DNA from: an uncultured Desulfofustis sp.
GTDB taxonomy: Bacteria; Desulfobacterota; Desulfobulbia; Desulfobulbales; Desulfocapsaceae
Assembly: GCA_905479735.1 (NCBI GenBank)
Contig: CAJQNS010000014.1
Location: forward strand, 1 to 64,000
Length of the DNA stretch: 64,000 nucleotides
Direction: 5' to 3'
Part shown: positions 1-64,000 of the stretch, piece by piece
How the letters are laid out: the number at the start of each line of letters is the position of its first letter
How positions within the stretch are numbered: position 1 is the stretch's first letter
The notes under the pieces: model-generated
What the model was told of the DNA's origin: nothing
The model's database searches: none
The model's input: the letters and a program-made list of their open reading frames with translations, nothing else
Translations under genes and position numbers: made by a program

Positions 1-759
1 ATTATTTGTTAGGGTTAATAGTGGATACCTTAAAAATGAGCGAAACTGGTATTCTAGAGATTTTTCCTGTTAAGTTACGAGGACCCTCACCAATACAATT
101 GTAGAGGCTCGTATTGGCAAGGCTTACCAATTAAGAATTTATGTGAATTTTTCTTTTCCTGTTGAAGAGAGAAACCACTCTTCCTTTGCAGGGCGGGGTG
201 TTTTCAAGAACTAGAGGGGTACGGGGGTGACTAGAAACGATACCCCCCCGTCAATATTACAGGTAAATTTAAAAGTGGAGAAGTACCTAACGACATCACA
301 TCAAACTGACATATCATTTGATATCAATGTGTTATGCAGATTTGACAGATCGGTTTATTACCAATATAATTTCTGATGTTTCACATAGAGTCATCCCTAG
401 CAATACCGGAATGTGAGCTTAGATGGGCTGACAGCGCTTAGCGCCTGCATACACCCTCACTGTTGAAGTCGTGGATATTATTTATCTGTCGATGTTTAGG
501 TGAGTTTAAATGGCAAGTATGGACTATGGGAATATTACATTGAACTTGTGACACTGATTCCTGTGGGTAAAAAGCTTTGTAGTCCCAATAGAATTGGTTT
601 GCTCAAATTTCTGCTGCTTCAATTGTACCCATCTATGAGTTAAGATATAGCAGTTTTCTATAAGGTATAGGAGGCTATTTCTCTACCAGACATCTACTGC
701 GACTTGAGAATTTAGCTATAACCAAAGGGAATGACAGAAAATCTAGAGGAGATCGATAG
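1..759. other. Gene-free AT-rich region
   Basis: I see no credible coding region on either strand. The base composition is clearly more AT-rich than the coding regions to the right. Small structures are visible: a G-run/C-run inverted repeat at about 221-251, a short palindrome (ATATCA-TT-TGATAT) at 311-324 and GCGC-TTA-GCGC near 434. The stretch ends exactly where the truncated tRNA-Leu begins, so it may be decayed foreign DNA joined at that point. No integrase or transposase remnant could be recognised. Confidence 0.55.
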
Positions 760-801
760 GGATTTTGAGTCCAGTGCGTCTACCAGTTTCACCACTCCGG
801 C
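760..801 (-). pseudogene. 5' fragment of tRNA-Leu(CAA), cut in the anticodon stem
   Basis: Read on the minus strand from 801, the sequence has the acceptor 5' strand GCCGGAG, a D arm with the leucine-type AACTGGTAGA loop, and anticodon stem CTGGA followed by loop CTCAAAA, giving anticodon CAA. The match continues for three bases of the 3' anticodon stem (TCC) and then stops; the expected AG, variable arm, T arm and 3' acceptor strand are absent from the 760 bases beyond. It is therefore a 42-nt fragment that cannot make a tRNA. Truncation inside the anticodon arm is typical of tRNA-targeted integration or of a later deletion. A group I intron with a distant 3' exon is less likely, because the break is in the stem and not in the loop. 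Confidence 0.75.
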
Positions 802-931
802 GTGGATTTTCTAGATACTAAAGAAGCTCTGTCCCGTCAAGCGTAAAGGGTAGGTGAGCGGACTGACTCTGGGCACACCATACTTCTTTTCACCGTTCAA
901 AATTAAGTATTGTGTCCACTTAAATTGACGC

Positions 932-2413
932 TTAGGAAGTTTTAACCTTCTTCACACATTGATGCCAGCCTTCCACAAGCCTCTTTCGCTCAGCTTCTGC
1001 GAGGGTGGGCTCGAAAGATCGGTCAACCTTCCAGACGTCTTTAATATCATCCAGAGAATCAAATACACCCACCTGCAGACCTGCCAGAAAAGCGGCGCCA
1101 AGAGCTGTGGTCTCGGTGAACTCGGGTCGTTCCACTGTGATGTTAAGTACATCGGCGAGGAACCCGCAGAACCACTCATTGGCCACCATACCGCCGTCAA
1201 CCCGCAACTTTGTTGCCTGCACCCCGTCTCTGCGCTTCGCCTCGAGCAGATCCAGGGTCTGGTAGCAGATGGATTCCAGCGTTGCCCGAACGAACTCGGC
1301 GGGACCGGTATCTCTGGTTATGCCAAAGATCGCTCCTCGGGCATCGGGGTCCCAGTGCGGTGCCCCAAGCCCGGTAAAGGCAGGAACAATATAAACACCG
1401 TTGTTGGAATCCAGCGAAGAGGCCAGTGATTCGGTTGTAGCGGCGCTGTCTATGATGCCTATCCCGTCACGCAGCCACTGCACGGCAGCACCGGCCACGA
1501 AGATAGAGCCCTCAAGGGCATAGGTAGTCTTGCCATCAAGCCGGTAACCCACGGTAGTCAGCAGCTTGTTCTTGGAAGAGAGCGCCCAGGTTCCCGTATT
1601 CAGGACCATAAAGCACCCTGTCCCATAAGTGCTTTTAATCATCCCCGGTTCGAAACAGGCCTGGCCGATCAGGGCGGCCTGCTGGTCTCCGGCGACTCCA
1701 GCTATCGGAATCTCGGCCCCGATTACATTCTTATCTGAATGACCAAAATCGGCTGCGCAGTCCAACACATCGGGGAGCATAGATGCGGGTATGGAGAAAA
1801 GCTCGAGCAATTCGTCATCCCAACTTTGTTGATGAATATTAAACATCAGGGTACGCGAGGCGTTCGTTGCATCAGTGACGTGGGATATCCCTCCGGTCAA
1901 GCGCCAGATCAGAAAACTGTCGATGGTGCCAAAGACAAGCTCTCCCTGCTCTGCACGGGACCGGACACCCTCGACATTCTCCAGTATCCAGTTTAATTTG
2001 GTGCCGGAGAAATAGGGATCCAGCAGCAAACCGGTCTTGTCGACAACGAGCTGCTCCTTACCCTGTTTTCGCAAGGATTCACAATATGCGGCAGTACGTC
2101 GATCCTGCCAGACTATGGCATTGTAAACAGGGTTACCGGTAGCTTTGTCCCAGACAACTGTGGTCTCACGCTGATTGGTGATGCCAATGGCTGCTATTTC
2201 TTTGGTGTTTTCCTCAGCAAACTTCAGAACATCCTGAACCACGGAGATCGTTGTTGACCAGATTTCCTCGGGGTCATGCTCGACCCATCCATCCCTGGGA
2301 AAATGTTGAGTAAATTCCAGCTGGGAACTGAAAACCGAACGCCCTCCGCTGTCAAAGAGAATGGCGCGGGAGCTTGTGGTACCCTGGTCAATACTGATAA
2401 TGTGTCTGTTCAT
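932..2413 (-). CDS. glpK: Glycerol kinase GlpK
   Basis: ATP-dependent phosphorylation of glycerol to sn-glycerol 3-phosphate in the cytoplasm. At 493 residues it has the normal family length. The N-terminal FGGY ATPase loop [10 protein letters not shown] is at residues 8-17, and the glycerol-contacting residues known from the Escherichia coli enzyme are present as R82/E83 (NQRETT), Y133 (DPYFSGTK) and D243 ([10 protein letters not shown]). It is the last gene of the leftward glp operon, 30 bp behind glpD. The start ATG at 2413 has a recognisable AAGGAG-like site upstream. With glpU, glpQ, glpP, glpT, glpS and glpV it completes glycerol uptake and entry into glycolysis. Confidence 0.97.
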
Positions 2414-2443
2414 AACTACTCCTTCAGGTAATAACGGTGAAGT

Positions 2444-4048
2444 TTATCTGGAGAAGTACGCATCATATTTGGCCTGAGCCTTATCGCCAAAGAGGTGCTC
2501 GCAGGCCTCATAGATTCCCTTTAAATTTTTAAGTTCCTGATAAGCAACAAGATATTCCAGTTTCGAGCGCCGCTTCAGGTAATCTTCAAGCGTTACAATC
2601 ATCTCGTTGTCCCTTATATAGTCAATCTCGCATCGACGGATTCCGGTGCCCTCTATTAATGGTTCCGTCATCTCAGGATCTTTTTCTATGGCATCAAGCA
2701 TTGGTAATGCATGTTCACCATAACGGCGCCATAACCTGTCGCTCAACATTTCCCCGGTGTCTTTGGCGATACTGTGGTCCAGCCCAAGCGCATAGGCCCG
2801 TTTATAGTAGGTGCTCTTGATATGGGTTCCGGGCTCGCCGTACCATTTGGTCTCCAAAGGGTTCAGATTGACCCCCAGTTTACTGACTTCCTCGCAGATC
2901 TCCTCGCCGACATTGAGGCAGTCGGTTAATTTACCGCCGAAGATACTGATGTGTCTTTTCTCTTCAGATGTCTCAACGATATGCTTGCGCGACATCTGCA
3001 GGAAATCATCCTTGGATTTCTGCCCCTTCTTAAGGACCAGGGGCCTGACACCGCAGCGCTCGGAGATGATATCACTGGCCTCAAGAGGCTTGCTCAAGTC
3101 GAGGCGGGCATTGATATTCGACAGCACGAAATCACGATCTTCTTCAGTTACCTCGGTTTCAGGATCTTCAACCGGCGTATCGGTAGTACCGATACAGGTT
3201 CTATTGGCCATGGGAATGGCAAAAAACAGGCGCCCGTCATCGGCGAAAAAGGCCAGTACCCGCTTCTGGCGCGCCAATCGCGGGACGACAAGATGGATGC
3301 CTTTGGAAAATATATGCTGATACTCGGTCTCAACTCCAGTGATTCCATTGAGCCTGTCGACGAAGGCACCCGCCGAATTGATCATTACTTTGGCACGTAT
3401 CTCGAACTGCTCTCCGCCGATTTTATCCTTGGCAACCGACACCCAATGGTTTTGTGAATCGTATGAACCGCTGACGGACTCAACATAATTTGCGGCTACA
3501 CAGCCCTTATCCATAGCACTGCGGACGAAATTGAAGACGAACCGGGCATCGTTGTCCTGCAGATAAGCGTCGGAATATTCAACTCCGCCCCGGCTGTCAT
3601 CAACATTAATCAGTGGTTCCTCGTTTTTGATTTCGCTGGCTGAATAGACGCATGGCGTGCGGGTTTGACCACGACCAAAGAACCAGTAGATCCAAGTACC
3701 TATGAACATGAGCCAGGCAGGAATACGCGTTTTTTTCGACAGCGTGCTCAGAAATCTTATTTCAGTAACGGTGGATGGAAAGCTTCTCAACAACTCATTT
3801 CTGGATTTGCACAAATTGTTTACCAGGCGAAACTCATAGCTCTCCATGTATTTTATGCCGCCCCAGATCAGATTGGAGCTGTACTGGCTGGTAAAGCCGG
3901 CAAAATCACGCGCATCGATGAGTGCCACCCTGGCACCCCGGGCGGCAAGCGCAGCTGCGCACACAGCACCGTTCATCCCGCCACCTATGATCAAGACATC
4001 AAAAGTATCTGTCTTGAGTTTCTGGATATTTTCTTGTCTTTGTTTCAT
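2444..4048 (-). CDS. glpD: Glycerol-3-phosphate dehydrogenase, FAD-dependent (GlpD type)
   Basis: Oxidises sn-glycerol 3-phosphate to dihydroxyacetone phosphate and passes electrons to the quinone pool at the membrane surface. The 534-residue protein has the FAD Rossmann motif GGGMNG at residues 22-27, followed by the DAO catalytic domain and a C-terminal helical domain of GlpD type. No C-terminal Fe-S domain like that of GlpA is present. It lies between the transporter genes and glpK, separated from glpU by about 127 bp, the widest gap in this half of the operon. Assignment rests on family motifs and the surrounding glycerol genes. Confidence 0.94.
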   Translation of the reverse strand: MKQRQENIQKLKTDTFDVLIIGGGMNGAVCAAALAARGARVALIDARDFAGFTSQYSSNLIWGGIKYMESYEFRLVNNLCKSRNELLRSFPSTVTEIRFLSTLSKKTRIPAWLMFIGTWIYWFFGRGQTRTPCVYSASEIKNEEPLINVDDSRGGVEYSDAYLQDNDARFVFNFVRSAMDKGCVAANYVESVSGSYDSQNHWVSVAKDKIGGEQFEIRAKVMINSAGAFVDRLNGITGVETEYQHIFSKGIHLVVPRLARQKRVLAFFADDGRLFFAIPMANRTCIGTTDTPVEDPETEVTEEDRDFVLSNINARLDLSKPLEASDIISERCGVRPLVLKKGQKSKDDFLQMSRKHIVETSEEKRHISIFGGKLTDCLNVGEEICEEVSKLGVNLNPLETKWYGEPGTHIKSTYYKRAYALGLDHSIAKDTGEMLSDRLWRRYGEHALPMLDAIEKDPEMTEPLIEGTGIRRCEIDYIRDNEMIVTLEDYLKRRSKLEYLVAYQELKNLKGIYEACEHLFGDKAQAKYDAYFSR

Positions 4049-4175
4049 AAAATTTTATTTGTGTTTCTTAAACGCCTCAAATGCTACTGGGAAAAATGAC
4101 CCATGGGCTCATGGGCCTCTAGCACACTATTTAAAATCTGAGCCTCGATCGACTGTCTGGAGGAGCCTGACGGGG

Positions 4176-4457
4176 CTAGACGTATCTGAATACAAAGATA
4201 AACCAGCCAATGGAGAGGAAGAGCCCCCCCCATAACGGAGCTCCGTAAAAAGCCAGCCAGCCCATGTTGATGAAACCAGTCCCCAGCCAGGAGATGAACA
4301 GACGATCCCCCCGAGTGGTATCCAGACCAAATACGCCGCGCCTCGGGTTTCCGCCGGGACTGTAGCGCTCCCATACGCCCATGGTAACGATAGACAAAAC
4401 GACAACTATGAAAAAAGCAGCGGTCGGCCATGTCCATGCCATCCAGGATAAGCCCAT
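4176..4457 (-). CDS. glpU: Small membrane protein of glycerol ABC operons (GlpU, DUF2160)
   Basis: A 93-residue, very hydrophobic protein with three probable membrane segments (about residues 8-26, 50-68 and 70-91) and a short polar, Gly/Arg-rich stretch between the first two. It matches the DUF2160 family, found almost only in glp ABC-transporter operons such as the Rhizobium leguminosarum glp locus, where the gene is called glpU. Its function is unknown; a role in assembly or coupling of the GlpPQ permease is plausible from position alone. It lies 15 bp after glpQ. Two overlapping alternative frames in this interval show no family features. Confidence 0.85.
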   Translation of the reverse strand: MGLSWMAWTWPTAAFFIVVVLSIVTMGVWERYSPGGNPRRGVFGLDTTRGDRLFISWLGTGFINMGWLAFYGAPLWGGLFLSIGWFIFVFRYV

Positions 4458-4472
4458 AAAAAACCTCCTCGC

Positions 4473-5291
4473 CTAGACCCGTCCAAGGGCAAACCCCTTG
4501 GCGATATAGTTTCGAACAAAATAGATGACTATCGCGCCCGGCACGATGGTAAGCGAACCGGCTGCGGCAAGCAGGCCGAGTTCATACCCTGAACTGCTGG
4601 CCGTACGAGTCATTGTTGCGGCAATTGGTTTGGCCTCGACCGAGGTCAAGGTTTTGGCCAACAATAGCTCCACCCACGAATACATGAAACAGAAGAACAT
4701 CGTCACCCCGATCCCGGCTGCAATGGTGGGAATAAAGATGCGGATGAAAAATCTCCAGAACGAATATCCATCCAGAAATGCTGTTTCATCAAGTTCCTTC
4801 GGAACGCCTGACATGAATCCCTCGAGAATCCAGACGGCAAGCGGTATATTGAAAAGGCAGTGGGCAAGGGCTACGGCTATGTGCGTGTCGAACAGGTTGA
4901 TGGCCGAATACAGCTGGAAGAACGGCAGCGCGAAAACAGCCGGGGGAGCCATACGGTTAGTGAGCAGCCAGAAGAACAGGTGCTTGTCGCCCAGGAACCG
5001 GTAGCGCGAAAAGGCATATGCTGCAGGTAATGCCACCGTAACCGAGACGAGGGTATTGATCACCACATAGATAATCGAATTGATGTAGCCGTTATACCAG
5101 GTCGGATCGGTGAAGATTACCTTGTAGTTGGCCAGGGTAAACTCCTGCGGAAAAAACGAAAAGCCGCCGAGGATTTCATTGGTCGTCTTGAAGGACATGG
5201 AAAGCAGACCATAGATCGGCAGCATCAAAAACAGAATGTAGAGAGTAGGCACCAGCCATTTATTGAAACGGATCATCTCACTGCTCCTCAT
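4473..5291 (-). CDS. glpQ: Glycerol ABC transporter permease GlpQ
   Basis: Inner-membrane permease subunit of the MalG type, 272 residues with six expected membrane helices. The cytoplasmic EAA loop that docks on the ATPase is visible as ELDETAFLDGYSFWRFF followed by the FIP turn, around residues 170-195. Its start overlaps the end of glpP by 14 bp, which suggests translational coupling. It pairs with GlpP and the two ATPases GlpS and GlpT to import glycerol. The name follows the rhizobial glpSTPQV system and is unrelated to the glycerophosphodiesterase GlpQ of Escherichia coli. Confidence 0.93.
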   Translation of the reverse strand: MRSSEMIRFNKWLVPTLYILFLMLPIYGLLSMSFKTTNEILGGFSFFPQEFTLANYKVIFTDPTWYNGYINSIIYVVINTLVSVTVALPAAYAFSRYRFLGDKHLFFWLLTNRMAPPAVFALPFFQLYSAINLFDTHIAVALAHCLFNIPLAVWILEGFMSGVPKELDETAFLDGYSFWRFFIRIFIPTIAAGIGVTMFFCFMYSWVELLLAKTLTSVEAKPIAATMTRTASSSGYELGLLAAAGSLTIVPGAIVIYFVRNYIAKGFALGRV

Positions 5292-6141
5292 TTCGCATCA
5301 TAATGGTGTAGAAGGCCCAGCAGATCAGCAAAACCATAAGAAAATAGATCAGCGACATGGCCGCCGCCGGTCCCAGATCAAACTGACCAAGGGCAATCTT
5401 GACCAGGTCAATGGACAGAAAAGTCGTGGTATTGCCCGGGCCACCGCCGGTTAGCACGAACGGTTCGGTATAGATCATAAAACTGTCCATGAAACGCAGC
5501 AGGATGGCGATGGTCAGCACCCGTTTCATTTTGGGCAGCTGGATATACCTGAATATTGCCCAGCGGCTGGCACCATCAATGTGTGCTGCCTGATAATAAT
5601 CATCAGAGATTGAACTCAGGCCGGCATAACAGAGCAGCACGATCAGAGAAGTCCAGTGCCAGACATCCATGACCACCGTGGTTAGCCAGGCGGATATCGG
5701 CTGATTGGTGAAATTGTAATCGATTCCTATCGAGTTCAGGGTGTAGCCGAGCAGCCCTATCTCGGGCAGTGCGAAGATATTCCACATGGCACCGACCACA
5801 TTCCAGGGAATCAAGAGAGGCAGGGCCATCAATACCAGGCAGACGGAGACCCAGGGACCTTTGCGAGGCATGGTCAGCGCCACTCCGATACCCAGCGGTA
5901 CCTCGATGGCCAGAATCATACCGGTGAAGACGAGCTGCCGGATAAGCGAGGCATGAAATCGGGGTGAGCGCAATACCTGTTCAAACCAGGTGGTGCCTTC
6001 CCAGAAAAACACGTTGTCGCCAAAGGTTTCCTGGAAGGCGTAGTTGACCACCGTCATCAGTGGTATGAAGGCATTGAAGGCCACCAGAACCAGCACCGGT
6101 ACCACCAGCCACCAGGCCTTATTGTTTTGAGTTTTATTCAT
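5278..6141 (-). CDS. glpP: Glycerol ABC transporter permease GlpP
   Basis: Inner-membrane permease of the MalF/UgpA type, 287 residues. An N-terminal helix (WWLVVPVLVLVAFNAFIPL) is followed by five further hydrophobic segments. The EAA loop reads YYQAAHIDGASRWAIFRYI, around residues 182-200. The start overlaps the glpT stop by 8 bp and the end overlaps the glpQ start, so T, P and Q form a tightly coupled block. Heterodimerisation with GlpQ is expected from the family. Confidence 0.93.
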   Translation of the reverse strand: MNKTQNNKAWWLVVPVLVLVAFNAFIPLMTVVNYAFQETFGDNVFFWEGTTWFEQVLRSPRFHASLIRQLVFTGMILAIEVPLGIGVALTMPRKGPWVSVCLVLMALPLLIPWNVVGAMWNIFALPEIGLLGYTLNSIGIDYNFTNQPISAWLTTVVMDVWHWTSLIVLLCYAGLSSISDDYYQAAHIDGASRWAIFRYIQLPKMKRVLTIAILLRFMDSFMIYTEPFVLTGGGPGNTTTFLSIDLVKIALGQFDLGPAAAMSLIYFLMVLLICWAFYTIMMRNEEQ

Positions 6142-7213
6142 TCACAGCCTCCTCAACCACCCAGTCGTCGCAATAGATTTTGGTATGGTGTGGATCGAAC
6201 TGAATCCTGGGATTCTCGGACGGTACGGTTTGGTCTTCCGCCATTACCATCTTGATAATTTCTGATTCATGGGTAAGGGTGAGCACCTGGTAGCGCCCCA
6301 GATCCTCGACCTTTTCGATTTTCACCGGGATGCCGTCATCTGAGAACTCCACAAATTCCGGCCGAATACCGACTTCGAGCTTGCCCTGCAGTTGCCCCTT
6401 GATCCGGCTTTCAATATTCAAGAGATTCTTACCAAAAACGGGCTGGCCTCCATCGATGCTGCAAGGCAGAACATTCATGCCCGGCGAACCGATGAAATAT
6501 CCGACAAAGGTATGCCGGGGGTGGTTGAACAGCTCAACCGGGGTACCCACCTGGACCACAATGCCCTCATACATGACCACCACTTTTTCCGCGAAGGTCA
6601 AAGCCTCTACCTGATCGTGGGTGACATAGATCATGGTCACCCCCACCTGCTGATGCAATTCTTTCAATTTTGATCGCAGCTGCCATTTCAGATGAGGATC
6701 AATTACCGTTAAAGGTTCATCAAACAGGATGGCGTTGACATCAGAGCGAACCAGGCCGCGCCCCAGGGAAATCTTCTGTTTGCCGTCAGCCGTAAGGCCT
6801 GAAGCACGCTTTTTGAGGTTGTCAGTGAGATCAAGCATCTCCGCTATTTGTTCGACCCGCTGTTGTACCAGTTTCTCATCCATTCCCCGATTGCGCAGCG
6901 GAAAAGCGAGATTGTCAAACACACTCATGGTGTCATAGACCACCGGGAACTGAAATACCTGGGCTATCTGCCGGGCCGAGGTGGGAAGATCGGTAACCTC
7001 TTTGCCGTCAAAAAGTATTTCGCCTTCTGACGGCGTTAACAACCCGGAAATGATATTGAGCAGCGTTGTCTTGCCGCACCCCGAGGGGCCCAGCAGGGCA
7101 TAAGCGCCGCCGTCTTCCCAGACCTGATTTATTTCATTCAGCGCATAAACCGGTTCCTGCCCTTTGGGAGGTGGATACGCATGCCTTACATCTCTGAATC
7201 TGATTCTTGCCAT
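6134..7213 (-). CDS. glpT: Glycerol ABC transporter ATPase GlpT, with degenerate signature motif
   Basis: Cytoplasmic ATPase subunit, 359 residues, MalK/UgpC-like with a C-terminal TOBE/OB domain. Walker A is LGPSGCGKTTLLN, the Q loop VFQFP, Walker B AILFDEPL with the catalytic Glu, and the H loop YVTHDQVEAL has its His. The ABC signature is abnormal: where relatives have LSGGQ this protein reads LTADG. Its partner GlpS has a normal signature but lacks the H-loop His, so the heterodimer should have one complete and one degenerate ATP site. The gene sits 17 bp behind glpS. The name follows the rhizobial system and is not the antiporter GlpT of Escherichia coli. Confidence 0.92.
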   Translation of the reverse strand: MARIRFRDVRHAYPPPKGQEPVYALNEINQVWEDGGAYALLGPSGCGKTTLLNIISGLLTPSEGEILFDGKEVTDLPTSARQIAQVFQFPVVYDTMSVFDNLAFPLRNRGMDEKLVQQRVEQIAEMLDLTDNLKKRASGLTADGKQKISLGRGLVRSDVNAILFDEPLTVIDPHLKWQLRSKLKELHQQVGVTMIYVTHDQVEALTFAEKVVVMYEGIVVQVGTPVELFNHPRHTFVGYFIGSPGMNVLPCSIDGGQPVFGKNLLNIESRIKGQLQGKLEVGIRPEFVEFSDDGIPVKIEKVEDLGRYQVLTLTHESEIIKMVMAEDQTVPSENPRIQFDPHHTKIYCDDWVVEEAVNE

Positions 7214-7230
7214 AATGCAACCCGTCCGGT

Positions 7231-8289
7231 TTAGAGATCGATCAACTTTTCGTCAGCACCAAAGTATATGCAGTTGTTCGAATTAAAGTGGATTCGTATT
7301 TTTTCACCGTAGACAAACGAGTGAATGCCCGGGGTCTGACTGACCCAGACATTGCCGTTGACCCTCACCCGGATAATTGATTCTGAGCCGCTTATTTCTG
7401 AAATCTGGACCGTACCGTCGACTTCGACCCCTTGCTCATCGAGCAGCAGGTGATGGGGCCGCAGACCAATTTTGTACTCGCCATCAGGCAGGGCGGCCAA
7501 CTCCTCAGGAACACTCCAGGAAGCGACTTCTCCCAATACAGCCTGATCTCCCTGCTTGCTGATGATCGCGGTGTTGATGGGAGGGTCTGAGAATACCTCG
7601 GCGCTCTCCAGGGTGGCCGGCTTGCGATATATTGATGAAGTTCTGCCAAACTGCACCACCCGGCCTTCTTTGAGGGTTGCGGTATTGCCTCCCAGCATCA
7701 GGGCCTCCAGGGGCTCGGTTGTGGCATACACCACCGTGGCTCCGGTATCGGCAAACAATTTCGGCAGCTCATCGCGAAGCTCTTCGCGAAGCTTATAGTC
7801 AAGATTGGCAAGAGGTTCATCAAGCAGAACAAGATCCGCCCCCTTGACCAGGGCACGTGCCAGCGCCGTTCTCTGCTGCTGGCCGCCCGAGAGTTCTCGG
7901 GGTAATCTGTTGAGCATCGGGGTCAGTTTAAGGAGATCGGCAAAACGGTGAACTTTTTCATCGATTTCCTTTTTGCCCAATCCCGCCACCTTCAATGGTG
8001 AAGCAATATTTTCGTAGACGCTGAAACTGGGATAGTTGATGAAAGACTGATAGACCATTGCCACGCTGCGCTGCTGCACGGGAAGACCGGTGACATTTTT
8101 ACCACTGGCCCAAATTTCCCCTTTGGTTGGGCGTTCAAGTCCAGCCATCAATCGCATCAGGGTGGTTTTTCCACTCAGTGTTGTGCCAAGCAGAATATTA
8201 AAATCACCGGGCTCCAGAGTTAGCGAGGTCTCATAAATGTACCACTCTGCGCCAACCCGGAAGGTTACATTTCTTAGTTCGATAGACAT
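7231..8289 (-). CDS. glpS: Glycerol ABC transporter ATPase GlpS, H-loop histidine missing
   Basis: Second ATPase subunit of the glycerol importer, 352 residues, with the same MalK-like architecture and C-terminal regulatory domain as GlpT. Walker A reads LGTTLSGKTTLM, the Q loop VYQSF, the signature LSGGQQQRTALARAL is canonical, and Walker B is LVLLDEPL. The H loop, normally VTHD, reads ATTEPLEAL, so the switch histidine is a threonine. This complements the degenerate signature of GlpT. It is immediately downstream of glpR (20 bp). Confidence 0.92.
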   Translation of the reverse strand: MSIELRNVTFRVGAEWYIYETSLTLEPGDFNILLGTTLSGKTTLMRLMAGLERPTKGEIWASGKNVTGLPVQQRSVAMVYQSFINYPSFSVYENIASPLKVAGLGKKEIDEKVHRFADLLKLTPMLNRLPRELSGGQQQRTALARALVKGADLVLLDEPLANLDYKLREELRDELPKLFADTGATVVYATTEPLEALMLGGNTATLKEGRVVQFGRTSSIYRKPATLESAEVFSDPPINTAIISKQGDQAVLGEVASWSVPEELAALPDGEYKIGLRPHHLLLDEQGVEVDGTVQISEISGSESIIRVRVNGNVWVSQTPGIHSFVYGEKIRIHFNSNNCIYFGADEKLIDL

Positions 8290-8309
8290 CGTGTTGCCCT
8301 AGCCCTTAT

Positions 8310-9104
8310 CTAAGCCGCAGGAGTTGCGATCTTCACGTCAACGTTATGCTGCGTGCATAACTCAAGAAACTCGTTAGAAATCCCATCATCGGTAACCAGC
8401 ACGTCTATATCGCTGAGCGTTCCCACCTTTACCGGGGCAGAGCGCTCGAGTTTCATCGAATCGGTTACCAGAATGACCGCCCTGGCCTGTCTGATGATGG
8501 CCTGTGTCACTCTCACCTCGCGCAGGTCATAATCAAGAATTTCGCCCGAAGCATCCAAGGCCGAGCAACCGATAATCGCATAATCCGGCTTGAACCGATC
8601 GATAAATTCCTCGGTGGCAGGACCCACAATACCGCCATCTGATTGGCGTATCATGCCGCCTGCTATCATTACCTCTACGTTGCGAAGAGGCCACAATATA
8701 CTCGCCACATTTATATTGTTGGTGATAACCAGAATGGAGGCATGCCCCGTCAAAAACTCGGCGACCCTCTCGGTGGTGGTGCCAAGATTGATATAAAGCG
8801 AAGAGTTATTTGAGACGATTCCCGCAGTGATCCGGGCAATCTCAGTTTTTTCATCAGCCATCAAGGTCTTTCTGGCGCCGTAGCCAAGGTTCTCTACGGT
8901 GTTCTTAATGACTGCTCCGCCCCTGACCCGCTGAACAAACTCTAAATCGTATAGTTGGTTTAGATCACGGCGTATGGTCTGGGGGGTGACCTCCAGATAT
9001 TCTGCCAGCTGATCCACCTGCACAGAACCATGCTCACGGATATAATCCATGATAACACGTTGACGTGAGCTTATATCAGACTGCATGATAGTGACGTGGC
9101 TCAA
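8310..9104 (-). CDS. glpR: DeoR-family glycerol regulator GlpR
   Basis: Transcriptional repressor of the DeoR/GlpR family, 264 residues counted from a TTG start at 9104; an in-frame ATG six codons later (9086) is the alternative, and neither has a strong ribosome site. The N-terminal helix-turn-helix is seen as VDQLAEYLEVTPQTIRRDLNQL, and the DeoRC sugar-phosphate sensor domain follows, with the DYAIIGCSALD-type core and a C-terminal DVLVTDDG motif. It lies inside the glp operon between glpV and glpS, as in rhizobial glp operons, and probably senses glycerol 3-phosphate. Confidence 0.9.
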   Translation of the reverse strand: MSHVTIMQSDISSRQRVIMDYIREHGSVQVDQLAEYLEVTPQTIRRDLNQLYDLEFVQRVRGGAVIKNTVENLGYGARKTLMADEKTEIARITAGIVSNNSSLYINLGTTTERVAEFLTGHASILVITNNINVASILWPLRNVEVMIAGGMIRQSDGGIVGPATEEFIDRFKPDYAIIGCSALDASGEILDYDLREVRVTQAIIRQARAVILVTDSMKLERSAPVKVGTLSDIDVLVTDDGISNEFLELCTQHNVDVKIATPAA

Positions 9105-9125
9105 TGAAATTGCTCTGATGAAACT

Positions 9126-9159
9126 CAGGGCCCGCCCGACGGCAGGCCCTGGTTTTTTT
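9126..9159. terminator. GC-rich hairpin between glpV and glpR
   Basis: Inverted repeat CAGGGCC ... GGCCCTG (9126-9132 and 9145-9151) with further GC pairing inside. The T7 run lies on the plus-strand side (9153-9159), and on the minus strand only a weak AGTTTC follows. In the glp transcript it probably acts as an mRNA-stabilising or partly terminating stem behind the abundant binding-protein message. Confidence 0.6.
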
Positions 9160-9182
9160 CCTCGAAGGTAAGACCGCAGAAA

Positions 9183-10913
9183 CTACTTCATCCAGCGTTT
9201 TACCAGTTCGTCGTAGTTAACCGTTTCTCCCTGTGGTTTCTCGTTGGCCAGCTTGGCCTTGGGAGAGCCGGGTTTATCCAGCCACATTGCAGCGTCAGAT
9301 GCCTCGTTAAGCCGTGGGCCGCAACCGCCGTAGGTGTCGGCCTTCTCATCAGCCGCCTGCATGCGAGCCATGACCAGGTCCATTTCCTCAGCAAGACGGT
9401 CCATGGCCTGTTGCGGAGTAAAGGCGCCGGAGTTTACGTCACCAATCTGCTGCCACCAGATCTGGGCCAGCTTCGGATAGTCTGGTACATTGACACCGGT
9501 CGGTGACCACATAACACGGTCAGGTGAACGGTAAAACTCGACCAGACCGCCCAACTTCGGAGCCCGCTCTGAAAAGCTGTCGTGGTTAACAGAACTTTCA
9601 CGGATGAAAGTCAGGCCAACATGGCTTTTCTTGACGTCCACCGTTTTTGAGACCACAAACTGGGAATAGAGCCAGGCTGCCTTGCGGCGATCAACCGGGG
9701 TTGACTTGAACAGGGTCCAGGAACCAGCGTCCTGATACCCTAGTTTCTGGCCTTCTTCCCAATAGGGACCATGGGGAGACGGAGCCATACGCCAGAGCGG
9801 CATGCCACTGTCATCCACCGTGTTGTTGCCTTCCGACTTGGGCGCCACCATGGAGGCGGTGAAGGCCGTATACCAGAAAATCTGCTGGGCAACGTTTCCT
9901 TGGGAAAGTGCCGGCAGCGACTGATAGAAGTCATAGCTGGCCGCTCCTGGAGGAGCATATTTGCGCAGCCACTCATCCCATTTACGGATCGCATATACTG
10001 CAGCGGGGCCGTTGGCAGCTCCACCGCGGGTTACCGAGGCGCCCACTGGATTACAGGAGCCCTCTTCCATGCGAATTCCCCATTCATCAACGGGAATACC
10101 GTTTGGCAACCCCTTGCTGCCGGCTCCAGCCATGGAGAGCCAGGCGTCGGTCATTCGCCAGCCGAGGTCGGGCGCACGCTTACCATAGTCCATATGACCA
10201 TATACTTTGACTCCGTCAATTTCCTTGACATCATCCGTGAAAAATTCAGCGATATCCTCATAGGCGGACCAGTTCACCGGTACACCCAGCTCATAACCGT
10301 ATTTCGCTTTGAATTTCTCCTTCAGTTCAGGACGATCAAACCAGTCTTTGCGGAACCAATAGAGATTGGCGAACTGTTGATCCGGAAGCTGATACAGTTT
10401 TCCGTCAGGGCCGGTGGTAAAAGATTTACCGATAAAATCATCGACATCCAGCATCGGATTGGTAACATCTTTCCCCTCTCCCGCCATCCAGTCAGTCAGA
10501 TTCACTGCCAGTTGCAGCCGTGAATGGGTACCAATCAAATCTGAATCATTGATATAGGCATCATAGAGATTCCTCTTGGTCTGCATCTGGGTTTGTACCG
10601 CCTGGACAACTTCACCCTCGCCCAGCAACTGATGGTTAACCTTGATACCGGTAATTTCCTCAAATGCCTTTGTAAGGGTTTTTGACTCGTACTCGTGGGT
10701 GGGAATAGTTTCGGACAACACATTGATTTCCATGCCTGCAAGAGGCTTGGCCGCATTGATGAACCATTCCATTTCCTTCATCTGGTCTTCTTTTGAAAGA
10801 GTCGAAGGCTGGAATTCCTCATCAATCCATTTCTTTGCCTCGTCGACACCGGCGTACGCGCTTGAAACGCTGAACGCCGCTACAGCTGTGAATAATGCAA
10901 TCTTTCGTAACAT
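9183..10913 (-). CDS. glpV: Glycerol ABC transporter substrate-binding protein GlpV
   Basis: Periplasmic solute-binding protein, 576 residues, much longer than typical sugar-binding proteins but normal for the GlpV group. The first 21 residues form a classical signal peptide: MLRK, a hydrophobic core and the cleavage motif AYA before Gly22. The mature protein is acidic and Trp-rich and ends in a Lys/Trp tail. It is the first gene of the glp operon, as expected for a binding protein needed in excess. The start at 10913 has a strong AGGGAGG site seven bases upstream on the minus strand. Glycerol as ligand is inferred from family and operon. Confidence 0.93.
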   Translation of the reverse strand: MLRKIALFTAVAAFSVSSAYAGVDEAKKWIDEEFQPSTLSKEDQMKEMEWFINAAKPLAGMEINVLSETIPTHEYESKTLTKAFEEITGIKVNHQLLGEGEVVQAVQTQMQTKRNLYDAYINDSDLIGTHSRLQLAVNLTDWMAGEGKDVTNPMLDVDDFIGKSFTTGPDGKLYQLPDQQFANLYWFRKDWFDRPELKEKFKAKYGYELGVPVNWSAYEDIAEFFTDDVKEIDGVKVYGHMDYGKRAPDLGWRMTDAWLSMAGAGSKGLPNGIPVDEWGIRMEEGSCNPVGASVTRGGAANGPAAVYAIRKWDEWLRKYAPPGAASYDFYQSLPALSQGNVAQQIFWYTAFTASMVAPKSEGNNTVDDSGMPLWRMAPSPHGPYWEEGQKLGYQDAGSWTLFKSTPVDRRKAAWLYSQFVVSKTVDVKKSHVGLTFIRESSVNHDSFSERAPKLGGLVEFYRSPDRVMWSPTGVNVPDYPKLAQIWWQQIGDVNSGAFTPQQAMDRLAEEMDLVMARMQAADEKADTYGGCGPRLNEASDAAMWLDKPGSPKAKLANEKPQGETVNYDELVKRWMK

Positions 10914-10916
10914 GAA

Positions 10917-11008
10917 GATAACCTCCCTAAGCTGTGTTTAATGGAATTGTACTGACTTGTTTTAGATGACCTCCCTATGCTGTGTTTTGATGGATTTGTA
11001 ACTACCTG
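10917..11008 (-). repeat. Tandem duplication of the glpV leader, with two ribosome-binding sites
   Basis: Two ~42-bp direct repeats, at 10917-10957 and 10965-11008, lie directly upstream of glpV. Both contain, in the mRNA sense, AACACAGC followed by AGGGAGG. The proximal copy supplies the real ribosome-binding site; the distal copy carries a second AGGGAGG with no start codon at the right distance. The copies differ at several positions, so the duplication is not recent. Confidence 0.7.
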
Positions 11009-11339
11009 ACCCCACAAAACACAATTTTTTTCGCAAGATCAACAGAAATTTTCGCTAATTCACCAAAAAGCGATCTTTAAATTCGATAGTTGCAACATTC
11101 TTCGTCGCAATTTATCGAATGTCCGCTATGCCGTTTTGAGTCAGTACCTGTAGAGAGCGAGCGGATATTCAGGTGTAAAAGATAATTCCTTCTGGGGGAT
11201 GGGCTAGTGCAATTCTTTATTTTGTGGGGAATAATTGCCGCTTTAACCAGACCACCACCTATCCGTTTATCTGAAATTTCATCCATCACTCTGGAATTAA
11301 TTGATATTTGAGTCAGCTTTTTGTGGACTTTATACAGAT
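11009..11339. other. Intergenic region upstream of the glp operon
   Basis: No convincing gene. A long inverted repeat, ATTCGATA ... TATCGAAT, spans 11081-11120 with partial pairing inside the arms (TTGC/GCAA). Its TTCGATA core resembles half of the enterobacterial GlpR operator, so it could be a GlpR site or a hairpin; it lies about 170 bp upstream of glpV. The promoter of the glp operon should lie here but no clear -35/-10 pair was found. Confidence 0.4.
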
Positions 11340-11480
11340 GAGCCTTTTGCAAAACTAAGATTTTCGTTCAAAATCAAGGCATGCGAGAAATTTTACCGCA
11401 GGCATATGATTGATATTCCGAGGATAAAATTTTGAGCATAACGCAGAGTTTGGGCGAAAAGATTGTTTTGCAAATGGCTC
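11340..11480. repeat. MITE-like inverted-repeat element, copy 1
   Basis: 141-bp element whose ends are near-perfect inverted repeats (GAGCCTTTTGCAAAAC at the left, complement of GTTTTGCAAATGGCTC at the right). The interior shares long blocks with a second copy at 13137-13281, for example TTTTCGTTCA, ATCAAGG, CCGCAGGCATAT and GAGTTTGGGCGAA. It encodes nothing. Size and structure fit a miniature inverted-repeat element or a large REP-type hairpin; short open frames crossing it are not genes. Confidence 0.8.
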
Positions 11481-11761
11481 AGATGATAGTCCCTGCAGCA
11501 CACTCTGACCAGGGTCAGGCCCACTCTTTTTACCCCAACAATAAGTCAGGAGACTTGTTCCTCCCAACTCTCGCATCTTCGCCGCTCTGTGCCAAAGATG
11601 CCAACAGATTAATGAAAGACCATTGCCAGGATATGGCTCCAGATCGGCGGCGGCTTCAAAGGATTTGTTGTGCTTGAAATGGAGGGATCGAGATAGTAAA
11701 AAGAGGGGTAATAGTCTGCTAGACAGCAGAGAAGAAGATCCGCGCCCGAGGGAGGAGAATC
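11481..11761. other. Intergenic region before the aldo/keto reductase
   Basis: About 280 bases without a supported gene. A small hairpin, CTGCT-AGAC-AGCAG, lies near 11717-11730. A strong GGGAGGAG ribosome site (11749-11757) precedes the start at 11762. No clear promoter was identified. Confidence 0.4.
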
Positions 11762-12970
11762 ATGCGCTACAGAACGATGCCTAAAAATGGAGATGATCTG
11801 TCAGTGCTGGGATTCGGCTGTATGCGCCTGCCGCTGTTCGAGGGTGGCGACATCCACGTAGATAAAGCGATCGAACAGATTCGATACGCCATAGACAGCG
11901 GCGTTAATTATCTGGATACGGCCTGGCCCTATCATGGTGGTGCAAGCGAGTCGATACTCGGCAGGGCCCTCCAGGATGGCTACCGGGAAAAAGTAAAAAT
12001 TGCCACCAAGCTGCCCACCTGGCTGATCAACAGCCGAGAGGACATGGATTCATACCTCGACAAACAACTGGTAAGGCTGCAGACCGAGCGAATCGACTAC
12101 TATCTTCTCCATGCCTTGAACGGCCTCACCTGGGATAAACTCGACCAGTTAGGCGTCGCTGAGTTTCTCGATACTGCAATAAAGGATGGCCGAATCATCA
12201 ACGCCGGATTTTCCTTTCATGGTACACTAGATGATTTCAAGCGAATCGTCGATGGCTACCCTTGGGTCTTCTGTCAGATCCAGTACAACTATCTCGACCA
12301 GCAATATCAGGCCGGCACCGAGGGGCTTAATTATGCGGCCGAACGAAACCTGGGCATCATCGTCATGGAACCGCTCCGTGGGGGAAACCTCGGCCTGCCG
12401 GAACCACCCCCGGCCATCGGCACCATCTGGGACCAGGCCGAGACCAGGCGTACCCCGGTTGAGTGGGCCCTGCGTTGGATCTGGAATCGTCCCGAAGTCG
12501 GCGTGGTTCTCTCAGGTATGAATGAAGATGCCCATATCGATGAGAACCTGCGGATCGCCGACCAGGCGCTGCCGGGCTCGCTGACCCAGCAGGAGTGTGA
12601 ACTCGTCGAACAGGCCGCCGCCACCTACAAAGAATTGATGAAAGTTGACTGCACCGGCTGCGGGTATTGCCTGCCGTGCCCGGAAGGAGTGATGATTCCT
12701 GCAATCTTCGAAGTCTATAACAAGATGCATCTGTTCGGTAACAAGGAAGAAGCCAAATTCATCTATGCCATCAGAATGTGCGGGGTTATATCAGGCAACA
12801 AACAAGGCTTCGCTTCCGAATGTGTAGAATGCGGCGATTGTTTGGAGAAGTGCCCCCAGTCGATACCAATCCCCGATATCCTTGCCGATGTGGTCGAGGA
12901 ACTAGAAGGGCCGGGAATGGAGGATCGTATTGCCTTTGCCAACAAGATGTTCAAGGAGGATCAGCGCTGA
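11762..12970 (+). CDS. Aldo/keto reductase with C-terminal two-cluster ferredoxin domain
   Basis: 402 residues. The N-terminal TIM barrel has the aldo/keto reductase tetrad D52, Y57, K83 and H117 (in DTAWPYHG, TKLPTW and LLHALN). The C-terminal ~100 residues carry two [4Fe-4S] motifs: CTGCGYCLPCP near residue 297, and CVECGDCLEKCP near residue 357. This fused architecture is common in anaerobes, where the enzyme is thought to exchange electrons with ferredoxin; the physiological substrate is not known. A strong ribosome site (GGGAGGAG) precedes the ATG. It stands alone between two gene-free regions that each carry a copy of the same repeat. Confidence 0.88.
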   Translation: MRYRTMPKNGDDLSVLGFGCMRLPLFEGGDIHVDKAIEQIRYAIDSGVNYLDTAWPYHGGASESILGRALQDGYREKVKIATKLPTWLINSREDMDSYLDKQLVRLQTERIDYYLLHALNGLTWDKLDQLGVAEFLDTAIKDGRIINAGFSFHGTLDDFKRIVDGYPWVFCQIQYNYLDQQYQAGTEGLNYAAERNLGIIVMEPLRGGNLGLPEPPPAIGTIWDQAETRRTPVEWALRWIWNRPEVGVVLSGMNEDAHIDENLRIADQALPGSLTQQECELVEQAAATYKELMKVDCTGCGYCLPCPEGVMIPAIFEVYNKMHLFGNKEEAKFIYAIRMCGVISGNKQGFASECVECGDCLEKCPQSIPIPDILADVVEELEGPGMEDRIAFANKMFKEDQR

Positions 12971-13136
12971 GTTTACCGGGCCAACAAGCCGCTTAGGCAT
13001 TCATACCATAGCTGATAGCCCGGCTAACCTGAAATTTTCTGTCGACTTGTGGTCCGCATTCTACTATATCTTGTCGTCCCGGCTGGAGGCTCTCTGGTAT
13101 CTGCAGACTTCTTCCAACGATTTCTGCTATATTCAA
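12971..13136. other. Non-coding spacer before repeat copy 2
   Basis: No gene or clear terminator seen. Together with the following repeat it makes a 355-bp gap between the aldo/keto reductase and argF. Confidence 0.4.
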
Positions 13137-13281
13137 AGGCTATCTTGAAAAATTGAAATTTTCGTTCATAATCAAGGCGCGAATGTAAATTTAGCCGCAG
13201 GCATATAGTCGATATGTCGAGAATAAAATTTTCATGCGCAACGCGGAGTTTGGGCGAAGAGGCGATTTTTCAAGGTGGCCT
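13137..13281. repeat. MITE-like inverted-repeat element, copy 2
   Basis: 145-bp relative of the element at 11340-11480, in the same orientation. Its ends are AGGCTATCTTGAAAAATTG and the complement of CGATTTTTCAAGGTGGCCT. The terminal arms differ from copy 1 in sequence yet stay complementary to each other, showing compensatory change. The interior is shared with copy 1. It lies about 45 bp upstream of argF and so may affect its transcript. Confidence 0.8.
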
Positions 13282-13310
13282 AAAGTTAATTTTTTGCTCA
13301 ACAAACCTGA

Positions 13311-14243
<933 letters not shown>

Positions 14244-14264
14244 GGGAATCACAGGAGACAACCG

Positions 14265-15203
14265 ATGTCACAATTCAGTCTGCAGCATGTGGTCGAGTCG
14301 CAGCAGTTCGACAGGGATCTGCTGGAACTGGTTTTCGAAACCACCGATATGATGAAGGCGGATCTGCTGGGAGACAGAAAACTGGCCAAAATCCTGGACG
14401 GCCGGATCATGGCATCACTCTTCTACGAACCCTCCACCCGAACCCGTTTCTCCTTTGAAAGCGCCATGAAAAGGTTAGGTGGATCGGTGATCACCACCGA
14501 AAATGCCCGCGAGTTCTCCAGCGCCGCTAAAGGCGAGAGCCTGTCGGACTCGACCAGGATCATGAATGGCTATGCCGATGTTATCGTCATGCGCCACAAC
14601 GAGGCGGGCAGCGCCGCCCGGGCCGCGGAAATCTCCACCATACCGATCATCAATGCCGGCGACGGGGCCGGGCAGCATCCGACCCAGGCTTTGCTGGACA
14701 TCTATACGATCGCCGACAGCTTCCCCGAGATGAAGAGCCTCAAAATCGCCCTGGTCGGAGACCTGCGCTACGGAAGAACGGCGCGCTCACTCAGTTATCT
14801 ATTGACCAAATACGAAGACATTGAGCTTATCTTCGTTGCTCCTTCAGTCTGTAGAATGGAAGGGGATATAAAAAAGTACCTGGATAAATACCAGGTCCCC
14901 TGGCGCGAAGAAGACGATCTGGCCGAGGTTATCGGAGAGGTAGACTGCATTTACATGACCCGGGTCCAGAAAGAGAGGTTTCATTCGGCTGAAGATTATC
15001 AGGAAGCGGCAAGCAAGTATATTTTAACCCCAGAGCTGGTCAGCCTGATGAAGCAGGAATCAATCATCATGCACCCTCTGCCCCGGGTGGATGAAATACC
15101 CGCAGCGATCGACAGCAGGCCCCAGGCCCGTTACTTCGAGCAGGCCCAGAATGGGCTCTACGTCCGCATGGCCCTGCTATACCTGCTTTTACAAGACCGC
15201 TAA
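14265..15203 (+). CDS. pyrB: Aspartate carbamoyltransferase catalytic chain
   Basis: Carbamoylates L-aspartate in the first committed step of pyrimidine synthesis. 312 residues with STRTR at 57-61, HPTQ at 138-141 and the aspartate-site motif MHPLPRVDEI near residue 270. No regulatory chain (pyrI) follows. The start ATG at 14265 is preceded by AGGAGA. Adjacent to argF, with which it shares the carbamoyl-phosphate pool. Confidence 0.93.
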   Translation: MSQFSLQHVVESQQFDRDLLELVFETTDMMKADLLGDRKLAKILDGRIMASLFYEPSTRTRFSFESAMKRLGGSVITTENAREFSSAAKGESLSDSTRIMNGYADVIVMRHNEAGSAARAAEISTIPIINAGDGAGQHPTQALLDIYTIADSFPEMKSLKIALVGDLRYGRTARSLSYLLTKYEDIELIFVAPSVCRMEGDIKKYLDKYQVPWREEDDLAEVIGEVDCIYMTRVQKERFHSAEDYQEAASKYILTPELVSLMKQESIIMHPLPRVDEIPAAIDSRPQARYFEQAQNGLYVRMALLYLLLQDR

Positions 15204-15240
15204 GAAAGGCCTGGAGCACCGGGCAACAGGTCGAGGTTCC

Positions 15241-16098
15241 TTATTTCCCGGCGATGGTGATTATCACGGCGGTGATGATCACCGCAGCTCCCAGATAGCC
15301 AAGCAAACTCAGCGACTCTCCCAGAATCACATAGGCTGCCGCAGTGGCCACCACCGGCTCCAGGGTGGCAACGATCGAGGCCCGGCCGGCTTCGAGATAT
15401 TTAACCCCTTGATAATAGCAGTAATTGGCCAGATAGGTGGAGACGGTGGAGACCGCGATCAGCGAACTCCAGGCGACCGCGTTTTTCGGCGCAAACTCAA
15501 CCAAGGGCAGCATGCAGACAATACCGACGGGGAGCACGTAAAGAAACAGGTTGGCCGAGGAGTAGCGCCCAGAAAAATATTTGCCCACAGTGTAATAGAG
15601 CGAGTAGCAAAGTCCCGCGACCAGGCCGGAGACCAGGGCCAGCAAACCCAGAGAGGAGACATCTTCAGCGGCCTTACCTCCGCCAGATCTGGAGATCATA
15701 TAGACCCCGGCAATAACCAGGACGACGGCCAGAATTTTATAGCCGCTCAACCGCTCCCGAAAAATGAAGAACGAGCAGACCACCACCCAGGCCGGGGCCG
15801 TGTAGAGAAGTACCACGGCCAGCGCCGCACCACCACTCTTTACCGCATACTGATAGGACACATAAAAGAGGAAAATACCGAACACGCCGAAGAAACCCAG
15901 CAGCGGAATATCCCGCCTTTCCAACCGGGTCTGGCCAAGGATCAGCGCCTGAGTGCCAAAACAGAACCAGGCAAAAAGGGCCCGCCAGAAAGCCACCTCC
16001 ATGGGCTCCAGTCCCTGGGCAAAGGCAATGGATGAGAATATGCCGATAAACGCCCAGCAGGACGCCGCAGCAGCAATGAATCCATAACCTTTCAGCAT
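15241..16098 (-). CDS. DMT superfamily (EamA) transporter
   Basis: 285-residue integral membrane protein with about ten hydrophobic segments arranged as two EamA repeats; the second repeat contains VATLEPVVATAAAYVILGE, the usual EamA signature. Such proteins are mostly metabolite or amino-acid exporters; the substrate cannot be read from the sequence. It converges on pyrB with a 37-bp gap and has no clear terminator between them. A long open frame on the opposite strand is a codon shadow. Confidence 0.85.
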   Translation of the reverse strand: MLKGYGFIAAAASCWAFIGIFSSIAFAQGLEPMEVAFWRALFAWFCFGTQALILGQTRLERRDIPLLGFFGVFGIFLFYVSYQYAVKSGGAALAVVLLYTAPAWVVVCSFFIFRERLSGYKILAVVLVIAGVYMISRSGGGKAAEDVSSLGLLALVSGLVAGLCYSLYYTVGKYFSGRYSSANLFLYVLPVGIVCMLPLVEFAPKNAVAWSSLIAVSTVSTYLANYCYYQGVKYLEAGRASIVATLEPVVATAAAYVILGESLSLLGYLGAAVIITAVIITIAGK

Positions 16099-16137
16099 TT
16101 CACCGCAGCTGATTGTTTGAGATTAATCGAATGAACC

Positions 16138-16425
16138 TTACATCCAGACAAACCAGTAAACCCCGGTCAGAACCGCCGCGGCAAGGTAGCATTGTGAAAC
16201 GACAAGACTGCCGAAGACGCTGTGCCAGAACAGGGTGACCCGCTGACCGAAGGTGGCCTTGCCCGACCTGATAAGTTTCTCCACGTGACTGCACTCAGCT
16301 TCCGGCATCTTTCGGTATAACAGAGAGGTAAAAGCGGCAAGAAATGCATAGATGAAGGCCACGATAATAAAGGCAGTGGCAAATATGATGGCAATCTCAG
16401 TCGATTGTCGAAACGGTACTGTCAT
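16138..16425 (-). CDS. Small membrane protein of unknown function
   Basis: 95 residues from an ATG at 16425; an upstream in-frame TTG at 16449 would add eight residues. Two hydrophobic segments are visible: one near the N-terminus (IAIIFATAFIIVAFIYAFLA) and one at the C-terminus (CYLAAAVLTGVYWFVWM). A basic stretch between them could face the cytoplasm. It lies 40 bp upstream of the EamA transporter and may be cotranscribed with it. I do not recognise the family. Confidence 0.55.
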   Translation of the reverse strand: MTVPFRQSTEIAIIFATAFIIVAFIYAFLAAFTSLLYRKMPEAECSHVEKLIRSGKATFGQRVTLFWHSVFGSLVVSQCYLAAAVLTGVYWFVWM

Positions 16426-16591
16426 GGACAAAACCCACTGCTTCCCCAAAAATTTTCACAAAATTGATCCGAGTTGAAATCAGAGTAAACTATAGCAATC
16501 AACCAAAATGATTGTCAAATTAGAAATTTAGTAGATGATTGCAGAGAGAGGGAGAAAGAGAGGGAATTGTCTTTTAAGAACTCCTCGATGC

Positions 16592-18178
16592 TCAGAACCC
16601 GTGGGTGAGTTTGATGACGATCAGTGTGACATCGTCTTCGATGGTCGCTCCCCGCTGAAAATCATTCAGCGCCTCGGTAATCCCGGTTAGAATCTCCGCA
16701 GCATCTCGGTCTTTATTTTGCCTGAGCAGTGCGTACATTGACTCCTTGCCAAACATTTCACCCTCAGGGTTGCGGGCCTCCCAGATGCCATCCGTTCCCA
16801 GCAGAATAATCTGGCCTTCCCGTAGATCGGTTCTGCTGTTTTCCTCGAACTGAAACTGTTCATCGACACCCAGCGCGATCCCCGCCCCTTTCAACTCTGA
16901 GAGCGTATCAAACTCCGGGTCATAGATTACGGCCGGGTCGTGTCCGGCCCGTACCCATCTCAAGCACTTTTCGCCCTTGTCGATCGTCAGGTAGAACATC
17001 GACATGAAACTGCCCGATTCAGCCACATCTCTGCTGAACTGGGCGTTCACGTCAGAGATGATTGCAGCGGTGGTTCCCGGCAGGGCCGCCCGCTGTCGCA
17101 GAAAAGCCCGGGTGGAGGCCATAAGCAGGGCAGAGGAAATGCCGTGCCCGGAGACATCGCCAATCACCACGCCTATTTTCGTACCTTGTTCCCGGTCAAA
17201 GAGGATGTAGTCAAAGTAATCACCACCGGTTTCGTCGCAGTACACTGATCGCCCGGCAATATCGAGCCCTTCAATTTCAGGGTCTTTGCCCGGCAACAGA
17301 TTCTGCTGCACCTCTTTTGCCACTTCCAGCGATCTACGCATCTGATCCCGGTGTTTGAGCCCGCCAACCATTTTGTTGAAGGAACTCATCAGGCTGGATA
17401 TCTCGTTACTGCCCGCCGGTTTAAGCATTACATCCAGATTGCCGGCAGCAACCTGATTGGCTCCATCGTTGATTGACAGCACTGGAACAATGATCCGCTG
17501 CCGGAGAAAAAACAGGATACCAAGGATCAGTACAAACGTTACCACCGTAAATCCCAGGACGACTCGCTTGGTAAATATTTCATATTCAGCCCGAATAAGC
17601 TCAAAGGTCCGCTCGACACTTATAACGAGTTTTATCACCGCCATAAGCTCACCCTTCTGCCTCTTTTTAATCGGATAGAGCGCCTCGATCACCCGAACCT
17701 CCGGCTGGCCTTCGACCATTCTCAGAGTCTTGATCTGGCGCTTGACTAATGGTTCACCCGAATCCATGACTTCTTCAAAATCTTTGGGGATGTGATGCGT
17801 TTCCCTACCTTCAGGCTTGCCTGGGTCGTAGACCAATCCGTCGGGGTCTTTTACTTTATGCTCCAGCACCACCCCGTTCCCATCTCGTACAACAACGCCG
17901 ACAATGGCAAAATTAAGGTTCTCTCCTATGAATTCCGCCCGTTCCTGAATAAGCTCTATGATGCTTTTGGTATTTTTCTCCATAGCCAACCGTCGAACCG
18001 AGGTTTCCATGGCCGAGAGAAAAATGATCGCTTTGTTCTCCACCTCCTTGAGCGCGATCTCTCTCATGCTCTCTCGATAGAGAAAGATGCTCAACACCAG
18101 CGAGGCCATGGACAGGCCGATGATGATCAGCGCTGCCTGAAAAGCTATGTGATTTACAAACCGTGCTCTAGGACTCAT
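16592..18178 (-). CDS. Membrane sensor PP2C-type serine phosphatase (RsbU/SpoIIE family)
   Basis: 528 residues. Layout: membrane helix at about 12-34, extracytoplasmic sensor domain to about 200, second helix (RVVLGFTVVTFVLILGILFF) at about 205-225, HAMP linker, then a SpoIIE/PP2C domain from about residue 310. The phosphatase metal motifs are present as GDYFDY, IGDVSGHG and GTDGIWEARN. Proteins of this kind dephosphorylate anti-anti-sigma factors in partner-switching stress pathways; no anti-sigma partner gene is adjacent. The periplasmic domain should sense an external signal, of unknown nature. Confidence 0.88.
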   Translation of the reverse strand: MSPRARFVNHIAFQAALIIIGLSMASLVLSIFLYRESMREIALKEVENKAIIFLSAMETSVRRLAMEKNTKSIIELIQERAEFIGENLNFAIVGVVVRDGNGVVLEHKVKDPDGLVYDPGKPEGRETHHIPKDFEEVMDSGEPLVKRQIKTLRMVEGQPEVRVIEALYPIKKRQKGELMAVIKLVISVERTFELIRAEYEIFTKRVVLGFTVVTFVLILGILFFLRQRIIVPVLSINDGANQVAAGNLDVMLKPAGSNEISSLMSSFNKMVGGLKHRDQMRRSLEVAKEVQQNLLPGKDPEIEGLDIAGRSVYCDETGGDYFDYILFDREQGTKIGVVIGDVSGHGISSALLMASTRAFLRQRAALPGTTAAIISDVNAQFSRDVAESGSFMSMFYLTIDKGEKCLRWVRAGHDPAVIYDPEFDTLSELKGAGIALGVDEQFQFEENSRTDLREGQIILLGTDGIWEARNPEGEMFGKESMYALLRQNKDRDAAEILTGITEALNDFQRGATIEDDVTLIVIKLTHGF

Positions 18179-18212
18179 ACCTTCATGTCATCAGAAAGCA
18201 TCCTTTATCTGC

Positions 18213-19085
18213 CTACTGTCCCTGATTCTCTTTAACGATCTCTACCATCGCCTCATACATCTGCATTGGCCCGGTGCCGTTCTCCGCCGCCAGGTCTTTG
18301 AGCTTCTGATCGGGATCGATACTCATCCCCCGCTTCTTCAACCCTTCTATGATCATAGCACAATCCTGCCCGATCTCATCGCAAAGTTGAGTGATGGTCT
18401 TTTTACCCATACCTGATTTTGGTACCTCAATATCGCCGTTAGATCCACCTTCGGTATGAGAATCGACCCCTTCGGTGGAAGCCGGTAAGCCGGCCGGTTT
18501 AATGATATCATAGACTTGCTGGGGGGTGTTGCCGCTTCTTTTGGCGATATCCTGGATCATTTCTTTTTCGTCGGTCACCTGAATCCCGGCGGCTCCCAGC
18601 AAGTCAATGCTTTTCTGCAGATCAAGTCCCATCCGGCCGGCAAACCCCTGCAGGGAAGATGACTGAGCCTGACCGTACGGCGGATCACCATATTTCGTCG
18701 CCGCACCTTCTTTAATCTGCTCGGAAAAATCAACAATCGTGATTATCGGCGGTACATGGTAATAGGTGCCGACCACGAAAATGAGCGTCAGTAAAAAACC
18801 GACCGTCGATGCACCGCTAAACAACCTGAACTGCTTCGCCTTGTTTTTCATATAGTTCATGATCGGCTTCCAGTTCAGGTAGATATGGACTATACCGGCA
18901 AACAGGAACAGAAACCCGACCGTCGTATGCTGTGCCGACCAGTCATGCTTGGTCAGGCCCCAAAATTTCCAGACCGCCCAGTTGGAAATCCGTCCCTCGG
19001 GGACCACATAGAGGACGATTGAGTTTAAGGTCAGGACGATCAAGGACCAGACCAGCGTCATAGTAGTAATCTTTCGTAAGTTCAT
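18213..19085 (-). CDS. DUF4405 membrane protein with hydrophilic C-terminal domain
   Basis: 290 residues. The N-terminal third has membrane segments at about 8-28, 52-70 and 90-110, with histidines (HDWSAQHTT, GIVHIY) in positions that in DUF4405/cytochrome-b561-like proteins may bind heme. The remaining 170 residues are hydrophilic and contain two similar helical units ending in QQVYDII and MQMYEAM, suggesting an internal duplication. Function is unknown. It is 34 bp upstream of the phosphatase gene and likely cotranscribed. Confidence 0.65.
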   Translation of the reverse strand: MNLRKITTMTLVWSLIVLTLNSIVLYVVPEGRISNWAVWKFWGLTKHDWSAQHTTVGFLFLFAGIVHIYLNWKPIMNYMKNKAKQFRLFSGASTVGFLLTLIFVVGTYYHVPPIITIVDFSEQIKEGAATKYGDPPYGQAQSSSLQGFAGRMGLDLQKSIDLLGAAGIQVTDEKEMIQDIAKRSGNTPQQVYDIIKPAGLPASTEGVDSHTEGGSNGDIEVPKSGMGKKTITQLCDEIGQDCAMIIEGLKKRGMSIDPDQKLKDLAAENGTGPMQMYEAMVEIVKENQGQ

Positions 19086-19480
19086 AATTTCACCTGTCTA
19101 TATTTTGATTGAAGGGGAAAATGTCTGATCAACAGATATCCAATAATCATGCCACAAAAATAAGTAAATAATTAAATAATTTATTATTCCCCGAAAAAAC
19201 CGAACCTTACATAGAAAGACTTAAACAACCACTTAATCAAGCTGGAAGATTAGATCGATTGGCAGGGGTAATGGTGGGTAATTTTTATCCAATGCAGCCT
19301 CTCGCCGGGTAAAAACTATGCTGAAAAGAACTGCCAGCAGCCCTCCAAACCACCGCTTAACATATTTTTTATGCTGTGATAACAAAAGGATAATGCACTT
19401 GATTGAATTCCGGCACAGCCATTGCTTTACTTAGGGCAAAGGCGTTTAGCCATGAATAACCCCAACAAAGGAGTCGAAAA
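19086..19480. other. Intergenic region between divergent genes
   Basis: 395 bases separating the leftward DUF4405 gene from the rightward Spy-like gene, so promoters for both should be here. A very AT-rich tract lies at about 19157-19192. A ribosome site, CAAAGGAG, lies just before the gene at 19481. No further element could be assigned. Confidence 0.4.
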
Positions 19481-20017
19481 ATGAAAAAGAAAATAATGAC
19501 AAGCACTTTGGTCGCCCTGGTAGCAATCGGTGCAGCAACCGTAACTTACGCCAACTGGGGACAGCGTGGCGGAGGCTACTGGAACAACAACAACCAGGCC
19601 CCGGGACCTCGTATGCAGATGCAGTACAACCAGGCACCCGGCCCCCGTATGCAGATGCAGTACAATCAGCTGGATCCTGCCGCCCAGGAAAAACTGGACA
19701 GCTTCTTTACCGACACCCAGGATATCCGTAAGGAAATGGCAGTGAAACGGGCAGAACAAATGGCCATGCTCAGAAGTGACAACCCCGACCCTGCAGTCGC
19801 CGGTAAACTGGCGGGCGAACTTTTCGATCTGCGCGCCACCATGCATCAGAAGGCTGAAGAAGCGGGCGTAACCGCCTACCTCGGACCGATGAACGGCCCC
19901 CGAGGTGGTAATTTCGGACCGGGCGGCCCCGGTATGAGAGGCGGCATCAACAAAGGCGGTCGCTACATGAACAACATGCAGGGCGGCCCCGGCGGACCGC
20001 GCGGCTCCTGGCAATAA
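19481..20017 (+). CDS. Spy/CpxP-like periplasmic protein
   Basis: 178 residues. A signal peptide occupies about residues 1-24 (MKKK, hydrophobic core, TYA-N). The mature part opens with an Asn/Gln/Gly-rich segment that includes a 12-residue unit (NQAPGPRMQMQY) repeated twice. A helical core follows (LDPAAQEKLDSFF to RATMHQKAEEAG), resembling the LTxxQ helices of Spy/CpxP/ZraP proteins, and then a Gly/Arg/Met-rich tail. Such proteins act as periplasmic chaperones or metal binders; the many Met residues could bind copper or silver, which is only a suggestion. A strong terminator follows. Confidence 0.7.
   Translation: MKKKIMTSTLVALVAIGAATVTYANWGQRGGGYWNNNNQAPGPRMQMQYNQAPGPRMQMQYNQLDPAAQEKLDSFFTDTQDIRKEMAVKRAEQMAMLRSDNPDPAVAGKLAGELFDLRATMHQKAEEAGVTAYLGPMNGPRGGNFGPGGPGMRGGINKGGRYMNNMQGGPGGPRGSWQ
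19592..19663 (+). repeat. Two tandem 36-bp units inside the Spy-like gene
   Basis: Two adjacent 36-bp units encoding NQAPGPRMQMQY twice. The second halves are identical at DNA level (CGTATGCAGATGCAGTAC), while the first halves differ at a few third positions. This is a recent in-frame duplication in the low-complexity N-terminal region. Confidence 0.8.
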
Positions 20018-20038
20018 ACTCTTCCCCCCTCCTCCCCG

Positions 20039-20078
20039 AACCCTGCCGGATGAAGTTTGCCGGCAGGGTTTTCTTTTT
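20039..20078 (+). terminator. Rho-independent terminator after the Spy-like gene
   Basis: Stem ACCCTGCCGG / CCGGCAGGGT with a nine-base loop, followed by TTTCTTTTT. Located about 22 bp after the stop codon at 20017. Confidence 0.88.
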
Positions 20079-20274
20079 CCGCCCCCCTCTTGCAGGCCGA
20101 TCATTACCCGAGAGACCTACAATAGCTCTGTTATTTGCAACGCTGACGGTCTATCTTTTACAAAGTTACCTGCCGTTCTGAAAAAGAGTGAGTTTTGCTC
20201 CAGATTCGTTAATAAGTGATAGGAATCCAACCTAACGCCGTGGTCGATCGTTTAAAGCCTGGTGGAGAATATTG

Positions 20275-21264
20275 ATGAATATCTTATTACCGCAACCTGT
20301 AGAGGTCCAAGCGGTTCAGAGACTGGAAGAAGCCGGACATAGGGTCGTCACCGCACCGGACCCCAGTCCCGAAAAGGTCCTGCCGCTGATGAAGGACGCT
20401 CAGGCGGTAATTCTCAGGACCGGGATTACCATGACCCGGGAAATTATCGCGGCAGCAGACGATCTTATGGTCATATCGCGCACCGGTGGTGGGTTCGATA
20501 ACGTAGACCTTGAAGCTGCCAGCGACAATGAGGTAATCGTCACCTCAAACCTAGGCGTCAACAGCATCAGTGTCTGTGAACATGTGCTGGCCATGATGCT
20601 TTCCCTGGCCAAACAGCTGCCGCGCCTCGACCATGCCGTGCGCAACGATAATTATTCGATCAGATACCAAAATCTTTCCCGCGATCTCAACGGTAAGACC
20701 ATGGGGCTGCTGGGATTTGGCCGGATCGGGTTTGAGGTGGCAACGGCCTGTAAGACTGTTTTCAAGATGACGGTGCTGGCCTGTGACCCCTACCTTCCTG
20801 ATGAGGTTAAGGCAGATTATGCAAAGCTGGTTACTTTTGTCGACAAAGAACGGTTGTGCAGAGATTCTGATGTGATATCGGTTCATGTACCCCTCACCGA
20901 ACAGACCCATCACGCACTCTCAACCGCTGAATTCGAGCAGATGAAATCGGAGGTCATCGTCATAAACACCTCACGGGGACCGGTAATCGATGAGGAGGCG
21001 CTGGTCTATGCCTTACAGCACAAGATCATTGGCGGCGCCGGTCTCGATGTACAGACCCGGGAACCACCGGAATCAGAAAGTCTGCTGCTGAAGCTCGACA
21101 ATGTGCTGCTGACCCCCCATTCCGCGGCTTTGACCAACGAATGCGTAATCAGAATGGCAACCGATGCCGCTGACAGAACCATTGAGGTACTCAGTGGCAA
21201 AAAACCGCTCAACGTGGCCAACCCCGAGGTGCTTGCCGGCAGCAGGTGGCAGCATCTTGTATAA
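20275..21264 (+). CDS. D-isomer-specific 2-hydroxyacid dehydrogenase
   Basis: NAD(P)-dependent oxidoreductase interconverting a 2-hydroxyacid and a 2-oxoacid, 329 residues from the ATG at 20275 (GGAG site 8 bp upstream; a TTG one codon earlier is also possible). The nucleotide-binding motif GFGRIG is at 147-152. The catalytic Arg lies in TSRGPVIDE and the catalytic His in TPHSAALT. It is most like the phosphoglycerate/hydroxypyruvate dehydrogenase group. First of a four-gene rightward set with an aldolase, an FGGY kinase and a HAD phosphatase, implying catabolism of a sugar acid or similar compound. Confidence 0.88.
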   Translation: MNILLPQPVEVQAVQRLEEAGHRVVTAPDPSPEKVLPLMKDAQAVILRTGITMTREIIAAADDLMVISRTGGGFDNVDLEAASDNEVIVTSNLGVNSISVCEHVLAMMLSLAKQLPRLDHAVRNDNYSIRYQNLSRDLNGKTMGLLGFGRIGFEVATACKTVFKMTVLACDPYLPDEVKADYAKLVTFVDKERLCRDSDVISVHVPLTEQTHHALSTAEFEQMKSEVIVINTSRGPVIDEEALVYALQHKIIGGAGLDVQTREPPESESLLLKLDNVLLTPHSAALTNECVIRMATDAADRTIEVLSGKKPLNVANPEVLAGSRWQHLV

Positions 21265-21307
21265 ATTTATGCAACAACCAACTATACATAACAACCCGGA
21301 GTAAATC

Positions 21308-22201
21308 ATGTCACCACTACTTACTGGGGTCTATGCACCGATTGGCACCCCTTTTGTAAACGAAGAAGTTGCTTACCATCAACTGGCAAGCAATGTGCAA
21401 AGATATGCTGCCTCCAAACTGTCCGGCTATCTGGCCATCGGCAGTAATGGTGAATGTGTCAGCCTTTCCGAGCAGGAAAAAGACAAGGTTCTGGAAACCA
21501 TTGTCGCCAACAAGGCGGCTCAGCAAAAAGTGCTGGCCGGCGCCAATGCTGAATCGACCAGACTGACCATCGAGCAGTGCAAGAAAGTTGCCGATCTCGG
21601 TGCCGATTATGCCTCGGTTCTAACCCCTTGCTATTTCAAGAAGAAACTGACTGATGAAGCGATGACCAGGTATTACCTGGAAGTAGCGGATGGCTCCCCG
21701 ATTCCAGTGGTCGGTTATAACGCTCCCGGCTTCACCGGTATGACCATCTCCACCACAACGCTCAAAGCCATCGCCACCCACCAGAACATCATCGGCGTCA
21801 AGGATACCTCGCCGGGTATGATCGGCAGCTATCTCAGAACGACCTGTGATCTTGATTTCGATGTCTTTTCCGGTACAGCAAACACCCTGTTTCCGGCGAT
21901 TATGATGGGAGCAACCGGCGGCATCGTATCTCTTGCCAACGTCTTTCCGGATGTCTGCGCCACCTTGTACGAACGCTGTCTGGCAGATGATCTGGGAGGT
22001 GCCCGGGAACTTCACCTGGTGCTCGGCAAGCTTAACTCCTCTGTTTCGGGCAGTTATGGGGTGGCCGGGGTGAAATATGCATCTGAAGTCGCTGGATTTC
22101 ATGGTGGAGATCCGCGCCTGCCGCTCCTCCCCCTGAGCGACTCGGACAAGGATTCTATCAGGCAGGCAATTGAAGCCACTGACCTCAGTTCCTATATGTA
22201 G
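21308..22201 (+). CDS. DapA-family class I aldolase (dihydrodipicolinate synthase-like)
   Basis: 297-residue TIM-barrel lyase of the DapA/NanA/KDG-aldolase superfamily. The Schiff-base lysine is K165 (IIGVKDTS), the general-base tyrosine Y137 (VVGYNAPG), and the 2-oxo-acid carboxylate motif is GSNGE at 45-49. The substrate within the superfamily cannot be decided; a catabolic 2-oxoacid aldolase such as a 4-hydroxy-2-oxoglutarate aldolase type fits the neighbours better than lysine synthesis. 43 bp behind the dehydrogenase. Confidence 0.85.
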   Translation: MSPLLTGVYAPIGTPFVNEEVAYHQLASNVQRYAASKLSGYLAIGSNGECVSLSEQEKDKVLETIVANKAAQQKVLAGANAESTRLTIEQCKKVADLGADYASVLTPCYFKKKLTDEAMTRYYLEVADGSPIPVVGYNAPGFTGMTISTTTLKAIATHQNIIGVKDTSPGMIGSYLRTTCDLDFDVFSGTANTLFPAIMMGATGGIVSLANVFPDVCATLYERCLADDLGGARELHLVLGKLNSSVSGSYGVAGVKYASEVAGFHGGDPRLPLLPLSDSDKDSIRQAIEATDLSSYM

Positions 22202-22239
22202 TCTGGATTACTACAAATCTAGATCAGCAAAGAAACGAC

Positions 22240-23568
22240 ATGGATGCCATTCTGGCGGTTGATATCGGAACCCAATCAGTGAAAGTGGGAATTATCGATG
22301 AGCAGCTCAACATCCTTGAACGACAGCAGGTCCCGCTCATCATCCAGGTCAGCAAAGGGCATCATGCCGAAATGGATGGTGAGGAAATCTGGACCGCTCT
22401 TGTCTCAGCTTGCAGTGGGCTTAACCAGCGGGACAGGGTACGAGCGCTGGTTTTTTCAACCCTGTGCCCGTCTCTGGTCCCACTCGACGGCTCCGGTAGC
22501 CCTCTGCATCCGGTCATTCTGCATCTTGACAGAAGAAGCGGCCACGAAGCCCAATGGGCCCTGGCAACCATCGGCCAAGATACCTTTCTCAACGTCTCGG
22601 GCAACTTACCCGTTCCTGGCGGCATAAGTCTCACCAGCCTGTTATGGCTTAAGAAGCATGCACCTGAGATTTACCGGAGAAAAGATGTCTGTTTTGGCCA
22701 TGTGGCAACCTTGATGCTACGGAGGCTCACCGGTAATTTCCTCATCGATCCCTCAAATGCATCTTTCACCGGCCTCTATGACACGGTGGGCTATTCCGAC
22801 TGGGACGAGCGAATCTATGGGCCGCTGGATATTGACCCCGAAAAGTTGCCGGCTGTTCAGAACTCCAACAGTATTGCCGGTGAACTTCTCGCCGGGGCGG
22901 CATCTGAGCTTGGTATTTCTTCAGGATTACCGGTAGTAACCGGCGCAAATGACACCACCTGTGCCTGCGTGGGTGCCGGGGTCACGGCCCAGGGCGATCT
23001 GTTAAACACATCGGGGACCGTTGATATTATGGTCCTTTGTCTGGAAAAGCCTCTGGTGTCGCAGCGACACCTGCTCAGAACTCATGCGTATCCTGGCAAA
23101 TGGCTGGCCATGAGAACCGTTGGGTCTGGGGGCGGATCTCTGGAGTGGTTCAGGCAGAATTTCTGTAGAGAACTCAAAAAAGAGGTGTTCTACTCCAGTT
23201 ATCTTAAGGAAGTCCTGGAAAATCGCCCATTTCTCAGGGCTTCCTTCCTCCCGTTTCTCTCTGGCAACAGGCACCAGGTAGGACAGGCCACCGCCTCATT
23301 TATCAATTTGACGCTCGACTCGACAAGGGAAGAGATGCTGCTCGCCTTGCTGGACGGTATCGTCAATTTTCAGTTCGAGGAGCTCGAGGTCTGGAAGGAT
23401 CAGGTATCTTTGAGCAAGACCATCAAACATGTGGGGGGCGGGGCAAAAAGCAGTTATACCGCCTTCAAACAGGACAAACTTAAGGGTTACACGCTTGAGA
23501 TGCTGGGCGAAACCACCCTGACCGGTGCTGCCAGGCTGGCCTTTGAAACCTTGGAAGAGTTCTGCTAA
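22240..23568 (+). CDS. FGGY-family carbohydrate kinase
   Basis: 442-residue ATP-dependent sugar or polyol kinase. The N-terminal ATPase loop VDIGTQSVKVGI lies at 7-18, the second phosphate loop GANDTTCACVGAG near 233-245 carries the catalytic-base Asp, and the adenosine motif VGGGAKSS lies near residue 398. It is shorter than typical glycerol or xylulose kinases (about 490-500). Together with the aldolase and dehydrogenase it suggests phosphorylation of a keto-sugar or sugar acid. The start at 22240 lies 38 bp after the aldolase and has only a weak ribosome site. Confidence 0.85.
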   Translation: MDAILAVDIGTQSVKVGIIDEQLNILERQQVPLIIQVSKGHHAEMDGEEIWTALVSACSGLNQRDRVRALVFSTLCPSLVPLDGSGSPLHPVILHLDRRSGHEAQWALATIGQDTFLNVSGNLPVPGGISLTSLLWLKKHAPEIYRRKDVCFGHVATLMLRRLTGNFLIDPSNASFTGLYDTVGYSDWDERIYGPLDIDPEKLPAVQNSNSIAGELLAGAASELGISSGLPVVTGANDTTCACVGAGVTAQGDLLNTSGTVDIMVLCLEKPLVSQRHLLRTHAYPGKWLAMRTVGSGGGSLEWFRQNFCRELKKEVFYSSYLKEVLENRPFLRASFLPFLSGNRHQVGQATASFINLTLDSTREEMLLALLDGIVNFQFEELEVWKDQVSLSKTIKHVGGGAKSSYTAFKQDKLKGYTLEMLGETTLTGAARLAFETLEEFC

Positions 23569-23624
23569 CCTAATTGAAGCGATCAAATCATAAGAACACT
23601 TAAATAGAATAAGAGGAGTTATTC

Positions 23625-24383
23625 ATGAACCTTCCAGAGGCGCTTTTTTTCGATATGGATGGAGTTATCATCGACACTGAAAAAGACGGGCACCGCGTTG
23701 CTTTTAACGCCGCCTTCGAGGAGTTTGGATTTCCCGTTCGCTGGGAGGTGGAATATTATGGTGAGTTGCTCAAAATTTCAGGAGGAAAGGAACGGATGAG
23801 ACATCACCTCCAGACCAGTGGCTTTGGAAAAGATGTGGATCCATCGACAGTGGATGATTTGATTATAAAGCTGCACAAGCGTAAGACAGAAATTTTTGTT
23901 GAACTTATCGAAAACGGCAACCTGCAGCTCAGACCGGGAATTCATCGGCTCATGAAAGAGGCCAACGACTCAAATGTTCCGATCTGCATCTGCACCACCG
24001 CAACCCAAAAAGCGGCCGTGGCCGTGGCCTCCCATTCGCTGCCGGATATCAGATTCAGCCATATACTGGCCGGTGATATCGTGGCCAGGAAAAAACCGGC
24101 TCCAGACATCTACCTGCTGGCTCTCGAAAAGACCGGAAAAGATCCCTCCAAATGCATCGTTGTTGAAGACTCAAGAAACGGTATGCTGGCAGGAGATTCG
24201 GCGGGCGTCGGTGTTCTTGTCACCACCAGCCTCTATACCAAAGACGAAGAATTCGACAAGGCCAGACTGGTGGTCAACTGCCTGGGTGATGAGCTTGGGG
24301 AGCGGGGAACGATCATCTCCGATGCAAGTATAGAGGGCTATGAAGGTGTCCTGACCCTGGAGATGCTTGGCACCCTGATCTGA
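23625..24383 (+). CDS. HAD superfamily hydrolase (CbbY/beta-phosphoglucomutase-like)
   Basis: 252 residues. HAD motif I is FFDMDGVIID with nucleophile D10 and acid D12, motif II is CTTA near residue 125, the conserved Lys follows in RKKPAPDIY, and motif IV is VVEDSRNGM. A helical cap domain lies between motifs I and II. Such enzymes dephosphorylate small phosphosugars or isomerise them. It closes the four-gene set; AGAGGAG precedes the start. Confidence 0.87.
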   Translation: MNLPEALFFDMDGVIIDTEKDGHRVAFNAAFEEFGFPVRWEVEYYGELLKISGGKERMRHHLQTSGFGKDVDPSTVDDLIIKLHKRKTEIFVELIENGNLQLRPGIHRLMKEANDSNVPICICTTATQKAAVAVASHSLPDIRFSHILAGDIVARKKPAPDIYLLALEKTGKDPSKCIVVEDSRNGMLAGDSAGVGVLVTTSLYTKDEEFDKARLVVNCLGDELGERGTIISDASIEGYEGVLTLEMLGTLI

Positions 24384-24568
24384 TACCTCGCCGATAACCG
24401 GAGCTCGCTCGATTGCTGTTGTTGCAAAAGAGAAAATCGTTGATGTCTGAACTCCCGATTTAGCCGGTCCAGCAGGGTGTTGATGGCTTTTATCCTCTAT
24501 CATTTACTGGGGAAATCGACTAAATAAACGACAACAATCTTAAGCCCCTCAACCGATCTCATTTCACC

Positions 24569-24982
24569 ATGGATACCAAAACAGCCCGCCAAGTATTTGC
24601 CCGAGACCGCTACGCCGAGCTTTCCGGCATCGAAATAGTAGAGGCCTCGCCAGGTTACTGCAAGGCGCGTATGCAGATCGAGGATAAACATCTGAATTCG
24701 GTGGATGTAGTTCATGGCGGGGCCCTGTTCACCCTTGCAGACCTGGCCTTTGCGGTGGCCTCGAACAGCCACGGGCAGGTGGCCCTGGCGATTAATGCCC
24801 ACATCACCTTTCTGCGGGCTGTATCGGCAGGTGTTCTCTGGGCCGTTGCCACAGAGGTCGAAAAGCCCAAAAAGCTTGGTGTTTATGAGGTTGTGGTCAG
24901 CGATGAGGAGGGCCGGATAATCGCCACCTTCAACGGAATGGTGTACCGCAAGAACCAGAAGATCAATGGGTTGGACGGATAA
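24569..24982 (+). CDS. PaaI-type hotdog-fold thioesterase
   Basis: 137 residues with the PaaI/COG2050 motif VVHGGALFTLADLAFAVA near residues 48-65, containing the HGG turn and the acidic catalytic residue. It hydrolyses acyl- or aryl-CoA thioesters, releasing CoA, usually as a tetramer in the cytoplasm. There is no strong ribosome site, and a ~185-bp gap separates it from the HAD gene, so it may be independently transcribed. Confidence 0.82.
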   Translation: MDTKTARQVFARDRYAELSGIEIVEASPGYCKARMQIEDKHLNSVDVVHGGALFTLADLAFAVASNSHGQVALAINAHITFLRAVSAGVLWAVATEVEKPKKLGVYEVVVSDEEGRIIATFNGMVYRKNQKINGLDG

Positions 24983-25199
24983 TGCCCGGGGCCTCCTGCG
25001 CCTCTCTGTTGACCAACTCCAATTCATTTTCGCTGCAGTTTCCTCTCTGTCGGGCAATTTTCCCCTGTCAATCTCTTGCTTTTTGATCTATATCAAGGGA
25101 CGAGTCTGGATAATCCTGTTTAATGAACGCATAGAGACGGGTCTATCACCAGGGTGACCCGGTATCGAAGAACATGGCACAGACCTAACAGGAGACCGT

Positions 25200-25520
25200 A
25201 TGAATGTTTTAAAACTGAATGAAACCAATGAGTTCAACGCAGGTCAGATGAAGCGATTCTTCCTGGTCGAGGACTCTCCCTTTTTCAAAATCATTAACTT
25301 CAATCTTGACGCAGGAGTTACTTTTCCTGTTCACTCCCATGACCTTGACGGAGAGCTGTCAATTCTGGTACTGGAAGGGGAAGGTTTTTTCCTCGGAGAG
25401 GACAATATGGAAATTCAGGCCCGAGAAGGCGACATCCTCCGCTCCCAGATCAGGGAACCACACGGTGTCAGGGCCGCTTCAAAAATGAGAATTCTGGTGA
25501 CCATTGCGCCACCGATTTAA
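25200..25520 (+). CDS. Small cupin-domain protein
   Basis: 106 residues forming a single cupin barrel. The first motif FPVHSHDLDGELSILVLEGEG (about 41-61) supplies the usual His-His-Glu metal ligands, and the second motif is visible as REPHGVRA. Could be a metal-dependent isomerase, oxygenase or binding protein; the function is open. AGGAGACC ribosome site upstream; followed 50 bp later by a ferredoxin gene. Confidence 0.72.
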   Translation: MNVLKLNETNEFNAGQMKRFFLVEDSPFFKIINFNLDAGVTFPVHSHDLDGELSILVLEGEGFFLGEDNMEIQAREGDILRSQIREPHGVRAASKMRILVTIAPPI

Positions 25521-25570
25521 CGGGTCATTTGTCAGACGGCCCAACTTAACAATCACAACAGGAGGTTATT

Positions 25571-25762
25571 ATGGCTGGACAAGTAGTTATTGACGAAGAA
25601 GAATGCATCGGTTGCGAATCATGTGTAGAACTATGTCCATCGGTGTTTGCCTGGGACGAAGATAGTGAAAAGGCTCTCGTAATCGATGGGGCAGATGCAA
25701 ATGCTGACTGCCTCGAAGAGGCAATCGCTTCCTGCCCTTCCGAATGTATTGAAGTAGAGTAA
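25571..25762 (+). CDS. Ferredoxin, one [4Fe-4S] cluster
   Basis: 63-residue acidic ferredoxin. Cluster ligands C12, C15 and C18 (CIGCESC) with the fourth in ASCPSEC near the C-terminus. The companion cysteines C22 and C47 resemble the extra pair of Desulfovibrio one-cluster ferredoxins. Low-potential electron carrier. A strong AGGAGG site precedes the ATG. Confidence 0.92.
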   Translation: MAGQVVIDEEECIGCESCVELCPSVFAWDEDSEKALVIDGADANADCLEEAIASCPSECIEVE

Positions 25763-25787
25763 GATAGCAGCCCCAAGTAATCGTCTG

Positions 25788-27200
25788 CTATACGGAGCTA
25801 TCATCCGACTGCAGCACCGAGCCTCTGAACCAGGAGAAATAGATGCCGGTGGCGCACAACACGGCTGATATTCCGAAGACGATTCGGGTACTGCGCAGGA
25901 AAAGATCGTATTTGTCGGGCGTGATCACCTCGCGCCCGACAATCAGTGCAAGCACCACCGTGGCAATCGCCATACTCCCCATTTGCCCCAGCAGCCGCAT
26001 GGTTGAAACCGTTCCCGAGGCAAGCCCATAGTATCTGGGTTCCACTGTCCCCATAATAGCGATCATGTTGGGTGAGCTGAAAAGGGCAAACCCGGTTCCC
26101 ATGAAAAATAGATTGGCAACGATCAGATAGATACTGGTCCCCTGGTCTATCTGAGCAAAGACAAGGACGCCGATCACCGTAAAAATCATACCCGTGGTCG
26201 CCAGCAGGCGGGGTTCGATGCGATCGGCCAGTTTTCCTGTTATCGGGGATAAAATCGCCATCATGACCGGCTGCACCATCAACACCGTTCCCGCGGTCTG
26301 GGGTTCCAGTCCCTTGATATACTGCAGATAAAGGCTCATCAAGAAAGTCACCGAGAAGGTGGTGGAATAGTTGAGCAGTGCCGCCATACTTGAATAAGTA
26401 AATGGTTTGTTGACGGTGAAAAGAGTGACATCAAAAACGGGATAGCGGGCTCTTAATTGGTAGCGAAAAAATATGACGATTAAAACAGCACCAGTGAGCA
26501 ATAGAGATATTCCCAGCATCTCAGGCAGTCTTGTTGCCCCGTATACCAGAGCCAGTATTGAACAGGCGTAAAGCAGGCAGCCGCCGATATCGAGCTTCTG
26601 GTCTGGTTCCCCCCGCCATTCCCCCTTGAGAAAGTGAAAGGTGATATAAAGAGAAAACAGTCCGAAGGGCAGCATAAGCAAGAAAATCGAGCGCCAGCCC
26701 AGATGATGGGTCAGCAAGCCACCCAGAAACGGTCCGGTTGAAAGACCGACGTACACAGCAGATGCGTAGAGACCAATGGCCCTGCCGCGCCTGTTTGGAG
26801 GAAAAATTGAAGTGATAATGGCCATACCGGTGGTAACGAACATCGACGCCCCTAAACCTTGAAAGACGCGAAACCCTATGAGCATTGCTGGAGAATGGAC
26901 AAATGCCGTGAGAAACGAACCGACAGTGTAAACAGCCAAGCCCATGGCAAACACCTTCTTCCGGCCGTGGATATCGGCAATCTTTCCAGCTGGCACTAAC
27001 CCGACTGCAACGGCGAGCAAATAAGCCGTGGCAATCCAGCTCAGCTGCACCGCATCCATCTGGAGTTCAGCCTGGATTTTCGGCAGTGCGACATTGACCG
27101 AAGACATCATGAACGGCCCCATAAACGAAGTCAGGGTCGCCACGATCAAGGCCGATCTTTCCAGCGCTCTGTTCTCTTCCTGTGTAGTAGTCGGTTTCAT
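25788..27200 (-). CDS. MFS drug/solute exporter, DHA2 (14-helix) type
   Basis: 470 residues with about 14 hydrophobic helices. The MFS motif A between helices 2 and 3 reads GKIADIHGRKKVF, and the antiporter motif C region reads GLSTGPFLGG. This places it with EmrB/QacA-like proton antiporters for organic compounds. It converges with the ferredoxin gene (25 bp apart). The first ATG of the frame at 27200 is used; no regulator is adjacent. Confidence 0.87.
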   Translation of the reverse strand: MKPTTTQEENRALERSALIVATLTSFMGPFMMSSVNVALPKIQAELQMDAVQLSWIATAYLLAVAVGLVPAGKIADIHGRKKVFAMGLAVYTVGSFLTAFVHSPAMLIGFRVFQGLGASMFVTTGMAIITSIFPPNRRGRAIGLYASAVYVGLSTGPFLGGLLTHHLGWRSIFLLMLPFGLFSLYITFHFLKGEWRGEPDQKLDIGGCLLYACSILALVYGATRLPEMLGISLLLTGAVLIVIFFRYQLRARYPVFDVTLFTVNKPFTYSSMAALLNYSTTFSVTFLMSLYLQYIKGLEPQTAGTVLMVQPVMMAILSPITGKLADRIEPRLLATTGMIFTVIGVLVFAQIDQGTSIYLIVANLFFMGTGFALFSSPNMIAIMGTVEPRYYGLASGTVSTMRLLGQMGSMAIATVVLALIVGREVITPDKYDLFLRSTRIVFGISAVLCATGIYFSWFRGSVLQSDDSSV

Positions 27201-27593
27201 CTCATCAACTGGAAGTACTGCTCATTGAGGGCCAGCTCCTGCATCACCCGCCCCTCTCTTCTTGTAATCCATTAAACCAGCGCTAAACCGGGGGTTCAAG
27301 AAAAATATCCGCAGTTGAAAACAACATCACTTAACGTATATCGCTGGTTGGGAGTAGTCCGTCCACGACCATTTCCACATAACAGGCGGCCCCGACCATG
27401 GAACTCACCGTTAAAGACCAGGCCGCTCTCCTGTCAATGAATAGTAATTTGTATCCAGCAAGGGGAATTTATTGATAGTTTATGGTATCTGTTTCTCAGA
27501 GTAGTGAATCTGCCTACAAAGTGAAATCAGATTTATACCAGAAAACCAGTCTGAACATTGGACGAAGGCAATAGGCGGCCTGGGGTTTCTCAA
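27201..27593. other. Intergenic region between divergent exporter genes
   Basis: About 390 bases between the leftward MFS gene and the rightward EamA gene. It contains a short open frame that looks like the start of a helix-turn-helix gene (27398-27475, listed separately). No promoter could be pinned down. Confidence 0.35.
27398..27475 (+). pseudogene. Possible remnant of an excisionase-type helix-turn-helix gene
   Basis: A 25-codon open frame beginning MELTVKDQAALLS. This resembles the first residues of MerR/excisionase-like DNA-binding domains (typically M-x-L-T-V-K-D/E-x-A-x-L-L). The frame stops soon after, with no helix 2 or downstream domain. The similarity is only about 12 residues, so chance cannot be excluded. 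Confidence 0.2.
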
Positions 27594-28460
27594 ATGGTCT
27601 CTGTTTTTCTCTACGCGACAGTGGTGCTCATATGGGGCTCAACGTGGCTCGCGGTCAAATATCAGATTGGCCCGGTGTCACCAGAGGTATCCGTTGCCTA
27701 TCGCATGGGCAGTGCTGCACTGATGCTCTTTTTCTTAGGGTTCATCAGACAACTCCCGTTTAAATATGGACTGCATGTCCATTTTATGATGATGCTCCAG
27801 GGGGCGTTGCTCTTTTCACTTAACTTTTTCCTCTTCTACCTTGCTGCCGAATCACTGATCACGGGACTCATCGCAGTGATTTTCTCCACAGCCTCGGCTC
27901 TGACTATTGTGTTGAGTTGTCTGTTTGCCAGGCGTCTGCCCTCGATTCAACTGGCCTTGGGAGCAATGCTTGGCATCCTGGGCGTCGGTTTTATTTTTAG
28001 CGGTGAGATATTCGCCTCAAAAACCACCGTCGGACCCGGACTCCTTTACTCGATCGGTGGTACACTCTGCTTCTCCCTGGGAACAATAGTTTCTGCCAAA
28101 ATTAAAAATCCAGGTCAATCGACGCTGGTCAACATAGCTTGGGCGATGTCTTATGGAACTGGGTTGCTGTGCATTTTGGCACTGGTTCGGGGAAATGTTT
28201 TCAATTTCGATTTCTCCAAGGCCTATATCATATCCCTGGCGTATCTTTCAGTTTTGGGCTCAGTAATCGCCTTTACTGCTTATTTTGCCTTGCTCAAGCG
28301 TATAAGAGCTGAGCAGGCCGCCTATGCTACAGTTCTTTTCCCGGTGGTGGCCTTAACACTTTCGACCCTATTTGAAAATTACCAGTGGACAGCAGCAGCA
28401 GGTTTCGGAGTAGTTATCACTTTGCTCGGTAATTTTCTAATCAACTGGAGATCGACCTGA
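27594..28460 (+). CDS. DMT superfamily (EamA) transporter
   Basis: 288 residues from the ATG at 27594; a frame extension to a TTG at 27558 adds 12 polar residues that do not look native. About ten membrane helices in two EamA repeats: the first begins at VVLIWGSTWLAVKYQ, and the second ends with EQAAYATVLFPVVALTLSTLFE. Probable exporter of a small metabolite. It is followed after 67 bp by a DUF1932 dehydrogenase. Confidence 0.84.
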   Translation: MVSVFLYATVVLIWGSTWLAVKYQIGPVSPEVSVAYRMGSAALMLFFLGFIRQLPFKYGLHVHFMMMLQGALLFSLNFFLFYLAAESLITGLIAVIFSTASALTIVLSCLFARRLPSIQLALGAMLGILGVGFIFSGEIFASKTTVGPGLLYSIGGTLCFSLGTIVSAKIKNPGQSTLVNIAWAMSYGTGLLCILALVRGNVFNFDFSKAYIISLAYLSVLGSVIAFTAYFALLKRIRAEQAAYATVLFPVVALTLSTLFENYQWTAAAGFGVVITLLGNFLINWRST

Positions 28461-28527
28461 ACATACTCTCAGCAATGAATTACAATTCGAAACAACCCGG
28501 TAGTTGAGCAGTTAAGAGGAGAAGGAC

Positions 28528-29409
28528 ATGGATGTCCAACATATTGGAGTTCTGCATCCCGGTGCAATGGGAATATCACTGGCGGCGACAGCCAGGAATT
28601 CCGGGCACAAGACTTATTGGGTCTCTCACCAACGCAGCCCACAAACTCGTCTGCGAGCCGAAAAACAAGGTCTGGTAGAGGTTCAAAGAATCGCTGAGCT
28701 CTGTGAACATTGTTCCGTGATCGTCAGCGTGTGTCCACCTCATGCTGCACTTGAAGTTGCCGAGCAAGTGTGTAACTGCTCATTCAAGGGGCTCTATGTT
28801 GACGTCAATGCCATTTCTCCTCAGCATGTAAAACAGATTGAGCAGCTGATGAGCGATGTTGGAATCGACTTTGTCGACGGTGGGATAATAGGCCCACCGG
28901 CCTGGTCCCCCCAGACCACCTGGCTTTACTTATCTGGTCCCTCAGCTGGTCAGGCCTCCAGGTGTTTCAGTGGCGGCCCGCTGGAAGTTGAAGTCATGGG
29001 CAGCGAAATTGGCAAAGCATCGGCCCTGAAAATGTGCTTTGCCGCAAACAGTAAAGGAACAACCGCACTGCTCTGCGCAATCATGGCCGCGGCGGAGAGA
29101 ATGGGGGTGCGTGAAGAGCTTGAAAATCAATGGTCTCGAAACGGTTCTGATTTTGCCCGGAGTACGGTCAATCGAATAAGAAAAGTTACGGCCAAAGCCT
29201 GGCGCTTCTCAGGGGAGATGGAGGAGATCTCTTCAACATTTCAGGCAGCCGGGCTGCCCTCAGGGTTTCATCTTGCTGCCTCAGATATATACCAGCGTAT
29301 GGCCAGGTTCAAAGACGCCGGGGATCCACCCCCTATTGAGGAAATTCTCGCTGCTCTTCTCTCAGTCGATGACCAAGAGACGAGAAGCACCGAGCCCAGT
29401 GAGCCATGA
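28528..29409 (+). CDS. NAD(P)-dependent dehydrogenase, 6-phosphogluconate-dehydrogenase-like with DUF1932
   Basis: 293 residues. The N-terminal Rossmann domain starts IGVLHPGAMGISLA (GxxGxxG variant at about 8-17). The DUF1932 C-terminal domain has the conserved lysine in GKASALKMCFAANSKGTTAL near residues 163-182. Related enzymes are beta-hydroxyacid dehydrogenases; the substrate is unknown. AGAGGAGAAGG provides the ribosome site. Located between an exporter and an arylamine N-acetyltransferase. Confidence 0.8.
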   Translation: MDVQHIGVLHPGAMGISLAATARNSGHKTYWVSHQRSPQTRLRAEKQGLVEVQRIAELCEHCSVIVSVCPPHAALEVAEQVCNCSFKGLYVDVNAISPQHVKQIEQLMSDVGIDFVDGGIIGPPAWSPQTTWLYLSGPSAGQASRCFSGGPLEVEVMGSEIGKASALKMCFAANSKGTTALLCAIMAAAERMGVREELENQWSRNGSDFARSTVNRIRKVTAKAWRFSGEMEEISSTFQAAGLPSGFHLAASDIYQRMARFKDAGDPPPIEEILAALLSVDDQETRSTEPSEP

Positions 29410-29455
29410 GGCCGCGCTGCCAACGCATTAATTCCATCCACCTGGTTCGGAAGAC

Positions 29456-30262
29456 ATGAAGACATTTGATCCTGACAAGTATCTGCAAAGAATCAAACAT
29501 CGGCAAGAGGTGACGCTCACTGAAACTGGACTCCGTTCACTGCATCGGGGTCAATTTCATACGATTCCTTTTGAAAATTTCGATGTGTTGCTCGGCCGCC
29601 CGATTCTGCTCGACCCAGGCTCATTGTTTGACAAGCTGGTCGAACGGCCTCGCGGCGGCTACTGTTTCGAGTTAAATGGTCTATTTCTACAAGCCCTTGA
29701 ATACTTTGGTTTTGAGACGCGTATCCTTCTGGCCAGAGTCCATCTCTCCGGCAGCCCTGTGATAGGCAGAGGGCATCAGCTTTCCCTGGTAACCATCAAC
29801 GGCAGAAAATGGCTCACTGATGTGGGTTTTGGCGGTCAGAATATGCCTGAACCCATCCCTCTGGAAATAAACCAGGTCTGTGATTTGGGAAGCCAGATAC
29901 TGCGCCTTGTCAAGACAGAACCTTACGGAGTGATGCTGCAGTCCTTTGACGGTGAGCTATGGCAAAACCTCTATAGTTTCGACATGGCCTATGCCGGCCC
30001 GGGGGACATCAAGTACGGCAACTATTACACCTCAACTCACCCGGATTCGATCTTCACCCAGGATCGGATGGTCTCACTGCCGACCAGAGAAGGTAGAATC
30101 ACATTAAACAACAAGACCTTGAAAATACTAGAAGAAGGCACGGAACGGTTAATCGAACTTGCCGATGATCAGACTTACCTTGAAGCCCTGAAACTACATT
30201 TTGACATTGAGCTCGACGTACCTTACGACAGGCTGCCAGCCCTTCCGACTGGTGCCGGTTAA
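29456..30262 (+). CDS. nat: Arylamine N-acetyltransferase
   Basis: 268 residues with the complete catalytic triad of the family: C70 in RGGYCFE, H107 in GRGHQL and D122 in TDVGFGG. It transfers acetyl or another acyl group from CoA to arylamines, hydrazines or related nucleophiles in the cytoplasm; some relatives act in amide synthases. An aromatic substrate fits the ring-directed enzymes to the right, though no direct link is visible. Confidence 0.88.
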   Translation: MKTFDPDKYLQRIKHRQEVTLTETGLRSLHRGQFHTIPFENFDVLLGRPILLDPGSLFDKLVERPRGGYCFELNGLFLQALEYFGFETRILLARVHLSGSPVIGRGHQLSLVTINGRKWLTDVGFGGQNMPEPIPLEINQVCDLGSQILRLVKTEPYGVMLQSFDGELWQNLYSFDMAYAGPGDIKYGNYYTSTHPDSIFTQDRMVSLPTREGRITLNNKTLKILEEGTERLIELADDQTYLEALKLHFDIELDVPYDRLPALPTGAG

Positions 30263-30330
30263 AAGGACGGATCATACCTGTCGATGCGGTCGGGAATAGC
30301 GACGGATTGTCAACATACGAGTCGCCGGAC

Positions 30331-31062
30331 TCAATTTTTTTCCTGAAAGATGATGGGAAACAGGGATTCCCGCGAGTTCTGGTGGTGCACCATGATCAGC
30401 CCCTTGGCCCTCTCGACATCTCTGAGAGATAGTGCTTCATAGAGCTGGTGGTGCTCAATACGGATCTGATCTATCCTGTCAATCTTCAACTCCTCGATTC
30501 TGAAACGCAAAAATATTTTCTGACTGAGATCCTGATACCTGGCTGAGAGGATCCGGTTACCGGCCATATCGAGGATTGCCAGGTGAAACTCCGTGTCGAG
30601 GATGAACAGGTTCCGGTGCACCCGGTCTGAAATCGCTTTTTCGTAGGCCAGCTTCTGTTTTTCAACATTGATCAGCTTTTTTTCCGTGATGTTTTTTATG
30701 GCCTGGTCAATAAATCCGACCTCGAGCACCTCGCGAATCTGATAGAGCTCTTCCGCGTCTTTCTGAGATAAGCGCCTGACCGAATATCCCTGGTTGGGAA
30801 CAAAATCGAGATACCCCTCCTGGGCCAGGATGCTCAAAGCGTTGTTCACCGGGGTCCTGCTGACTTTTAACTGGTTCGCAAGATCGACAAAGACAAGACG
30901 CTGACCGGGAACTATCTCATAGTCCAGCATGAGCTTCATGATCCGGTTGTACACTTTTAAGGTAAGATTTTTGCTTTTTTTCAAACCTGGCTCCTGGGGG
31001 GAGATCTGGAAATCGCGTCTGACTGGTGTTTGTCTGGCTGGGTTGGCGCTGTAGTGGCCCAT
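30331..31062 (-). CDS. GntR-family regulator, FCD (FadR) subfamily
   Basis: 243 residues. The winged helix-turn-helix (LANQLKVSRTPVNNALSIL) lies at about residues 62-80, and the all-helical FCD effector domain follows, with a metal-binding set expected from DTEFHLAI, RIEHHQLYEAL and VHHQ. FCD regulators usually sense organic acids. It is divergent from the first transhydroxylase-like operon, with a shared 295-bp region containing a direct repeat of ATGTAATAT over a predicted promoter, so it is probably its repressor. Confidence 0.87.
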   Translation of the reverse strand: MGHYSANPARQTPVRRDFQISPQEPGLKKSKNLTLKVYNRIMKLMLDYEIVPGQRLVFVDLANQLKVSRTPVNNALSILAQEGYLDFVPNQGYSVRRLSQKDAEELYQIREVLEVGFIDQAIKNITEKKLINVEKQKLAYEKAISDRVHRNLFILDTEFHLAILDMAGNRILSARYQDLSQKIFLRFRIEELKIDRIDQIRIEHHQLYEALSLRDVERAKGLIMVHHQNSRESLFPIIFQEKN

Positions 31063-31102
31063 CCATTGGCACAGGTCTTCTTATAGTAAAGATAATGTAT
31101 GC

Positions 31103-31142
31103 TTGACAACGCTTAAATGACATGTAATATAAAATGTAATAT
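31103..31142 (+). promoter_or_regulatory. Predicted promoter with ATGTAATAT direct repeat (probable GntR operator)
   Basis: TTGACA at 31103-31108 and TAATAT at 31125-31130, spacing 16. The -10 lies inside a direct repeat of ATGTAATAT (31122-31130 and 31134-31142). It lies between the divergent GntR gene and the Mo-enzyme operon, which begins at 31358. A repressor bound here would block the -10. Related ATGTAA motifs occur upstream of the genes at 37884, 39676 and 50453. Confidence 0.55.
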
Positions 31143-31357
31143 TAATCAAGTGTCACCTTGAGCGACCTGTGCTGGGGACACCGAAAAAAACCTCAAACTA
31201 TTGATATATATAAATTTTAATGCACCGCCAAAGGCGAGGAAATTATTCCCGTCCTGGTTGAGCAAAACGTCCCCGATATGATAGAATTGTGAGAGATCCT
31301 GCCACAATATTGAACTCTGTTGAATACTTAAAATTTAACCAGAGGAGATAGTTTCAG

Positions 31358-33973
31358 ATGACTACGCTGAAAACAAAAGACAAAACCGTGTTGAGATCGC
31401 TTGGTTTGGGCGGTTATTTCGGCGGCGGCGCCGAAGGCATGGTGGACGTAAAGAACGGCAAGATCGTCCGGGTCAGGCCGATGCGTTACGGGTGGAAATA
31501 CAAGAAAGAGGAAATCCGCCAGTGGAAGATGGAGCGCGACGGTAAAACGCTTGAGCCCACCTGGAAATCTCTGCCTGGGCCTTTCTCATTAGGCTATAAA
31601 AAGCGGGTCTACTCGCCGAACAGGGTTCCCTTCCCGATGAAAAGAATCGATTGGGATCCCAACGGCGAACGCAACCCCCAGAATCGCGGCAAAAGCAAAT
31701 TTGTCCGAATCTCATGGGACGAGGCTGCTGAGCTCATCTCCGGCGAAATCAAGCGCGTCCACAAAGAGTACGGCTACAATGCCATCCTCATGCAGGGTGA
31801 CGGTCACGGCGAGTGCAAAACCATTAACACACCTCACGGACACCCGGGGGTCTTACTCGAATACCTTGGCGGTTTCACTTTGCAGGTGCGCAACCCCGAT
31901 TCCTGGGAAGGCTGGTACTGGGGTGCCAAGCACGTCTGGGGCCAAGGTGCCCAAGGCATCATGTATCCGGCGGCCAACATCGTCAAGGATACCATCGATC
32001 ATGCCGACATGGTCCTGTTCTGGGGTTGCGACCCGGAGACCACACCCTGGGGATTCACTGGACAGTTTGCCAGTCGGCTGTGCTATTTCCTGACAGAGGT
32101 GGGAATCCAGCAGGTTTATGTCTGCCCTGACTGTAATTATGGTGCCGCCATCCATGCCGATAAGTGGATTCCGGTACTGCCCAACACCGATGCGGCGCTG
32201 CAGTTGGCCATCATCTACATGTGGCTGACGGAAGGAACCTACAACAAAGAATACGTTGAGACACATACCGTGGGTCTGGACAAGGTTGCCGATTATGTGC
32301 TGGGCAAAGAAGACAGCGTGCCGAAAACGCCGGAGTGGGCCTCACCGAAATGCGGCGTCCCGGTCTGGACCATTAAGGCATTGGCCCGAGAATTTGCAGA
32401 AAAAACCACCTCGATTGCCCACTACTTTGGCGGCGGTTTTATCCGAGGACCTTTCTCCCATGAACCTGCCCGTCTAGAGTGTATCATGCTCGGCATGCAG
32501 GGACTTGGCGGACCGGGTGTGCATCAGCATCAGTGGACCTATTTCGGACTGCCACGGGCCGAGGGTTTGGCAGGCACCTTCTTCTGGAACCCCGAGATCG
32601 AAGAACAACTGGCCCTGCCGGTGCTCAGCGCCGTATCCGCCTGGCAGAACCAGGTTATTCCCAAAACACTGATCCAGAATGCGTTCCTGACCGATGAGCC
32701 AATCACCTTCCGGGGAACCGGAGCACAGAATGCCCTGGTACACGATCAGTTCATCGAATACACCTACCCGATCGAAAAAGAGAAGGAAGGGGTGGAAATA
32801 CATATGATCTGGTCCGACTGCCCCTGCCGCATCACCTGCTGGAACTATGGCCACGAAACCGAGGTAGCCATGAGAAGCCCCCAGGTCGAATGCTTCGTGG
32901 CCCAGCATCCATGGTTCGAGAATGACTGCGTCTACGCCGATATCGTTCTGCCGGCCAACACCTATATGGAAATCGATGACATCATCACCAATATCCGCCA
33001 GGGCACGATGCAGCCCAACATCATGATCGCCGAAAAGGCCATCGAACCGGTTGGTGAATCGAAAAGCGATGCCGAGTGCGTGCGCGAGGTCGCCAAAAAG
33101 TTTGACGGCATGCTGGAAGAGATGACCGGTGGAAAAACCACTGCAGATCTGCAAAAGGCGGTGTGGGGTCACATGGGCGGAGAAAAGCTGGTCTCCTGGG
33201 AACAGCTCAACGAAAAGAGTTACTGGATCTATCCAACAGCGGAAGACTGGGCGGATGATCCTCCTGGGTTCAGGAACTTCTATGAAGATCCTGAAAAATA
33301 TCCTCTCTCCACACCCACCGGCAAACTGGAGTTCTATTCGCAGGCACTGGCCGAAGCCTATCCCGATGACAAGGAGCGCGGCCCAATCCCGAGGTGGATT
33401 GAAAAGAGTCATAACCACGATGAGCGTCTCTCCAGTCACCGGGCCAAAATGTACCCCCTGCTGATCATGTCCAACCACGGGCGCTGGCGGGTGCACGCCC
33501 AGTGCGACGATATCACCTGGACCAGGGAAGTCGAGACTTGCAAGGTGGTCGGACCTGACGGCTACAAGTATGAGCCGTGCTGGATGCACCCGAGCGAGGC
33601 AGAGAAACGGGGTATCAAAGACGGTGACATCGTCAAGGTGTATAACGAGCGCGGCATCGTTCTTGCCGGCGCCTACGTGACTGAACGGGTGCGCCCCGGG
33701 GTGGCCTATGTGGATCATGGCGCCCGACACGACCCGATCAAGACCGGTGAAATAGAGCGCGGCGGCGCCATCAACACCATCACCCCCGGCGCCATCACCA
33801 GCGAAAACTGTGTGGGCCAAATTGGCGGCGGCTACCTCGTCGAGGTACAGAAGGTCAGCGGTGAGGAGATGGACACCTGGAGGCGTGAACATCCAGAGGC
33901 CTTTGAGAGAAAATATGACCCGGCGGCAGGACTTCGTGTCGAGGCCTGGCTTGCTGACAGAGGAGAGGAATAA
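31358..33973 (+). CDS. Molybdopterin enzyme large subunit, transhydroxylase (AthL) family, paralogue 1
   Basis: 871 residues of the DMSO-reductase superfamily that bind Mo-bis-MGD. It has no N-terminal [4Fe-4S] cysteine motif, as in pyrogallol transhydroxylase AthL. NPDSWEGW carries D181-S182-W183, where the Ser is the Mo ligand in the Pelobacter acidigallici structure, and H150 (GDGHGECK) matches the active-site His. Other AthL active-site positions (Tyr152, Tyr404) are not conserved, so the substrate probably differs; resorcinol-hydroxylase-like or other ring hydroxylation is possible. There is no Tat signal, so it is cytoplasmic. Its stop overlaps the small-subunit start by one base. Closely similar to the protein at 52035-54641 over its whole length. 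Confidence 0.88.
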   Translation: MTTLKTKDKTVLRSLGLGGYFGGGAEGMVDVKNGKIVRVRPMRYGWKYKKEEIRQWKMERDGKTLEPTWKSLPGPFSLGYKKRVYSPNRVPFPMKRIDWDPNGERNPQNRGKSKFVRISWDEAAELISGEIKRVHKEYGYNAILMQGDGHGECKTINTPHGHPGVLLEYLGGFTLQVRNPDSWEGWYWGAKHVWGQGAQGIMYPAANIVKDTIDHADMVLFWGCDPETTPWGFTGQFASRLCYFLTEVGIQQVYVCPDCNYGAAIHADKWIPVLPNTDAALQLAIIYMWLTEGTYNKEYVETHTVGLDKVADYVLGKEDSVPKTPEWASPKCGVPVWTIKALAREFAEKTTSIAHYFGGGFIRGPFSHEPARLECIMLGMQGLGGPGVHQHQWTYFGLPRAEGLAGTFFWNPEIEEQLALPVLSAVSAWQNQVIPKTLIQNAFLTDEPITFRGTGAQNALVHDQFIEYTYPIEKEKEGVEIHMIWSDCPCRITCWNYGHETEVAMRSPQVECFVAQHPWFENDCVYADIVLPANTYMEIDDIITNIRQGTMQPNIMIAEKAIEPVGESKSDAECVREVAKKFDGMLEEMTGGKTTADLQKAVWGHMGGEKLVSWEQLNEKSYWIYPTAEDWADDPPGFRNFYEDPEKYPLSTPTGKLEFYSQALAEAYPDDKERGPIPRWIEKSHNHDERLSSHRAKMYPLLIMSNHGRWRVHAQCDDITWTREVETCKVVGPDGYKYEPCWMHPSEAEKRGIKDGDIVKVYNERGIVLAGAYVTERVRPGVAYVDHGARHDPIKTGEIERGGAINTITPGAITSENCVGQIGGGYLVEVQKVSGEEMDTWRREHPEAFERKYDPAAGLRVEAWLADRGEE

Positions 33974-34800
33974 TGAAAGTATTTGTCTTAGATCTCTCGA
34001 TTTGTAACGGTTGTTATTGCTGCCAGATCGCCTGCAAGGACGAACATGTCGGCAATGACTGGACTCCCTATGCGAAACCTCAACCGGATACCGGACAATT
34101 CTGGATCGGGTTGACCGAGAAAGTCCGCGGTCATGTCCCGCAAGTCAAGGTCTCCTATCTGCCGCAGCTGTGCCATCACTGCGACGAAGCACCCTGCATC
34201 GAGCAATGCGAAGCCGAGGCTATCTACAAGCGTGATGACGGACTGGTCATTATTAATCCTGAGAAATGCGTGGGTTGCAAACTATGTGCCGACACCTGTC
34301 CGCACGATGCGATCTTTTTCAACGAAGAACTGAACCTGGCCCAAAAATGCACCGGCTGCAGTCACCTGCTGGACAACGATCCTGAAGAGTGGAGCGTTCC
34401 ACGCTGCGTGGATCAGTGCCCAACCGAGGCTCTGCGTTTTGGCGAGGAAGAGGACTTCGCCGATTTTATCGCTGAAGCGGAGCCATTCAGGCCCGAGGCA
34501 AAGACCAAATCCAGGATCTATTATAAAGGGCTGCCGAAAAAATTTATCGCCGGCACCTTATACGAACCTAATATTGAAGAAGTTATTATCGGTGCCACCT
34601 GCACCTTGAAAGACCTCGAGTCCGGCGCAGAGTTTACCGAAACGACCAACAATTTTGGTGACTTCTGGCTCAAGGAGCTTCCCGACGACAGAACCTTCAC
34701 CCTGACCATCGAAAAGGACGGTTACTCTAAGGTAGTAGAAGGCCTGACCACGGATATCGACCGCGGTCTCGGTGATATCCCTATGGCTATGAAGAGCTGA
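33973..34800 (+). CDS. Four-cluster Fe-S small subunit with C-terminal beta domain (AthS-like), paralogue 1
   Basis: 275 residues. Sixteen cysteines form four cluster motifs: C11/C14/C17/C21, C67/C70/C75/C79, C99/C102/C105/C109 and C126/C129/C145/C149. After about residue 185 comes a beta-sandwich domain resembling carboxypeptidase-regulatory/transthyretin-like folds (TETTNNFGDFWLKEL), as in the transhydroxylase beta subunit. From memory, the Pelobacter acidigallici subunit has only three clusters; this one keeps all four, as in electron-transferring subunits such as DmsB. This suggests a net redox reaction for paralogue 1. Cotranslated with the large subunit. Confidence 0.9.
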   Translation: MKVFVLDLSICNGCYCCQIACKDEHVGNDWTPYAKPQPDTGQFWIGLTEKVRGHVPQVKVSYLPQLCHHCDEAPCIEQCEAEAIYKRDDGLVIINPEKCVGCKLCADTCPHDAIFFNEELNLAQKCTGCSHLLDNDPEEWSVPRCVDQCPTEALRFGEEEDFADFIAEAEPFRPEAKTKSRIYYKGLPKKFIAGTLYEPNIEEVIIGATCTLKDLESGAEFTETTNNFGDFWLKELPDDRTFTLTIEKDGYSKVVEGLTTDIDRGLGDIPMAMKS

Positions 34801-34814
34801 TCTCTCCTCAAAGA

Positions 34815-34854
34815 TCAGGGGCGGCTGCAGACTGTGTCCGCTTGCCGCCCCTGA
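34815..34854. terminator. Hairpin between convergent genes
   Basis: Stem TCAGGGGCGGC / GCCGCCCCTGA with an 18-base loop, 15 bp after the small-subunit stop. The following CTGCAGTTTCTC is only weakly T-rich. It lies between the rightward Mo-enzyme operon and the leftward FKBP gene and may serve both. Confidence 0.65.
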
Positions 34855-34876
34855 CTGCAGTTTCTCACTGATTCAC

Positions 34877-35308
34877 TCAACCAAGCTCAAGCAGTTCCAC
34901 CCTATAGATGAGGGTCTGGCCGGCCAACGGATGGTTGCCGTCCAGCGTTACCCGATCTCCGCTCGCTTCTCTTACCATAAAATTGGCCCGTTGACCGTCA
35001 CGATTCTGGTATTGAATTGTCCGCCCCGGTACAAGTTTCAAGTCCTCAGGAAATGCTTCACGGTCGACCTGTAGAATCAGATCGTCGTTATATACGCCGT
35101 AGCCCTGTTCTGGTCCTATTGTAATGTCGCGTACTTCATTAACACTCATACCGATCACGCCCTGCTCAAGTGGTTCAAGGACTTTTCCGGCACCGATGGT
35201 AAAGGTCAGTGGTCTGGTGCTCTGGGCATCGACCTGCTTCCCATCTTCCAGGATTATCGAATAGCGCAAGGTTACCGTACTGCCTTTATCTGCCGTACTC
35301 ACTCCCAT
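34877..35308 (-). CDS. FKBP-type peptidyl-prolyl isomerase (SlyD-like)
   Basis: 143 residues. N-terminal FKBP strand VTLRYSIILEDGKQVDA, then LTFTIGAGKVLEPLEQGVIGM (about residues 34-54), and an inserted-flap region of SlyD type ending DGNHPLAGQTLIYRVELLEL. It lacks the His-rich metal-binding tail of Escherichia coli SlyD. Cytoplasmic folding helper. Last of a leftward group with a glutaredoxin-like protein, UspA and an MFS transporter. Confidence 0.88.
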   Translation of the reverse strand: MGVSTADKGSTVTLRYSIILEDGKQVDAQSTRPLTFTIGAGKVLEPLEQGVIGMSVNEVRDITIGPEQGYGVYNDDLILQVDREAFPEDLKLVPGRTIQYQNRDGQRANFMVREASGDRVTLDGNHPLAGQTLIYRVELLELG

Positions 35309-35366
35309 CTAGCCGCCTCACTTTCTTTAATTTTTACAAGGCCTGCTGACCGATACCCTTAGCCCA

Positions 35367-35639
35367 TCAGATTCGCAGTGTTTCCCGCACCTCTTCTTCC
35401 CTAAAACCGACAACAACTTTATCGCCGACTACTAGAGTGGGAAAGGTGCAGCGCTTGTTGAACTCTTTTACTTCCTGTACCATCTCCCGACGGGCCGAGC
35501 CCTCCAGCTCGTCCACGTTGACAAAGCTGAAATCGACCTGGTTCAGTTCCAGAAATTCTATCAACGCCTTACAGTGCAGGCAGGTGCTCACCGCATACAG
35601 CTTCACCTCACCTCGATCACCCATTATGTTATTGAGCAT
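35367..35639 (-). CDS. Glutaredoxin-like protein
   Basis: 90 residues, or 85 if translation starts at the internal ATG (M6). The active-site CxxC is CLHC in YAVSTCLHCKALIEF, the cis-Pro motif is TFPTLVV, and the C-terminal GFREEEVRE helix is typical of NrdH/glutaredoxin-like proteins in anaerobes. It overlaps the end of the uspA gene by 11 bp, which implies cotranslation. Confidence 0.85.
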   Translation of the reverse strand: MLNNIMGDRGEVKLYAVSTCLHCKALIEFLELNQVDFSFVNVDELEGSARREMVQEVKEFNKRCTFPTLVVGDKVVVGFREEEVRETLRI

Positions 35640-36144
35640 CAGTGGGGACTACCGTCACCGGAATTGGGGAAAGCTTGAGTACCGATTTGATGCTGCTGCC
35701 GACAGAGTTTCTGCCGAGCATCCCTCGTTGGGACCCTAATATAATGATATCGCACTCGTTCTCTTCAGCAGTTTTAATGATGGTCTCGGCTATGTCACCG
35801 GCACTGATAATCACTTCTCTTGAGTGAAACGCACAGCTCTCTTCATCCATTCCAACCTTTTCGCAGAACTCCTGGATTTCCTCCAGTACCTGAGACGAAA
35901 GCCTTTTGCCGGTCAGTGATTTATGGATGTCATCCTTTTTGGCCTGCATCAGCTCCTTCCACTCGTGTTTACCGACTAAGCCTTTAAACCGTCCTTCAAT
36001 ACTTTCAGGTATCTCTTCTATGATATAGAGAATATAGAGCAGGGCCTTGTTGCGAATGGCCATGGCCACCGCGAACTCATATGCCTGCTGGCAGCCAGGG
36101 GTCAGATCGGTGGCAAACAATATTACGTCAATCGGTTTCAACAT
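35629..36144 (-). CDS. Universal stress protein UspA family
   Basis: 171 residues of the UspA fold. The ATP-binding loop G-x2-G-x9-G-S is present as GSQRGMLGRNSVGSS near residues 140-154, so it is of the nucleotide-binding type. There is an insertion of about 20 residues after the first helix pair (EGRFKGLVGKHEWKELM), as in other anaerobe UspA proteins. Role in stress adaptation is known only generally. It overlaps the glutaredoxin-like gene. Confidence 0.88.
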   Translation of the reverse strand: MLKPIDVILFATDLTPGCQQAYEFAVAMAIRNKALLYILYIIEEIPESIEGRFKGLVGKHEWKELMQAKKDDIHKSLTGKRLSSQVLEEIQEFCEKVGMDEESCAFHSREVIISAGDIAETIIKTAEENECDIIILGSQRGMLGRNSVGSSIKSVLKLSPIPVTVVPTDAQ

Positions 36145-36180
36145 ATTAATTTATTTTAAGATTTTCATTTAACAAGAAGA

Positions 36181-37395
36181 TCAGCAACCGGACTCTCCTT
36201 CGAAATCGCTCAGTCGCAGCAGGAAGATCAGGGGAAGTCCAATCAGCATTGCCCCTCCTATCACCGATATTCCCGTACCGAAAGAGAAAAACTTGGCCAG
36301 ATAACCAATCACCAGGGGGGCGCCTCCAGCTCCTATCAAATAGGCCAGTGGCGGTCCCATGGCACTGATAACCGATCGCAGCGTGGGAGGTACAACTCGG
36401 GCAAGTGCCCCGTAAATGACCGGGAAGAAAGCCGTGAGTACAGCCGACTGCAATAAAAGAGCAGCAATCAGCGGCCCGCCCTCAACCAGGCCGAGCGCAA
36501 CCGTCAGAAGCGCCGCTCCCCCAAGTGTTAACCACATAAACCGCTTTTGTCCAATTCTATCGGCTGCGATTCCGGCGAAGAAGACTACCAGAAAGCCCGA
36601 AAGTTGCGACAGCCCGATTATGGTGTTTGCCTTGGTCAGGGACAACCCCTTCTCGTGCACAAAGTAGAGCGGCAGCATCGCGTTCATACCTGCGTTACCG
36701 GCAATTGCCAGTGACAGCAGGATGGTAATCCACCAGAAAGATGGCAGCGCAGCAACTCGCTTCATATTTGCAGGACTTATCCTCTGCCCTGGGAATTGAC
36801 CACCTTCACTTTTCATCGTAAAAAGCAGCGCCGAAGCCAGAGAAAGCAGCCCCCAGCAAAGCAGAACCTGACGCCAGGAAAACCACTGGAGCAGCAGCGC
36901 AGCGATCAGCGGAGCGCTGACAAAGGACAATGGCGGCGCGCATTGGTGCACTGCCATTCCCTTGCCCCAGTCCGATTTCTGGATCTCGGCAGTTATGGTG
37001 GCAACGGCCGATGGAAGATGGAGGAAGCCGGTAAAGCCGATGATTACCAGAAGTACACTGATGCCAGCAAAACTCCTGACAAAGACAAAAAACAGCAAGG
37101 CTAAACCCAACAGCCAGGCGGAGAATCGCAAAGTCCCCCGATGATTCAAGCGTGAGGAGAGAAGACCGGAAAAGATCGGGGCCAACAGATACCCGACCCC
37201 AATCATCAGAAACAAAGAGCCGGCCTGCACATGATCTAAATCCAGATCATTCTGGATTTCCGGCAGCAAAGGGCCAAAGATAACTCGGCTTACAAAACCC
37301 AGGTAAAAGAGCCAGGCCAAAGAGACGGTCAGACCGATTTTATCGCCAAACGGTTCCGGCATCGGGCAATCGTATAAACCAATATCATCATCCAT
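36181..37395 (-). CDS. MFS transporter, 12 helices
   Basis: 404 residues with 12 predicted helices and the MFS loop motif between helices 8 and 9 visible as AGIAADRIGQKRFMW. The N-terminal half contains the LLSSRLNHRGTLRF variant of motif A. It is related to the nitrate/oxalate-formate type and CynX-like carriers, but the substrate is not readable. Upstream gene of the leftward group, sharing its 5' region with the divergent cyclase operon, so it could carry a substrate or product of that pathway. Confidence 0.8.
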   Translation of the reverse strand: MDDDIGLYDCPMPEPFGDKIGLTVSLAWLFYLGFVSRVIFGPLLPEIQNDLDLDHVQAGSLFLMIGVGYLLAPIFSGLLSSRLNHRGTLRFSAWLLGLALLFFVFVRSFAGISVLLVIIGFTGFLHLPSAVATITAEIQKSDWGKGMAVHQCAPPLSFVSAPLIAALLLQWFSWRQVLLCWGLLSLASALLFTMKSEGGQFPGQRISPANMKRVAALPSFWWITILLSLAIAGNAGMNAMLPLYFVHEKGLSLTKANTIIGLSQLSGFLVVFFAGIAADRIGQKRFMWLTLGGAALLTVALGLVEGGPLIAALLLQSAVLTAFFPVIYGALARVVPPTLRSVISAMGPPLAYLIGAGGAPLVIGYLAKFFSFGTGISVIGGAMLIGLPLIFLLRLSDFEGESGC

Positions 37396-37568
37396 GGGGG
37401 CTCACAGTATTGGGATGGTTACCAGCCATCGCTTTTGTCTCACAGAATGAAACGTGCCCGACATCACTGCCGGAAGAACAACAGTGTGGTCAGCATGCCT
37501 ATCTCTTTCATCGGCGCCAGCTAACAGCTTCAACTCACCCACCGAACCACTATATGCCAGTCCTCATA

Positions 37569-37631
37569 CGGTGTCAACAACGACACCGATTAACATTTTA
37601 TTTAACTGTAATTACGACACTTAACGACACC
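37569..37631. promoter_or_regulatory. Operator-like array of GACACC motifs
   Basis: A perfect inverted repeat CGGTGTC-AACAAC-GACACCG (37569-37588) is followed by two more direct copies of the half-site, ACGACACT (37614-37621) and ACGACACC (37625-37632). The array lies just upstream of a predicted promoter at 37663, between the divergent MFS gene and cyclase operon. The binding protein is unknown. Confidence 0.5.
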
Positions 37632-37662
37632 AAATCCCGCAATATTTTACATGCAATAGCTC

Positions 37663-37692
37663 TTGACACAGAACCGACAATAGGTGTAGATT
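37663..37692 (+). promoter_or_regulatory. Predicted promoter of the cyclase operon
   Basis: TTGACA at 37663-37668 and TAGATT at 37687-37692, spacing 18. Directly upstream lies TTTACATGCAAT, the complement of an ATTGCATGTAAA motif that recurs near other promoters of this region. The leader to the start at 37884 would be about 185 nt. Confidence 0.45.
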
Positions 37693-37883
37693 AAGTCGTG
37701 AGCAACGGTTACTTTCAGGTTACCAACCCGAACCCCGAATGTTCCAACATATGAAACTTTTACTTTTCGAAATGTCTTTACCTACGACTTTCTATTTCTT
37801 GAAACTATTTTACCGAGCCAGACAACGATCAAAGCCTGAAGCAATCACCTTAACCTATGGGCATGGATATCAAGGAGAATATT

Positions 37884-38690
37884 ATGACAGCTTTTACCAA
37901 AGATCCCTACAGCGGGTTGCAGTTGATTGAGCTCAGTCATGAGTGGGGTCACGGCGTTCCCTCTTATCCCGGACAGGATGATGTGAAAATGTTCAGAGGG
38001 GTAAAACACGGCCAGCACGGCGTCCTTGCCTGGAAGATTAACACCGTCATGCACACAGGCACCCATATGAATGCTCCTATCCATATGGTGCAGATGGCCA
38101 AAGATTTGGCTGCCATCGAACCCGATCGATTATTTGGCAACGGCGTCGTAATTGGCGTTCCTAAAACCAGTTTCGAAGTAATCACGAGCGCTGACCTGGA
38201 GGCTGCGGGTCCAGATATCAGAGAAGACGACATCGTTGTTATCGTAACCGGTTGGCATCATAAATACTCCGACGCACTCGAATATTACGGTGAATCCCCG
38301 GGACTGTCAAAAGATGCGGCGGAGTGGCTGGTTGCCCGGAAATGCAAGCTTGTGGCGGTCGATACCCCCCAGATAGACCATCCACTGGCTACCTCGCTTG
38401 GTCCGCACCGCGGCGGCCCCCTGATGAATCGTTTGGTTGCGGCTTACCAGGAGGCAACGGGGCTGGACCCCGAAAAAGAACACCCCGAATGGAATATTGC
38501 CCACCGGACTATCGCCGGGGCTGACATCCCCACCATCGAGCAGGTCGGCGGTGATGTGGACGAACTGATAGGCAAGAGGGCCACCTTTGTCGCGACCCCC
38601 TGGAAATTTGAATATGGCGACGCCTGTCCGGTCAGATTTGTCGGTATGATCGATCCGTCTGGAGACTATCGCATCCCCGCCGGCAATTAA
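37884..38690 (+). CDS. Cyclase-family (PF04199) metal hydrolase, first of tandem pair
   Basis: 268 residues from the ATG at 37884 (AAGGAGA site; an in-frame ATG at 37857 lacks one). PF04199 includes kynurenine formamidase and isatin hydrolase. The metal motif HxGTHxDxPxH appears as HTGTHMNAPIH at residues 57-67, so the usual Asp ligand is Asn63. DHP and an acidic C-terminal motif are kept. It probably opens a ring or cleaves an amide or activated C-C bond by hydrolysis. Followed 20 bp later by a divergent relative and then by a transhydroxylase-like pair, so a ring-opening step after Mo-enzyme action is a reasonable inference. Confidence 0.85.
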   Translation: MTAFTKDPYSGLQLIELSHEWGHGVPSYPGQDDVKMFRGVKHGQHGVLAWKINTVMHTGTHMNAPIHMVQMAKDLAAIEPDRLFGNGVVIGVPKTSFEVITSADLEAAGPDIREDDIVVIVTGWHHKYSDALEYYGESPGLSKDAAEWLVARKCKLVAVDTPQIDHPLATSLGPHRGGPLMNRLVAAYQEATGLDPEKEHPEWNIAHRTIAGADIPTIEQVGGDVDELIGKRATFVATPWKFEYGDACPVRFVGMIDPSGDYRIPAGN

Positions 38691-38710
38691 GCAGCAGAGG
38701 AGAAACCACC

Positions 38711-39493
38711 ATGAGCCTTGAAATATACAACTTGAGCCATACCTTCCAGAATCACATGCCAGAGTGGCCTTCGAGCCCGGGTGTCAATGTCACCGTCAAC
38801 AAGTTCCATGCCAAGGATGGCGTCTACCAGGTCAACTGGGAAGGGATCATGCACCGCTGCACCCATATGGATGCCCCCCTCCATGTCACCGAAAACACAC
38901 CAGGTATCAGCGAGTACCCATTGTGGCGTTTGGCCGGCACCGGGGTGGCCGTGTCCATACCCAAAGAAAAATGGGGGGTCATCAGCCCTGAGGATCTGGA
39001 AAAGGCCGACCCGGCCATCCAGGAAGGCGATATCGTCATGATCAACACCGGGTTCCACCGCAAGTGGGGTGACAACACCGACTATTTTGCCTACGGCTGC
39101 GGCATCTCCGGTGCCGGAGCCCAATGGCTGGTCGATAAAAAGGTAAAATGCGTCGGCTACGGCCACCAGGCCAACGACCATCCGATCGCCACCAAGCTGG
39201 TGGACCACGGTCTCGGACCGTCCCAGCCCCACCTGATCGACGAATACAGGGAATACACCGGCAGGGACCCGGAGGAAGACTTTCCATTATGGGAAGATGC
39301 CCATAAAAACCTGATGGTCAAAGGAGGTATTCCGGGCATCGAAAATATCGGTGGAGACATAGACAAGGTAACCGGCAAACGCTGCTTCTTCATGGCCTTT
39401 CCCTGGCGCTGGGTCAAGGGCGACGGCTGCATCGTCCGGGTCCTGGCCGTTGTCGACCCGGATCAGAGTTTTCGTTTTGAAACCGGGGCTTAG
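38711..39493 (+). CDS. Cyclase-family (PF04199) metal hydrolase, second of tandem pair
   Basis: 260 residues. The metal motif is HRCTHMDAPLH at 48-58: the Asp ligand is present (D54), but the usual Gly is Cys50. GHQANDHPIATKL later supplies the second conserved histidine region. Similarity to the first cyclase is limited to the core, so the two are not a recent duplication and may act on different intermediates or form a heteromer. GAGGAG precedes the ATG. Cytoplasmic, no signal peptide. Confidence 0.86.
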   Translation: MSLEIYNLSHTFQNHMPEWPSSPGVNVTVNKFHAKDGVYQVNWEGIMHRCTHMDAPLHVTENTPGISEYPLWRLAGTGVAVSIPKEKWGVISPEDLEKADPAIQEGDIVMINTGFHRKWGDNTDYFAYGCGISGAGAQWLVDKKVKCVGYGHQANDHPIATKLVDHGLGPSQPHLIDEYREYTGRDPEEDFPLWEDAHKNLMVKGGIPGIENIGGDIDKVTGKRCFFMAFPWRWVKGDGCIVRVLAVVDPDQSFRFETGA

Positions 39494-39564
39494 CCGGCAC
39501 CTTCCATTCACAGTTCAGGCCTGAGTGACAGGACCACTGCAGGCCCGTTTGGTACGCGGATAGT

Positions 39565-39580
39565 ATGTAATATGTAATGT
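39565..39580 (+). promoter_or_regulatory. ATGTAAT direct repeat upstream of the AthL-like gene
   Basis: ATGTAATAT (39565-39573) and ATGTAATGT (39572-39580) overlap in direct orientation, 10 bp upstream of a TTGACA box. Same core as the repeat at 31122-31142, so the GntR protein at 30331 may control both. Confidence 0.4.
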
Positions 39581-39590
39581 AAAAAAACTC

Positions 39591-39619
39591 TTGACAACCT
39601 GGTGCAGCTTAACCATAAA
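39591..39619 (+). promoter_or_regulatory. Predicted promoter of the AthL-like operon
   Basis: TTGACA (39591-39596), spacing 17, then CATAAA (39614-39619). The leader to the start codon at 39676 would be about 50 nt. The context CTCTTGACAACC resembles that of the promoters at 31103 and 37663. Confidence 0.5.
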
Positions 39620-39675
39620 GTTACTAACAAATAGCAAGTTCCTCTTACCATCACCCATAAAGCTGGAGATATCCG

Positions 39676-42198
39676 ATGGCGAAAAGACGATTAACAAATT
39701 GTACCAACGGCGGGCCGATATCGGTGCATGTCGAAGATGATAAAGTGACCCGGATTGAACCTCTGGTTATTGACGACAAGGATTACAAGTCGTGGGTTAT
39801 TTCAACTGACGACGGAGATTATGCTCCACCCAGAAAAGTGACGGTACCACCATTTGTGTATACCGAACGAAATCGTCTGTATTCGGAAAATAGAATCAAG
39901 TATCCGATGAAACGCCTTGATTTTGATCCTCATGGTGAACGCAACCCGGAAAATCGCGGAAAATCTGGATATGAGCGGATAAGCTGGGCTGAAGCCATAG
40001 ATATCGTTGCCGGTGAAATCCAACGGATCGGGAAGGAACATGGGCCCTCCGCGGTTACCGGGATGACCTCGTCTCACCACAACTGGGGAATTGTCGGTTA
40101 CAAGATGGGGCCGTTTGCTCGCTTCATGGAGATGATTGACTATACGCCAATTCTTGACAATCCGGATAGCTGGGAGGGCTGGCACTGGGGAGCCACTCAT
40201 ACCTATGGTTTTTTCTGGCGGGTAGGTATGCCGGAACAATATGACTTGCTGGAGGATGCCCTTAAACATACTGAGATGATTGTTTTCTGGTCCAACGACC
40301 CTGACTCGACCCGGGGAATCTATACCGGGCAGGAGTCTGTCATCTGGCGCCAATGGTTGAAAGACAAGGGTATTGAGACGGTATTTATAGACCCCTTTTA
40401 CAATTACACCAATGCGGCGATGGACGGTAAGTGGATTCCGGTAAAACCGGGTACCGACACCTGTCTGGCCATGGCTATCGCCCACGTCTGGGTTGAAGAA
40501 GACACCTATGACAAAGAATATGTCGAGACCCGAACCGTCGGCTTTGAGGAGTTCAAGCCTTACCTTCTTGGGGAGACGGATGGGGTGGAGAAAACGCCCG
40601 AGTGGGCTGAACAGGAATCAGGGGTTCCCGCTCGCACCATTCGTTCTCTGGCACGGCAATGGGCCTCAAAGGTTACCGCCCTGTCGGCAGGTTCCAGGGG
40701 AGGAGAAGGCGGGGCTTGCAGGCAGGCATATTCGACCGAGTGGGCCCGCATGATGGTGCTGCTGCAGGCCATGCAAGGATTAGGAAAACCTGGGGTCAGC
40801 ATCTGGGGAACGACCATGGGCGCGCCGACAAATACTACCCTCTGGTTCCCCGGTTACGGAGACCCACAAGGACAGATGGGGCGCTCGCCGGCGGCTGACC
40901 ACCGCCCTCAGAATGCGACTAAACAGCGTTTATACCGGCCCATTGTCCCTGATGCCATTCTCAACCCGCCAATCAAATGGCGCGGAGAAGGGTTCTGCAA
41001 CAAGAGTATCGAACAGCAGTTCACCGAATTTGAATATCCCATGGAAGGGCATTCACCGGTAAAAATGTTTTACCGTTACGGCGGTTCTTTCATCGGCACG
41101 ATGCTTGATACCAGTAAATGGCTTCGCATGTATCAAAGCCCAAATCTTGAGTTTGTCGTTAACCAGGATTGCTGGTGGTCTGGGGAAACCGGTTTTGCCG
41201 ATATTATTCTGCCTGCCTGCACCAATCTGGAGCGGGAAGATGTCGGTGAATGGGGAACGCCGGGCGGGCAGACCATGCACGCCAGCAACGGAAATAATCA
41301 TCGCGTCATCGTGCGGATGAAGAAATGTATCGACCCCTTGTGGGAGTCGAAATCGGACTATCAAATATTTTCGCTGATTGCCGAACGTCTGGGTCGTGGT
41401 GAGGAATATACTGAAGGGAAGACCGAGCTGGATTGGGCCAAGCGGTTTTTTGAAATTTCTGATTTGCCCAAACATATAAGCTGGGAAGAGTTTGATGAAA
41501 AAGGATATTACGTTGTCGGTCTGGAAGATGATTTTAAGTCGACGCCGGCACTGCGCTGGTTTGCCGAGGGCCGACCATGTGACACTCCGGATGTGAGAAA
41601 TCCCAAGAGAGAGACCGAGCTTGCAGATCAGCTTGGTACCTATACAGGTAAGATCGAGTTTGCTTCGAAGAGTCTAAGAGACAACTTTCCCGATGACGAG
41701 GAAAGGCCGGTAGTTCCCCGCTATATAAGGGCCTGGGAAGGTGAGCACAGCAAAGAGGCTGAGCAATACCCTTTCTTATTGGTATCACCGCATCCGCGTT
41801 TCACTTTTCATACCCATTATGACAAGCACAGCAGCTGGCTCAATGATATTCCTCTGCACCGGGTAAAAATTAACGGTTACGCCTGGTGGCCTGTTAGAAT
41901 TCATCCTCTTGATGCAGAAAAAAGAGGTATTCAGGATGGAGATATCGTTAAGCTCTTCAATGATCGAGGAACCGTGCTGTGCGCGGCGGTTATAACCCAG
42001 CGTATTCATCCAGGCGTCATTCACAGTTATGCCTCTTCCGCCAGCTATGACCCGATAGATCCGGGCAATCCGGACTCTCCGGATCGCGGCGGATGCGTTA
42101 ACTTACTTACCTCGTCTCGTATGATGTCAAAAAACGTAGCTGGAATGGCCCCCAATTCCTGCATGATAGATATAGCAAAATGGGAAGGAGAAATTTGA
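39676..42198 (+). CDS. athL: Pyrogallol-phloroglucinol transhydroxylase-like large subunit
   Basis: 840 residues, Mo-bis-MGD enzyme without any N-terminal Fe-S cysteine motif. Compared from memory with Pelobacter acidigallici AthL, the offset is a constant 10 residues through the first half: H134 (His144), Y142 (Tyr152), D164-S165-W166 (Asp174, Mo-ligand Ser175, Trp176) and Y394 (Tyr404) are all kept. Differences are K143 for Arg153, E344 for Trp354, and a TPGGQ segment (528-532) where AthL has Cys557/Tyr560. So the catalytic machinery is present but the substrate pocket is altered. The closest of the three large subunits here to a true transhydroxylase. Its stop overlaps the small-subunit start (ATGA). 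Confidence 0.88.
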   Translation: MAKRRLTNCTNGGPISVHVEDDKVTRIEPLVIDDKDYKSWVISTDDGDYAPPRKVTVPPFVYTERNRLYSENRIKYPMKRLDFDPHGERNPENRGKSGYERISWAEAIDIVAGEIQRIGKEHGPSAVTGMTSSHHNWGIVGYKMGPFARFMEMIDYTPILDNPDSWEGWHWGATHTYGFFWRVGMPEQYDLLEDALKHTEMIVFWSNDPDSTRGIYTGQESVIWRQWLKDKGIETVFIDPFYNYTNAAMDGKWIPVKPGTDTCLAMAIAHVWVEEDTYDKEYVETRTVGFEEFKPYLLGETDGVEKTPEWAEQESGVPARTIRSLARQWASKVTALSAGSRGGEGGACRQAYSTEWARMMVLLQAMQGLGKPGVSIWGTTMGAPTNTTLWFPGYGDPQGQMGRSPAADHRPQNATKQRLYRPIVPDAILNPPIKWRGEGFCNKSIEQQFTEFEYPMEGHSPVKMFYRYGGSFIGTMLDTSKWLRMYQSPNLEFVVNQDCWWSGETGFADIILPACTNLEREDVGEWGTPGGQTMHASNGNNHRVIVRMKKCIDPLWESKSDYQIFSLIAERLGRGEEYTEGKTELDWAKRFFEISDLPKHISWEEFDEKGYYVVGLEDDFKSTPALRWFAEGRPCDTPDVRNPKRETELADQLGTYTGKIEFASKSLRDNFPDDEERPVVPRYIRAWEGEHSKEAEQYPFLLVSPHPRFTFHTHYDKHSSWLNDIPLHRVKINGYAWWPVRIHPLDAEKRGIQDGDIVKLFNDRGTVLCAAVITQRIHPGVIHSYASSASYDPIDPGNPDSPDRGGCVNLLTSSRMMSKNVAGMAPNSCMIDIAKWEGEI

Positions 42199-42836
42199 TG
42201 AATATTGTACTCCATATTGATGTGGCTAAAGTTACCGGCTGTTACAGCAACGTGCTTACCGCCAAAGACGCATTATCAGCGGACGGAGTGGAGAATCCGG
42301 AGGTTCCCATTCGAGTAGAAGAAGTTGAATATGGTACGTACCCAAAAATCAAGGTGGATTACATTCCGATTTACGACCAGGGTATTGAAGGGGTGTTCGG
42401 CAGTGATTGGAAACAACTGGATTTTATAGTCAACAGTTGCCCCGCAGGGTCTGTTACTTGCGGTGATCTGGATGATCCGCAAAGTGAAATTTCAAAAATC
42501 AAAGCAACAGGGGATTTTGAGACATTGCCGGCTCAATACGGAGCATCTGCGCCTGGTGTTTATTATTCAAATTTACCCAAGCGGCTGCTCTGTGGAGAGG
42601 TGATTTTCGAAACTGACCAAGGTGCTGGGGCGGCAGGTATTGAAGTTTCTCTTGAAGGTGGCCCTGCGGAAATGAGCACGCCTACGGATGGTTTTGGCGA
42701 CTTCGAATTTAAAGGCCTTGATTTTGATCGCAGCTACGTTGTAACCATTTCAGCGCCGGGGTTCGCTGCCAAAAAGTTTTCAATTGAACCAGGTTCGCAC
42801 ATTGACCTTGGGCTGATTGTTCTGGAGGCCGATTAA
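42198..42836 (+). CDS. Cluster-less AthS-like small subunit
   Basis: 212 residues from the ATG overlapping the large-subunit stop (GGAAGGAG site). The N-terminus still aligns with AthS (IDVAK, EYGTYP, VDYIP), and the last ~95 residues form the same beta domain (PTDGFGDFEFKGLDFDRSYVVTI). The ferredoxin part is shortened by about 60 residues and has only C15, C81 and C88 plus one Cys near 130 in the beta domain, instead of 12-16 ligands, so no [4Fe-4S] cluster can form in the usual way. The open frame is intact and coupled to an intact partner, which argues against simple decay. Probably a structural subunit of a redox-neutral enzyme. Confidence 0.85.
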   Translation: MNIVLHIDVAKVTGCYSNVLTAKDALSADGVENPEVPIRVEEVEYGTYPKIKVDYIPIYDQGIEGVFGSDWKQLDFIVNSCPAGSVTCGDLDDPQSEISKIKATGDFETLPAQYGASAPGVYYSNLPKRLLCGEVIFETDQGAGAAGIEVSLEGGPAEMSTPTDGFGDFEFKGLDFDRSYVVTISAPGFAAKKFSIEPGSHIDLGLIVLEAD

Positions 42837-42877
42837 TTTTCTGAATATTAGCAGCGCAGCTGAAGCTGAACACCACC

Positions 42878-44434
42878 TTAGTGGACCTGTCCCGTACCCG
42901 CCTGCTCAGGTTTTCTGATTTTCAGCGAACGAGCCGCATATTCATTGCTCTCCCGCTCTTGTCCCATTTTTTTATAGAGACCGGAGAGCGTTTCAAATAC
43001 GGTTGCCAGGTGCATCTGATGTGCATCTTTGTCCTTCTCGAGGATCTTTTTGGATCTGAGCAATGCCTGCTCGGCCTGGTCGTATTTTTCCGATTCAATA
43101 TAGAGGGTAGCCAGGTTGTGATGACTTTGGGCCGCGGCGGGATGAGCATCGCCTTGCGCCTGCTGCCAAATGGCTAGGGACCTCTCCAAAAGCGCAACAG
43201 CTTCAGACGTTTTTCCCTGCCCTCGATAAATAGCGGCCATATTGTCAAGCGACTGGGTGATGGCTGGGTGGTCCTGCCCAAATACCGTTTCTCTTATCTT
43301 CAGAGCTTTTTGATGCTGCCGTAAAGCGAGAGCGTGATCGCCGCGGCGATCATAGATTATGGCGATATTGTTGAGCGATTGCGCCACGGCGGGGTGGTTG
43401 GTACCAAACGATTTCTCCCTTATAGCAAGTGATGATTCAACCAGGGCAAAGCCTTCTTCAAGTTGTCCTCCGTTAATATACATTTCCCCGAGGCTGTTCT
43501 GTGCCTCGGCCAGGGCCGGGTGATCGGCCCCGAGAGATGCGCTATAAATGTGGATGGCCTCTCTATACAGTGTCTCGGCTTTCTCAGCCCTCCCAGTTGC
43601 ACCATATAAGGTTGCCAACCGATCTATTGCCGCCCCGGCCTCGGGATGTGGATCTTTATAAGCATGGGTGTAGATTTCGATTGCCTGATTCAACAGTGGC
43701 TCCGCTGCCTGGAAAAGGCCCTGGCTCAGATACACCTCCGAGAGATGGGCAAGCGTTCCGGCAAACTCCGAATGTTCCGGTCCGATACTGTTTTCGAAAA
43801 TCGACAGAGCGCGACGCAACTTTGTTTCGGCACCTTCAAAATCACCCTGATGCCGATCGATCACTGCCAAACCTTTTAAGACCACTGCCAGTTCAGGTTC
43901 TGCCCCGCTCCTTTCTTCGATAGCCTGACGCGCTTTTTCCAGATACATTCTCGCCGGTTCCGCCCTCCCTGCTTCCAGGTAAAGTGTCGCACAGGTATTA
44001 TACACGGATACCAGTAAGGACTGGTCGGTCGCGGCTTTGGCTTCATAGATGGAAACGATTTCCTCGACCTGGCGATCAGCTTCCTCGTCACGTTGTTGGA
44101 GAAAATATAGTTCAGCCAGATTAAGCTGCGTCTCACCCACCTCCAGCGCCCCCTTGCCGTGAATCTCTTCGCTTACTTCAATCGACTGCCTTAAGGACTG
44201 CTCGGCCTGGTCGTAATTTCCTGTTAGATGATACAACTCCCCCATATTGTTCAAGGTAACAGCCACGCTTTCATGACGGTCGCCATGTTCAGCCCGGGCG
44301 CTGTCAAGCGTCTTCTGCAGTCGGGCTGCTGCCTGCTCCAGGTCGCCTTTGTGCATCAGATCTATTGCCTGTTTATTCAACTCTTTCCATCGCTCTGTCA
44401 TGCGTTGCTCCCTGGCCTGCGCCATTGTTGCCAA
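42878..44434 (-). CDS. Tetratricopeptide-repeat protein (kinesin-light-chain type)
   Basis: 518 residues made almost wholly of 42-residue tandem TPR units, about ten in number, with the recurring pattern A-x-x-L-x-N-[LIM]-A-x-[LI]-Y and HP-x-x-A-x-[AS] (for example HPAVAQSLNNIAIIYDRRGDHALAL). No signal peptide, transmembrane segment or enzymatic domain, so it is a cytoplasmic protein-protein scaffold of unknown partner. The 42-residue period is the kinesin-light-chain form rather than the 34-residue form. Convergent with the small-subunit gene (41 bp). Confidence 0.85.
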   Translation of the reverse strand: MATMAQAREQRMTERWKELNKQAIDLMHKGDLEQAAARLQKTLDSARAEHGDRHESVAVTLNNMGELYHLTGNYDQAEQSLRQSIEVSEEIHGKGALEVGETQLNLAELYFLQQRDEEADRQVEEIVSIYEAKAATDQSLLVSVYNTCATLYLEAGRAEPARMYLEKARQAIEERSGAEPELAVVLKGLAVIDRHQGDFEGAETKLRRALSIFENSIGPEHSEFAGTLAHLSEVYLSQGLFQAAEPLLNQAIEIYTHAYKDPHPEAGAAIDRLATLYGATGRAEKAETLYREAIHIYSASLGADHPALAEAQNSLGEMYINGGQLEEGFALVESSLAIREKSFGTNHPAVAQSLNNIAIIYDRRGDHALALRQHQKALKIRETVFGQDHPAITQSLDNMAAIYRGQGKTSEAVALLERSLAIWQQAQGDAHPAAAQSHHNLATLYIESEKYDQAEQALLRSKKILEKDKDAHQMHLATVFETLSGLYKKMGQERESNEYAARSLKIRKPEQAGTGQVH

Positions 44435-44571
44435 TCCGGGTATTGTTCAAATCCTATGATCCGGAGAAACCATAGGGATGGGCAACAACATAGTACCGAG
44501 TTTTTGAAAGTACAACGTCCTGCTGCAGAAAGGAAAAAACAGGCCCCTGGAACAAGGTAGGCGTTGAGGAT

Positions 44572-44600
44572 GGCAGGTCCTGTGTGGGAAAGGACCTGCC
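44572..44600. terminator. Perfect hairpin after the thiolase gene
   Basis: GGCAGGTCCT / AGGACCTGCC, a 10-bp perfect stem with a 9-base loop, 15 bp beyond the stop of the leftward thiolase gene. There is no T-run on the minus strand, so it is either a Rho-assisted terminator or a 3'-end protecting stem. Confidence 0.65.
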
Positions 44601-44614
44601 GAGACCAGGGTGTA

Positions 44615-45796
44615 TTACACAGTCAATATGGTTGTACCGCTGTTGCCCATCAACCCATACGTCTGGGCCATGGCAACCTTGGCACCATCAACTTGACGCT
44701 CGCCGCAACGGCCCCTGAGCTGATTTGCACACTCAATGACCTGCCAGATGGCCTGCGCTGACAGCGCTTCGCCGTGAGATGAGAAACCGCCGCTCGGGTT
44801 TACCGCCAGCCGGCCGTCGATCCTGGTCTCTCCGTCGCGCAGCATTTTGTCTGCTTCTCCTTCCCCACAGAAGCCGCAGGTTTCGAGGTACACCAGATAG
44901 TGCCAGGAGCTGTTGTCGGGCAGTTCCAGCACGTCAATGTCTTCGGGGCCGATGCCCGATTTCTCATATGCCTGCCGGGAGGCAGAGTAGCTTTCACTGA
45001 GCATCGGTGCTTCGGCGACTGATGGGCAGGACAGGGCGGAGATACGGATAGTCGGGTCGCCGTAAATGGCGCTGCCCATCGTGGTGGCATTAATCTTAAC
45101 CGGGTTATCAGCCTTGCTGATTAGCTCTTCGTCAGCCGTCATGATAAGAGCCGCTGCTCCGGTACTGACCGGACAGATCTCGAAAAGTCTCAGGGGCTCA
45201 CAGACGTAGACGGAGTTCAACACTTCTTCCAGACTGTAGGCCTTTTTAAACCGGGCCTCAGGATTTTTTGAACCATACTCGCTCATCAGCACTTTGACCA
45301 GCGCCAGATCTTCCTCGGTGGTATCGTATTTGGCCATTCTCTTGGTGCATTCCAGGGCCCAGTAGATCGGGTTGGGCATGCCACCCATTTTCCATCGAAT
45401 CACGTCCCTGTCCTGGACGGCATTGTCCGACTTGGCCGTCAAAAAGCCTTTAGGCGAGACATCGGCGCCAAAGGCCAGGGCTGTATCGGTCTCCCCGGCG
45501 ACGACACTGTTGAATGCCATCCTGATTGCTGCTGATCCAGTGGCACAGGCGTTGTAGACATTTACTACCGGTATTCCGGTCTCACCAAAAATCGACTCCA
45601 GATACTGACCGGAAAGGTGGCCGGCGTTGCCGCCGTAAATAAAAATCCCGGCCATGATCGACTGAATCTTCTGCCACTCGATGGCTGCATCCTTCAGCGC
45701 ACCCTCAACTGCCACCGCGGCGAAGTCGGCGAATACCTGCTCTGAGAAACCCATCCAGGGGTGAATCCCGGTTCCAATTATATAGACATCTCTCAT
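44615..45796 (-). CDS. Thiolase-like acyltransferase (SCP-x/BbsB type)
   Basis: 393 residues from the ATG at 45796, chosen because GAGG lies 8 bp upstream; an ATG two codons earlier sits on the ribosome site itself. The nucleophile is C84 in NACATGSAA. The C-terminal NPSGGFSSHGEAL supplies the catalytic His. Paired with a DUF35 protein, as in thiolase/DUF35 complexes such as benzoylsuccinyl-CoA thiolase BbsAB; the Cys nucleophile argues against the Cys-less Ltp2-type aldolases. Likely cleaves a beta-ketoacyl-CoA at the end of the pathway. Last gene of a seven-gene leftward operon. Confidence 0.85.
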   Translation of the reverse strand: MRDVYIIGTGIHPWMGFSEQVFADFAAVAVEGALKDAAIEWQKIQSIMAGIFIYGGNAGHLSGQYLESIFGETGIPVVNVYNACATGSAAIRMAFNSVVAGETDTALAFGADVSPKGFLTAKSDNAVQDRDVIRWKMGGMPNPIYWALECTKRMAKYDTTEEDLALVKVLMSEYGSKNPEARFKKAYSLEEVLNSVYVCEPLRLFEICPVSTGAAALIMTADEELISKADNPVKINATTMGSAIYGDPTIRISALSCPSVAEAPMLSESYSASRQAYEKSGIGPEDIDVLELPDNSSWHYLVYLETCGFCGEGEADKMLRDGETRIDGRLAVNPSGGFSSHGEALSAQAIWQVIECANQLRGRCGERQVDGAKVAMAQTYGLMGNSGTTILTV

Positions 45797-45828
45797 TGTC
45801 ATTTCCTCAATATGATTTTATATATCGG

Positions 45829-46263
45829 TTACTTGGCGGCTTTAAAAGCCCAGGTCACCACCTGCTGTTTTTCTTCATTGGAATACATAGCCAGCGTGGT
45901 CGTTTCCATTTCCATTCCCAACTCGAGTGCCTCCAGATCGGTGTCAGTGATGATGCCTGCCACCTGGATTTTTTCTTCTTCGAACTCAACCAGGCCGATA
46001 CCGTACGGAGTGATCTTTTTCTCAGTCTTAAAAGGCGGGGGACACGGATAATGCTGGATGGTGTAGCTCGCCAACTTGCCTTTGCTGGGTAGAAGGACAT
46101 CTTCAACACCCTCACGCGAGCAGCCGGGACGATGTTGATAATGCTCCCTGGGAAAGAAATAGGTTCCGCACGAGTTGCATTTTGCACTCATCAGCCTGAT
46201 TTCACCAGTCGACCAATCCACGAGATTCGGAATTCGCGCCACTGTATTTGCCATGTTTTCCAT
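45829..46263 (-). CDS. DUF35 Zn-ribbon/OB-fold partner of the thiolase
   Basis: 144 residues from the ATG at 46263 (AGGAG seven bases upstream). An N-terminal rubredoxin-like Zn ribbon has C29, C32 and C48 (CNSCG and RPGC); the usual fourth cysteine is not evident. An OB fold follows (KGKLASYTIQHYP to TTTLAMY). In BbsA- and ChsH2-like systems such proteins are required for thiolase folding and CoA binding. 32 bp upstream of the thiolase gene. Confidence 0.85.
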   Translation of the reverse strand: MENMANTVARIPNLVDWSTGEIRLMSAKCNSCGTYFFPREHYQHRPGCSREGVEDVLLPSKGKLASYTIQHYPCPPPFKTEKKITPYGIGLVEFEEEKIQVAGIITDTDLEALELGMEMETTTLAMYSNEEKQQVVTWAFKAAK

Positions 46264-46358
46264 AGTCTGACTCCTCTCCAACTCAAATCTTATTTATAAA
46301 TTCCTTGTTAACCACGGGTACTCTGCCAATTAGGATTTTGGTTCAAGATCGGGGTCGC

Positions 46359-47126
46359 TCAGCGGCCGACAAAGTTGGGCTTTCTTTTCTCAAGAAATGC
46401 ACTCACTCCCTCTTCCTTGTCTTCCAGTGAAAGCGCCAGGGCATACATCTCATACTCATAGTCCAGCCCATCCTGCAGGCTGGTCTGCATACCCTTGTTA
46501 ATTGCCTGCTTGGCAAGTTTTAAGGCAGCCGAACTCTTGGCGGCGATTTTGGCTGCCACTTCTTTGGCCGCGTCCATCAGTTCATCCATGGGCACTACCC
46601 GGTTGACCAGACCGATCCGGTCCGCTTCTTCGGCCCTTATGATGTCGCCGGTAAAGATCAGTTCTTTGGCACGGCATGGCCCGATGAGCCTCTGCAGCCG
46701 CTGGGTGCCGCCGCCGCCTGGAATGATACCGAGATTTATCTCGGGCTGGCCGAATTTGGCCTTTTCGGAAGCAATAATCAAATCGCAGGCCATGGCAATC
46801 TCACAGCCGCCTCCTAGACAAAACCCGTTTACCGCGGCGATGACCGGTTTACTCAGTTTTTCAACGATTGAGCCCAGTCTGACGATATTGTGCGCCATAA
46901 ACGAAGTTGTGGCATGAAATTCCTTTATATCTGAGCCGGCCACAAAGGATTTCCCTGATCCGGTCAGGATCAGCACTTTGATGGTGTCATCGTTTTCTAC
47001 ATCCCGGGCGGCTTCGGTGAATTCTGCCCTGGTTTTGATGTTCAGGGCATTCATAGCCTCCGGCCGGTTGAAGGTGATGACGGCGATATTGTCTTGTTTC
47101 TCGTAAATGATGTTGTCGTAGGCCAT
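46359..47126 (-). CDS. Enoyl-CoA hydratase/isomerase family protein
   Basis: 255 residues from the ATG at 47126 (AGAGGGGAG site). A crotonase fold with both catalytic glutamates of classic hydratases, E109 (GGGCE) and E129 (GQPE), and the oxyanion-hole segment AGSDIKEF near residue 65. It therefore looks like a true hydratase. Presumed role: hydration of an alpha,beta-unsaturated acyl-CoA in a beta-oxidation-like sequence with the neighbouring thiolase. Confidence 0.9.
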   Translation of the reverse strand: MAYDNIIYEKQDNIAVITFNRPEAMNALNIKTRAEFTEAARDVENDDTIKVLILTGSGKSFVAGSDIKEFHATTSFMAHNIVRLGSIVEKLSKPVIAAVNGFCLGGGCEIAMACDLIIASEKAKFGQPEINLGIIPGGGGTQRLQRLIGPCRAKELIFTGDIIRAEEADRIGLVNRVVPMDELMDAAKEVAAKIAAKSSAALKLAKQAINKGMQTSLQDGLDYEYEMYALALSLEDKEEGVSAFLEKRKPNFVGR

Positions 47127-47136
47127 GGTCTCCCCT

Positions 47137-48519
47137 CTAGGCTGATAACTTTTGTTGGCGGATACCGTACTCACACAATTTACTGAGGGCCTTGACCCCC
47201 GAAATCAAGGATGGGAACACCGGCAGATCCTTGCCGAGTTCATCCATAATAACATTCTTGTAGCGGTTGTAACCGACGATCATACAGACAACCACCGGCT
47301 TGTCTACATCCCGGACGATTTTCTGAATAATCTTTTTCTGCACCGCTTCCTGGGTGTATTCGAAGCCGGCCAGAATAATTACCGCGGCATCGATGTTTGG
47401 GTCGCTGAAAGCGTCATAAAACGTGTTCTCCAGGGTCTTGGTAAAACCGATTTTGGTCACCGAAAAATAGAGGTCAACAGGGTTTGATACCGGGGTATCA
47501 AACATGTCCTTTAGTTTTTCAGTCGTCTCCGGCGTCATTTTAGGGAGTTCAAGACCATGGCCGGCGCACAGATCAGAGACATTAACGCCGACGCTGCCGG
47601 CCAGGGTGATCACCGCGATCCGGTTGCCTTTGGGAAGCGGCTGGGTTGAAAAAACCTTGGCGAAGTCCTTGAGCTCGGTGAAATCGTCAGCCATGATCAT
47701 GCCGGTCTGTTTCACCGCGGCTTCGACAATCTTGGCGTTGCTGGCGATACTGCCGGTATGACTCATGGCCGCCTTGGCGCCTGCCTCGGTACGCCCGCCG
47801 CTGAGAAAGATTACCGGTTTTTGGGCGGCAACCTTTTTGGCGATCCTGGTCAGGTTTCTGCCATCGGTAACCGTTTCCAGATACATTGAAATCACCTCGA
47901 CCTCATCTTCGTTGCCAAAGTACTCCAACAGGTCGTTTTCGTTGACGTCGCACTTATTGCCTATGGAACACACCTTATTGACGGCCAGGCTTTCGTTTTC
48001 AACGATGTCCGAAGCCATACCAGCCGCCAGAAGGCCGGATTGGCCGATGAGCACCACGTTGCCGTTGGGAACCTTCTTGGTCATGGGATAAATTGAGGTG
48101 ACGATATTGCGGGAGACGATGCCCGAGCAATTCGGGCCCATAACTCTGATATCATTTTTCTTTGCAATATCAACAATCTGTTGCTGAAAAGATACCCCTT
48201 CACCTCCCATCTCGGCAAAACCGGCAGACTCGATGATGACGGCCTTGACCCCCTTGTTGGCACACTCCTGCATGGTCGCCACGGTCAGTTTCGGAGTCGG
48301 CAGTGCGGTGACAACCAGGTCAACCTCTCCTGGAATTTCCGTCACTGAGCGATATACCTTATAGCCCAGGATCTCATCTGATTTCGGGTTAACCGGATAG
48401 ACCTCTCCGGCAAAATCGCTGTCGACGATATTTTTCACAATTACATAGCCAAGTTTCCCCGGGGTTCCACTGGCCCCGATAACCGCCACTGATTTCGGTT
48501 TGAAGAATAATTCCATCAT
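47137..48519 (-). CDS. ADP-forming acyl-CoA synthetase, alpha (CoA-binding) subunit
   Basis: 460 residues. A CoA-binding Rossmann domain (AVIGASGTPGKLG at 12-24) is followed by two succinyl-CoA-synthetase-like domains. The phospho-histidine is in MSHTGSIAS near residue 258. NDP-forming synthetases interconvert acyl-CoA + ADP + phosphate and acid + ATP + CoA. In many anaerobes they run towards ATP, so this could be the energy-conserving step. The beta subunit is encoded just upstream as a separate ATP-grasp protein. Confidence 0.9.
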   Translation of the reverse strand: MMELFFKPKSVAVIGASGTPGKLGYVIVKNIVDSDFAGEVYPVNPKSDEILGYKVYRSVTEIPGEVDLVVTALPTPKLTVATMQECANKGVKAVIIESAGFAEMGGEGVSFQQQIVDIAKKNDIRVMGPNCSGIVSRNIVTSIYPMTKKVPNGNVVLIGQSGLLAAGMASDIVENESLAVNKVCSIGNKCDVNENDLLEYFGNEDEVEVISMYLETVTDGRNLTRIAKKVAAQKPVIFLSGGRTEAGAKAAMSHTGSIASNAKIVEAAVKQTGMIMADDFTELKDFAKVFSTQPLPKGNRIAVITLAGSVGVNVSDLCAGHGLELPKMTPETTEKLKDMFDTPVSNPVDLYFSVTKIGFTKTLENTFYDAFSDPNIDAAVIILAGFEYTQEAVQKKIIQKIVRDVDKPVVVCMIVGYNRYKNVIMDELGKDLPVFPSLISGVKALSKLCEYGIRQQKLSA

Positions 48520-48545
48520 GGTTGCACCGTCCTTCTGGTTATCTT

Positions 48546-49256
48546 TTAGAAATTCACCCGCTCACTGCTCAAAATGATGCGGGCATCAACGACAACGGCG
48601 CCGTCGCTGTAAGCGAACACCGGGTTCATATCGATCTCCTCGATCCCGGGAGTGTCGTTGACGAAATCAGATAGCTTTACCAGCATCTCCTGAAGACAGG
48701 GAACATCGGCAGACTCCTGCCCCCGATATCCTTCCAGCAGTTTTTTACCCTGTATCTCACTGGTCATATCGACGGCATCGTTGTTATCGATCGGCACAAT
48801 GCGAAACGAGACATCTTTGAGCACTTCCACCAGAACACCGCCGAGGCCGAACATGACCACCGGTCCGAAGCTGGCATCCCTAATCATGCCCATGATGATT
48901 TCGATTCCCGCCTTGGCCATGCCCTGCACGGAAACCCCTTCGATATCGGCACCCGGAGCATAGGCCCGGCAGGAGGTCATGATCTCATCGTAAGCTTTTT
49001 CCACTGCCGCTTTGTCAGGCAGATTGACTTTAACCCCACCGGAATCACTTTTGTGGGTGATGTCCACCGATGACACCTTCAGAACCACCGGGTAACCGAT
49101 CTCCTCACTGATCGACACAGCCTCTTCCCTGCTGGCCGCAAGCACGGTCCTGGTGCAGTTTATGCCGGCCTCACCGAGGATTTGTTTGGCCTCGATCTCA
49201 GTGAGCACCGTTCTCTTCTCTTCCCGGGCCTGACTCAAAATCTCAGCTGTAGTCAT
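48546..49256 (-). CDS. ADP-forming acyl-CoA synthetase, beta (ATP-grasp) subunit
   Basis: 236 residues from the ATG at 49256; the longer open frame upstream overlaps the SDR gene and is out of character, so it was not used. ATP-grasp fold: YPVVLKVSS, the swinging-loop region THKSDSGGV, PVVMFGLGGVLVEVLKDVSF and a metal-binding IDMNPVFAY near the C-terminus. Partner of the alpha subunit 26 bp downstream. The split alpha/beta arrangement is like archaeal acetyl-CoA synthetases. Confidence 0.9.
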   Translation of the reverse strand: MTTAEILSQAREEKRTVLTEIEAKQILGEAGINCTRTVLAASREEAVSISEEIGYPVVLKVSSVDITHKSDSGGVKVNLPDKAAVEKAYDEIMTSCRAYAPGADIEGVSVQGMAKAGIEIIMGMIRDASFGPVVMFGLGGVLVEVLKDVSFRIVPIDNNDAVDMTSEIQGKKLLEGYRGQESADVPCLQEMLVKLSDFVNDTPGIEEIDMNPVFAYSDGAVVVDARIILSSERVNF

Positions 49257-49309
49257 AGCGTTTCCCTCACCGCTCCTTTTAAGGCGGAGCTGTTCATTAG
49301 TTGATTCTG

Positions 49310-50077
49310 CTAGGCTGCGGTCAATCCCCCATCGACATAGATGGTCTGACCGGAGACAAAGCTGGCGGCATCTGAACACAGAAAAACCACGGCCCCGACC
49401 ATGTCCTCGGGCATTCCTATCCTGCCCATCGGCACCGCAGCGGCATATTTGGCGGCAAGTTGCGGATCTTCGGCTATGTGTTTGGTTCCCGGAGTAATTA
49501 CCAGGGCCGGGCCCAGAGCGTTGACCCTGATGCCGCTGGGCGCCCATTCCAGAGCCAGCGCTTTGGTGATCAATTCAACCGCACCCTTGGTGGCACAATA
49601 ACCGGCATTACCACCGGTATAGCCTCGAATACCGCGAACCGACGAGAGGTTGACGATGGCTCCCTGATGCTGGTCGCGCATAACCCTGCCCACCACTTTG
49701 CAGGCCGCCATGGTACCCTTGACGTTCACCTCGAACAGTTTATCCCAGTCCTCCAGCGGATAGTCAAAGGCGTCCCGCTTTATATTCATGCCCATGGCGT
49801 TGACCAGGATATCTATTTTACCGTATTTCTCGACCACCGCATCGACCAGGCTCTGAATACTGCTCTCATCGGTAACATCGGCGGCAAGCGCAAGCGCCTC
49901 GCTGCCGGTTTTCGTGGAAATTTTCTCGGCAACTGCATCGATGGTCTGCTGATTTCGGCTCGATACCACCACCGTCGCCCCCTGATAGCCCAAGCCCAGG
50001 GCAAGCGCTTCACCGATGCCGCCGGCTCCGCCGGTAACCACTGCGACTTTGCCATCCAATCTGAACATATCTTTCAT
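49310..50077 (-). CDS. Short-chain dehydrogenase/reductase
   Basis: 255 residues from the ATG at 50077 (GAGGGTGAC site). The cofactor motif TGGAGGIG is at about 16-23. The catalytic Ser lies in NLSSVRGI, and Tyr/Lys lie in YCATK, with VNALGPALVITPGT after it. Most like gluconate 5-dehydrogenase-type SDRs; the residue after strand 2 (SSRN) suggests NADP(H). Phloroglucinol reductase is also an SDR, so ring reduction is a candidate role in this context, without direct proof. Confidence 0.88.
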   Translation of the reverse strand: MKDMFRLDGKVAVVTGGAGGIGEALALGLGYQGATVVVSSRNQQTIDAVAEKISTKTGSEALALAADVTDESSIQSLVDAVVEKYGKIDILVNAMGMNIKRDAFDYPLEDWDKLFEVNVKGTMAACKVVGRVMRDQHQGAIVNLSSVRGIRGYTGGNAGYCATKGAVELITKALALEWAPSGIRVNALGPALVITPGTKHIAEDPQLAAKYAAAVPMGRIGMPEDMVGAVVFLCSDAASFVSGQTIYVDGGLTAA

Positions 50078-50123
50078 GTCACCCTCTCTAGTATGCGTTT
50101 TCACATGTCATCGATAAGAAAAA

Positions 50124-50453
50124 TTATGGAGTGATGATAAAGACGAGAACTTCGGCCGGCTTACCGTTGTTGATCACCATATCACGTTCTTCGCCGGGAG
50201 CGATGTAGATGCAGTCACCTTTGCCCAGCACATGTTTTTCGTTGGGACCGCTGACAGTGATGGAGCCTTTTACCACATAGTAGACCCGTTCCTTGGGGGA
50301 GGAGGACATTTCCGCCCCCCCGTTTGGTTGAAAGTAGGAGTAGCAGACGGTGGTCCGCTGAGTGTCGGCTTCGGTAAATTTCTGCAGGCCGTAGACTTCA
50401 GAATGTTTGGCCGCCTCATAGGGAATTCCCTCGGCATCCTTTACGCTGATCAT
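50124..50453 (-). CDS. Cupin-domain protein, first gene of the leftward operon
   Basis: 109 residues, single cupin barrel (VYYVVKGSITVSGPNEKHVLGKGDCIYIAPGEERDMV). The metal motif is incomplete: the first motif lacks the usual His-x-His, having SSPKERVYY in its place, so it may bind no metal. Possibly a binding or isomerase protein for a pathway intermediate. It is divergent from the IclR gene, and its upstream region contains two operator-like sites. Confidence 0.72.
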   Translation of the reverse strand: MISVKDAEGIPYEAAKHSEVYGLQKFTEADTQRTTVCYSYFQPNGGAEMSSSPKERVYYVVKGSITVSGPNEKHVLGKGDCIYIAPGEERDMVINNGKPAEVLVFIITP

Positions 50454-50695
50454 AGCTCTCCCTCTCTTTTAAAATGAAAGCAACGGGCTCAGGTCTCCAG
50501 GACTCGTTTCCCGGTTCCACACCCACCCACTGGTAAGTTCTTCGGAACAAATACGATCTCGCCAAGATTGACATGGCGGTGCAGCTTTAATTAAATTTTC
50601 AACGGCTTATAACTTTCCACAACAACGCTGCGAGAGAGGTTTCAACTTTCAGTTCTTTGTCGACTGTTCGTTGCCTCAGGACCCAGGCCCACACT

Positions 50696-50716
50696 ATGTT
50701 TTATAATGCGGAACTT
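50696..50716. promoter_or_regulatory. Degenerate second copy of the IclR-type operator
   Basis: ATGTTTT-ATAATGC-GGAACTT aligns over 21 bp with the palindrome at 50898-50918. The spacer half AATGC and the right arm GGAAC are shared and the left arm is weakened. It lies on the side of the cupin operon, so the same regulator may control both directions. Confidence 0.45.
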
Positions 50717-50772
50717 AATCAAGCTTTTTCAAACAGAATACACGACAAGTATCCCATGTCAACCATTTTTGC

Positions 50773-50781
50773 ATGTAATAC
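50773..50781 (+). promoter_or_regulatory. ATGTAATAC motif in the cupin/IclR intergenic region
   Basis: TTGCATGTAATAC shares TTGCATGTAA with the complement of 37645-37654 and ATGTAATA with the repeats at 31122 and 39565. Possibly a further GntR-type half-site. A single copy, so weak evidence. Confidence 0.25.
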
Positions 50782-50897
50782 AGGTATCGCATTATTAATG
50801 TATATATAACTGATTAATAAGAATTAATTTAAGATTAAGCCGGCTAAGTTTTCAACCAATTGCGTTTTAACTTGACAGCTCGGAGAATCCATTCTAT

Positions 50898-50918
50898 TTG
50901 TTCCACCATGCGGAACAA
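50898..50918. promoter_or_regulatory. Palindromic IclR-type operator
   Basis: Perfect inverted repeat TTGTTCC-N7-GGAACAA, 25 bp upstream of the IclR start codon. Arms and spacing fit the binding sites of IclR-family regulators, which often have GTTCC/GGAAC half-sites. An autoregulatory role is likely. A TTG within it opens the same frame as the regulator but is not a credible start. Confidence 0.65.
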
Positions 50919-50942
50919 ACAACCATCCAAGAGCAAATACTC

Positions 50943-51752
50943 ATGTTAAACGGACCAGAAAAAAACCAGACGGACAAATTTAATGGCAGGCAGAATGGAA
51001 CCAATGAGTCTTCAGCCGAGAAGGCCTTGAATATATTGCTCGCTTTTTCCTCTTCTACTAAAGAGATGGGAACCACAGAGCTCAGCCAGAAGCTCGGTAT
51101 GCACAAGTCGACCACCAGCCGGCTGATAAAAACTCTGGTAGCCGCCAACTTTCTGCAGCAGAATCCGGCCACCAGAAAATATTTGCTGGGAATGTCGGCT
51201 TACCAGATAGGTTATGCGGCAAACAGATCTCTTGATTCCCGTCTGCTGTCAATCGCCCAGCCCCATCTTTATGAACTTGCTCAGCAGACCGGCGAAAGCG
51301 TGGCTCTTGAACTTTTATCAGGTACGAATGTGATTCTGGCAAGCCATGTCGAAGGCCCCAGCCACCTCAGGTTCAACTTTCAACAGGGAGAGATTGTACC
51401 GATCAACGTAGCCGCCGGGGCAAAAGCAATTTTAGCCCACAGCGATCCTGATTTTCTCGAGTCATGCCTGCAGCGTGAATTCGAGAAATTCAATGAACGG
51501 ACCATTGTCTCCAAAAAGAAGTATCGTGCCCTGTTGAAACAGGTGAGAAAGGACGGCATCTCTTATGACCGGGGTGAGCGTTATGTTGACATTCACGCCA
51601 TGGCGGTGCCCATTCATTATGGCGGCATAATCCCCAAAGCTGCAGTAATCATTGCCGGACCTGCCTCCAGGCTGACCGACTCATTTCTGAAATCAGCCGA
51701 CCAACCTCTGAGGGAGACCGCCAGCAAAATCTCTGAACTGCTCCATTCCTGA
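50943..51752 (+). CDS. IclR-family transcriptional regulator
   Basis: 269 residues from the ATG at 50943. The winged helix-turn-helix is at about residues 25-80 (TTELSQKLGMHKSTTSRLIKTLV), and the C-terminal effector domain shows ESVALELLSG and YDRGERYVDIHAMAVPI, as in regulators of aromatic and sugar-acid catabolism. Divergent from the seven-gene catabolic operon and upstream of the third Mo-enzyme operon, so both are plausible targets. Confidence 0.88.
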   Translation: MLNGPEKNQTDKFNGRQNGTNESSAEKALNILLAFSSSTKEMGTTELSQKLGMHKSTTSRLIKTLVAANFLQQNPATRKYLLGMSAYQIGYAANRSLDSRLLSIAQPHLYELAQQTGESVALELLSGTNVILASHVEGPSHLRFNFQQGEIVPINVAAGAKAILAHSDPDFLESCLQREFEKFNERTIVSKKKYRALLKQVRKDGISYDRGERYVDIHAMAVPIHYGGIIPKAAVIIAGPASRLTDSFLKSADQPLRETASKISELLHS

Positions 51753-52034
51753 GCACAGCTGCACGTTTCGTCTTCAGCGCCGGTAAGCGCCCTCCTAAAG
51801 TCTCCGATATATCGGGCGGTACTCCATTATTTTGGATTACAAAGGGAGGTTCTGAGCCTCCTCCGCCTCCTCCCATGACCCTCCTGCTGTTCAATATTCG
51901 CTGCAGTAAGGCTCTCCGCTTCGGTCAATGCAACAAAACTGCGGATGGCATGCTTATTGAAACACCAATTGTCAGCAGACGCGATCGTCGCCACTGCACT
52001 CCTGTTGCAGGGTCAATCAAAACAGAGGCACACA
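51753..52034. other. Intergenic region before the third Mo-enzyme operon
   Basis: Contains a perfect 12-bp palindrome CCGATATATCGG (51804-51815) and a sequence TGGCATGCTTATTGAA (51946-51961) that resembles a sigma-54 box but has GA instead of the near-invariant GC at -12. A frame extension of the following gene across this stretch was rejected in favour of the ATG at 52035. Confidence 0.35.
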
Positions 52035-54641
52035 ATGGCAGATCTGAAGCTCAAAGATAAAACGGTTTTAAGAAGCCTTGGGCTGGGCGGTTTTTTTGGA
52101 GGCGGGGCCGAAGGCATGGTGGATGTAAAAGACGGCAGGATCGTCCGCATACGGCCCATGCGTTATGGCTGGAAATATGAAAAGAAAGAGGTCCGGCAAT
52201 GGCGGATGTCCAAAAACGGTAAATCGATTGAGCCGACCTGGAAATCACTGCCAGGACCCTTCTCGCTCGCTTACAAAAAGCGGGTTTACTCCGCCAACCG
52301 AATCGCTTACCCGCTTAAACGAGTCGACTGGGATCCGGAAGGAGAGCGAAACACACAGAACCGGGGACGAAGTAAATATGTGCGTATTTCATGGGATGAA
52401 GCCAGTTCAATCATAGCCGCTGAGATTGAACGGATCCACCAGACCTATGGAGTACACGCAATTTTGATGCAGGGGGACGGACACGGCGAGTGTAAATCAA
52501 TAAACACGCCCCATGGGCATCCCGGAAACCTTCTTGACCACATGGGTGGATTCACCCTCCAGGTGCGCAACCCGGATAGCTGGGAAGGCTGGTACTGGGG
52601 TGCAAAACACGTGTGGGGGCAAGGCGTTCAGGGCAACATGTGGCCGGCGGCGAATACGGTAAACGATGCCACCGAAAACACGGAAATGATGCTGTTCTGG
52701 GGCTGTGATCCGGAAACCACCCCCTGGGGATTTACCGGTCAATTCGCCAGCAGATTGTGTTATTTCTGGTCTGAGATCGGCATGAAACAGATCTATATCT
52801 GTCCGGATCTGAATTATGGGGCAGCAATCCACGCTGACAAGTGGATCCCGATCCTGCCCAATACCGACGCCGCCCTGCAGCTCGCCATAATCCATGTCTG
52901 GCTCAAGGAAGATCTCTACGACAAAGAATATCTTCGCACCCATGCAACCGGTACCGATGAATTCTTTTCCTACGTTTTGGGTGAAGACGATTCGATTCCT
53001 AAATCCCCTGCCTGGGCAACCAAAAAGTGTGGGATTTCGGAGTGGACGATCAAAGCCCTTGCCCGCGAGTTTGCCGCTAAGACTACCTCCATTGCCCACT
53101 ACTTTGGCGGCGGTCTTATCCGCGGCCCCTACTCCCATGAGAATGCCAGGCTGGAAGTTATACTGCTGGCCATGCAGGGCCTCGGCGGTCCAGGTGTCCA
53201 TCAACTGCAGCTGACCTACTTCGGCATGCCGAGAAAAGAACGCCTCGCCGGCGGTGTCTGGAACCCGGATCTCGAAGAGCGCCTTTCCATACCGGTCATG
53301 TCTTCAATTACTGCCTGGCAGAAACAGGCCCTGCCCAAATGTCTGGTGCACAAGGCGATTGAATCGGATGAACCCATCACCTTCAGGGGGACAGGAGCCA
53401 TCGAGGGGCTGGTCCATGACCAGTTCAGTGAGTACACCTTTCCCATTCCAGAAGAGGAGGGGGGCAGCCAGATCCACATGATCTGGACCGACACCCCGTG
53501 CCGCATCACCTGCTGGAACGGTGGTAATGAAACAGAGGTGGCCCTGCAGAACCCCAAAATCGAGACCATCGTGGCCCAGCACCCCTGGCTGGAGAACGAC
53601 TGTCTGTATGCCGATATTATTCTGCCGGCAAACACCTTGATGGAAGTTGACGATATAGTCACGAATGTGCGACAGGGAACTCCACAACCAAACATCATGT
53701 TGCAGGACAAGGCCATCGAGCCCATCGGTGAATCAAAGAGCGACTTTGAAATTGTTGCCGAGGTCGCAGAAAGATTCGGGTTGAAGGAAAAACTCACCCA
53801 GGGCCTGTCAATCAAACAGTTGCAGGAACGAATCTGGCATCACATGGGCGGCGACGAGCTGGTCAGTTGGCAGGAACTGCAGGAAAAGAAGTATTGGATG
53901 TACAACACCGCCGAAGACTGGAAAGACGACCCTCCTGGATTCAGGCAGTTCTATGAGGACCCGGAAAATCATCCGCTGGGAACCAAGAGCGGCAAGCTGG
54001 AATTCTACTCAGAGGCTCTCGCTGTGCGCTTTCCAGACGACAAGGAACGTCCACCCATTCCAAAGTGGATTGAGAGAAGCGGCATGCATGACGAGCGCTT
54101 GTCCAGCAGCCGGTCCAAATCCTATCCCTTACTGCTCATGTCCAATCACGGCCGCTGGCGGGTACATTCGCAATGCGATGACATCACCTGGACCAGAGAG
54201 GTTGCGACCTGCAAAATCACCGGCAAAGACGGGTATAAATATGAGCCGGTCTGGATGCATCCGTCCGAAGCCGAGAAGAGAAGCATCTGCCATGGAGATA
54301 TCGTCAAGATTTTCAACGACCGCGGCATTGTGCTGGCCGGCGCCTACATCACAGAACGTCTCAGACCCGGCGTGGTCTATATAGATCACGGGGCTCGGGC
54401 CGATGCCATCAAGATCGGTAAAATTGATCGAGGCGGGGCCATTAACACCATTTCCCCCGACGGCATCATCTCGGAAAACTGTGTTGGCCAGGCCACCAGC
54501 GGATACCTGGTACAGATCGAGCGGCTGTCCGGAGAAGAAATGGAGGGCTGGAGACGAAAATATCCCGAGGCCTTTGCGAGAAAATACGAACCGGCCGGCG
54601 GGTTGCGTTTTGATGCCTGGGTTATCAAGAAGGAGTCCTGA
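52035..54641 (+). CDS. Molybdopterin enzyme large subunit, transhydroxylase (AthL) family, paralogue 3
   Basis: 868 residues from the ATG at 52035 (AGAGG site). It matches the 31358-33973 product along its whole length, including the opening LKDKTVLRSLGLGG, the PMRYGWKY segment, H150 in GDGHGECK and D181-S182-W183 in NPDSWEGWYWG. No Fe-S motif at the N-terminus and no Tat signal. It is cytoplasmic and expected to bind Mo-bis-MGD through Ser182. Divergence is spread evenly, so the duplication is old and both copies look functional. Its small subunit starts 2 bp after the stop, followed by a kinase-like gene that paralogue 1 lacks. Confidence 0.88.
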   Translation: MADLKLKDKTVLRSLGLGGFFGGGAEGMVDVKDGRIVRIRPMRYGWKYEKKEVRQWRMSKNGKSIEPTWKSLPGPFSLAYKKRVYSANRIAYPLKRVDWDPEGERNTQNRGRSKYVRISWDEASSIIAAEIERIHQTYGVHAILMQGDGHGECKSINTPHGHPGNLLDHMGGFTLQVRNPDSWEGWYWGAKHVWGQGVQGNMWPAANTVNDATENTEMMLFWGCDPETTPWGFTGQFASRLCYFWSEIGMKQIYICPDLNYGAAIHADKWIPILPNTDAALQLAIIHVWLKEDLYDKEYLRTHATGTDEFFSYVLGEDDSIPKSPAWATKKCGISEWTIKALAREFAAKTTSIAHYFGGGLIRGPYSHENARLEVILLAMQGLGGPGVHQLQLTYFGMPRKERLAGGVWNPDLEERLSIPVMSSITAWQKQALPKCLVHKAIESDEPITFRGTGAIEGLVHDQFSEYTFPIPEEEGGSQIHMIWTDTPCRITCWNGGNETEVALQNPKIETIVAQHPWLENDCLYADIILPANTLMEVDDIVTNVRQGTPQPNIMLQDKAIEPIGESKSDFEIVAEVAERFGLKEKLTQGLSIKQLQERIWHHMGGDELVSWQELQEKKYWMYNTAEDWKDDPPGFRQFYEDPENHPLGTKSGKLEFYSEALAVRFPDDKERPPIPKWIERSGMHDERLSSSRSKSYPLLLMSNHGRWRVHSQCDDITWTREVATCKITGKDGYKYEPVWMHPSEAEKRSICHGDIVKIFNDRGIVLAGAYITERLRPGVVYIDHGARADAIKIGKIDRGGAINTISPDGIISENCVGQATSGYLVQIERLSGEEMEGWRRKYPEAFARKYEPAGGLRFDAWVIKKES

Positions 54642-54643
54642 TC

Positions 54644-55480
54644 ATGAAAGCTTTTTATATCGATTTATCCATCTGCAACGGTTGTTATTGTTGTCAGATA
54701 GGCTGCAAAGATGAACACGTTGCCAACGATTGGACCCCCTACGCCAAACCCCAGCCCGACACCGGACAGTTCTGGATCGGTATCAACGAATACGTCCGGG
54801 GGCAGGTCCCAAAGGTGAAGGTGACCTACGTTCCAAAACTGTGCCATCATTGTGATGATGCGCCCTGCATTGAGCAGTGTCAGTTCAAGGCGATTATCAA
54901 GCGTCAAGACGGTATCGTTCTCATCAGGCCCGAGGACTGCACGGGGTGCAGACTTTGCCAGTCAGCCTGTCCCCATGAGGCAATCTTTTTTAACGAGGAC
55001 CTGATGATTGCCCAGAAATGCACCGGCTGCTCACATCTCATTGACAATGATCCTGACTGGACCGTACCCCGCTGTGTCGATCAATGCCCCACTGAGGCCC
55101 TACAATTTGGCGACCAAGAGGATTTTCAGGAGTTTATCGCTGCAGCGCAACTGATCAATCCGGAAGCAGGTACAAAATCACGTGTGTACTACAAGAACCT
55201 GCCGAAAAAATTTATCGGCGGCACACTCTACGATCCCGATGAAAAGGAAGTCATCATTGGAGCTGAATGTGCACTGCAGGACAGAGACACGGGGGAAGTT
55301 TGTACCACTGAAACAGACAATTTCGGTGATTTCTGGTTTAATGATCTGGAGGATGACAGAACCTTCAGCCTGACTTTCAAGAAAGACACTGATTCGTTGA
55401 CTCTGGAAGAGGTCACCAGCGAACAAGATCTGTCACTGGGAGATATCCCCATGAGGCTTCAACAATCCAAAGAAGGTTAA
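54644..55480 (+). CDS. Four-cluster Fe-S small subunit with C-terminal beta domain (AthS-like), paralogue 3
   Basis: 278 residues with the same 16-cysteine pattern as paralogue 1 (CNGCYCCQIGC; CHHCDDAPCIEQC; CTGCRLCQSAC; CTGC...CVDQC), so four [4Fe-4S] clusters. The C-terminal beta domain from about residue 185 contains TETDNFGDFWFNDL. Cytoplasmic. Presumed to carry electrons to or from the Mo site of the partner. Ends 18 bp before the kinase-like gene. Confidence 0.9.
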   Translation: MKAFYIDLSICNGCYCCQIGCKDEHVANDWTPYAKPQPDTGQFWIGINEYVRGQVPKVKVTYVPKLCHHCDDAPCIEQCQFKAIIKRQDGIVLIRPEDCTGCRLCQSACPHEAIFFNEDLMIAQKCTGCSHLIDNDPDWTVPRCVDQCPTEALQFGDQEDFQEFIAAAQLINPEAGTKSRVYYKNLPKKFIGGTLYDPDEKEVIIGAECALQDRDTGEVCTTETDNFGDFWFNDLEDDRTFSLTFKKDTDSLTLEEVTSEQDLSLGDIPMRLQQSKEG

Positions 55481-55498
55481 AACCAAAAGGGATACGGC

Positions 55499-56317
55499 AT
55501 GACTGTCATAACGATTTCAAGGACTTTATACAGCGGTGGCGAACAAATTGCCGAGGAAGTTGCCCAACGGTTGGGATATCCATGCCTGCGACGAAAAGAG
55601 CTCATTCTTGGTGCTGCAGAATATTTCCATTTCGAGGAGGCCAAACTTATTGAGGCCATGGCAGAACCTCCAAGACTCTGGCAGCAGGACAGGGATAAAA
55701 GAGATGCCCATTTCAATTTAATCCGGGCCACCTTTTTACGACGCTGCCAAGAGCAGAAAGGGTTGGTCTACCACGGTTTTTCCGGCCAGGAATTAATTAG
55801 AAATGTACCCCACGTCCTGCGTGTACTGGTATTGGCCGAGGAATCATTTCGTTTGGATACGGCAACCAGCCGCTCAGGAGCAGACCGTGACCAGGCCCTG
55901 GCCAACATCAAAGCCAGCGACAAGAAATTCAGCAAATGGACCCGCCTGATGTACGGGTTCGAGTGGAACAACCCGACGCTTTACGATCTCTGCTTCAATA
56001 TCGGTCGGGTGAGCCCCGAGAGCGCCGTTGATACCATCCTGGGAATCATAGCCAGCGGTGATTTTGTGCCGACAGAACCATCGATACAGAAGTTCAACGA
56101 CGAACTTCTTGCCAGTACCGTCTGGTCGGCGATTACCCAGAATGAAGAAACAAGCGGCGCCTATGTGGAAGCATCGGCAAAGCAGGGTCGGGTGCTCCTC
56201 ACCGGTACCGCCCGGTCCAAAAAAATCCTACAGGCGATCACCGAACTGGCTGAGACCATTGATGGTGTGGAGGAGTTGGTTAACGAGATGAATATTGGTA
56301 CAATCTGGCGCTCCTGA
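55499..56317 (+). CDS. Cytidylate-kinase-like protein with C-terminal BON-like domain
   Basis: 272 residues. The first ~190 resemble the cytidylate-kinase-like family (ITISRTLYSGGEQIAEEVAQRLG, then RKELILGAAE, and GFSGQEL), an NMP-kinase fold with an atypical P-loop. The last ~70 residues (VEASAKQGRVLLTGTARS to DGVEELVNEM) look like a BON domain. The function of this fusion is unknown; true CMP kinase activity is doubtful. It ends the third Mo-enzyme operon and may be linked to cofactor handling or phosphate sensing, which is speculation from position. Confidence 0.75.
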   Translation: MTVITISRTLYSGGEQIAEEVAQRLGYPCLRRKELILGAAEYFHFEEAKLIEAMAEPPRLWQQDRDKRDAHFNLIRATFLRRCQEQKGLVYHGFSGQELIRNVPHVLRVLVLAEESFRLDTATSRSGADRDQALANIKASDKKFSKWTRLMYGFEWNNPTLYDLCFNIGRVSPESAVDTILGIIASGDFVPTEPSIQKFNDELLASTVWSAITQNEETSGAYVEASAKQGRVLLTGTARSKKILQAITELAETIDGVEELVNEMNIGTIWRS

Positions 56318-56398
56318 CCGTTAATTCTACTTTCAAAACGGGTCGCGCGAACCGATCTCCGAACAGGTGCTGGGCCCTGGATTCAAGCTTCTTTTCAA

Positions 56399-57997
56399 TC
56401 AGGAAGGATGCATTCTTTGAGCTGGTCTCCTGATTCCCAGTTTGGCCATTCTTGATTCCAGCGTCGTCGGCTTCAGGCCCAGAATATCGGCCGCTCCGCG
56501 TTTGCCTCTGACTCGCCAACGGGTCGTTTCGAGGGTGCGCAGGATATAGTCCTTCTGGACCTCATCAAGCGTTCGCGCCTGGTCCGGCCTGAGCCCTCCA
56601 TCCTTTGGCAGTTCGATTTTCAGCGTCGACCCCGAAGATATAATCACCGCCCTCTCGATCACATTCTTGAGTTCACGGACATTGCCCGGCCAGTCATAGT
56701 GGCAGAGTTGGTTCATGCTGGTTCGGGAAATATTGGCAATGGATTTATCCATTTGTTCACAAAAATCTTTGACAAAATACCAGACCAGCATCGGGATATC
56801 TTGGCGCCGCTCCCGAAGCGGTGGGATAGTTATGGGGAAGACGTTGAGACGATAGTATAAATCAAGACGGAACTCGCCCTGATCGATGGCTTTTCTCAAG
56901 TCCCGGTTGGTGGCCGCAATTACCCTCACATCGGAATGAATGGTCTTGCTGCCGCCAACACGCTCAAAACTGTTCTCCTGCAGCACCCGCAAAAGCTTGA
57001 CCTGCATACCAATGGGGATTTCACCAATCTCATCGAGAAAGAGTGTAGAACCGTGGGCCAGCTCGAATCGACCGATACGCCTTGAATCAGCTCCGGTGAA
57101 TGAACCTCGCTCGTGACCGAAAAGCTCGCTTTCGATCAGATTGTCAGGTATTGCCGCACAATTGACCGTAACCTTCGGCTGGGCGCTTCGTCTGGAGAGA
57201 TTATGAATCGCCTGGGCGATGAGTTCCTTGCCTACTCCAGTTTCACCGAGAATAAGAACCGTGGTATCAAGTTTGGCAACCTGTTCGACCTGGTTAAGCA
57301 TCTGTTTGACACCATTGCTTTCTCCTATGAACTCATGATGAAGATACTGGAGGCTTATCTCCTCTCTCAGATAGGTGTTTTCCGCCTCAAGTCTCTCTTT
57401 CAGATCCTGTATTTCTGAAAACGCCTGGAGCAGTTCCTGCTCCTTGTTTTTGCGAATCAGAGCATTGGCGAAGACCGCACCAAGCATGTTGAGGCGCTGG
57501 ATCAACACTTCAGGCCACTGCCGCTCAGCGCGTAAACAGGCGAACCCGGCAACACCTAAAAACGCCCCCCCGGCGGCCAGTGGAATAAGAGCACTGGACC
57601 TGATCCCCTGCTGAATACAATGCTCTCTTTCGACAGTAGCTTCTTCGGGCAATTCAGTGATGCTGCTCATCACAACCGGTTCACACTTGAATAATCGGTG
57701 ACTGTACCAGGGCTGCTCTTCATTGAGAATCAAGTCCGGCATTGGGGTCACACCCGGGACCGCGTAGGCATGCGTCACCCGGAGCTTGTTTCGATCTTCG
57801 GAAAACTGGGCCACGCTGCATCTGTCGATATCCAGATTCTCTGCGATACGCTGCAGCACGGTCTCAATTTCCATATCGATTCTATCGGCAGGAAGATTGA
57901 CAAATTTTCCCGATATATCGGCCAGCAAAGTCTCAAATTCGAGACGTTTTTTGATGACGAGTTCCGTGGACTCGACAACCAGTTGTTCAGCAGTCAT
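56399..57997 (-). CDS. Sigma-54-dependent activator with GAF domain (FhlA/NorR type)
   Basis: 532 residues. N-terminal GAF domain (about 30-190), a coiled linker ([19 protein letters not shown]), then an AAA+ domain: Walker A GETGVGKE, the sigma-54-contacting loop [15 protein letters not shown], Walker [10 protein letters not shown] and [11 protein letters not shown] Fis-type helix-turn-helix lies at the C-terminus ([20 protein letters not shown]). The GAF domain should bind a small-molecule inducer. Divergent from a Mo-enzyme/TRAP operon that has a good sigma-54 promoter, so this is its probable activator. Confidence 0.92.
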
Positions 57998-58075
57998 TGC
58001 AATCTCCTCTCAACGCACCCCCGGTCTGATGATCCTCGCGGAGCGGGGAAAATAAGCCCTCCACAGACGAAAAAA

Positions 58076-58111
58076 CTACGATATATAGGAGCAAAATACG
58101 TAATTTCGTAG
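58076..58111. promoter_or_regulatory. Probable upstream activator site for the sigma-54 regulator
   Basis: Inverted repeat CTACGA ... TCGTAG (58076-58081 and 58106-58111), with a second overlapping TACG-TAATTT-CGTA. It lies about 95-125 bp upstream of the sigma-54 promoter, a normal distance for an enhancer-binding protein, and 80 bp from the regulator start. Confidence 0.5.
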
Positions 58112-58202
58112 ATATTGTCAATGTTTCCATTGGGGCGCTTTACAGGACCAACGAATAAGACGAGATAACAGTCAGATACAATTACTTACCGAAAGTAGTC
58201 AC

Positions 58203-58218
58203 TGGCATGAAACTTGCG
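58203..58218 (+). promoter_or_regulatory. Sigma-54 (-24/-12) promoter
   Basis: TGGCATGAAACTTGCG against consensus TGGCACG-N4-TTGC[AT]. The GG and GC doublets and their spacing are exact, with mismatches only at the sixth and last positions. It is 68 bp upstream of the start at 58286. Right after it lies ATTGTATGCAAT (58226-58237), a short inverted repeat that could bind a further regulator. Confidence 0.78.
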
Positions 58219-58285
58219 TCAAACATTGTATGCAATTATCATGAGCCATCACAGTCAATCAGTTCTCTACATAGGGGGAAAGATA

Positions 58286-60520
58286 ATGACCTATGACAAA
58301 TCAGTAGAAGTTTTTCCAACCACAGTCTGGTCGGCAGGCGCCGGCTGTCACGGTGCCTGCGGTCAAAAGCTCTATGTAAAAGATGGGAAACTGATTAAAA
58401 TTGAAGGCGACGAAAATGCCTCCTGGAACCAGGGACGATCCTGCCCGCGGGCGCTGGCTCTCACCCAGTATGTGTATCATCCCGACCGGATCACCACACC
58501 TCTGAAACGGGTCGGCAAACGCGGTGAAGGCAAGTTCGAGCCAATTTCCTGGGACCAAGCCTTCGACACCTGTGAAGAAAAACTCAAATCCATTAGAGAT
58601 GAATTCGGGGCCGAATCAGTGGTCTTCGCCCAGGGTACAGGACGGGATGTCGGCGGCCCAATTTCCTTTCTCTGCTATAACTACGGCAGCCCAAACTGGG
58701 TTCAGCTAGGACTCTCCGGCCAATCGTGCTACACACCCCGACTGGGGGGGATGAAGGCAACGCTGGGCGATTTCTGTGTGATGGATGCCGGTCAGTTTTC
58801 CGCCCTTCGCTATGATGATCCGGACTACCAGGTACCAAAAGTGATCATTGTCTGGGGCCAGAATCCTCCACCCACATGCTCGGATGGTTTCTTTGGTCAC
58901 TGGGTAGTCGACTGCATGAAGCGTGGCAGCAAAATCATTTCCATCGATCCCCGCAATACCTGGATGTCCACCCGGGCCGAATATCATCTGCAGATCAGGC
59001 CTGGGACCGATGGGGCACTGGCACTGGGCATGCTCAATGTGATCATCAACGAAGGGTTGTACGATAAAGAGTTCGTCGACAAATGGACCTACGGATTTGA
59101 TCGCCTCAAGGAGCGGGTACAGCAGTATCCGACCCATAAAGTAGCTGAGATAACCTGGATTCCTGAACATTTAATCATAGAGGCAGCCAGGTTATATGCC
59201 CGGAACAGTCCGGCCGCCATTCACTGGGGCGTCCCCATCGACATGAACCCCGAGGGAACCACCGTTGCCCAGGCAATATCTCATTTGTGGTGCATTACCG
59301 GCAACGTTGACAATCCCGGCGGCAATGTCATTGCCAGACCGTCACATGGTGTCACAACCTACCCCTACTCCACCGAAGAGCTGGTCGGTTTATACGGGCA
59401 GGATCTGGTTGATAAACTAAACAAGGCCCGTATCGGCTGCGATACCTACCCGATGGTCAAGGGTTTCCGCGGCTGGGCTCAGCCTGACATGGTGATTGAC
59501 CAGATAGATTCGGGCACCCCCTATCCCATTAAAGGCGCCTGGATTCAGACGGCTAATATCCTCGGCGGTCAAGCGGCCCGAGCCAAGTTCCATTACCAGG
59601 CTTTGAAAAAACTTGATTTTGTGGTGGTGGTGGACCTCTTTCACAATCCCACCTCCATGGCACTCGCCGATATTGTCCTGCCTGCCGCCACCTTCGCCGA
59701 AAAGGACAGTTTCCGCTCCTGGTGGGTTCCCCTGGGAGTTATGCACAAAACCATTCAGGTAGGCGACTGCAAATCGGACTGGGAAATCAACATAGAAATG
59801 GCCAATCGTCTCAACCCCGACTGCAAATATAATAACATCAAGGAACTCATCAACGACCGGCTGTCAGTCGCCGATATAACATTTGATGAGTTGGTCAACC
59901 AGGGCTCCCAGGCCATGCCCCCCGAAGGTCACAGCAGCAGACCCTATTACCGCTATGAGAAAGGGTTGTTGCGCCACGACGGAAAACCGGGCTTTACCAC
60001 CGAGACGGGCAGAATAGAACTCTATTCAAAGGCATTTGAAAGCTGGGATGTAGATCCTCTGCCGTTTTATCGGGAACCGGCCCAGGGTCCGGTAAATACT
60101 CCGGAACTTTATGAAAAATATCCGCTGATCATGATTACCGGAGCCCGATCCCACATGTTCTTCCACTCCGAGCATCGGATGATCCCCTGGCTGCGTGAGA
60201 AAAATCCCGAGCCCTATGTTGAGGTTCATCCAGACACGGCGAAAGAATACGGAGTCTATGATGGCGAGTGGATATATCTGGAAAACGACATGGGCAAGGT
60301 CAAACGAAAAGTCCGAATTTCGCTCCGCGTCCACCCGCAAATGATTCATACGCTGCACAGCTGGTGGAAACCGGAACTCAAGGGCAGTGAGCCGGATCTG
60401 TTTGGGGTCTGGGACTACCAGATCAATCAGATTATCCCCGGTCCCCAGGACAGTAGCTCGGGATTTGGCGGCGGACAGTACAAGACGACGCTCTGCAAGC
60501 TCAGCAGGATCAACGAATAG
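58286..60520 (+). CDS. Molybdopterin oxidoreductase with N-terminal Fe-S site
   Basis: 744 residues from the ATG at 58286 (AGGGGGAA site; the frame upstream crosses the promoter and was not used). DMSO-reductase superfamily of a different branch from the three AthL-like proteins. The N-terminal cluster motif reads C21-x3-C25-x27-C53; the usual first Cys is Gly18, so the site has three Cys. The Mo ligand is probably the Cys in GQSCYTPR (about residue 151). No Tat signal, so it is cytoplasmic. Transcribed with a small ferredoxin subunit and a TRAP transporter under sigma-54 control, so it probably acts on the imported compound. Confidence 0.88.
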   Translation: MTYDKSVEVFPTTVWSAGAGCHGACGQKLYVKDGKLIKIEGDENASWNQGRSCPRALALTQYVYHPDRITTPLKRVGKRGEGKFEPISWDQAFDTCEEKLKSIRDEFGAESVVFAQGTGRDVGGPISFLCYNYGSPNWVQLGLSGQSCYTPRLGGMKATLGDFCVMDAGQFSALRYDDPDYQVPKVIIVWGQNPPPTCSDGFFGHWVVDCMKRGSKIISIDPRNTWMSTRAEYHLQIRPGTDGALALGMLNVIINEGLYDKEFVDKWTYGFDRLKERVQQYPTHKVAEITWIPEHLIIEAARLYARNSPAAIHWGVPIDMNPEGTTVAQAISHLWCITGNVDNPGGNVIARPSHGVTTYPYSTEELVGLYGQDLVDKLNKARIGCDTYPMVKGFRGWAQPDMVIDQIDSGTPYPIKGAWIQTANILGGQAARAKFHYQALKKLDFVVVVDLFHNPTSMALADIVLPAATFAEKDSFRSWWVPLGVMHKTIQVGDCKSDWEINIEMANRLNPDCKYNNIKELINDRLSVADITFDELVNQGSQAMPPEGHSSRPYYRYEKGLLRHDGKPGFTTETGRIELYSKAFESWDVDPLPFYREPAQGPVNTPELYEKYPLIMITGARSHMFFHSEHRMIPWLREKNPEPYVEVHPDTAKEYGVYDGEWIYLENDMGKVKRKVRISLRVHPQMIHTLHSWWKPELKGSEPDLFGVWDYQINQIIPGPQDSSSGFGGGQYKTTLCKLSRINE

Positions 60521-60531
60521 GAGTGACCATC

Positions 60532-60864
60532 ATGGCGAAAATGGGTCTATTTATTAATTATGATTACTGCACCGGCTGCCAGAGTTGTGCCGTTGCCTGT
60601 CAGCAGGAGCATGATTTCCCGGCAGGCAAATGCGGGATCACCGTGACCGAATATGTCTACCCAGCTGAAAAGAAACCGGTTGCCGTGGATTTTCTCCCTT
60701 TTCCAAACGAGCTGTGCGATTTGTGTATTCGCCGCCATCAGATGGGAGAGGACCCAGCCTGTGTCAAACACTGCCAGGCTGCCTGTATGATGTTCGGTCC
60801 GCTGGAGCAATTGGTGAAAGAAATGGAAAAAACACCTCGATCCGCCCTTTTTTCACCGCGGTGA
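60532..60864 (+). CDS. Small two-cluster ferredoxin subunit
   Basis: 110 residues from the ATG at 60532 (AGGAG site; a GTG three codons earlier is less likely). Cysteine motifs CTGCQSCAVAC (about 13-23) and CDLC-x9-C-x3-C (about 65-81) can bind two [4Fe-4S] clusters. It is a shortened version of the DmsB/NrfC-type subunit, about half the usual length, lacking the second ferredoxin pair. Likely electron-transfer partner of the preceding Mo enzyme. No membrane anchor follows. Confidence 0.85.
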   Translation: MAKMGLFINYDYCTGCQSCAVACQQEHDFPAGKCGITVTEYVYPAEKKPVAVDFLPFPNELCDLCIRRHQMGEDPACVKHCQAACMMFGPLEQLVKEMEKTPRSALFSPR

Positions 60865-60964
60865 GAGTGTTGGCGTTGTGTTGGAGTAAGCACTGGCACG
60901 AAAGCACGGTCTCCAGTCTCTAAATAAGGGGATCAAAGATTAAACTTTCTTTGGAGGACCACTG

Positions 60965-61999
60965 ATGCGTAAAAAAAGTATCTTTATGTCGCTGGCGCTG
61001 TTTGGTGTGATTTTGGGGTTTGCTGTCGTGGCAGCGGCCCAGCCGATCACCCTGACTTTTGCCAACCAGAATCCCGACACCAGCTGGAGTGGCATGAAAG
61101 CCATTGCTCCCTGGGCCAAACAGGTTGAAGAAGCCACCAACGGTAAAGTCAAAATCCAGATCTTCTACTCCCAGACACTCACCAAAGGCAAAGATGCCTG
61201 GGAGGCCACCAAAAATGGAATCGCCGACATCTCCTGGTGCTTCCATGGCTACTGGCCGGGATTAACGCCCCTGGCGGACGTGATCAGTTTACCGGCCCTA
61301 CCCTACACCACCGCGGAAAAAGGCAGTGAAGTACTGTGGAAACTGTACGAAAAGTATCCGGCCATCCAGGAGCAGTTTGCCGATAACAAAATTCTTCTGC
61401 TCTTCACCAGTAATCCCTACCTTCTGATCACCACCAAGAAGCAGGTGAAAACCATGGAAGACATCAAGGGGATGAAAATCAGGATGAGCGGCGGTCCGCC
61501 GACTGAAATGATGAAAGCCCTTGGTGGTACTCCGATGATGGTACCCATGCCGGACAACTACATGTCGCTGCAGAAAGGTGTTATAGATGGTATGGGGGCT
61601 CCCTGGGAAGCGATCCACGGGTTCAGGCTCTATGAAGTCGTAAACTATTATACGGAAACCCCATTCCCGGCTGTCTATTTCTCCATTGCCATGAACAAGA
61701 AAAAATGGGACAGCCTGGACAAGGAAATCCAGGATGCCATCATGAGCGTCGGTGGTCTGGAAGGTTCAAAGTTCTGGGGCCGCAATCATTTTGATACCGC
61801 CAAGGACGGCGTCATGGAAAAGGTCAAGAGCGAGGGCAAGAGTATCGACATCTACAGCTTCTCCGACGAGGAGCGCCAACGCTGGATCGATACCGCCGGC
61901 AAGCCGATCTGGGACCAATGGGTTAACAAGATGAAAGAGGCAGGCCACAGTAATGCACAGGAAATTCTCGATACTGCTATTTCCCTGAGCCAAGAATAA
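60965..61999 (+). CDS. dctP: TRAP transporter substrate-binding protein DctP
   Basis: 344 residues. Signal peptide at 1-25 (MRKKSIFMSLALFG ... VAAAQ). The DctP fold is seen in the conserved MEDIKGMKIRM and SLQKGVIDGMGAPWEA segments; the carboxylate-binding Arg of TRAP proteins is expected in KIRMSGGP, near residue 172. The ligand is therefore probably an organic anion. GGAGG precedes the ATG. First of the three TRAP genes and separated from the other two by a terminator-like hairpin. Confidence 0.92.
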   Translation: MRKKSIFMSLALFGVILGFAVVAAAQPITLTFANQNPDTSWSGMKAIAPWAKQVEEATNGKVKIQIFYSQTLTKGKDAWEATKNGIADISWCFHGYWPGLTPLADVISLPALPYTTAEKGSEVLWKLYEKYPAIQEQFADNKILLLFTSNPYLLITTKKQVKTMEDIKGMKIRMSGGPPTEMMKALGGTPMMVPMPDNYMSLQKGVIDGMGAPWEAIHGFRLYEVVNYYTETPFPAVYFSIAMNKKKWDSLDKEIQDAIMSVGGLEGSKFWGRNHFDTAKDGVMEKVKSEGKSIDIYSFSDEERQRWIDTAGKPIWDQWVNKMKEAGHSNAQEILDTAISLSQE

Positions 62000-62033
62000 T
62001 CTGCCGCCTGTCCAATTCTTGCAACTCATGCAC

Positions 62034-62082
62034 AATCATCCCCCCTTGTTTCCTATAAAAACAAGGGGGGATGATTTTTTTT
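62034..62082 (+). terminator. Strong hairpin with T-run between dctP and dctQ
   Basis: AATCATCCCCCCTTGTTT / AACAAGGGGGGATGATT stem with a short A-rich loop, followed by TTTTTTT. It looks like a full Rho-independent terminator, presumably partly read through, giving more binding protein than membrane subunits. Confidence 0.85.
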
Positions 62083-62163
62083 ACCCGATTGGAGTAAATA
62101 TTACTGAAAAGAGGTTTTACCCACTTGATTGATGATGTCTGAGATCTGAAAGACACGACCAGA

Positions 62164-62646
62164 ATGCTCGCCACAATTGCCAAAAGACTCAGTCAGCTGC
62201 TGAGCGGCATCGCCGCCATGATACTTGCGCTGATGATGTTTCTCACCGCCCTTGATGTGTGCCTGCGCTATTTTTTCAATCGGCCGCTGGCCGGCGCCTT
62301 CGAGCTTGTTGGCTACATGATGGCCATTTTAGTACCATTCAGTATCGCCTATTGTTACCAGCAACGAGGCCATATCGTGGTCGATCTTTTTCTTGAGAGT
62401 TTTCGGGCAAAAACAAGGGCAGTGATCGATATCATTACCATTTCGATCACTTTGATTTTCACCCTGATTATTGCCTGGCAGAACGCCATTCATTTCTTCG
62501 AAGTAAAACATTCCGGGCTGACTTCTGCTGTATTATCAATCCCTGAATATCCATTTATCTCCCCAACTGCGGTGGCTTTTGCGACGGCGGCTCTGATTCT
62601 CCTCGTGCGCCTGCTGGAGTCTATCGCGGAGACTTTTGGCAAATGA
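62164..62646 (+). CDS. dctQ: TRAP transporter small membrane subunit DctQ
   Basis: 160 residues, four membrane helices, with the DctQ signature in helix 2 (CLRYFFNRPLAGAFELVGYM). The start at 62164 has no good ribosome site, and the frame is consistent with the family length. Its stop overlaps the dctM start (ATGA). Confidence 0.9.
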   Translation: MLATIAKRLSQLLSGIAAMILALMMFLTALDVCLRYFFNRPLAGAFELVGYMMAILVPFSIAYCYQQRGHIVVDLFLESFRAKTRAVIDIITISITLIFTLIIAWQNAIHFFEVKHSGLTSAVLSIPEYPFISPTAVAFATAALILLVRLLESIAETFGK

Positions 62647-63944
62647 GCCCACTTCTTGTTGGTATCATAGGGATTTTTGTTCTTATCCTGCTGATTGTTT
62701 TGCGCATGCAAATCGGCATCAGCATGGCCCTGGTGGGTTTTCTGGGATTTGCCTATATCGTTGGCATCGATCCGGCCCTGGGACTGTTGAAAACCGTACC
62801 GTTCAGCACCTTGTCGAGTCAGAATCTAAGCGTCATTCCACTCTTTATCCTGATGGGTGCCTTCGCCTTTGCTGCAAACATAAGTGAAGACCTTTATCGG
62901 GCGGTGCACAAATGGCTGGGACACTTCCGTGGCGGGCTGGCAATGGCGACAGTGGCCGCCTGTGCCTGTTTTGCGGCAATAAGCGGATCGAGTCTGGCGA
63001 CCGCCGCGACGCTTGGCAAAGTGGCAATGCCGGAGATGAAAAAGTACAAGTACGATACCGCCCTGGCCACCGGTTCTATAGCTGCTGGTGGCAGTATCGG
63101 CATCCTCATCCCGCCAAGTGTTATCCTGATAATTTACGGAATCATCACCGAGCAATCCATCGGCAAGCTCTTTCTCGCCGGCTTTATTCCGGGTCTGCTC
63201 GAGGCACTCTTTTATATCATTACTATTGTCATCCTCACCCGCATCAATCCTGCTCTGGGTCCACGAGGCCCCCGGGCGACCATGGCGGAGAGGATGGGAT
63301 CTCTGTCGAGCGTCTGGGAGGTCGTTGTACTTTTTGTTGTGGTGATCGGCGGCATCTATCTCGGGGTTTTCACCCCAACCGAAGCAGCCGCTGTAGGAGC
63401 CTTTGGCACATTCTGTTTTGCCATCTTCCGTAAGAAACTGACCTGGTCTACCTTCGTATCGAGCCTGCTGCAGACCTGCCAAACAACCGGAATGCTTTTT
63501 ATGGTTGTGCTGGGGGCCATGATCCTTGGCTATTTTTTTTCGGTCAGCAGGCTGCCGTTTGAACTCGCCTCCTGGGTTGGAGAGCTCACGGTAAACCGCT
63601 ATGTGGTTCTCATCTTGGTTCTGCTTGCAGTCGGTATCCTCGGCTGCCTGATGGATTCCATGGCCATAGTGTTGCTTACGGTGCCGGTATTCTACCCCTT
63701 GATCCAGAATCTTGGGTTTGACCCGATCTGGTTCGGCATTCTCATCGTTCGGGTAACGGAGATGGGCCTAATCACCCCTCCGGTGGGGCTCAATGTCTAT
63801 ATAATTCACGGAATTACCGGCGAGCCCATGGGGACTATTTTCAAGGGAGTGGTGCCTTTCATCATTGCCGATATACTGGAAATAATGCTGCTTATTGCCA
63901 TTCCGGAAATCACCCTGTTTCTGCCGGGGCTTATGGACGGCTAG
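62643..63944 (+). CDS. dctM: TRAP transporter large permease DctM
   Basis: 433 residues with about 12 membrane helices. Typical DctM stretches are present: AAISGSSLATAATLGKVAMPEM, GGSIGILIPPSVILIIYGI and ITPPVGLNVYII. Sodium-coupled uptake together with DctP and DctQ. Ends 57 bp before the end of the window; no further gene is seen. Confidence 0.95.
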   Translation: MSPLLVGIIGIFVLILLIVLRMQIGISMALVGFLGFAYIVGIDPALGLLKTVPFSTLSSQNLSVIPLFILMGAFAFAANISEDLYRAVHKWLGHFRGGLAMATVAACACFAAISGSSLATAATLGKVAMPEMKKYKYDTALATGSIAAGGSIGILIPPSVILIIYGIITEQSIGKLFLAGFIPGLLEALFYIITIVILTRINPALGPRGPRATMAERMGSLSSVWEVVVLFVVVIGGIYLGVFTPTEAAAVGAFGTFCFAIFRKKLTWSTFVSSLLQTCQTTGMLFMVVLGAMILGYFFSVSRLPFELASWVGELTVNRYVVLILVLLAVGILGCLMDSMAIVLLTVPVFYPLIQNLGFDPIWFGILIVRVTEMGLITPPVGLNVYIIHGITGEPMGTIFKGVVPFIIADILEIMLLIAIPEITLFLPGLMDG

Positions 63945-64000
63945 CCCGCATATTTCATGGATAACCAGCATTAATACAAATTATTTCTATAATATTAGAG

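Follow-up and report, generated by a model that had tools for sequence, protein, structure and literature searches.

An AthS-type small subunit without cluster ligand sets beside an AthL-type molybdenum enzyme subunit in an uncultured Desulfofustis

The gene pair and its large subunit

The window analysed here is a 64,000-nucleotide stretch of one contig from an uncultured Desulfofustis sp. It contains two adjoining genes, P0001 and P0002, whose products resemble the large (AthL) and small (AthS) subunits of the pyrogallol-phloroglucinol transhydroxylase from Pelobacter acidigallici (PDB 4v4c, 4v4d and 4v4e). The pair comprises the following features.

39676..42198, + strand: P0001, AthL-type large subunit (Mo-bis-MGD catalytic), 840 aa (phmmer, Pfam, active-site alignment)
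42183..42190, + strand: GGAAGGAG, RBS-like sequence 7 nt before the P0002 ATG (sequence)
42198..42836, + strand: P0002, AthS-type small subunit without cluster ligand sets, 212 aa (phmmer, family profile, model)
42198..42473, + strand: remnant of the first ferredoxin domain, P0002 residues 1-92 (ligand columns, alignment, AlphaFold2 model)
42579..42833, + strand: C-terminal beta-sandwich domain, P0002 residues 128-212 (PF13620, E 7.7e-8; identity comparison; model)

The best solved match of P0001 by phmmer is Pelobacter AthL (4v4c_A, E 3.5e-268, residues 5-839), with likeness extending over 835 residues. An earlier note on this DNA had claimed that the large subunit keeps the active-site residues of AthL, and they are found exactly where it had placed them: H134, Y142, D164-S165-W166 and Y394 align to H144, Y152, D174-S175-W176 and Y404. 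The protein contains the Pfam domains PF21423, PF00384 and PF01568. PF21423, the first domain of AthL, stands where PF04879 would, so that P0001 has no N-terminal Fe4S4 domain. Full-length homology to AthL, the Ser ligand of Mo and the core residues place P0001 in the AthL branch of the DMSO reductase family.

The AthL pocket residues W354, C557 and Y560 are E, P and Q in P0001. The P/Q pair at the latter two positions also occurs in 8 other family members, including one (L069_4992) with all 12 ligands. P0001 has a long branch on the trees (0.30-0.47), which makes some relaxation or change of function possible. AthL is the nearest characterised relative that we found, and pyrogallol/phloroglucinol transfer, which in the transhydroxylase uses tetrahydroxybenzene as cosubstrate, is a putative activity of P0001. 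The large subunits of two further pairs in the window, described below, lack the AthL residues Y152 and Y404.

An AthS relative over its whole length

The start codon of P0002 overlaps the stop codon of P0001 (TGATG) and is preceded by the RBS-like GGAAGGAG; the small-subunit gene, with its 212 codons, is intact and translationally coupled, in agreement with the earlier reading. A single-sequence phmmer comparison with AthS (4v4c_B) gives a weak match (E 2.3e-5), and the small-subunit family profile, which includes P0002 itself, gives E 5.5e-57. The AlphaFold2 model has a mean pLDDT of 81.5, and from residue 131 onward the values are about 90 or higher. It matches 4v4c_B end to end (Z 14.4, rmsd 3.7, 200 residues), in keeping with the earlier claim that the N-terminal strand and the C-terminal beta domain of AthS are retained. 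The predicted fold of residues 1-92 is beta-alpha-beta-beta-alpha-beta. P0002 thus has the layout of AthS, a ferredoxin-like part followed by a C-terminal beta domain, in a gene that adjoins the large subunit. Residues 1-128 of the model also align with PsrB (2vpw) and ArrB (6cz7), the Fe-S subunits of DMSO-reductase-family enzymes (Z 9.5-9.6). These proteins have full Cys sets and pass electrons, whereas P0002 has no complete set and an added beta domain.

The shortness of P0002 could in principle reflect a sequencing frameshift or a wrong reading frame. No other frame of 42100-42900 resembles the family profile (best E 0.35) or contains CxxCxxC, and a frameshift is therefore excluded. Judged by sequence and model together, P0002 is an AthS relative over its whole length that lacks both the cluster ligand sets and the cluster-carrying insert.

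Loss of the cluster ligands

Paired ferredoxin clusters are bound by the first three Cys of one motif and the last Cys of its partner motif. The comparison drew on large-subunit relatives from 80 public loci and on their small subunits. The alignment of 75 small subunits contains 12 near-universal Cys columns, which by the pairing rule form three ligand sets: I1-3+IV4, I4+IV1-3 and II1-3+III4. The two paralogues of P0002 in the window (P0003 and P0004) have a fourth set, II4+III1-3, which AthS lacks.

P0002 has 4 Cys compared with 12-20 in full-length three- and four-cluster homologues, and a net length of 212 residues compared with 273-296 in most homologues. Its ferredoxin-derived part combines an 86-column alignment gap with substitutions at the remaining ligands, so that the description of the protein as shortened and cysteine-poor stands. 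Positions I1-I4 read V-C-N-A, with only I2 kept. Motifs II and III, positions IV1-IV3 and the second ferredoxin domain are missing, and a single Cys remains at IV4. No ligand set is complete, since only I2 and IV4 of one set are left. P0002 accordingly lacks the 12 Cys ligands of AthS, which bind three [4Fe-4S] clusters, as well as the 16 Cys of the four-cluster electron-transfer subunits of the DmsB/PsrB type, which both P0003 and P0004 possess. A Pfam search found no Fer4 domain in P0002 and at least 10 Fer4 matches in each of the two paralogues; NCBIfam matches of P0002 lie far under their cut-offs.

The four remaining Cys raise the question of whether C15, C81, C88 and C132 together hold a cluster or some other metal centre, in which case the complex would be reduced and not cluster-free. 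C15 (I2) and C81 (IV4) are former ligands of one and the same ancestral cluster (I1-3+IV4), which is precisely the one that one-cluster homologues retain. On the other hand, I1 and I3 have become V and N, C88 and C132 are new and do not lie at former ligand positions, and the spacing of the four Cys matches no ferredoxin motif. The domain searches above also speak against a residual centre, as does an independent protein of the same kind (L098, see below), in which I2 is the only one of the 12 ligands left. We consider a residual metal centre quite unlikely.

Ligand sets across homologues

All 12 ligands are kept in about 158 of 180 distinct family matches. Cluster loss is therefore rare, and the clusters matter in most lineages. 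Setting aside pieces cut by contig ends, short ferredoxins and two changes of a single Cys, every departure from this pattern is a loss of whole clusters. In three proteobacterial proteins (loci L069, L071 and L072), exactly the set I4+IV1-3 is replaced (by V, W, D and P); the chance that four random losses would strike exactly one cluster is 0.006. Four proteins from Bacillota (L106, L102, L183 and L178:12731-13627) also lack II1-3+III4; they have one leftover Cys and retain the full-length scaffold with the complete set I1-3+IV4. The zero-cluster state was found in P0002 and L098. The earlier note had pointed to a series of four clusters in P0003 and P0004, three in AthS and none in P0002; this series is seen, and the survey adds the two- and one-cluster homologues, so that ligand sets range from 4 (window paralogues) through 3 (AthS), 2 (Proteobacteria) and 1 (Bacillota) to 0 (P0002 and L098).

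Several of these loci have further features. The two-cluster AthS homologues (L069:962-1834, L071:972-1844 and L072:962-1834) belong to pairs whose large subunits group with Pelobacter AthL and which lie divergently beside another AthLS pair, one in which the 12 ligands are complete. L178:12731-13627, from Lachnospiraceae SIG272, is an orphan one-cluster small subunit of 298 aa with no large subunit adjoining, on a contig that also bears a zero-cluster pair. Some Bacillota have a 109-aa ferredoxin-like ORF with 9 Cys just upstream of an AthL-type gene (L076:4599, L077:4612, L082:808 and L085:4589), and similar upstream ORFs occur in L074 and L054.

A second, independent case

We found the form seen in the window once across 144 relatives, 93 genomes of the family and an even sample of 395 genomes of the phylum, in a single genome assembly of 260 contigs that is 90.65% complete. 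The AthS-like genes read from the genus and the family are of full length and encode 13 or more Cys. The earlier note had counted the absence of similar cluster-less proteins from related genomes against its own reading, and none was present in any other of the 93 family and 395 phylum-sample genomes. This result is offset by the independent case outside the phylum, which is also the kind of AthL neighbour with a cysteine-poor small subunit that the note had suggested looking for.

That case, L098 (L178:5344-5979, Lachnospiraceae SIG272), is a 211-residue zero-cluster small subunit beside an AthL-type gene. It shows a deletion like that of P0002, and its model matches 4v4c_B end to end (Z 12.8). 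Its contig also carries a cyclase pair, and the locus includes genes for a short-chain dehydrogenase and a BKACE-like protein. In the large-subunit tree, L098 is sister to the one-cluster L102 and L106, inside Bacillota with intact ligands (SH-aLRT 96); its zero-cluster state is thus derived near one-cluster relatives. P0001 lies among intact-ligand sequences of Desulfobacterota, Myxococcota and SAR324, with no firm sister. A single origin was rejected by the AU test with 37 rows, where placing both in one clade costs 267 log units (p-AU 2.9e-7). None of the 200 bootstrap trees (0%) unites the two zero-cluster rows, and the small-subunit tree likewise requires two changes to the zero state. 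By these sequence comparisons, the zero-cluster state arose separately in the window lineage and in Lachnospiraceae. A second origin in a distant phylum, together with the graded intermediates, indicates that cluster loss is tolerated. The earlier statement that the clusters are dispensable therefore stands as to tolerance and is too general as a rule, given that most family matches keep all 12 ligands.

Six large subunits from Dehalococcoidia (L095, L097, L099, L100, L103 and L108) form a group with a support of 98, and no small-subunit gene was found in their flanks of up to 5 kb (short in L099 and L097). In L099, L100, L103 and L108 the AthL-type gene is followed by a nitroreductase-like gene, as judged by eye. 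Sequences of 119-120 aa in Dehalococcoidia (L173-L175) that looked like C-terminal domains encoded on their own were discarded because they start or end at contig edges. In L018, L050, L051, L062, L075 and L092 the small subunit seemed to be missing only because of long upstream starts; normal genes are present. In G146, G148 and G149, full-length AthS-like genes adjoin a P0005-type large subunit or are absent, and G150 has unpaired small subunits; all four assemblies may be incomplete. A large subunit acting alone in Dehalococcoidia is only a lead.

Signs of maintenance and of decay

A gene in decay might also lose its ligands, in which case P0001 would be inactive, act alone or borrow the four-cluster small subunits encoded in the window. 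No end branch of the small-subunit tree is longer than that of P0002 (2.18), the GC3 of P0002 lies under that of its neighbours (0.42 compared with 0.54-0.72), and the Dehalococcoidia provide large subunits without an adjacent small subunit. To set against this, the reading frame is intact, with its start-stop overlap and strong RBS-like sequence, the same architecture occurs in an unrelated lineage in an intact and adjacent gene (L098), and P0003 and P0004 have large subunits of their own alongside. The pattern of divergence is also informative. In pairs with large subunits 65-70% identical, normal small subunits have an identity of 0.41±0.05 in the beta domain and 0.59±0.05 in the N-terminal part. 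The corresponding values for P0002 are 0.36 in the beta domain, about 1 SD below the expectation from large-subunit divergence, and 0.38 in the ferredoxin part, about 4 SD below it. Constraint appears to have been released mainly in the cluster domain, the beta domain being nearly as constrained as usual. Drift confined mainly to the cluster domain fits conversion to a structural partner and is unlike a decaying gene. We regard decay or borrowing as quite unlikely.

Gene neighbourhood

The following genes of the window surround the pair.

31358..34800, + strand: paralogous pair P0005/P0003 (large and small subunit); P0003 has all 16 ligands, for four clusters
37857..38690, + strand: 'cyclase'-family hydrolase 1 (PF04199, E 1.6e-32), found near AthLS genes in other loci
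38711..39493, + strand: 'cyclase'-family hydrolase 2 (PF04199, E 1.7e-28)
44615..50104, - strand: thiolase, OB-fold protein, enoyl-CoA hydratase, acyl-CoA synthetase (two genes) and short-chain dehydrogenase (Pfam)
51945..55480, + strand: paralogous pair P0006/P0004 (large and small subunit); P0004 has ligands for four clusters

Both PF04199 genes lie directly upstream of P0001, and the two cyclases are paired in 8 of 82 related loci, including that of L098. The PF04199 'cyclase' family includes dihydrophloroglucinol cyclohydrolase, and a phloroglucinol degradation pathway (PGR, DPGC, TfD and TAL) has been described (PMC10470551). Such clusters have the cyclase-family DPGC next to a reductase, a dehydrogenase and a cleavage enzyme. 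Compared with them, the window has two PF04199 cyclases and genes for a short-chain dehydrogenase, a thiolase and acyl-CoA synthetase; a phloroglucinol-type set that has a BKACE-like gene as well was found only in L178. Cyclase 1 is a likely candidate for a ring-opening step in the pathway of P0001 and P0002.

Most of the genes at 44615-50104 have counterparts of 79-93% identity beside 12-ligand AthLS pairs in several Desulfobacterota loci. In the Desulfofustis locus L033, genes up to 92% identical to the pathway genes of the window adjoin AthLS. Given these shared neighbourhood genes, P0001 and P0002 probably serve a pathway like that of their relatives with clusters. L033 has a 12-ligand AthLS pair beside an IclR gene, a place held in the window by P0006/P0004. 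With the divergent P0001/P0002 located elsewhere and P0006/P0004 in the L033-type place of AthLS, the arrangement looks like a gene replacement.

A possible route for a reaction without an electron wire

These results lead us to favour, as the likely explanation, a working two-subunit Mo-bis-MGD enzyme in which the small subunit is free of clusters and purely structural and the reaction is a redox-neutral hydroxyl transfer. We infer that P0001 and P0002 assemble and that the small subunit carries no iron. P0002 would act as a structural partner through what is left of its ferredoxin fold and through the C-terminal beta domain. On this view the fourth cluster was already gone in AthS, and different lineages shed the other three by whole ligand sets. 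With no wire, electrons would neither enter nor leave through the small subunit, and the reaction at Mo should then be closed: one phenol would lose a hydroxyl or oxygen and another would gain it, as in pyrogallol-phloroglucinol transhydroxylase, and any redox change at Mo would be paid back inside the active site. The neighbouring cyclases, short-chain dehydrogenase, acyl-CoA synthetase, enoyl-CoA hydratase and thiolase could then open the ring and break down the product. An oxygen transfer that involves no net oxidation or reduction has a precedent in the transhydroxylase (PMC10420851).

Alternatively, P0001 could carry out a net oxidation or reduction and exchange electrons directly with a soluble molecule or protein. 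This possibility is compatible with cluster loss and is a rival to the explanation above only as regards redox neutrality. The resorcinol hydroxylase RhL, of the PgtL/AthL family, takes electrons from resorcinol, and DorA has no N-terminal cluster (PMC10100899). DorA, TorA and BisC are the next-best solved matches of P0001 and resemble it in having Mo-bis-MGD, a Ser ligand and no Fe-S; they differ in having no such small subunit, in being net reductases with outside donors and in lying outside the AthL branch. No cytochrome or redox-partner gene was found among the neighbouring genes scanned, and three clusters, which a soluble-donor enzyme would not need, persist in most homologues of the clade. 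As the transhydroxylase is redox-neutral and the resorcinol hydroxylase yields electrons, loss of the wire argues for a closed reaction, and we hold a net redox reaction to be unlikely.

An electron wire is a puzzling feature in an enzyme without net redox change. We tentatively suggest, as a possibility with somewhat less than an even chance, that the clusters of AthS are leftovers of an electron-transferring ancestor. They would have been shed stepwise (4, 3, 2, 1, 0) in several lineages towards a purely structural subunit and perhaps, in Dehalococcoidia, towards no adjacent subunit. The window enzyme would be an iron-free end point that transfers hydroxyls without a relay. We found no account of a cluster-less AthS-type subunit in the open literature searched, a body that leaves most subscription journals outside.

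With the same loss in unrelated gut bacteria, the role of the clusters is now directly testable. Related catalytic subunits occur in nature with small subunits that have three, two, one or no complete ligand sets, which allows that role to be compared directly. The simpler, possibly iron-free form may be useful for studying how phenol hydroxyl transfer works and for expressing and engineering such enzymes.

Follow-up and report, generated by a model that had tools for sequence, protein, structure and literature searches.

Shared enhancer-like and -24/-12 elements precede two molybdenum-enzyme operons flanking a GAF-type sigma-54 activator gene in an uncultured Desulfofustis

The window analysed here is a stretch of 64,000 nucleotides from the draft genome of an uncultured Desulfofustis sp. 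(contig CAJQNS010000014.1). Near its right end, the plus strand carries a gene for a molybdopterin oxidoreductase (58286-60520), assigned by domain and comparison to the catechol-dehydroxylase/acetylene-hydratase branch, followed by genes that a domain search attributed to a small 4Fe-4S protein of 113 aa (60523-60864), the TRAP solute receptor DctP (60965-61999), the small TRAP permease DctQ (62164-62646) and the large TRAP permease DctM (62643-63944). The start of the Mo-enzyme gene was placed at ATG 58286; the mechanical ORF opens at 58214. The first-pass annotation had predicted that transporter and enzyme are expressed as a unit. All five genes are indeed found downstream of the proposed promoter, but this wording is too simple because a terminator-like hairpin of 18 pairs followed by a T run (62034-62076, plus strand) separates dctP from dctQM. 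The dctP-dctQ gaps of four related loci (L040, L041, L042 and L044) form strong stems that are unlike it in sequence; a scan of this gap detected a T run behind a stem in the window and in none of the relatives.

The best solved relative of the Mo enzyme is acetylene hydratase. In acetylene hydratase the catalytic Asp adjoins the second cluster Cys, and the Mo enzyme of the window reads CHGAC, with His at that spot, in an alignment shown without the acetylene hydratase N-terminus. Acetylene hydratase was considered as a function for this enzyme and was not adopted. The better-matching of the Gordonibacter and Raoultibacter genes show 43-46% identity and likewise lie beside a small Fe-S gene; an N-terminal W-S-x-G-C-H motif is common to most of the 28 aligned sequences. 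The enzyme is short, falls in the acetylene-hydratase branch and adjoins a small 4Fe-4S gene, which are the features of the small soluble catechol dehydroxylases. In the accessible part of a published study (PMC7028382), catechol dehydroxylases are placed next to acetylene hydratase, and the Dodh-type enzymes of Gordonibacter resemble the one found here in being small, without a TAT signal and encoded beside a small 4Fe-4S gene. In our alignment, the catechol dehydroxylases of gut Actinobacteria have the W-S-x-G-C-H motif in common with it.

The divergent gene (56399-57997, minus strand) had been described as a sigma-54 activator with a GAF sensor, and the domain search bore this out. It encodes a one-component protein with a GAF domain (residues 44-180), an AAA+ sigma-54 interaction domain (Sigma54_activat, PF00158) and a Fis-type HTH (HTH_8, PF02954), the domain set of an enhancer-binding protein, with a GSFTGA loop at residue 298. 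This sequence is among the functional loop variants listed in the available portions of PMC4641369 and PMC6615313. It is the GAF domain that points to an inducer-dependent activator. FhlA- and NifA-type activators also combine GAF, AAA+ and Fis-HTH domains and act from a dyad enhancer that precedes a -24/-12 promoter. The activator belongs to neither group: it scored 428.3 bits with the FhlA model NF011958 (cut-off 830) and 378.2 bits with the NifA model TIGR01817 (cut-off 528.85), and it stayed below the curated cut-offs of all 25 NCBIfam models among the matches listed.

Upstream of the Mo-enzyme gene, the -24/-12 element that had been noted at 58203-58218 (plus strand), TGGCATGAAACTTGCG, is present, with exact GG and GC doublets and normal spacing. 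It agrees with the consensus used for scoring, TGGCACGN4TTGCW, at 10 of the 12 specified bases, and by rule transcription would start near 58229. Taken alone, this element is barely above chance: the window contains 16 matches at up to two mismatches where 10.2 are expected, a count that shuffling attained in 4 of 100 trials. Another look-alike (38798-38813, minus strand) falls within a gene of the opposite strand. We also observed a possible -24/-12 element, TGGCATGATTATTGGA at 19139-19154 (minus strand). It has no tandem dyad and sits some 54 bp upstream of a minus-strand gene (18213-19085), after which comes a gene for a SpoIIE/HAMP protein.

An inverted repeat CTACGA...TCGTAG had been proposed about 100 bp upstream of this element. 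The repeat does exist, at 58076-58111, but not as a single one: the block is better described as two 16-bp dyads (58076-58091 and 58096-58111) whose starts are separated by 20 bp, or roughly two turns of the helix, with the motif CTMCGATATATCGKAG. The dyads end 91 bp before the -24 element, so that, at the level of sequence, sites lie upstream of the promoter as for a bacterial enhancer-binding protein. The motif differs from TGT-N10-12-ACA, which, according to the available part of PMC6615313, resembles the sites of FhlA and NifA. The predicted enhancer also overlaps a sigma-70-like promoter of the activator gene (TTGACA-17-TATTTT by consensus match, 58093-58121, minus strand).

We aligned the region before the Mo gene in four genomes, the window and its relatives G002 (locus L040), G031 (L044) and G041 (L041). 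In the three relatives, the Mo gene is 89-92% identical and the divergent activator 73-81% identical, two of the three activators being cut by contig ends. Identical columns number 20 of 36 in the enhancer and 10 of 16 in the promoter. The share is lower in the spacer between them (22 of 91), past the promoter (9 of 53) and ahead of the enhancer (3 of 76). The most conserved 36-column window within 58000-58271 begins exactly at 58076; among 16-column windows, the six best that were listed (10/16 each) begin at 58200-58203 and 58075-58076. Enhancer and promoter are thus better conserved than any other block of this intergenic region, which has otherwise diverged. In L044 both dyad arms are altered in concert (CTCCGA...TCGGAG), so that the symmetry is kept. 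The promoter is conserved at the orthologous position: TGGCAY at -24 and TTG at -12 are found in all four genomes and TTGC in two of them, the -12 halves reading TTGCG, TTGCG, TTGTA and TTGAA. The three relatives retain the sigma-70-like hexamers of the activator promoter only in part. Both sites stand above chance because they are conserved in this alignment. A single-dyad pattern gave 3 matches against 1.86 expected; only conservation, tandem layout and enhancer-promoter pairing decide the matter against chance.

To the left of the activator gene, the window contains another molybdenum-enzyme operon on the plus strand. It comprises a gene (52035-54641) whose product resembles AhtL, the pyrogallol hydroxytransferase large subunit, and a gene for its 4Fe-4S subunit (54644-55480, domain search); a gene for a cytidylate-kinase-like/BON protein (55499-56317, domain search) lies between this operon and the activator gene. 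The start of the AhtL-like gene is ATG 52035 by orthologue comparison, and not the mechanical 51945. Its product matches the AhtL-like first domain PF21423 at 28.4 bits (cut-off 27), and its best solved relative, though divergent, is pyrogallol-phloroglucinol hydroxytransferase (PDB 4v4c, 1.3e-110); both findings identify it as AhtL-like. Before this operon we found a second predicted enhancer of the same 16-4-16 layout (51802-51817 and 51822-51837), 108 bp before a second -24/-12-like element, TGGCATGCTTATTGAA (51946-51961, plus strand). The latter has GG and TTG, but A replaces the -12 C.

The second enhancer was held out when a symmetric dyad matrix was built from the Mo-side enhancers of the four genomes. 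Over the window, this matrix gave 42.9 at 58076, one of its own training sites, 23.6 at the held-out 51802 and 3.9 at the next sites; for this matrix and for the wider one used below, the training sites comprise some from the window. Shuffle maxima were 13.7 (100 dinucleotide shuffles) and 17.2 (500 mononucleotide shuffles). Another shuffle control peaked at 32.3 and was not reproduced, the same matrix then giving 14.4 (100 dinucleotide) and 17.1 (500 mononucleotide). A loose tandem-dyad pattern, run over all 3.99 Mb of the draft genome with at most three mismatches allowed, matched nowhere but at the two enhancers, and its reversed control gave no match; the pattern was made after both sites were known, and the two matches therefore show uniqueness and not discovery.

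Both AhtL-operon orthologues examined, in G002 (89%) and G031 (88-90%), have the same 16-4-16 layout and TGGCATGGTTATTGWA, and the promoter-like element is kept as TGGCATGGTTATTGTA or TGGCATGGTTATTGAA, 98-99 bp from the enhancer. The G031 orthologue (G031:C164:41555-44150, L158) is read in two frames near residue 362, owing to a sequencing error or a real lesion. The AhtL-like gene 31358-33973 and its copies in relatives (14 loci, L172-L185) were also considered as members of the regulon and were rejected, no tandem dyad scoring above 13 there.

Enhancer-promoter pairing was surveyed in 1.46 Mb of loci, which include partly overlapping copies and yielded 11 distinct tandem dyads above the listing threshold. 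The top ten of these 11 have a -24/-12 match (9-11 of 12 bases) 91-108 bp beyond the enhancer, and the eleventh has none; the background of matches with at least 9 of 12 bases is 0.038 per 100 bp on one strand. The ten paired places include copies related by descent and are not ten independent events. Five of them are Mo-gene regions, three are AhtL regions, and the other two adjoin activator homologues of 60% identity. These last two belong to Desulfobacula (L161) and to a SAR324 genome (L162), and their target is not AhtL: the divergent gene is DctP in L162, and in L161 it is a gene row containing a DctP. In eight of the ten paired promoters the -12 C is replaced (GA, GT or GG), the -24 GG and the -12 TTG being retained.

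We also looked upstream of 93 Mo-gene starts, each with at least 300 bp of upstream sequence (the window and four more starts lying too close to a contig end were excluded). Four of the starts, in L044, L040, L041 and L042, have a tandem dyad with a score over 11, and all four genomes carry a relative of the activator (60-81% identity). Conservation in four genomes and pairing in ten places support the earlier proposal that links the GAF-AAA+ activator, through enhancer and promoter, to the Mo-enzyme operon. Two results speak against it: the loss of the -12 C in most of the paired promoters, and L045, a locus of a SAR324 genome, where no -24/-12 match was found near tandem dyads scoring 23.4 and 17.4 with a wider matrix. 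The two tandem dyads of this genome (L045 5200-5600; L163 3141 and 3442) have a 58% activator on one side and a 78% Mo gene on the other, and the element TTGGCACG of L045/L163 is far downstream of the dyads, at the wrong spacing.

The same switch site stands before the second Mo operon; therefore one regulator probably runs two enzymes acting on aromatic compounds. We consider a two-operon sigma-54 regulon under the 56399-57997 activator very probable as the explanation of the whole. Most likely, this regulator would turn on both the AhtL-like enzyme and the catechol-dehydroxylase-like enzyme with its TRAP transporter. Enhancer-binding proteins of this family form rings, loop to the closed sigma-54 complex and open it by ATP hydrolysis. 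In the proposed mechanism, an inducer, presumably an aromatic ligand, would bind the GAF domain, and activator dimers would sit on the two dyads at 58076-58111, on one face of the DNA. Looping would then drive RNA polymerase-sigma-54 at 58203-58218 into the genes of the Mo enzyme, its Fe-S partner and the TRAP receptor, and the hairpin past dctP may let only part of the transcript pass into dctQM. The same activator on 51802-51837 would fire 51946-51961 and thereby the AhtL-like operon. By occupying the enhancer, it could in addition repress its own sigma-70-like promoter; the overlap makes such negative autoregulation possible.

Could the divergent Mo-enzyme/TRAP operon be the sole target of the activator, with the second site belonging to another regulator? 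An IclR-type gene (50898-51752) directly precedes the second enhancer and would be a candidate. We regard this as unlikely, since both enhancers are built alike from a common dyad motif and the draft genome has no third one. In G031, where the AhtL operon has moved closely behind dctM with no IclR-type gene before it, the site is still there, which argues against the IclR-type regulator. The presence of this enhancer type beside the activator homologues of L161 and L162, where AhtL is not the target, speaks against a separate regulator as well. It is far less probable still that the 36-bp block is mainly the operator/promoter of the activator gene and the -24/-12 look-alike incidental. The minus-strand sigma-70-like promoter that overlaps the block would fit mere autoregulation, but the -24/-12 block is conserved independently, and the enhancer also occurs with no divergent activator gene, before AhtL and in L042.

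Just as improbable, in our view, is that the sites have decayed in a lineage that lost rpoN, leaving the operon silent or under another promoter. This idea comes from the draft itself, where neither the RpoN DNA-binding domain nor the RpoN protein of the same genus found an rpoN gene; the same-genus draft G002 likewise gave none. The negative result for the draft also weighs against the sigma-54 regulon that we favour. The gene was found in 54 of the 58 genomes searched, the Desulfofustis draft being among the four without it, and in three of the four other genomes of the genus. Against decay, the draft is 90.65% complete and split into 260 contigs, it has 24 Sigma54_activat matches, and the -24 element, the enhancer and the reading frames are intact. 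The simplest reading, which falls short of proof, is that the missing rpoN reflects a gap in the draft.

The surroundings look like a polyhydroxybenzene degradation island. Three AhtL-like genes lie within about 23 kb (31358-33973, 39676-42198 and 52035-54641), and the window also has two genes of the 'cyclase' family (37857-38690 and 38711-39493) and an SDR-like frame (49310-50104). In a published phloroglucinol cluster, a cyclase-family enzyme is found near phloroglucinol reductase, according to the accessible text of PMC10470551. A polyhydroxybenzene pathway is likely because of the relatives of the enzymes and because AhtL-like, SDR-like and cyclase genes occur together in the window. Past the window, the contig continues (L156, G000:C14:63900-81415) with genes for a GntR regulator, a second TRAP transporter, an FAA hydrolase, a LigB-type ring-cleavage protein and MoeA. 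Catechol-dehydroxylase-like and AhtL-like genes also stand side by side in contigs of a Betaproteobacterium and of Bacillota (L047, L048).

The mechanism and its parts are of known kinds; what is new is a regulon and not a type of system. The sigma-54 regulons of Desulfovibrio vulgaris, as described in the available part of PMC4641369, similarly have one-component activators beside their targets, conserved -24/-12 elements, GSFTGA, an AT-rich palindromic site and, in one operon, genes for C4-dicarboxylate transport; that part mentions no Mo-enzyme targets. The consensus given there is tGGcacg/tTGCt, whereas in the promoters described here the -12 C is mostly replaced. Among the dehydroxylases of gut Actinobacteria, those of Eggerthella are under 12-TM LuxR regulators in the portion of PMC9734109 that is available, whereas a sigma-54 activator is predicted here. 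Sigma-54 control of the dehydroxylase branch was not found in the literature searched, in which subscription papers are thinly covered. A more specific proposal, which we put forward tentatively and lean somewhat against, is that the GAF-type sigma-54 activator recognises a polyhydroxybenzene and uses twin 16-4-16 enhancers to induce two enzymes, a hydroxytransferase and a reductive dehydroxylase, the latter together with its own uptake system. This would be a dedicated trihydroxybenzene regulon in bacteria of the Desulfobulbaceae type, with related forms in Desulfobacula and SAR324 drafts and with promoters largely devoid of the -12 C.

The analysis turns a guess about one site into a testable, predicted two-operon regulon with a defined binding motif. 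Such a regulon would tie the catechol-dehydroxylase-like enzyme to the AhtL-like enzyme, and the dyad motif can be used to find more targets and, via the inducer, the substrate.
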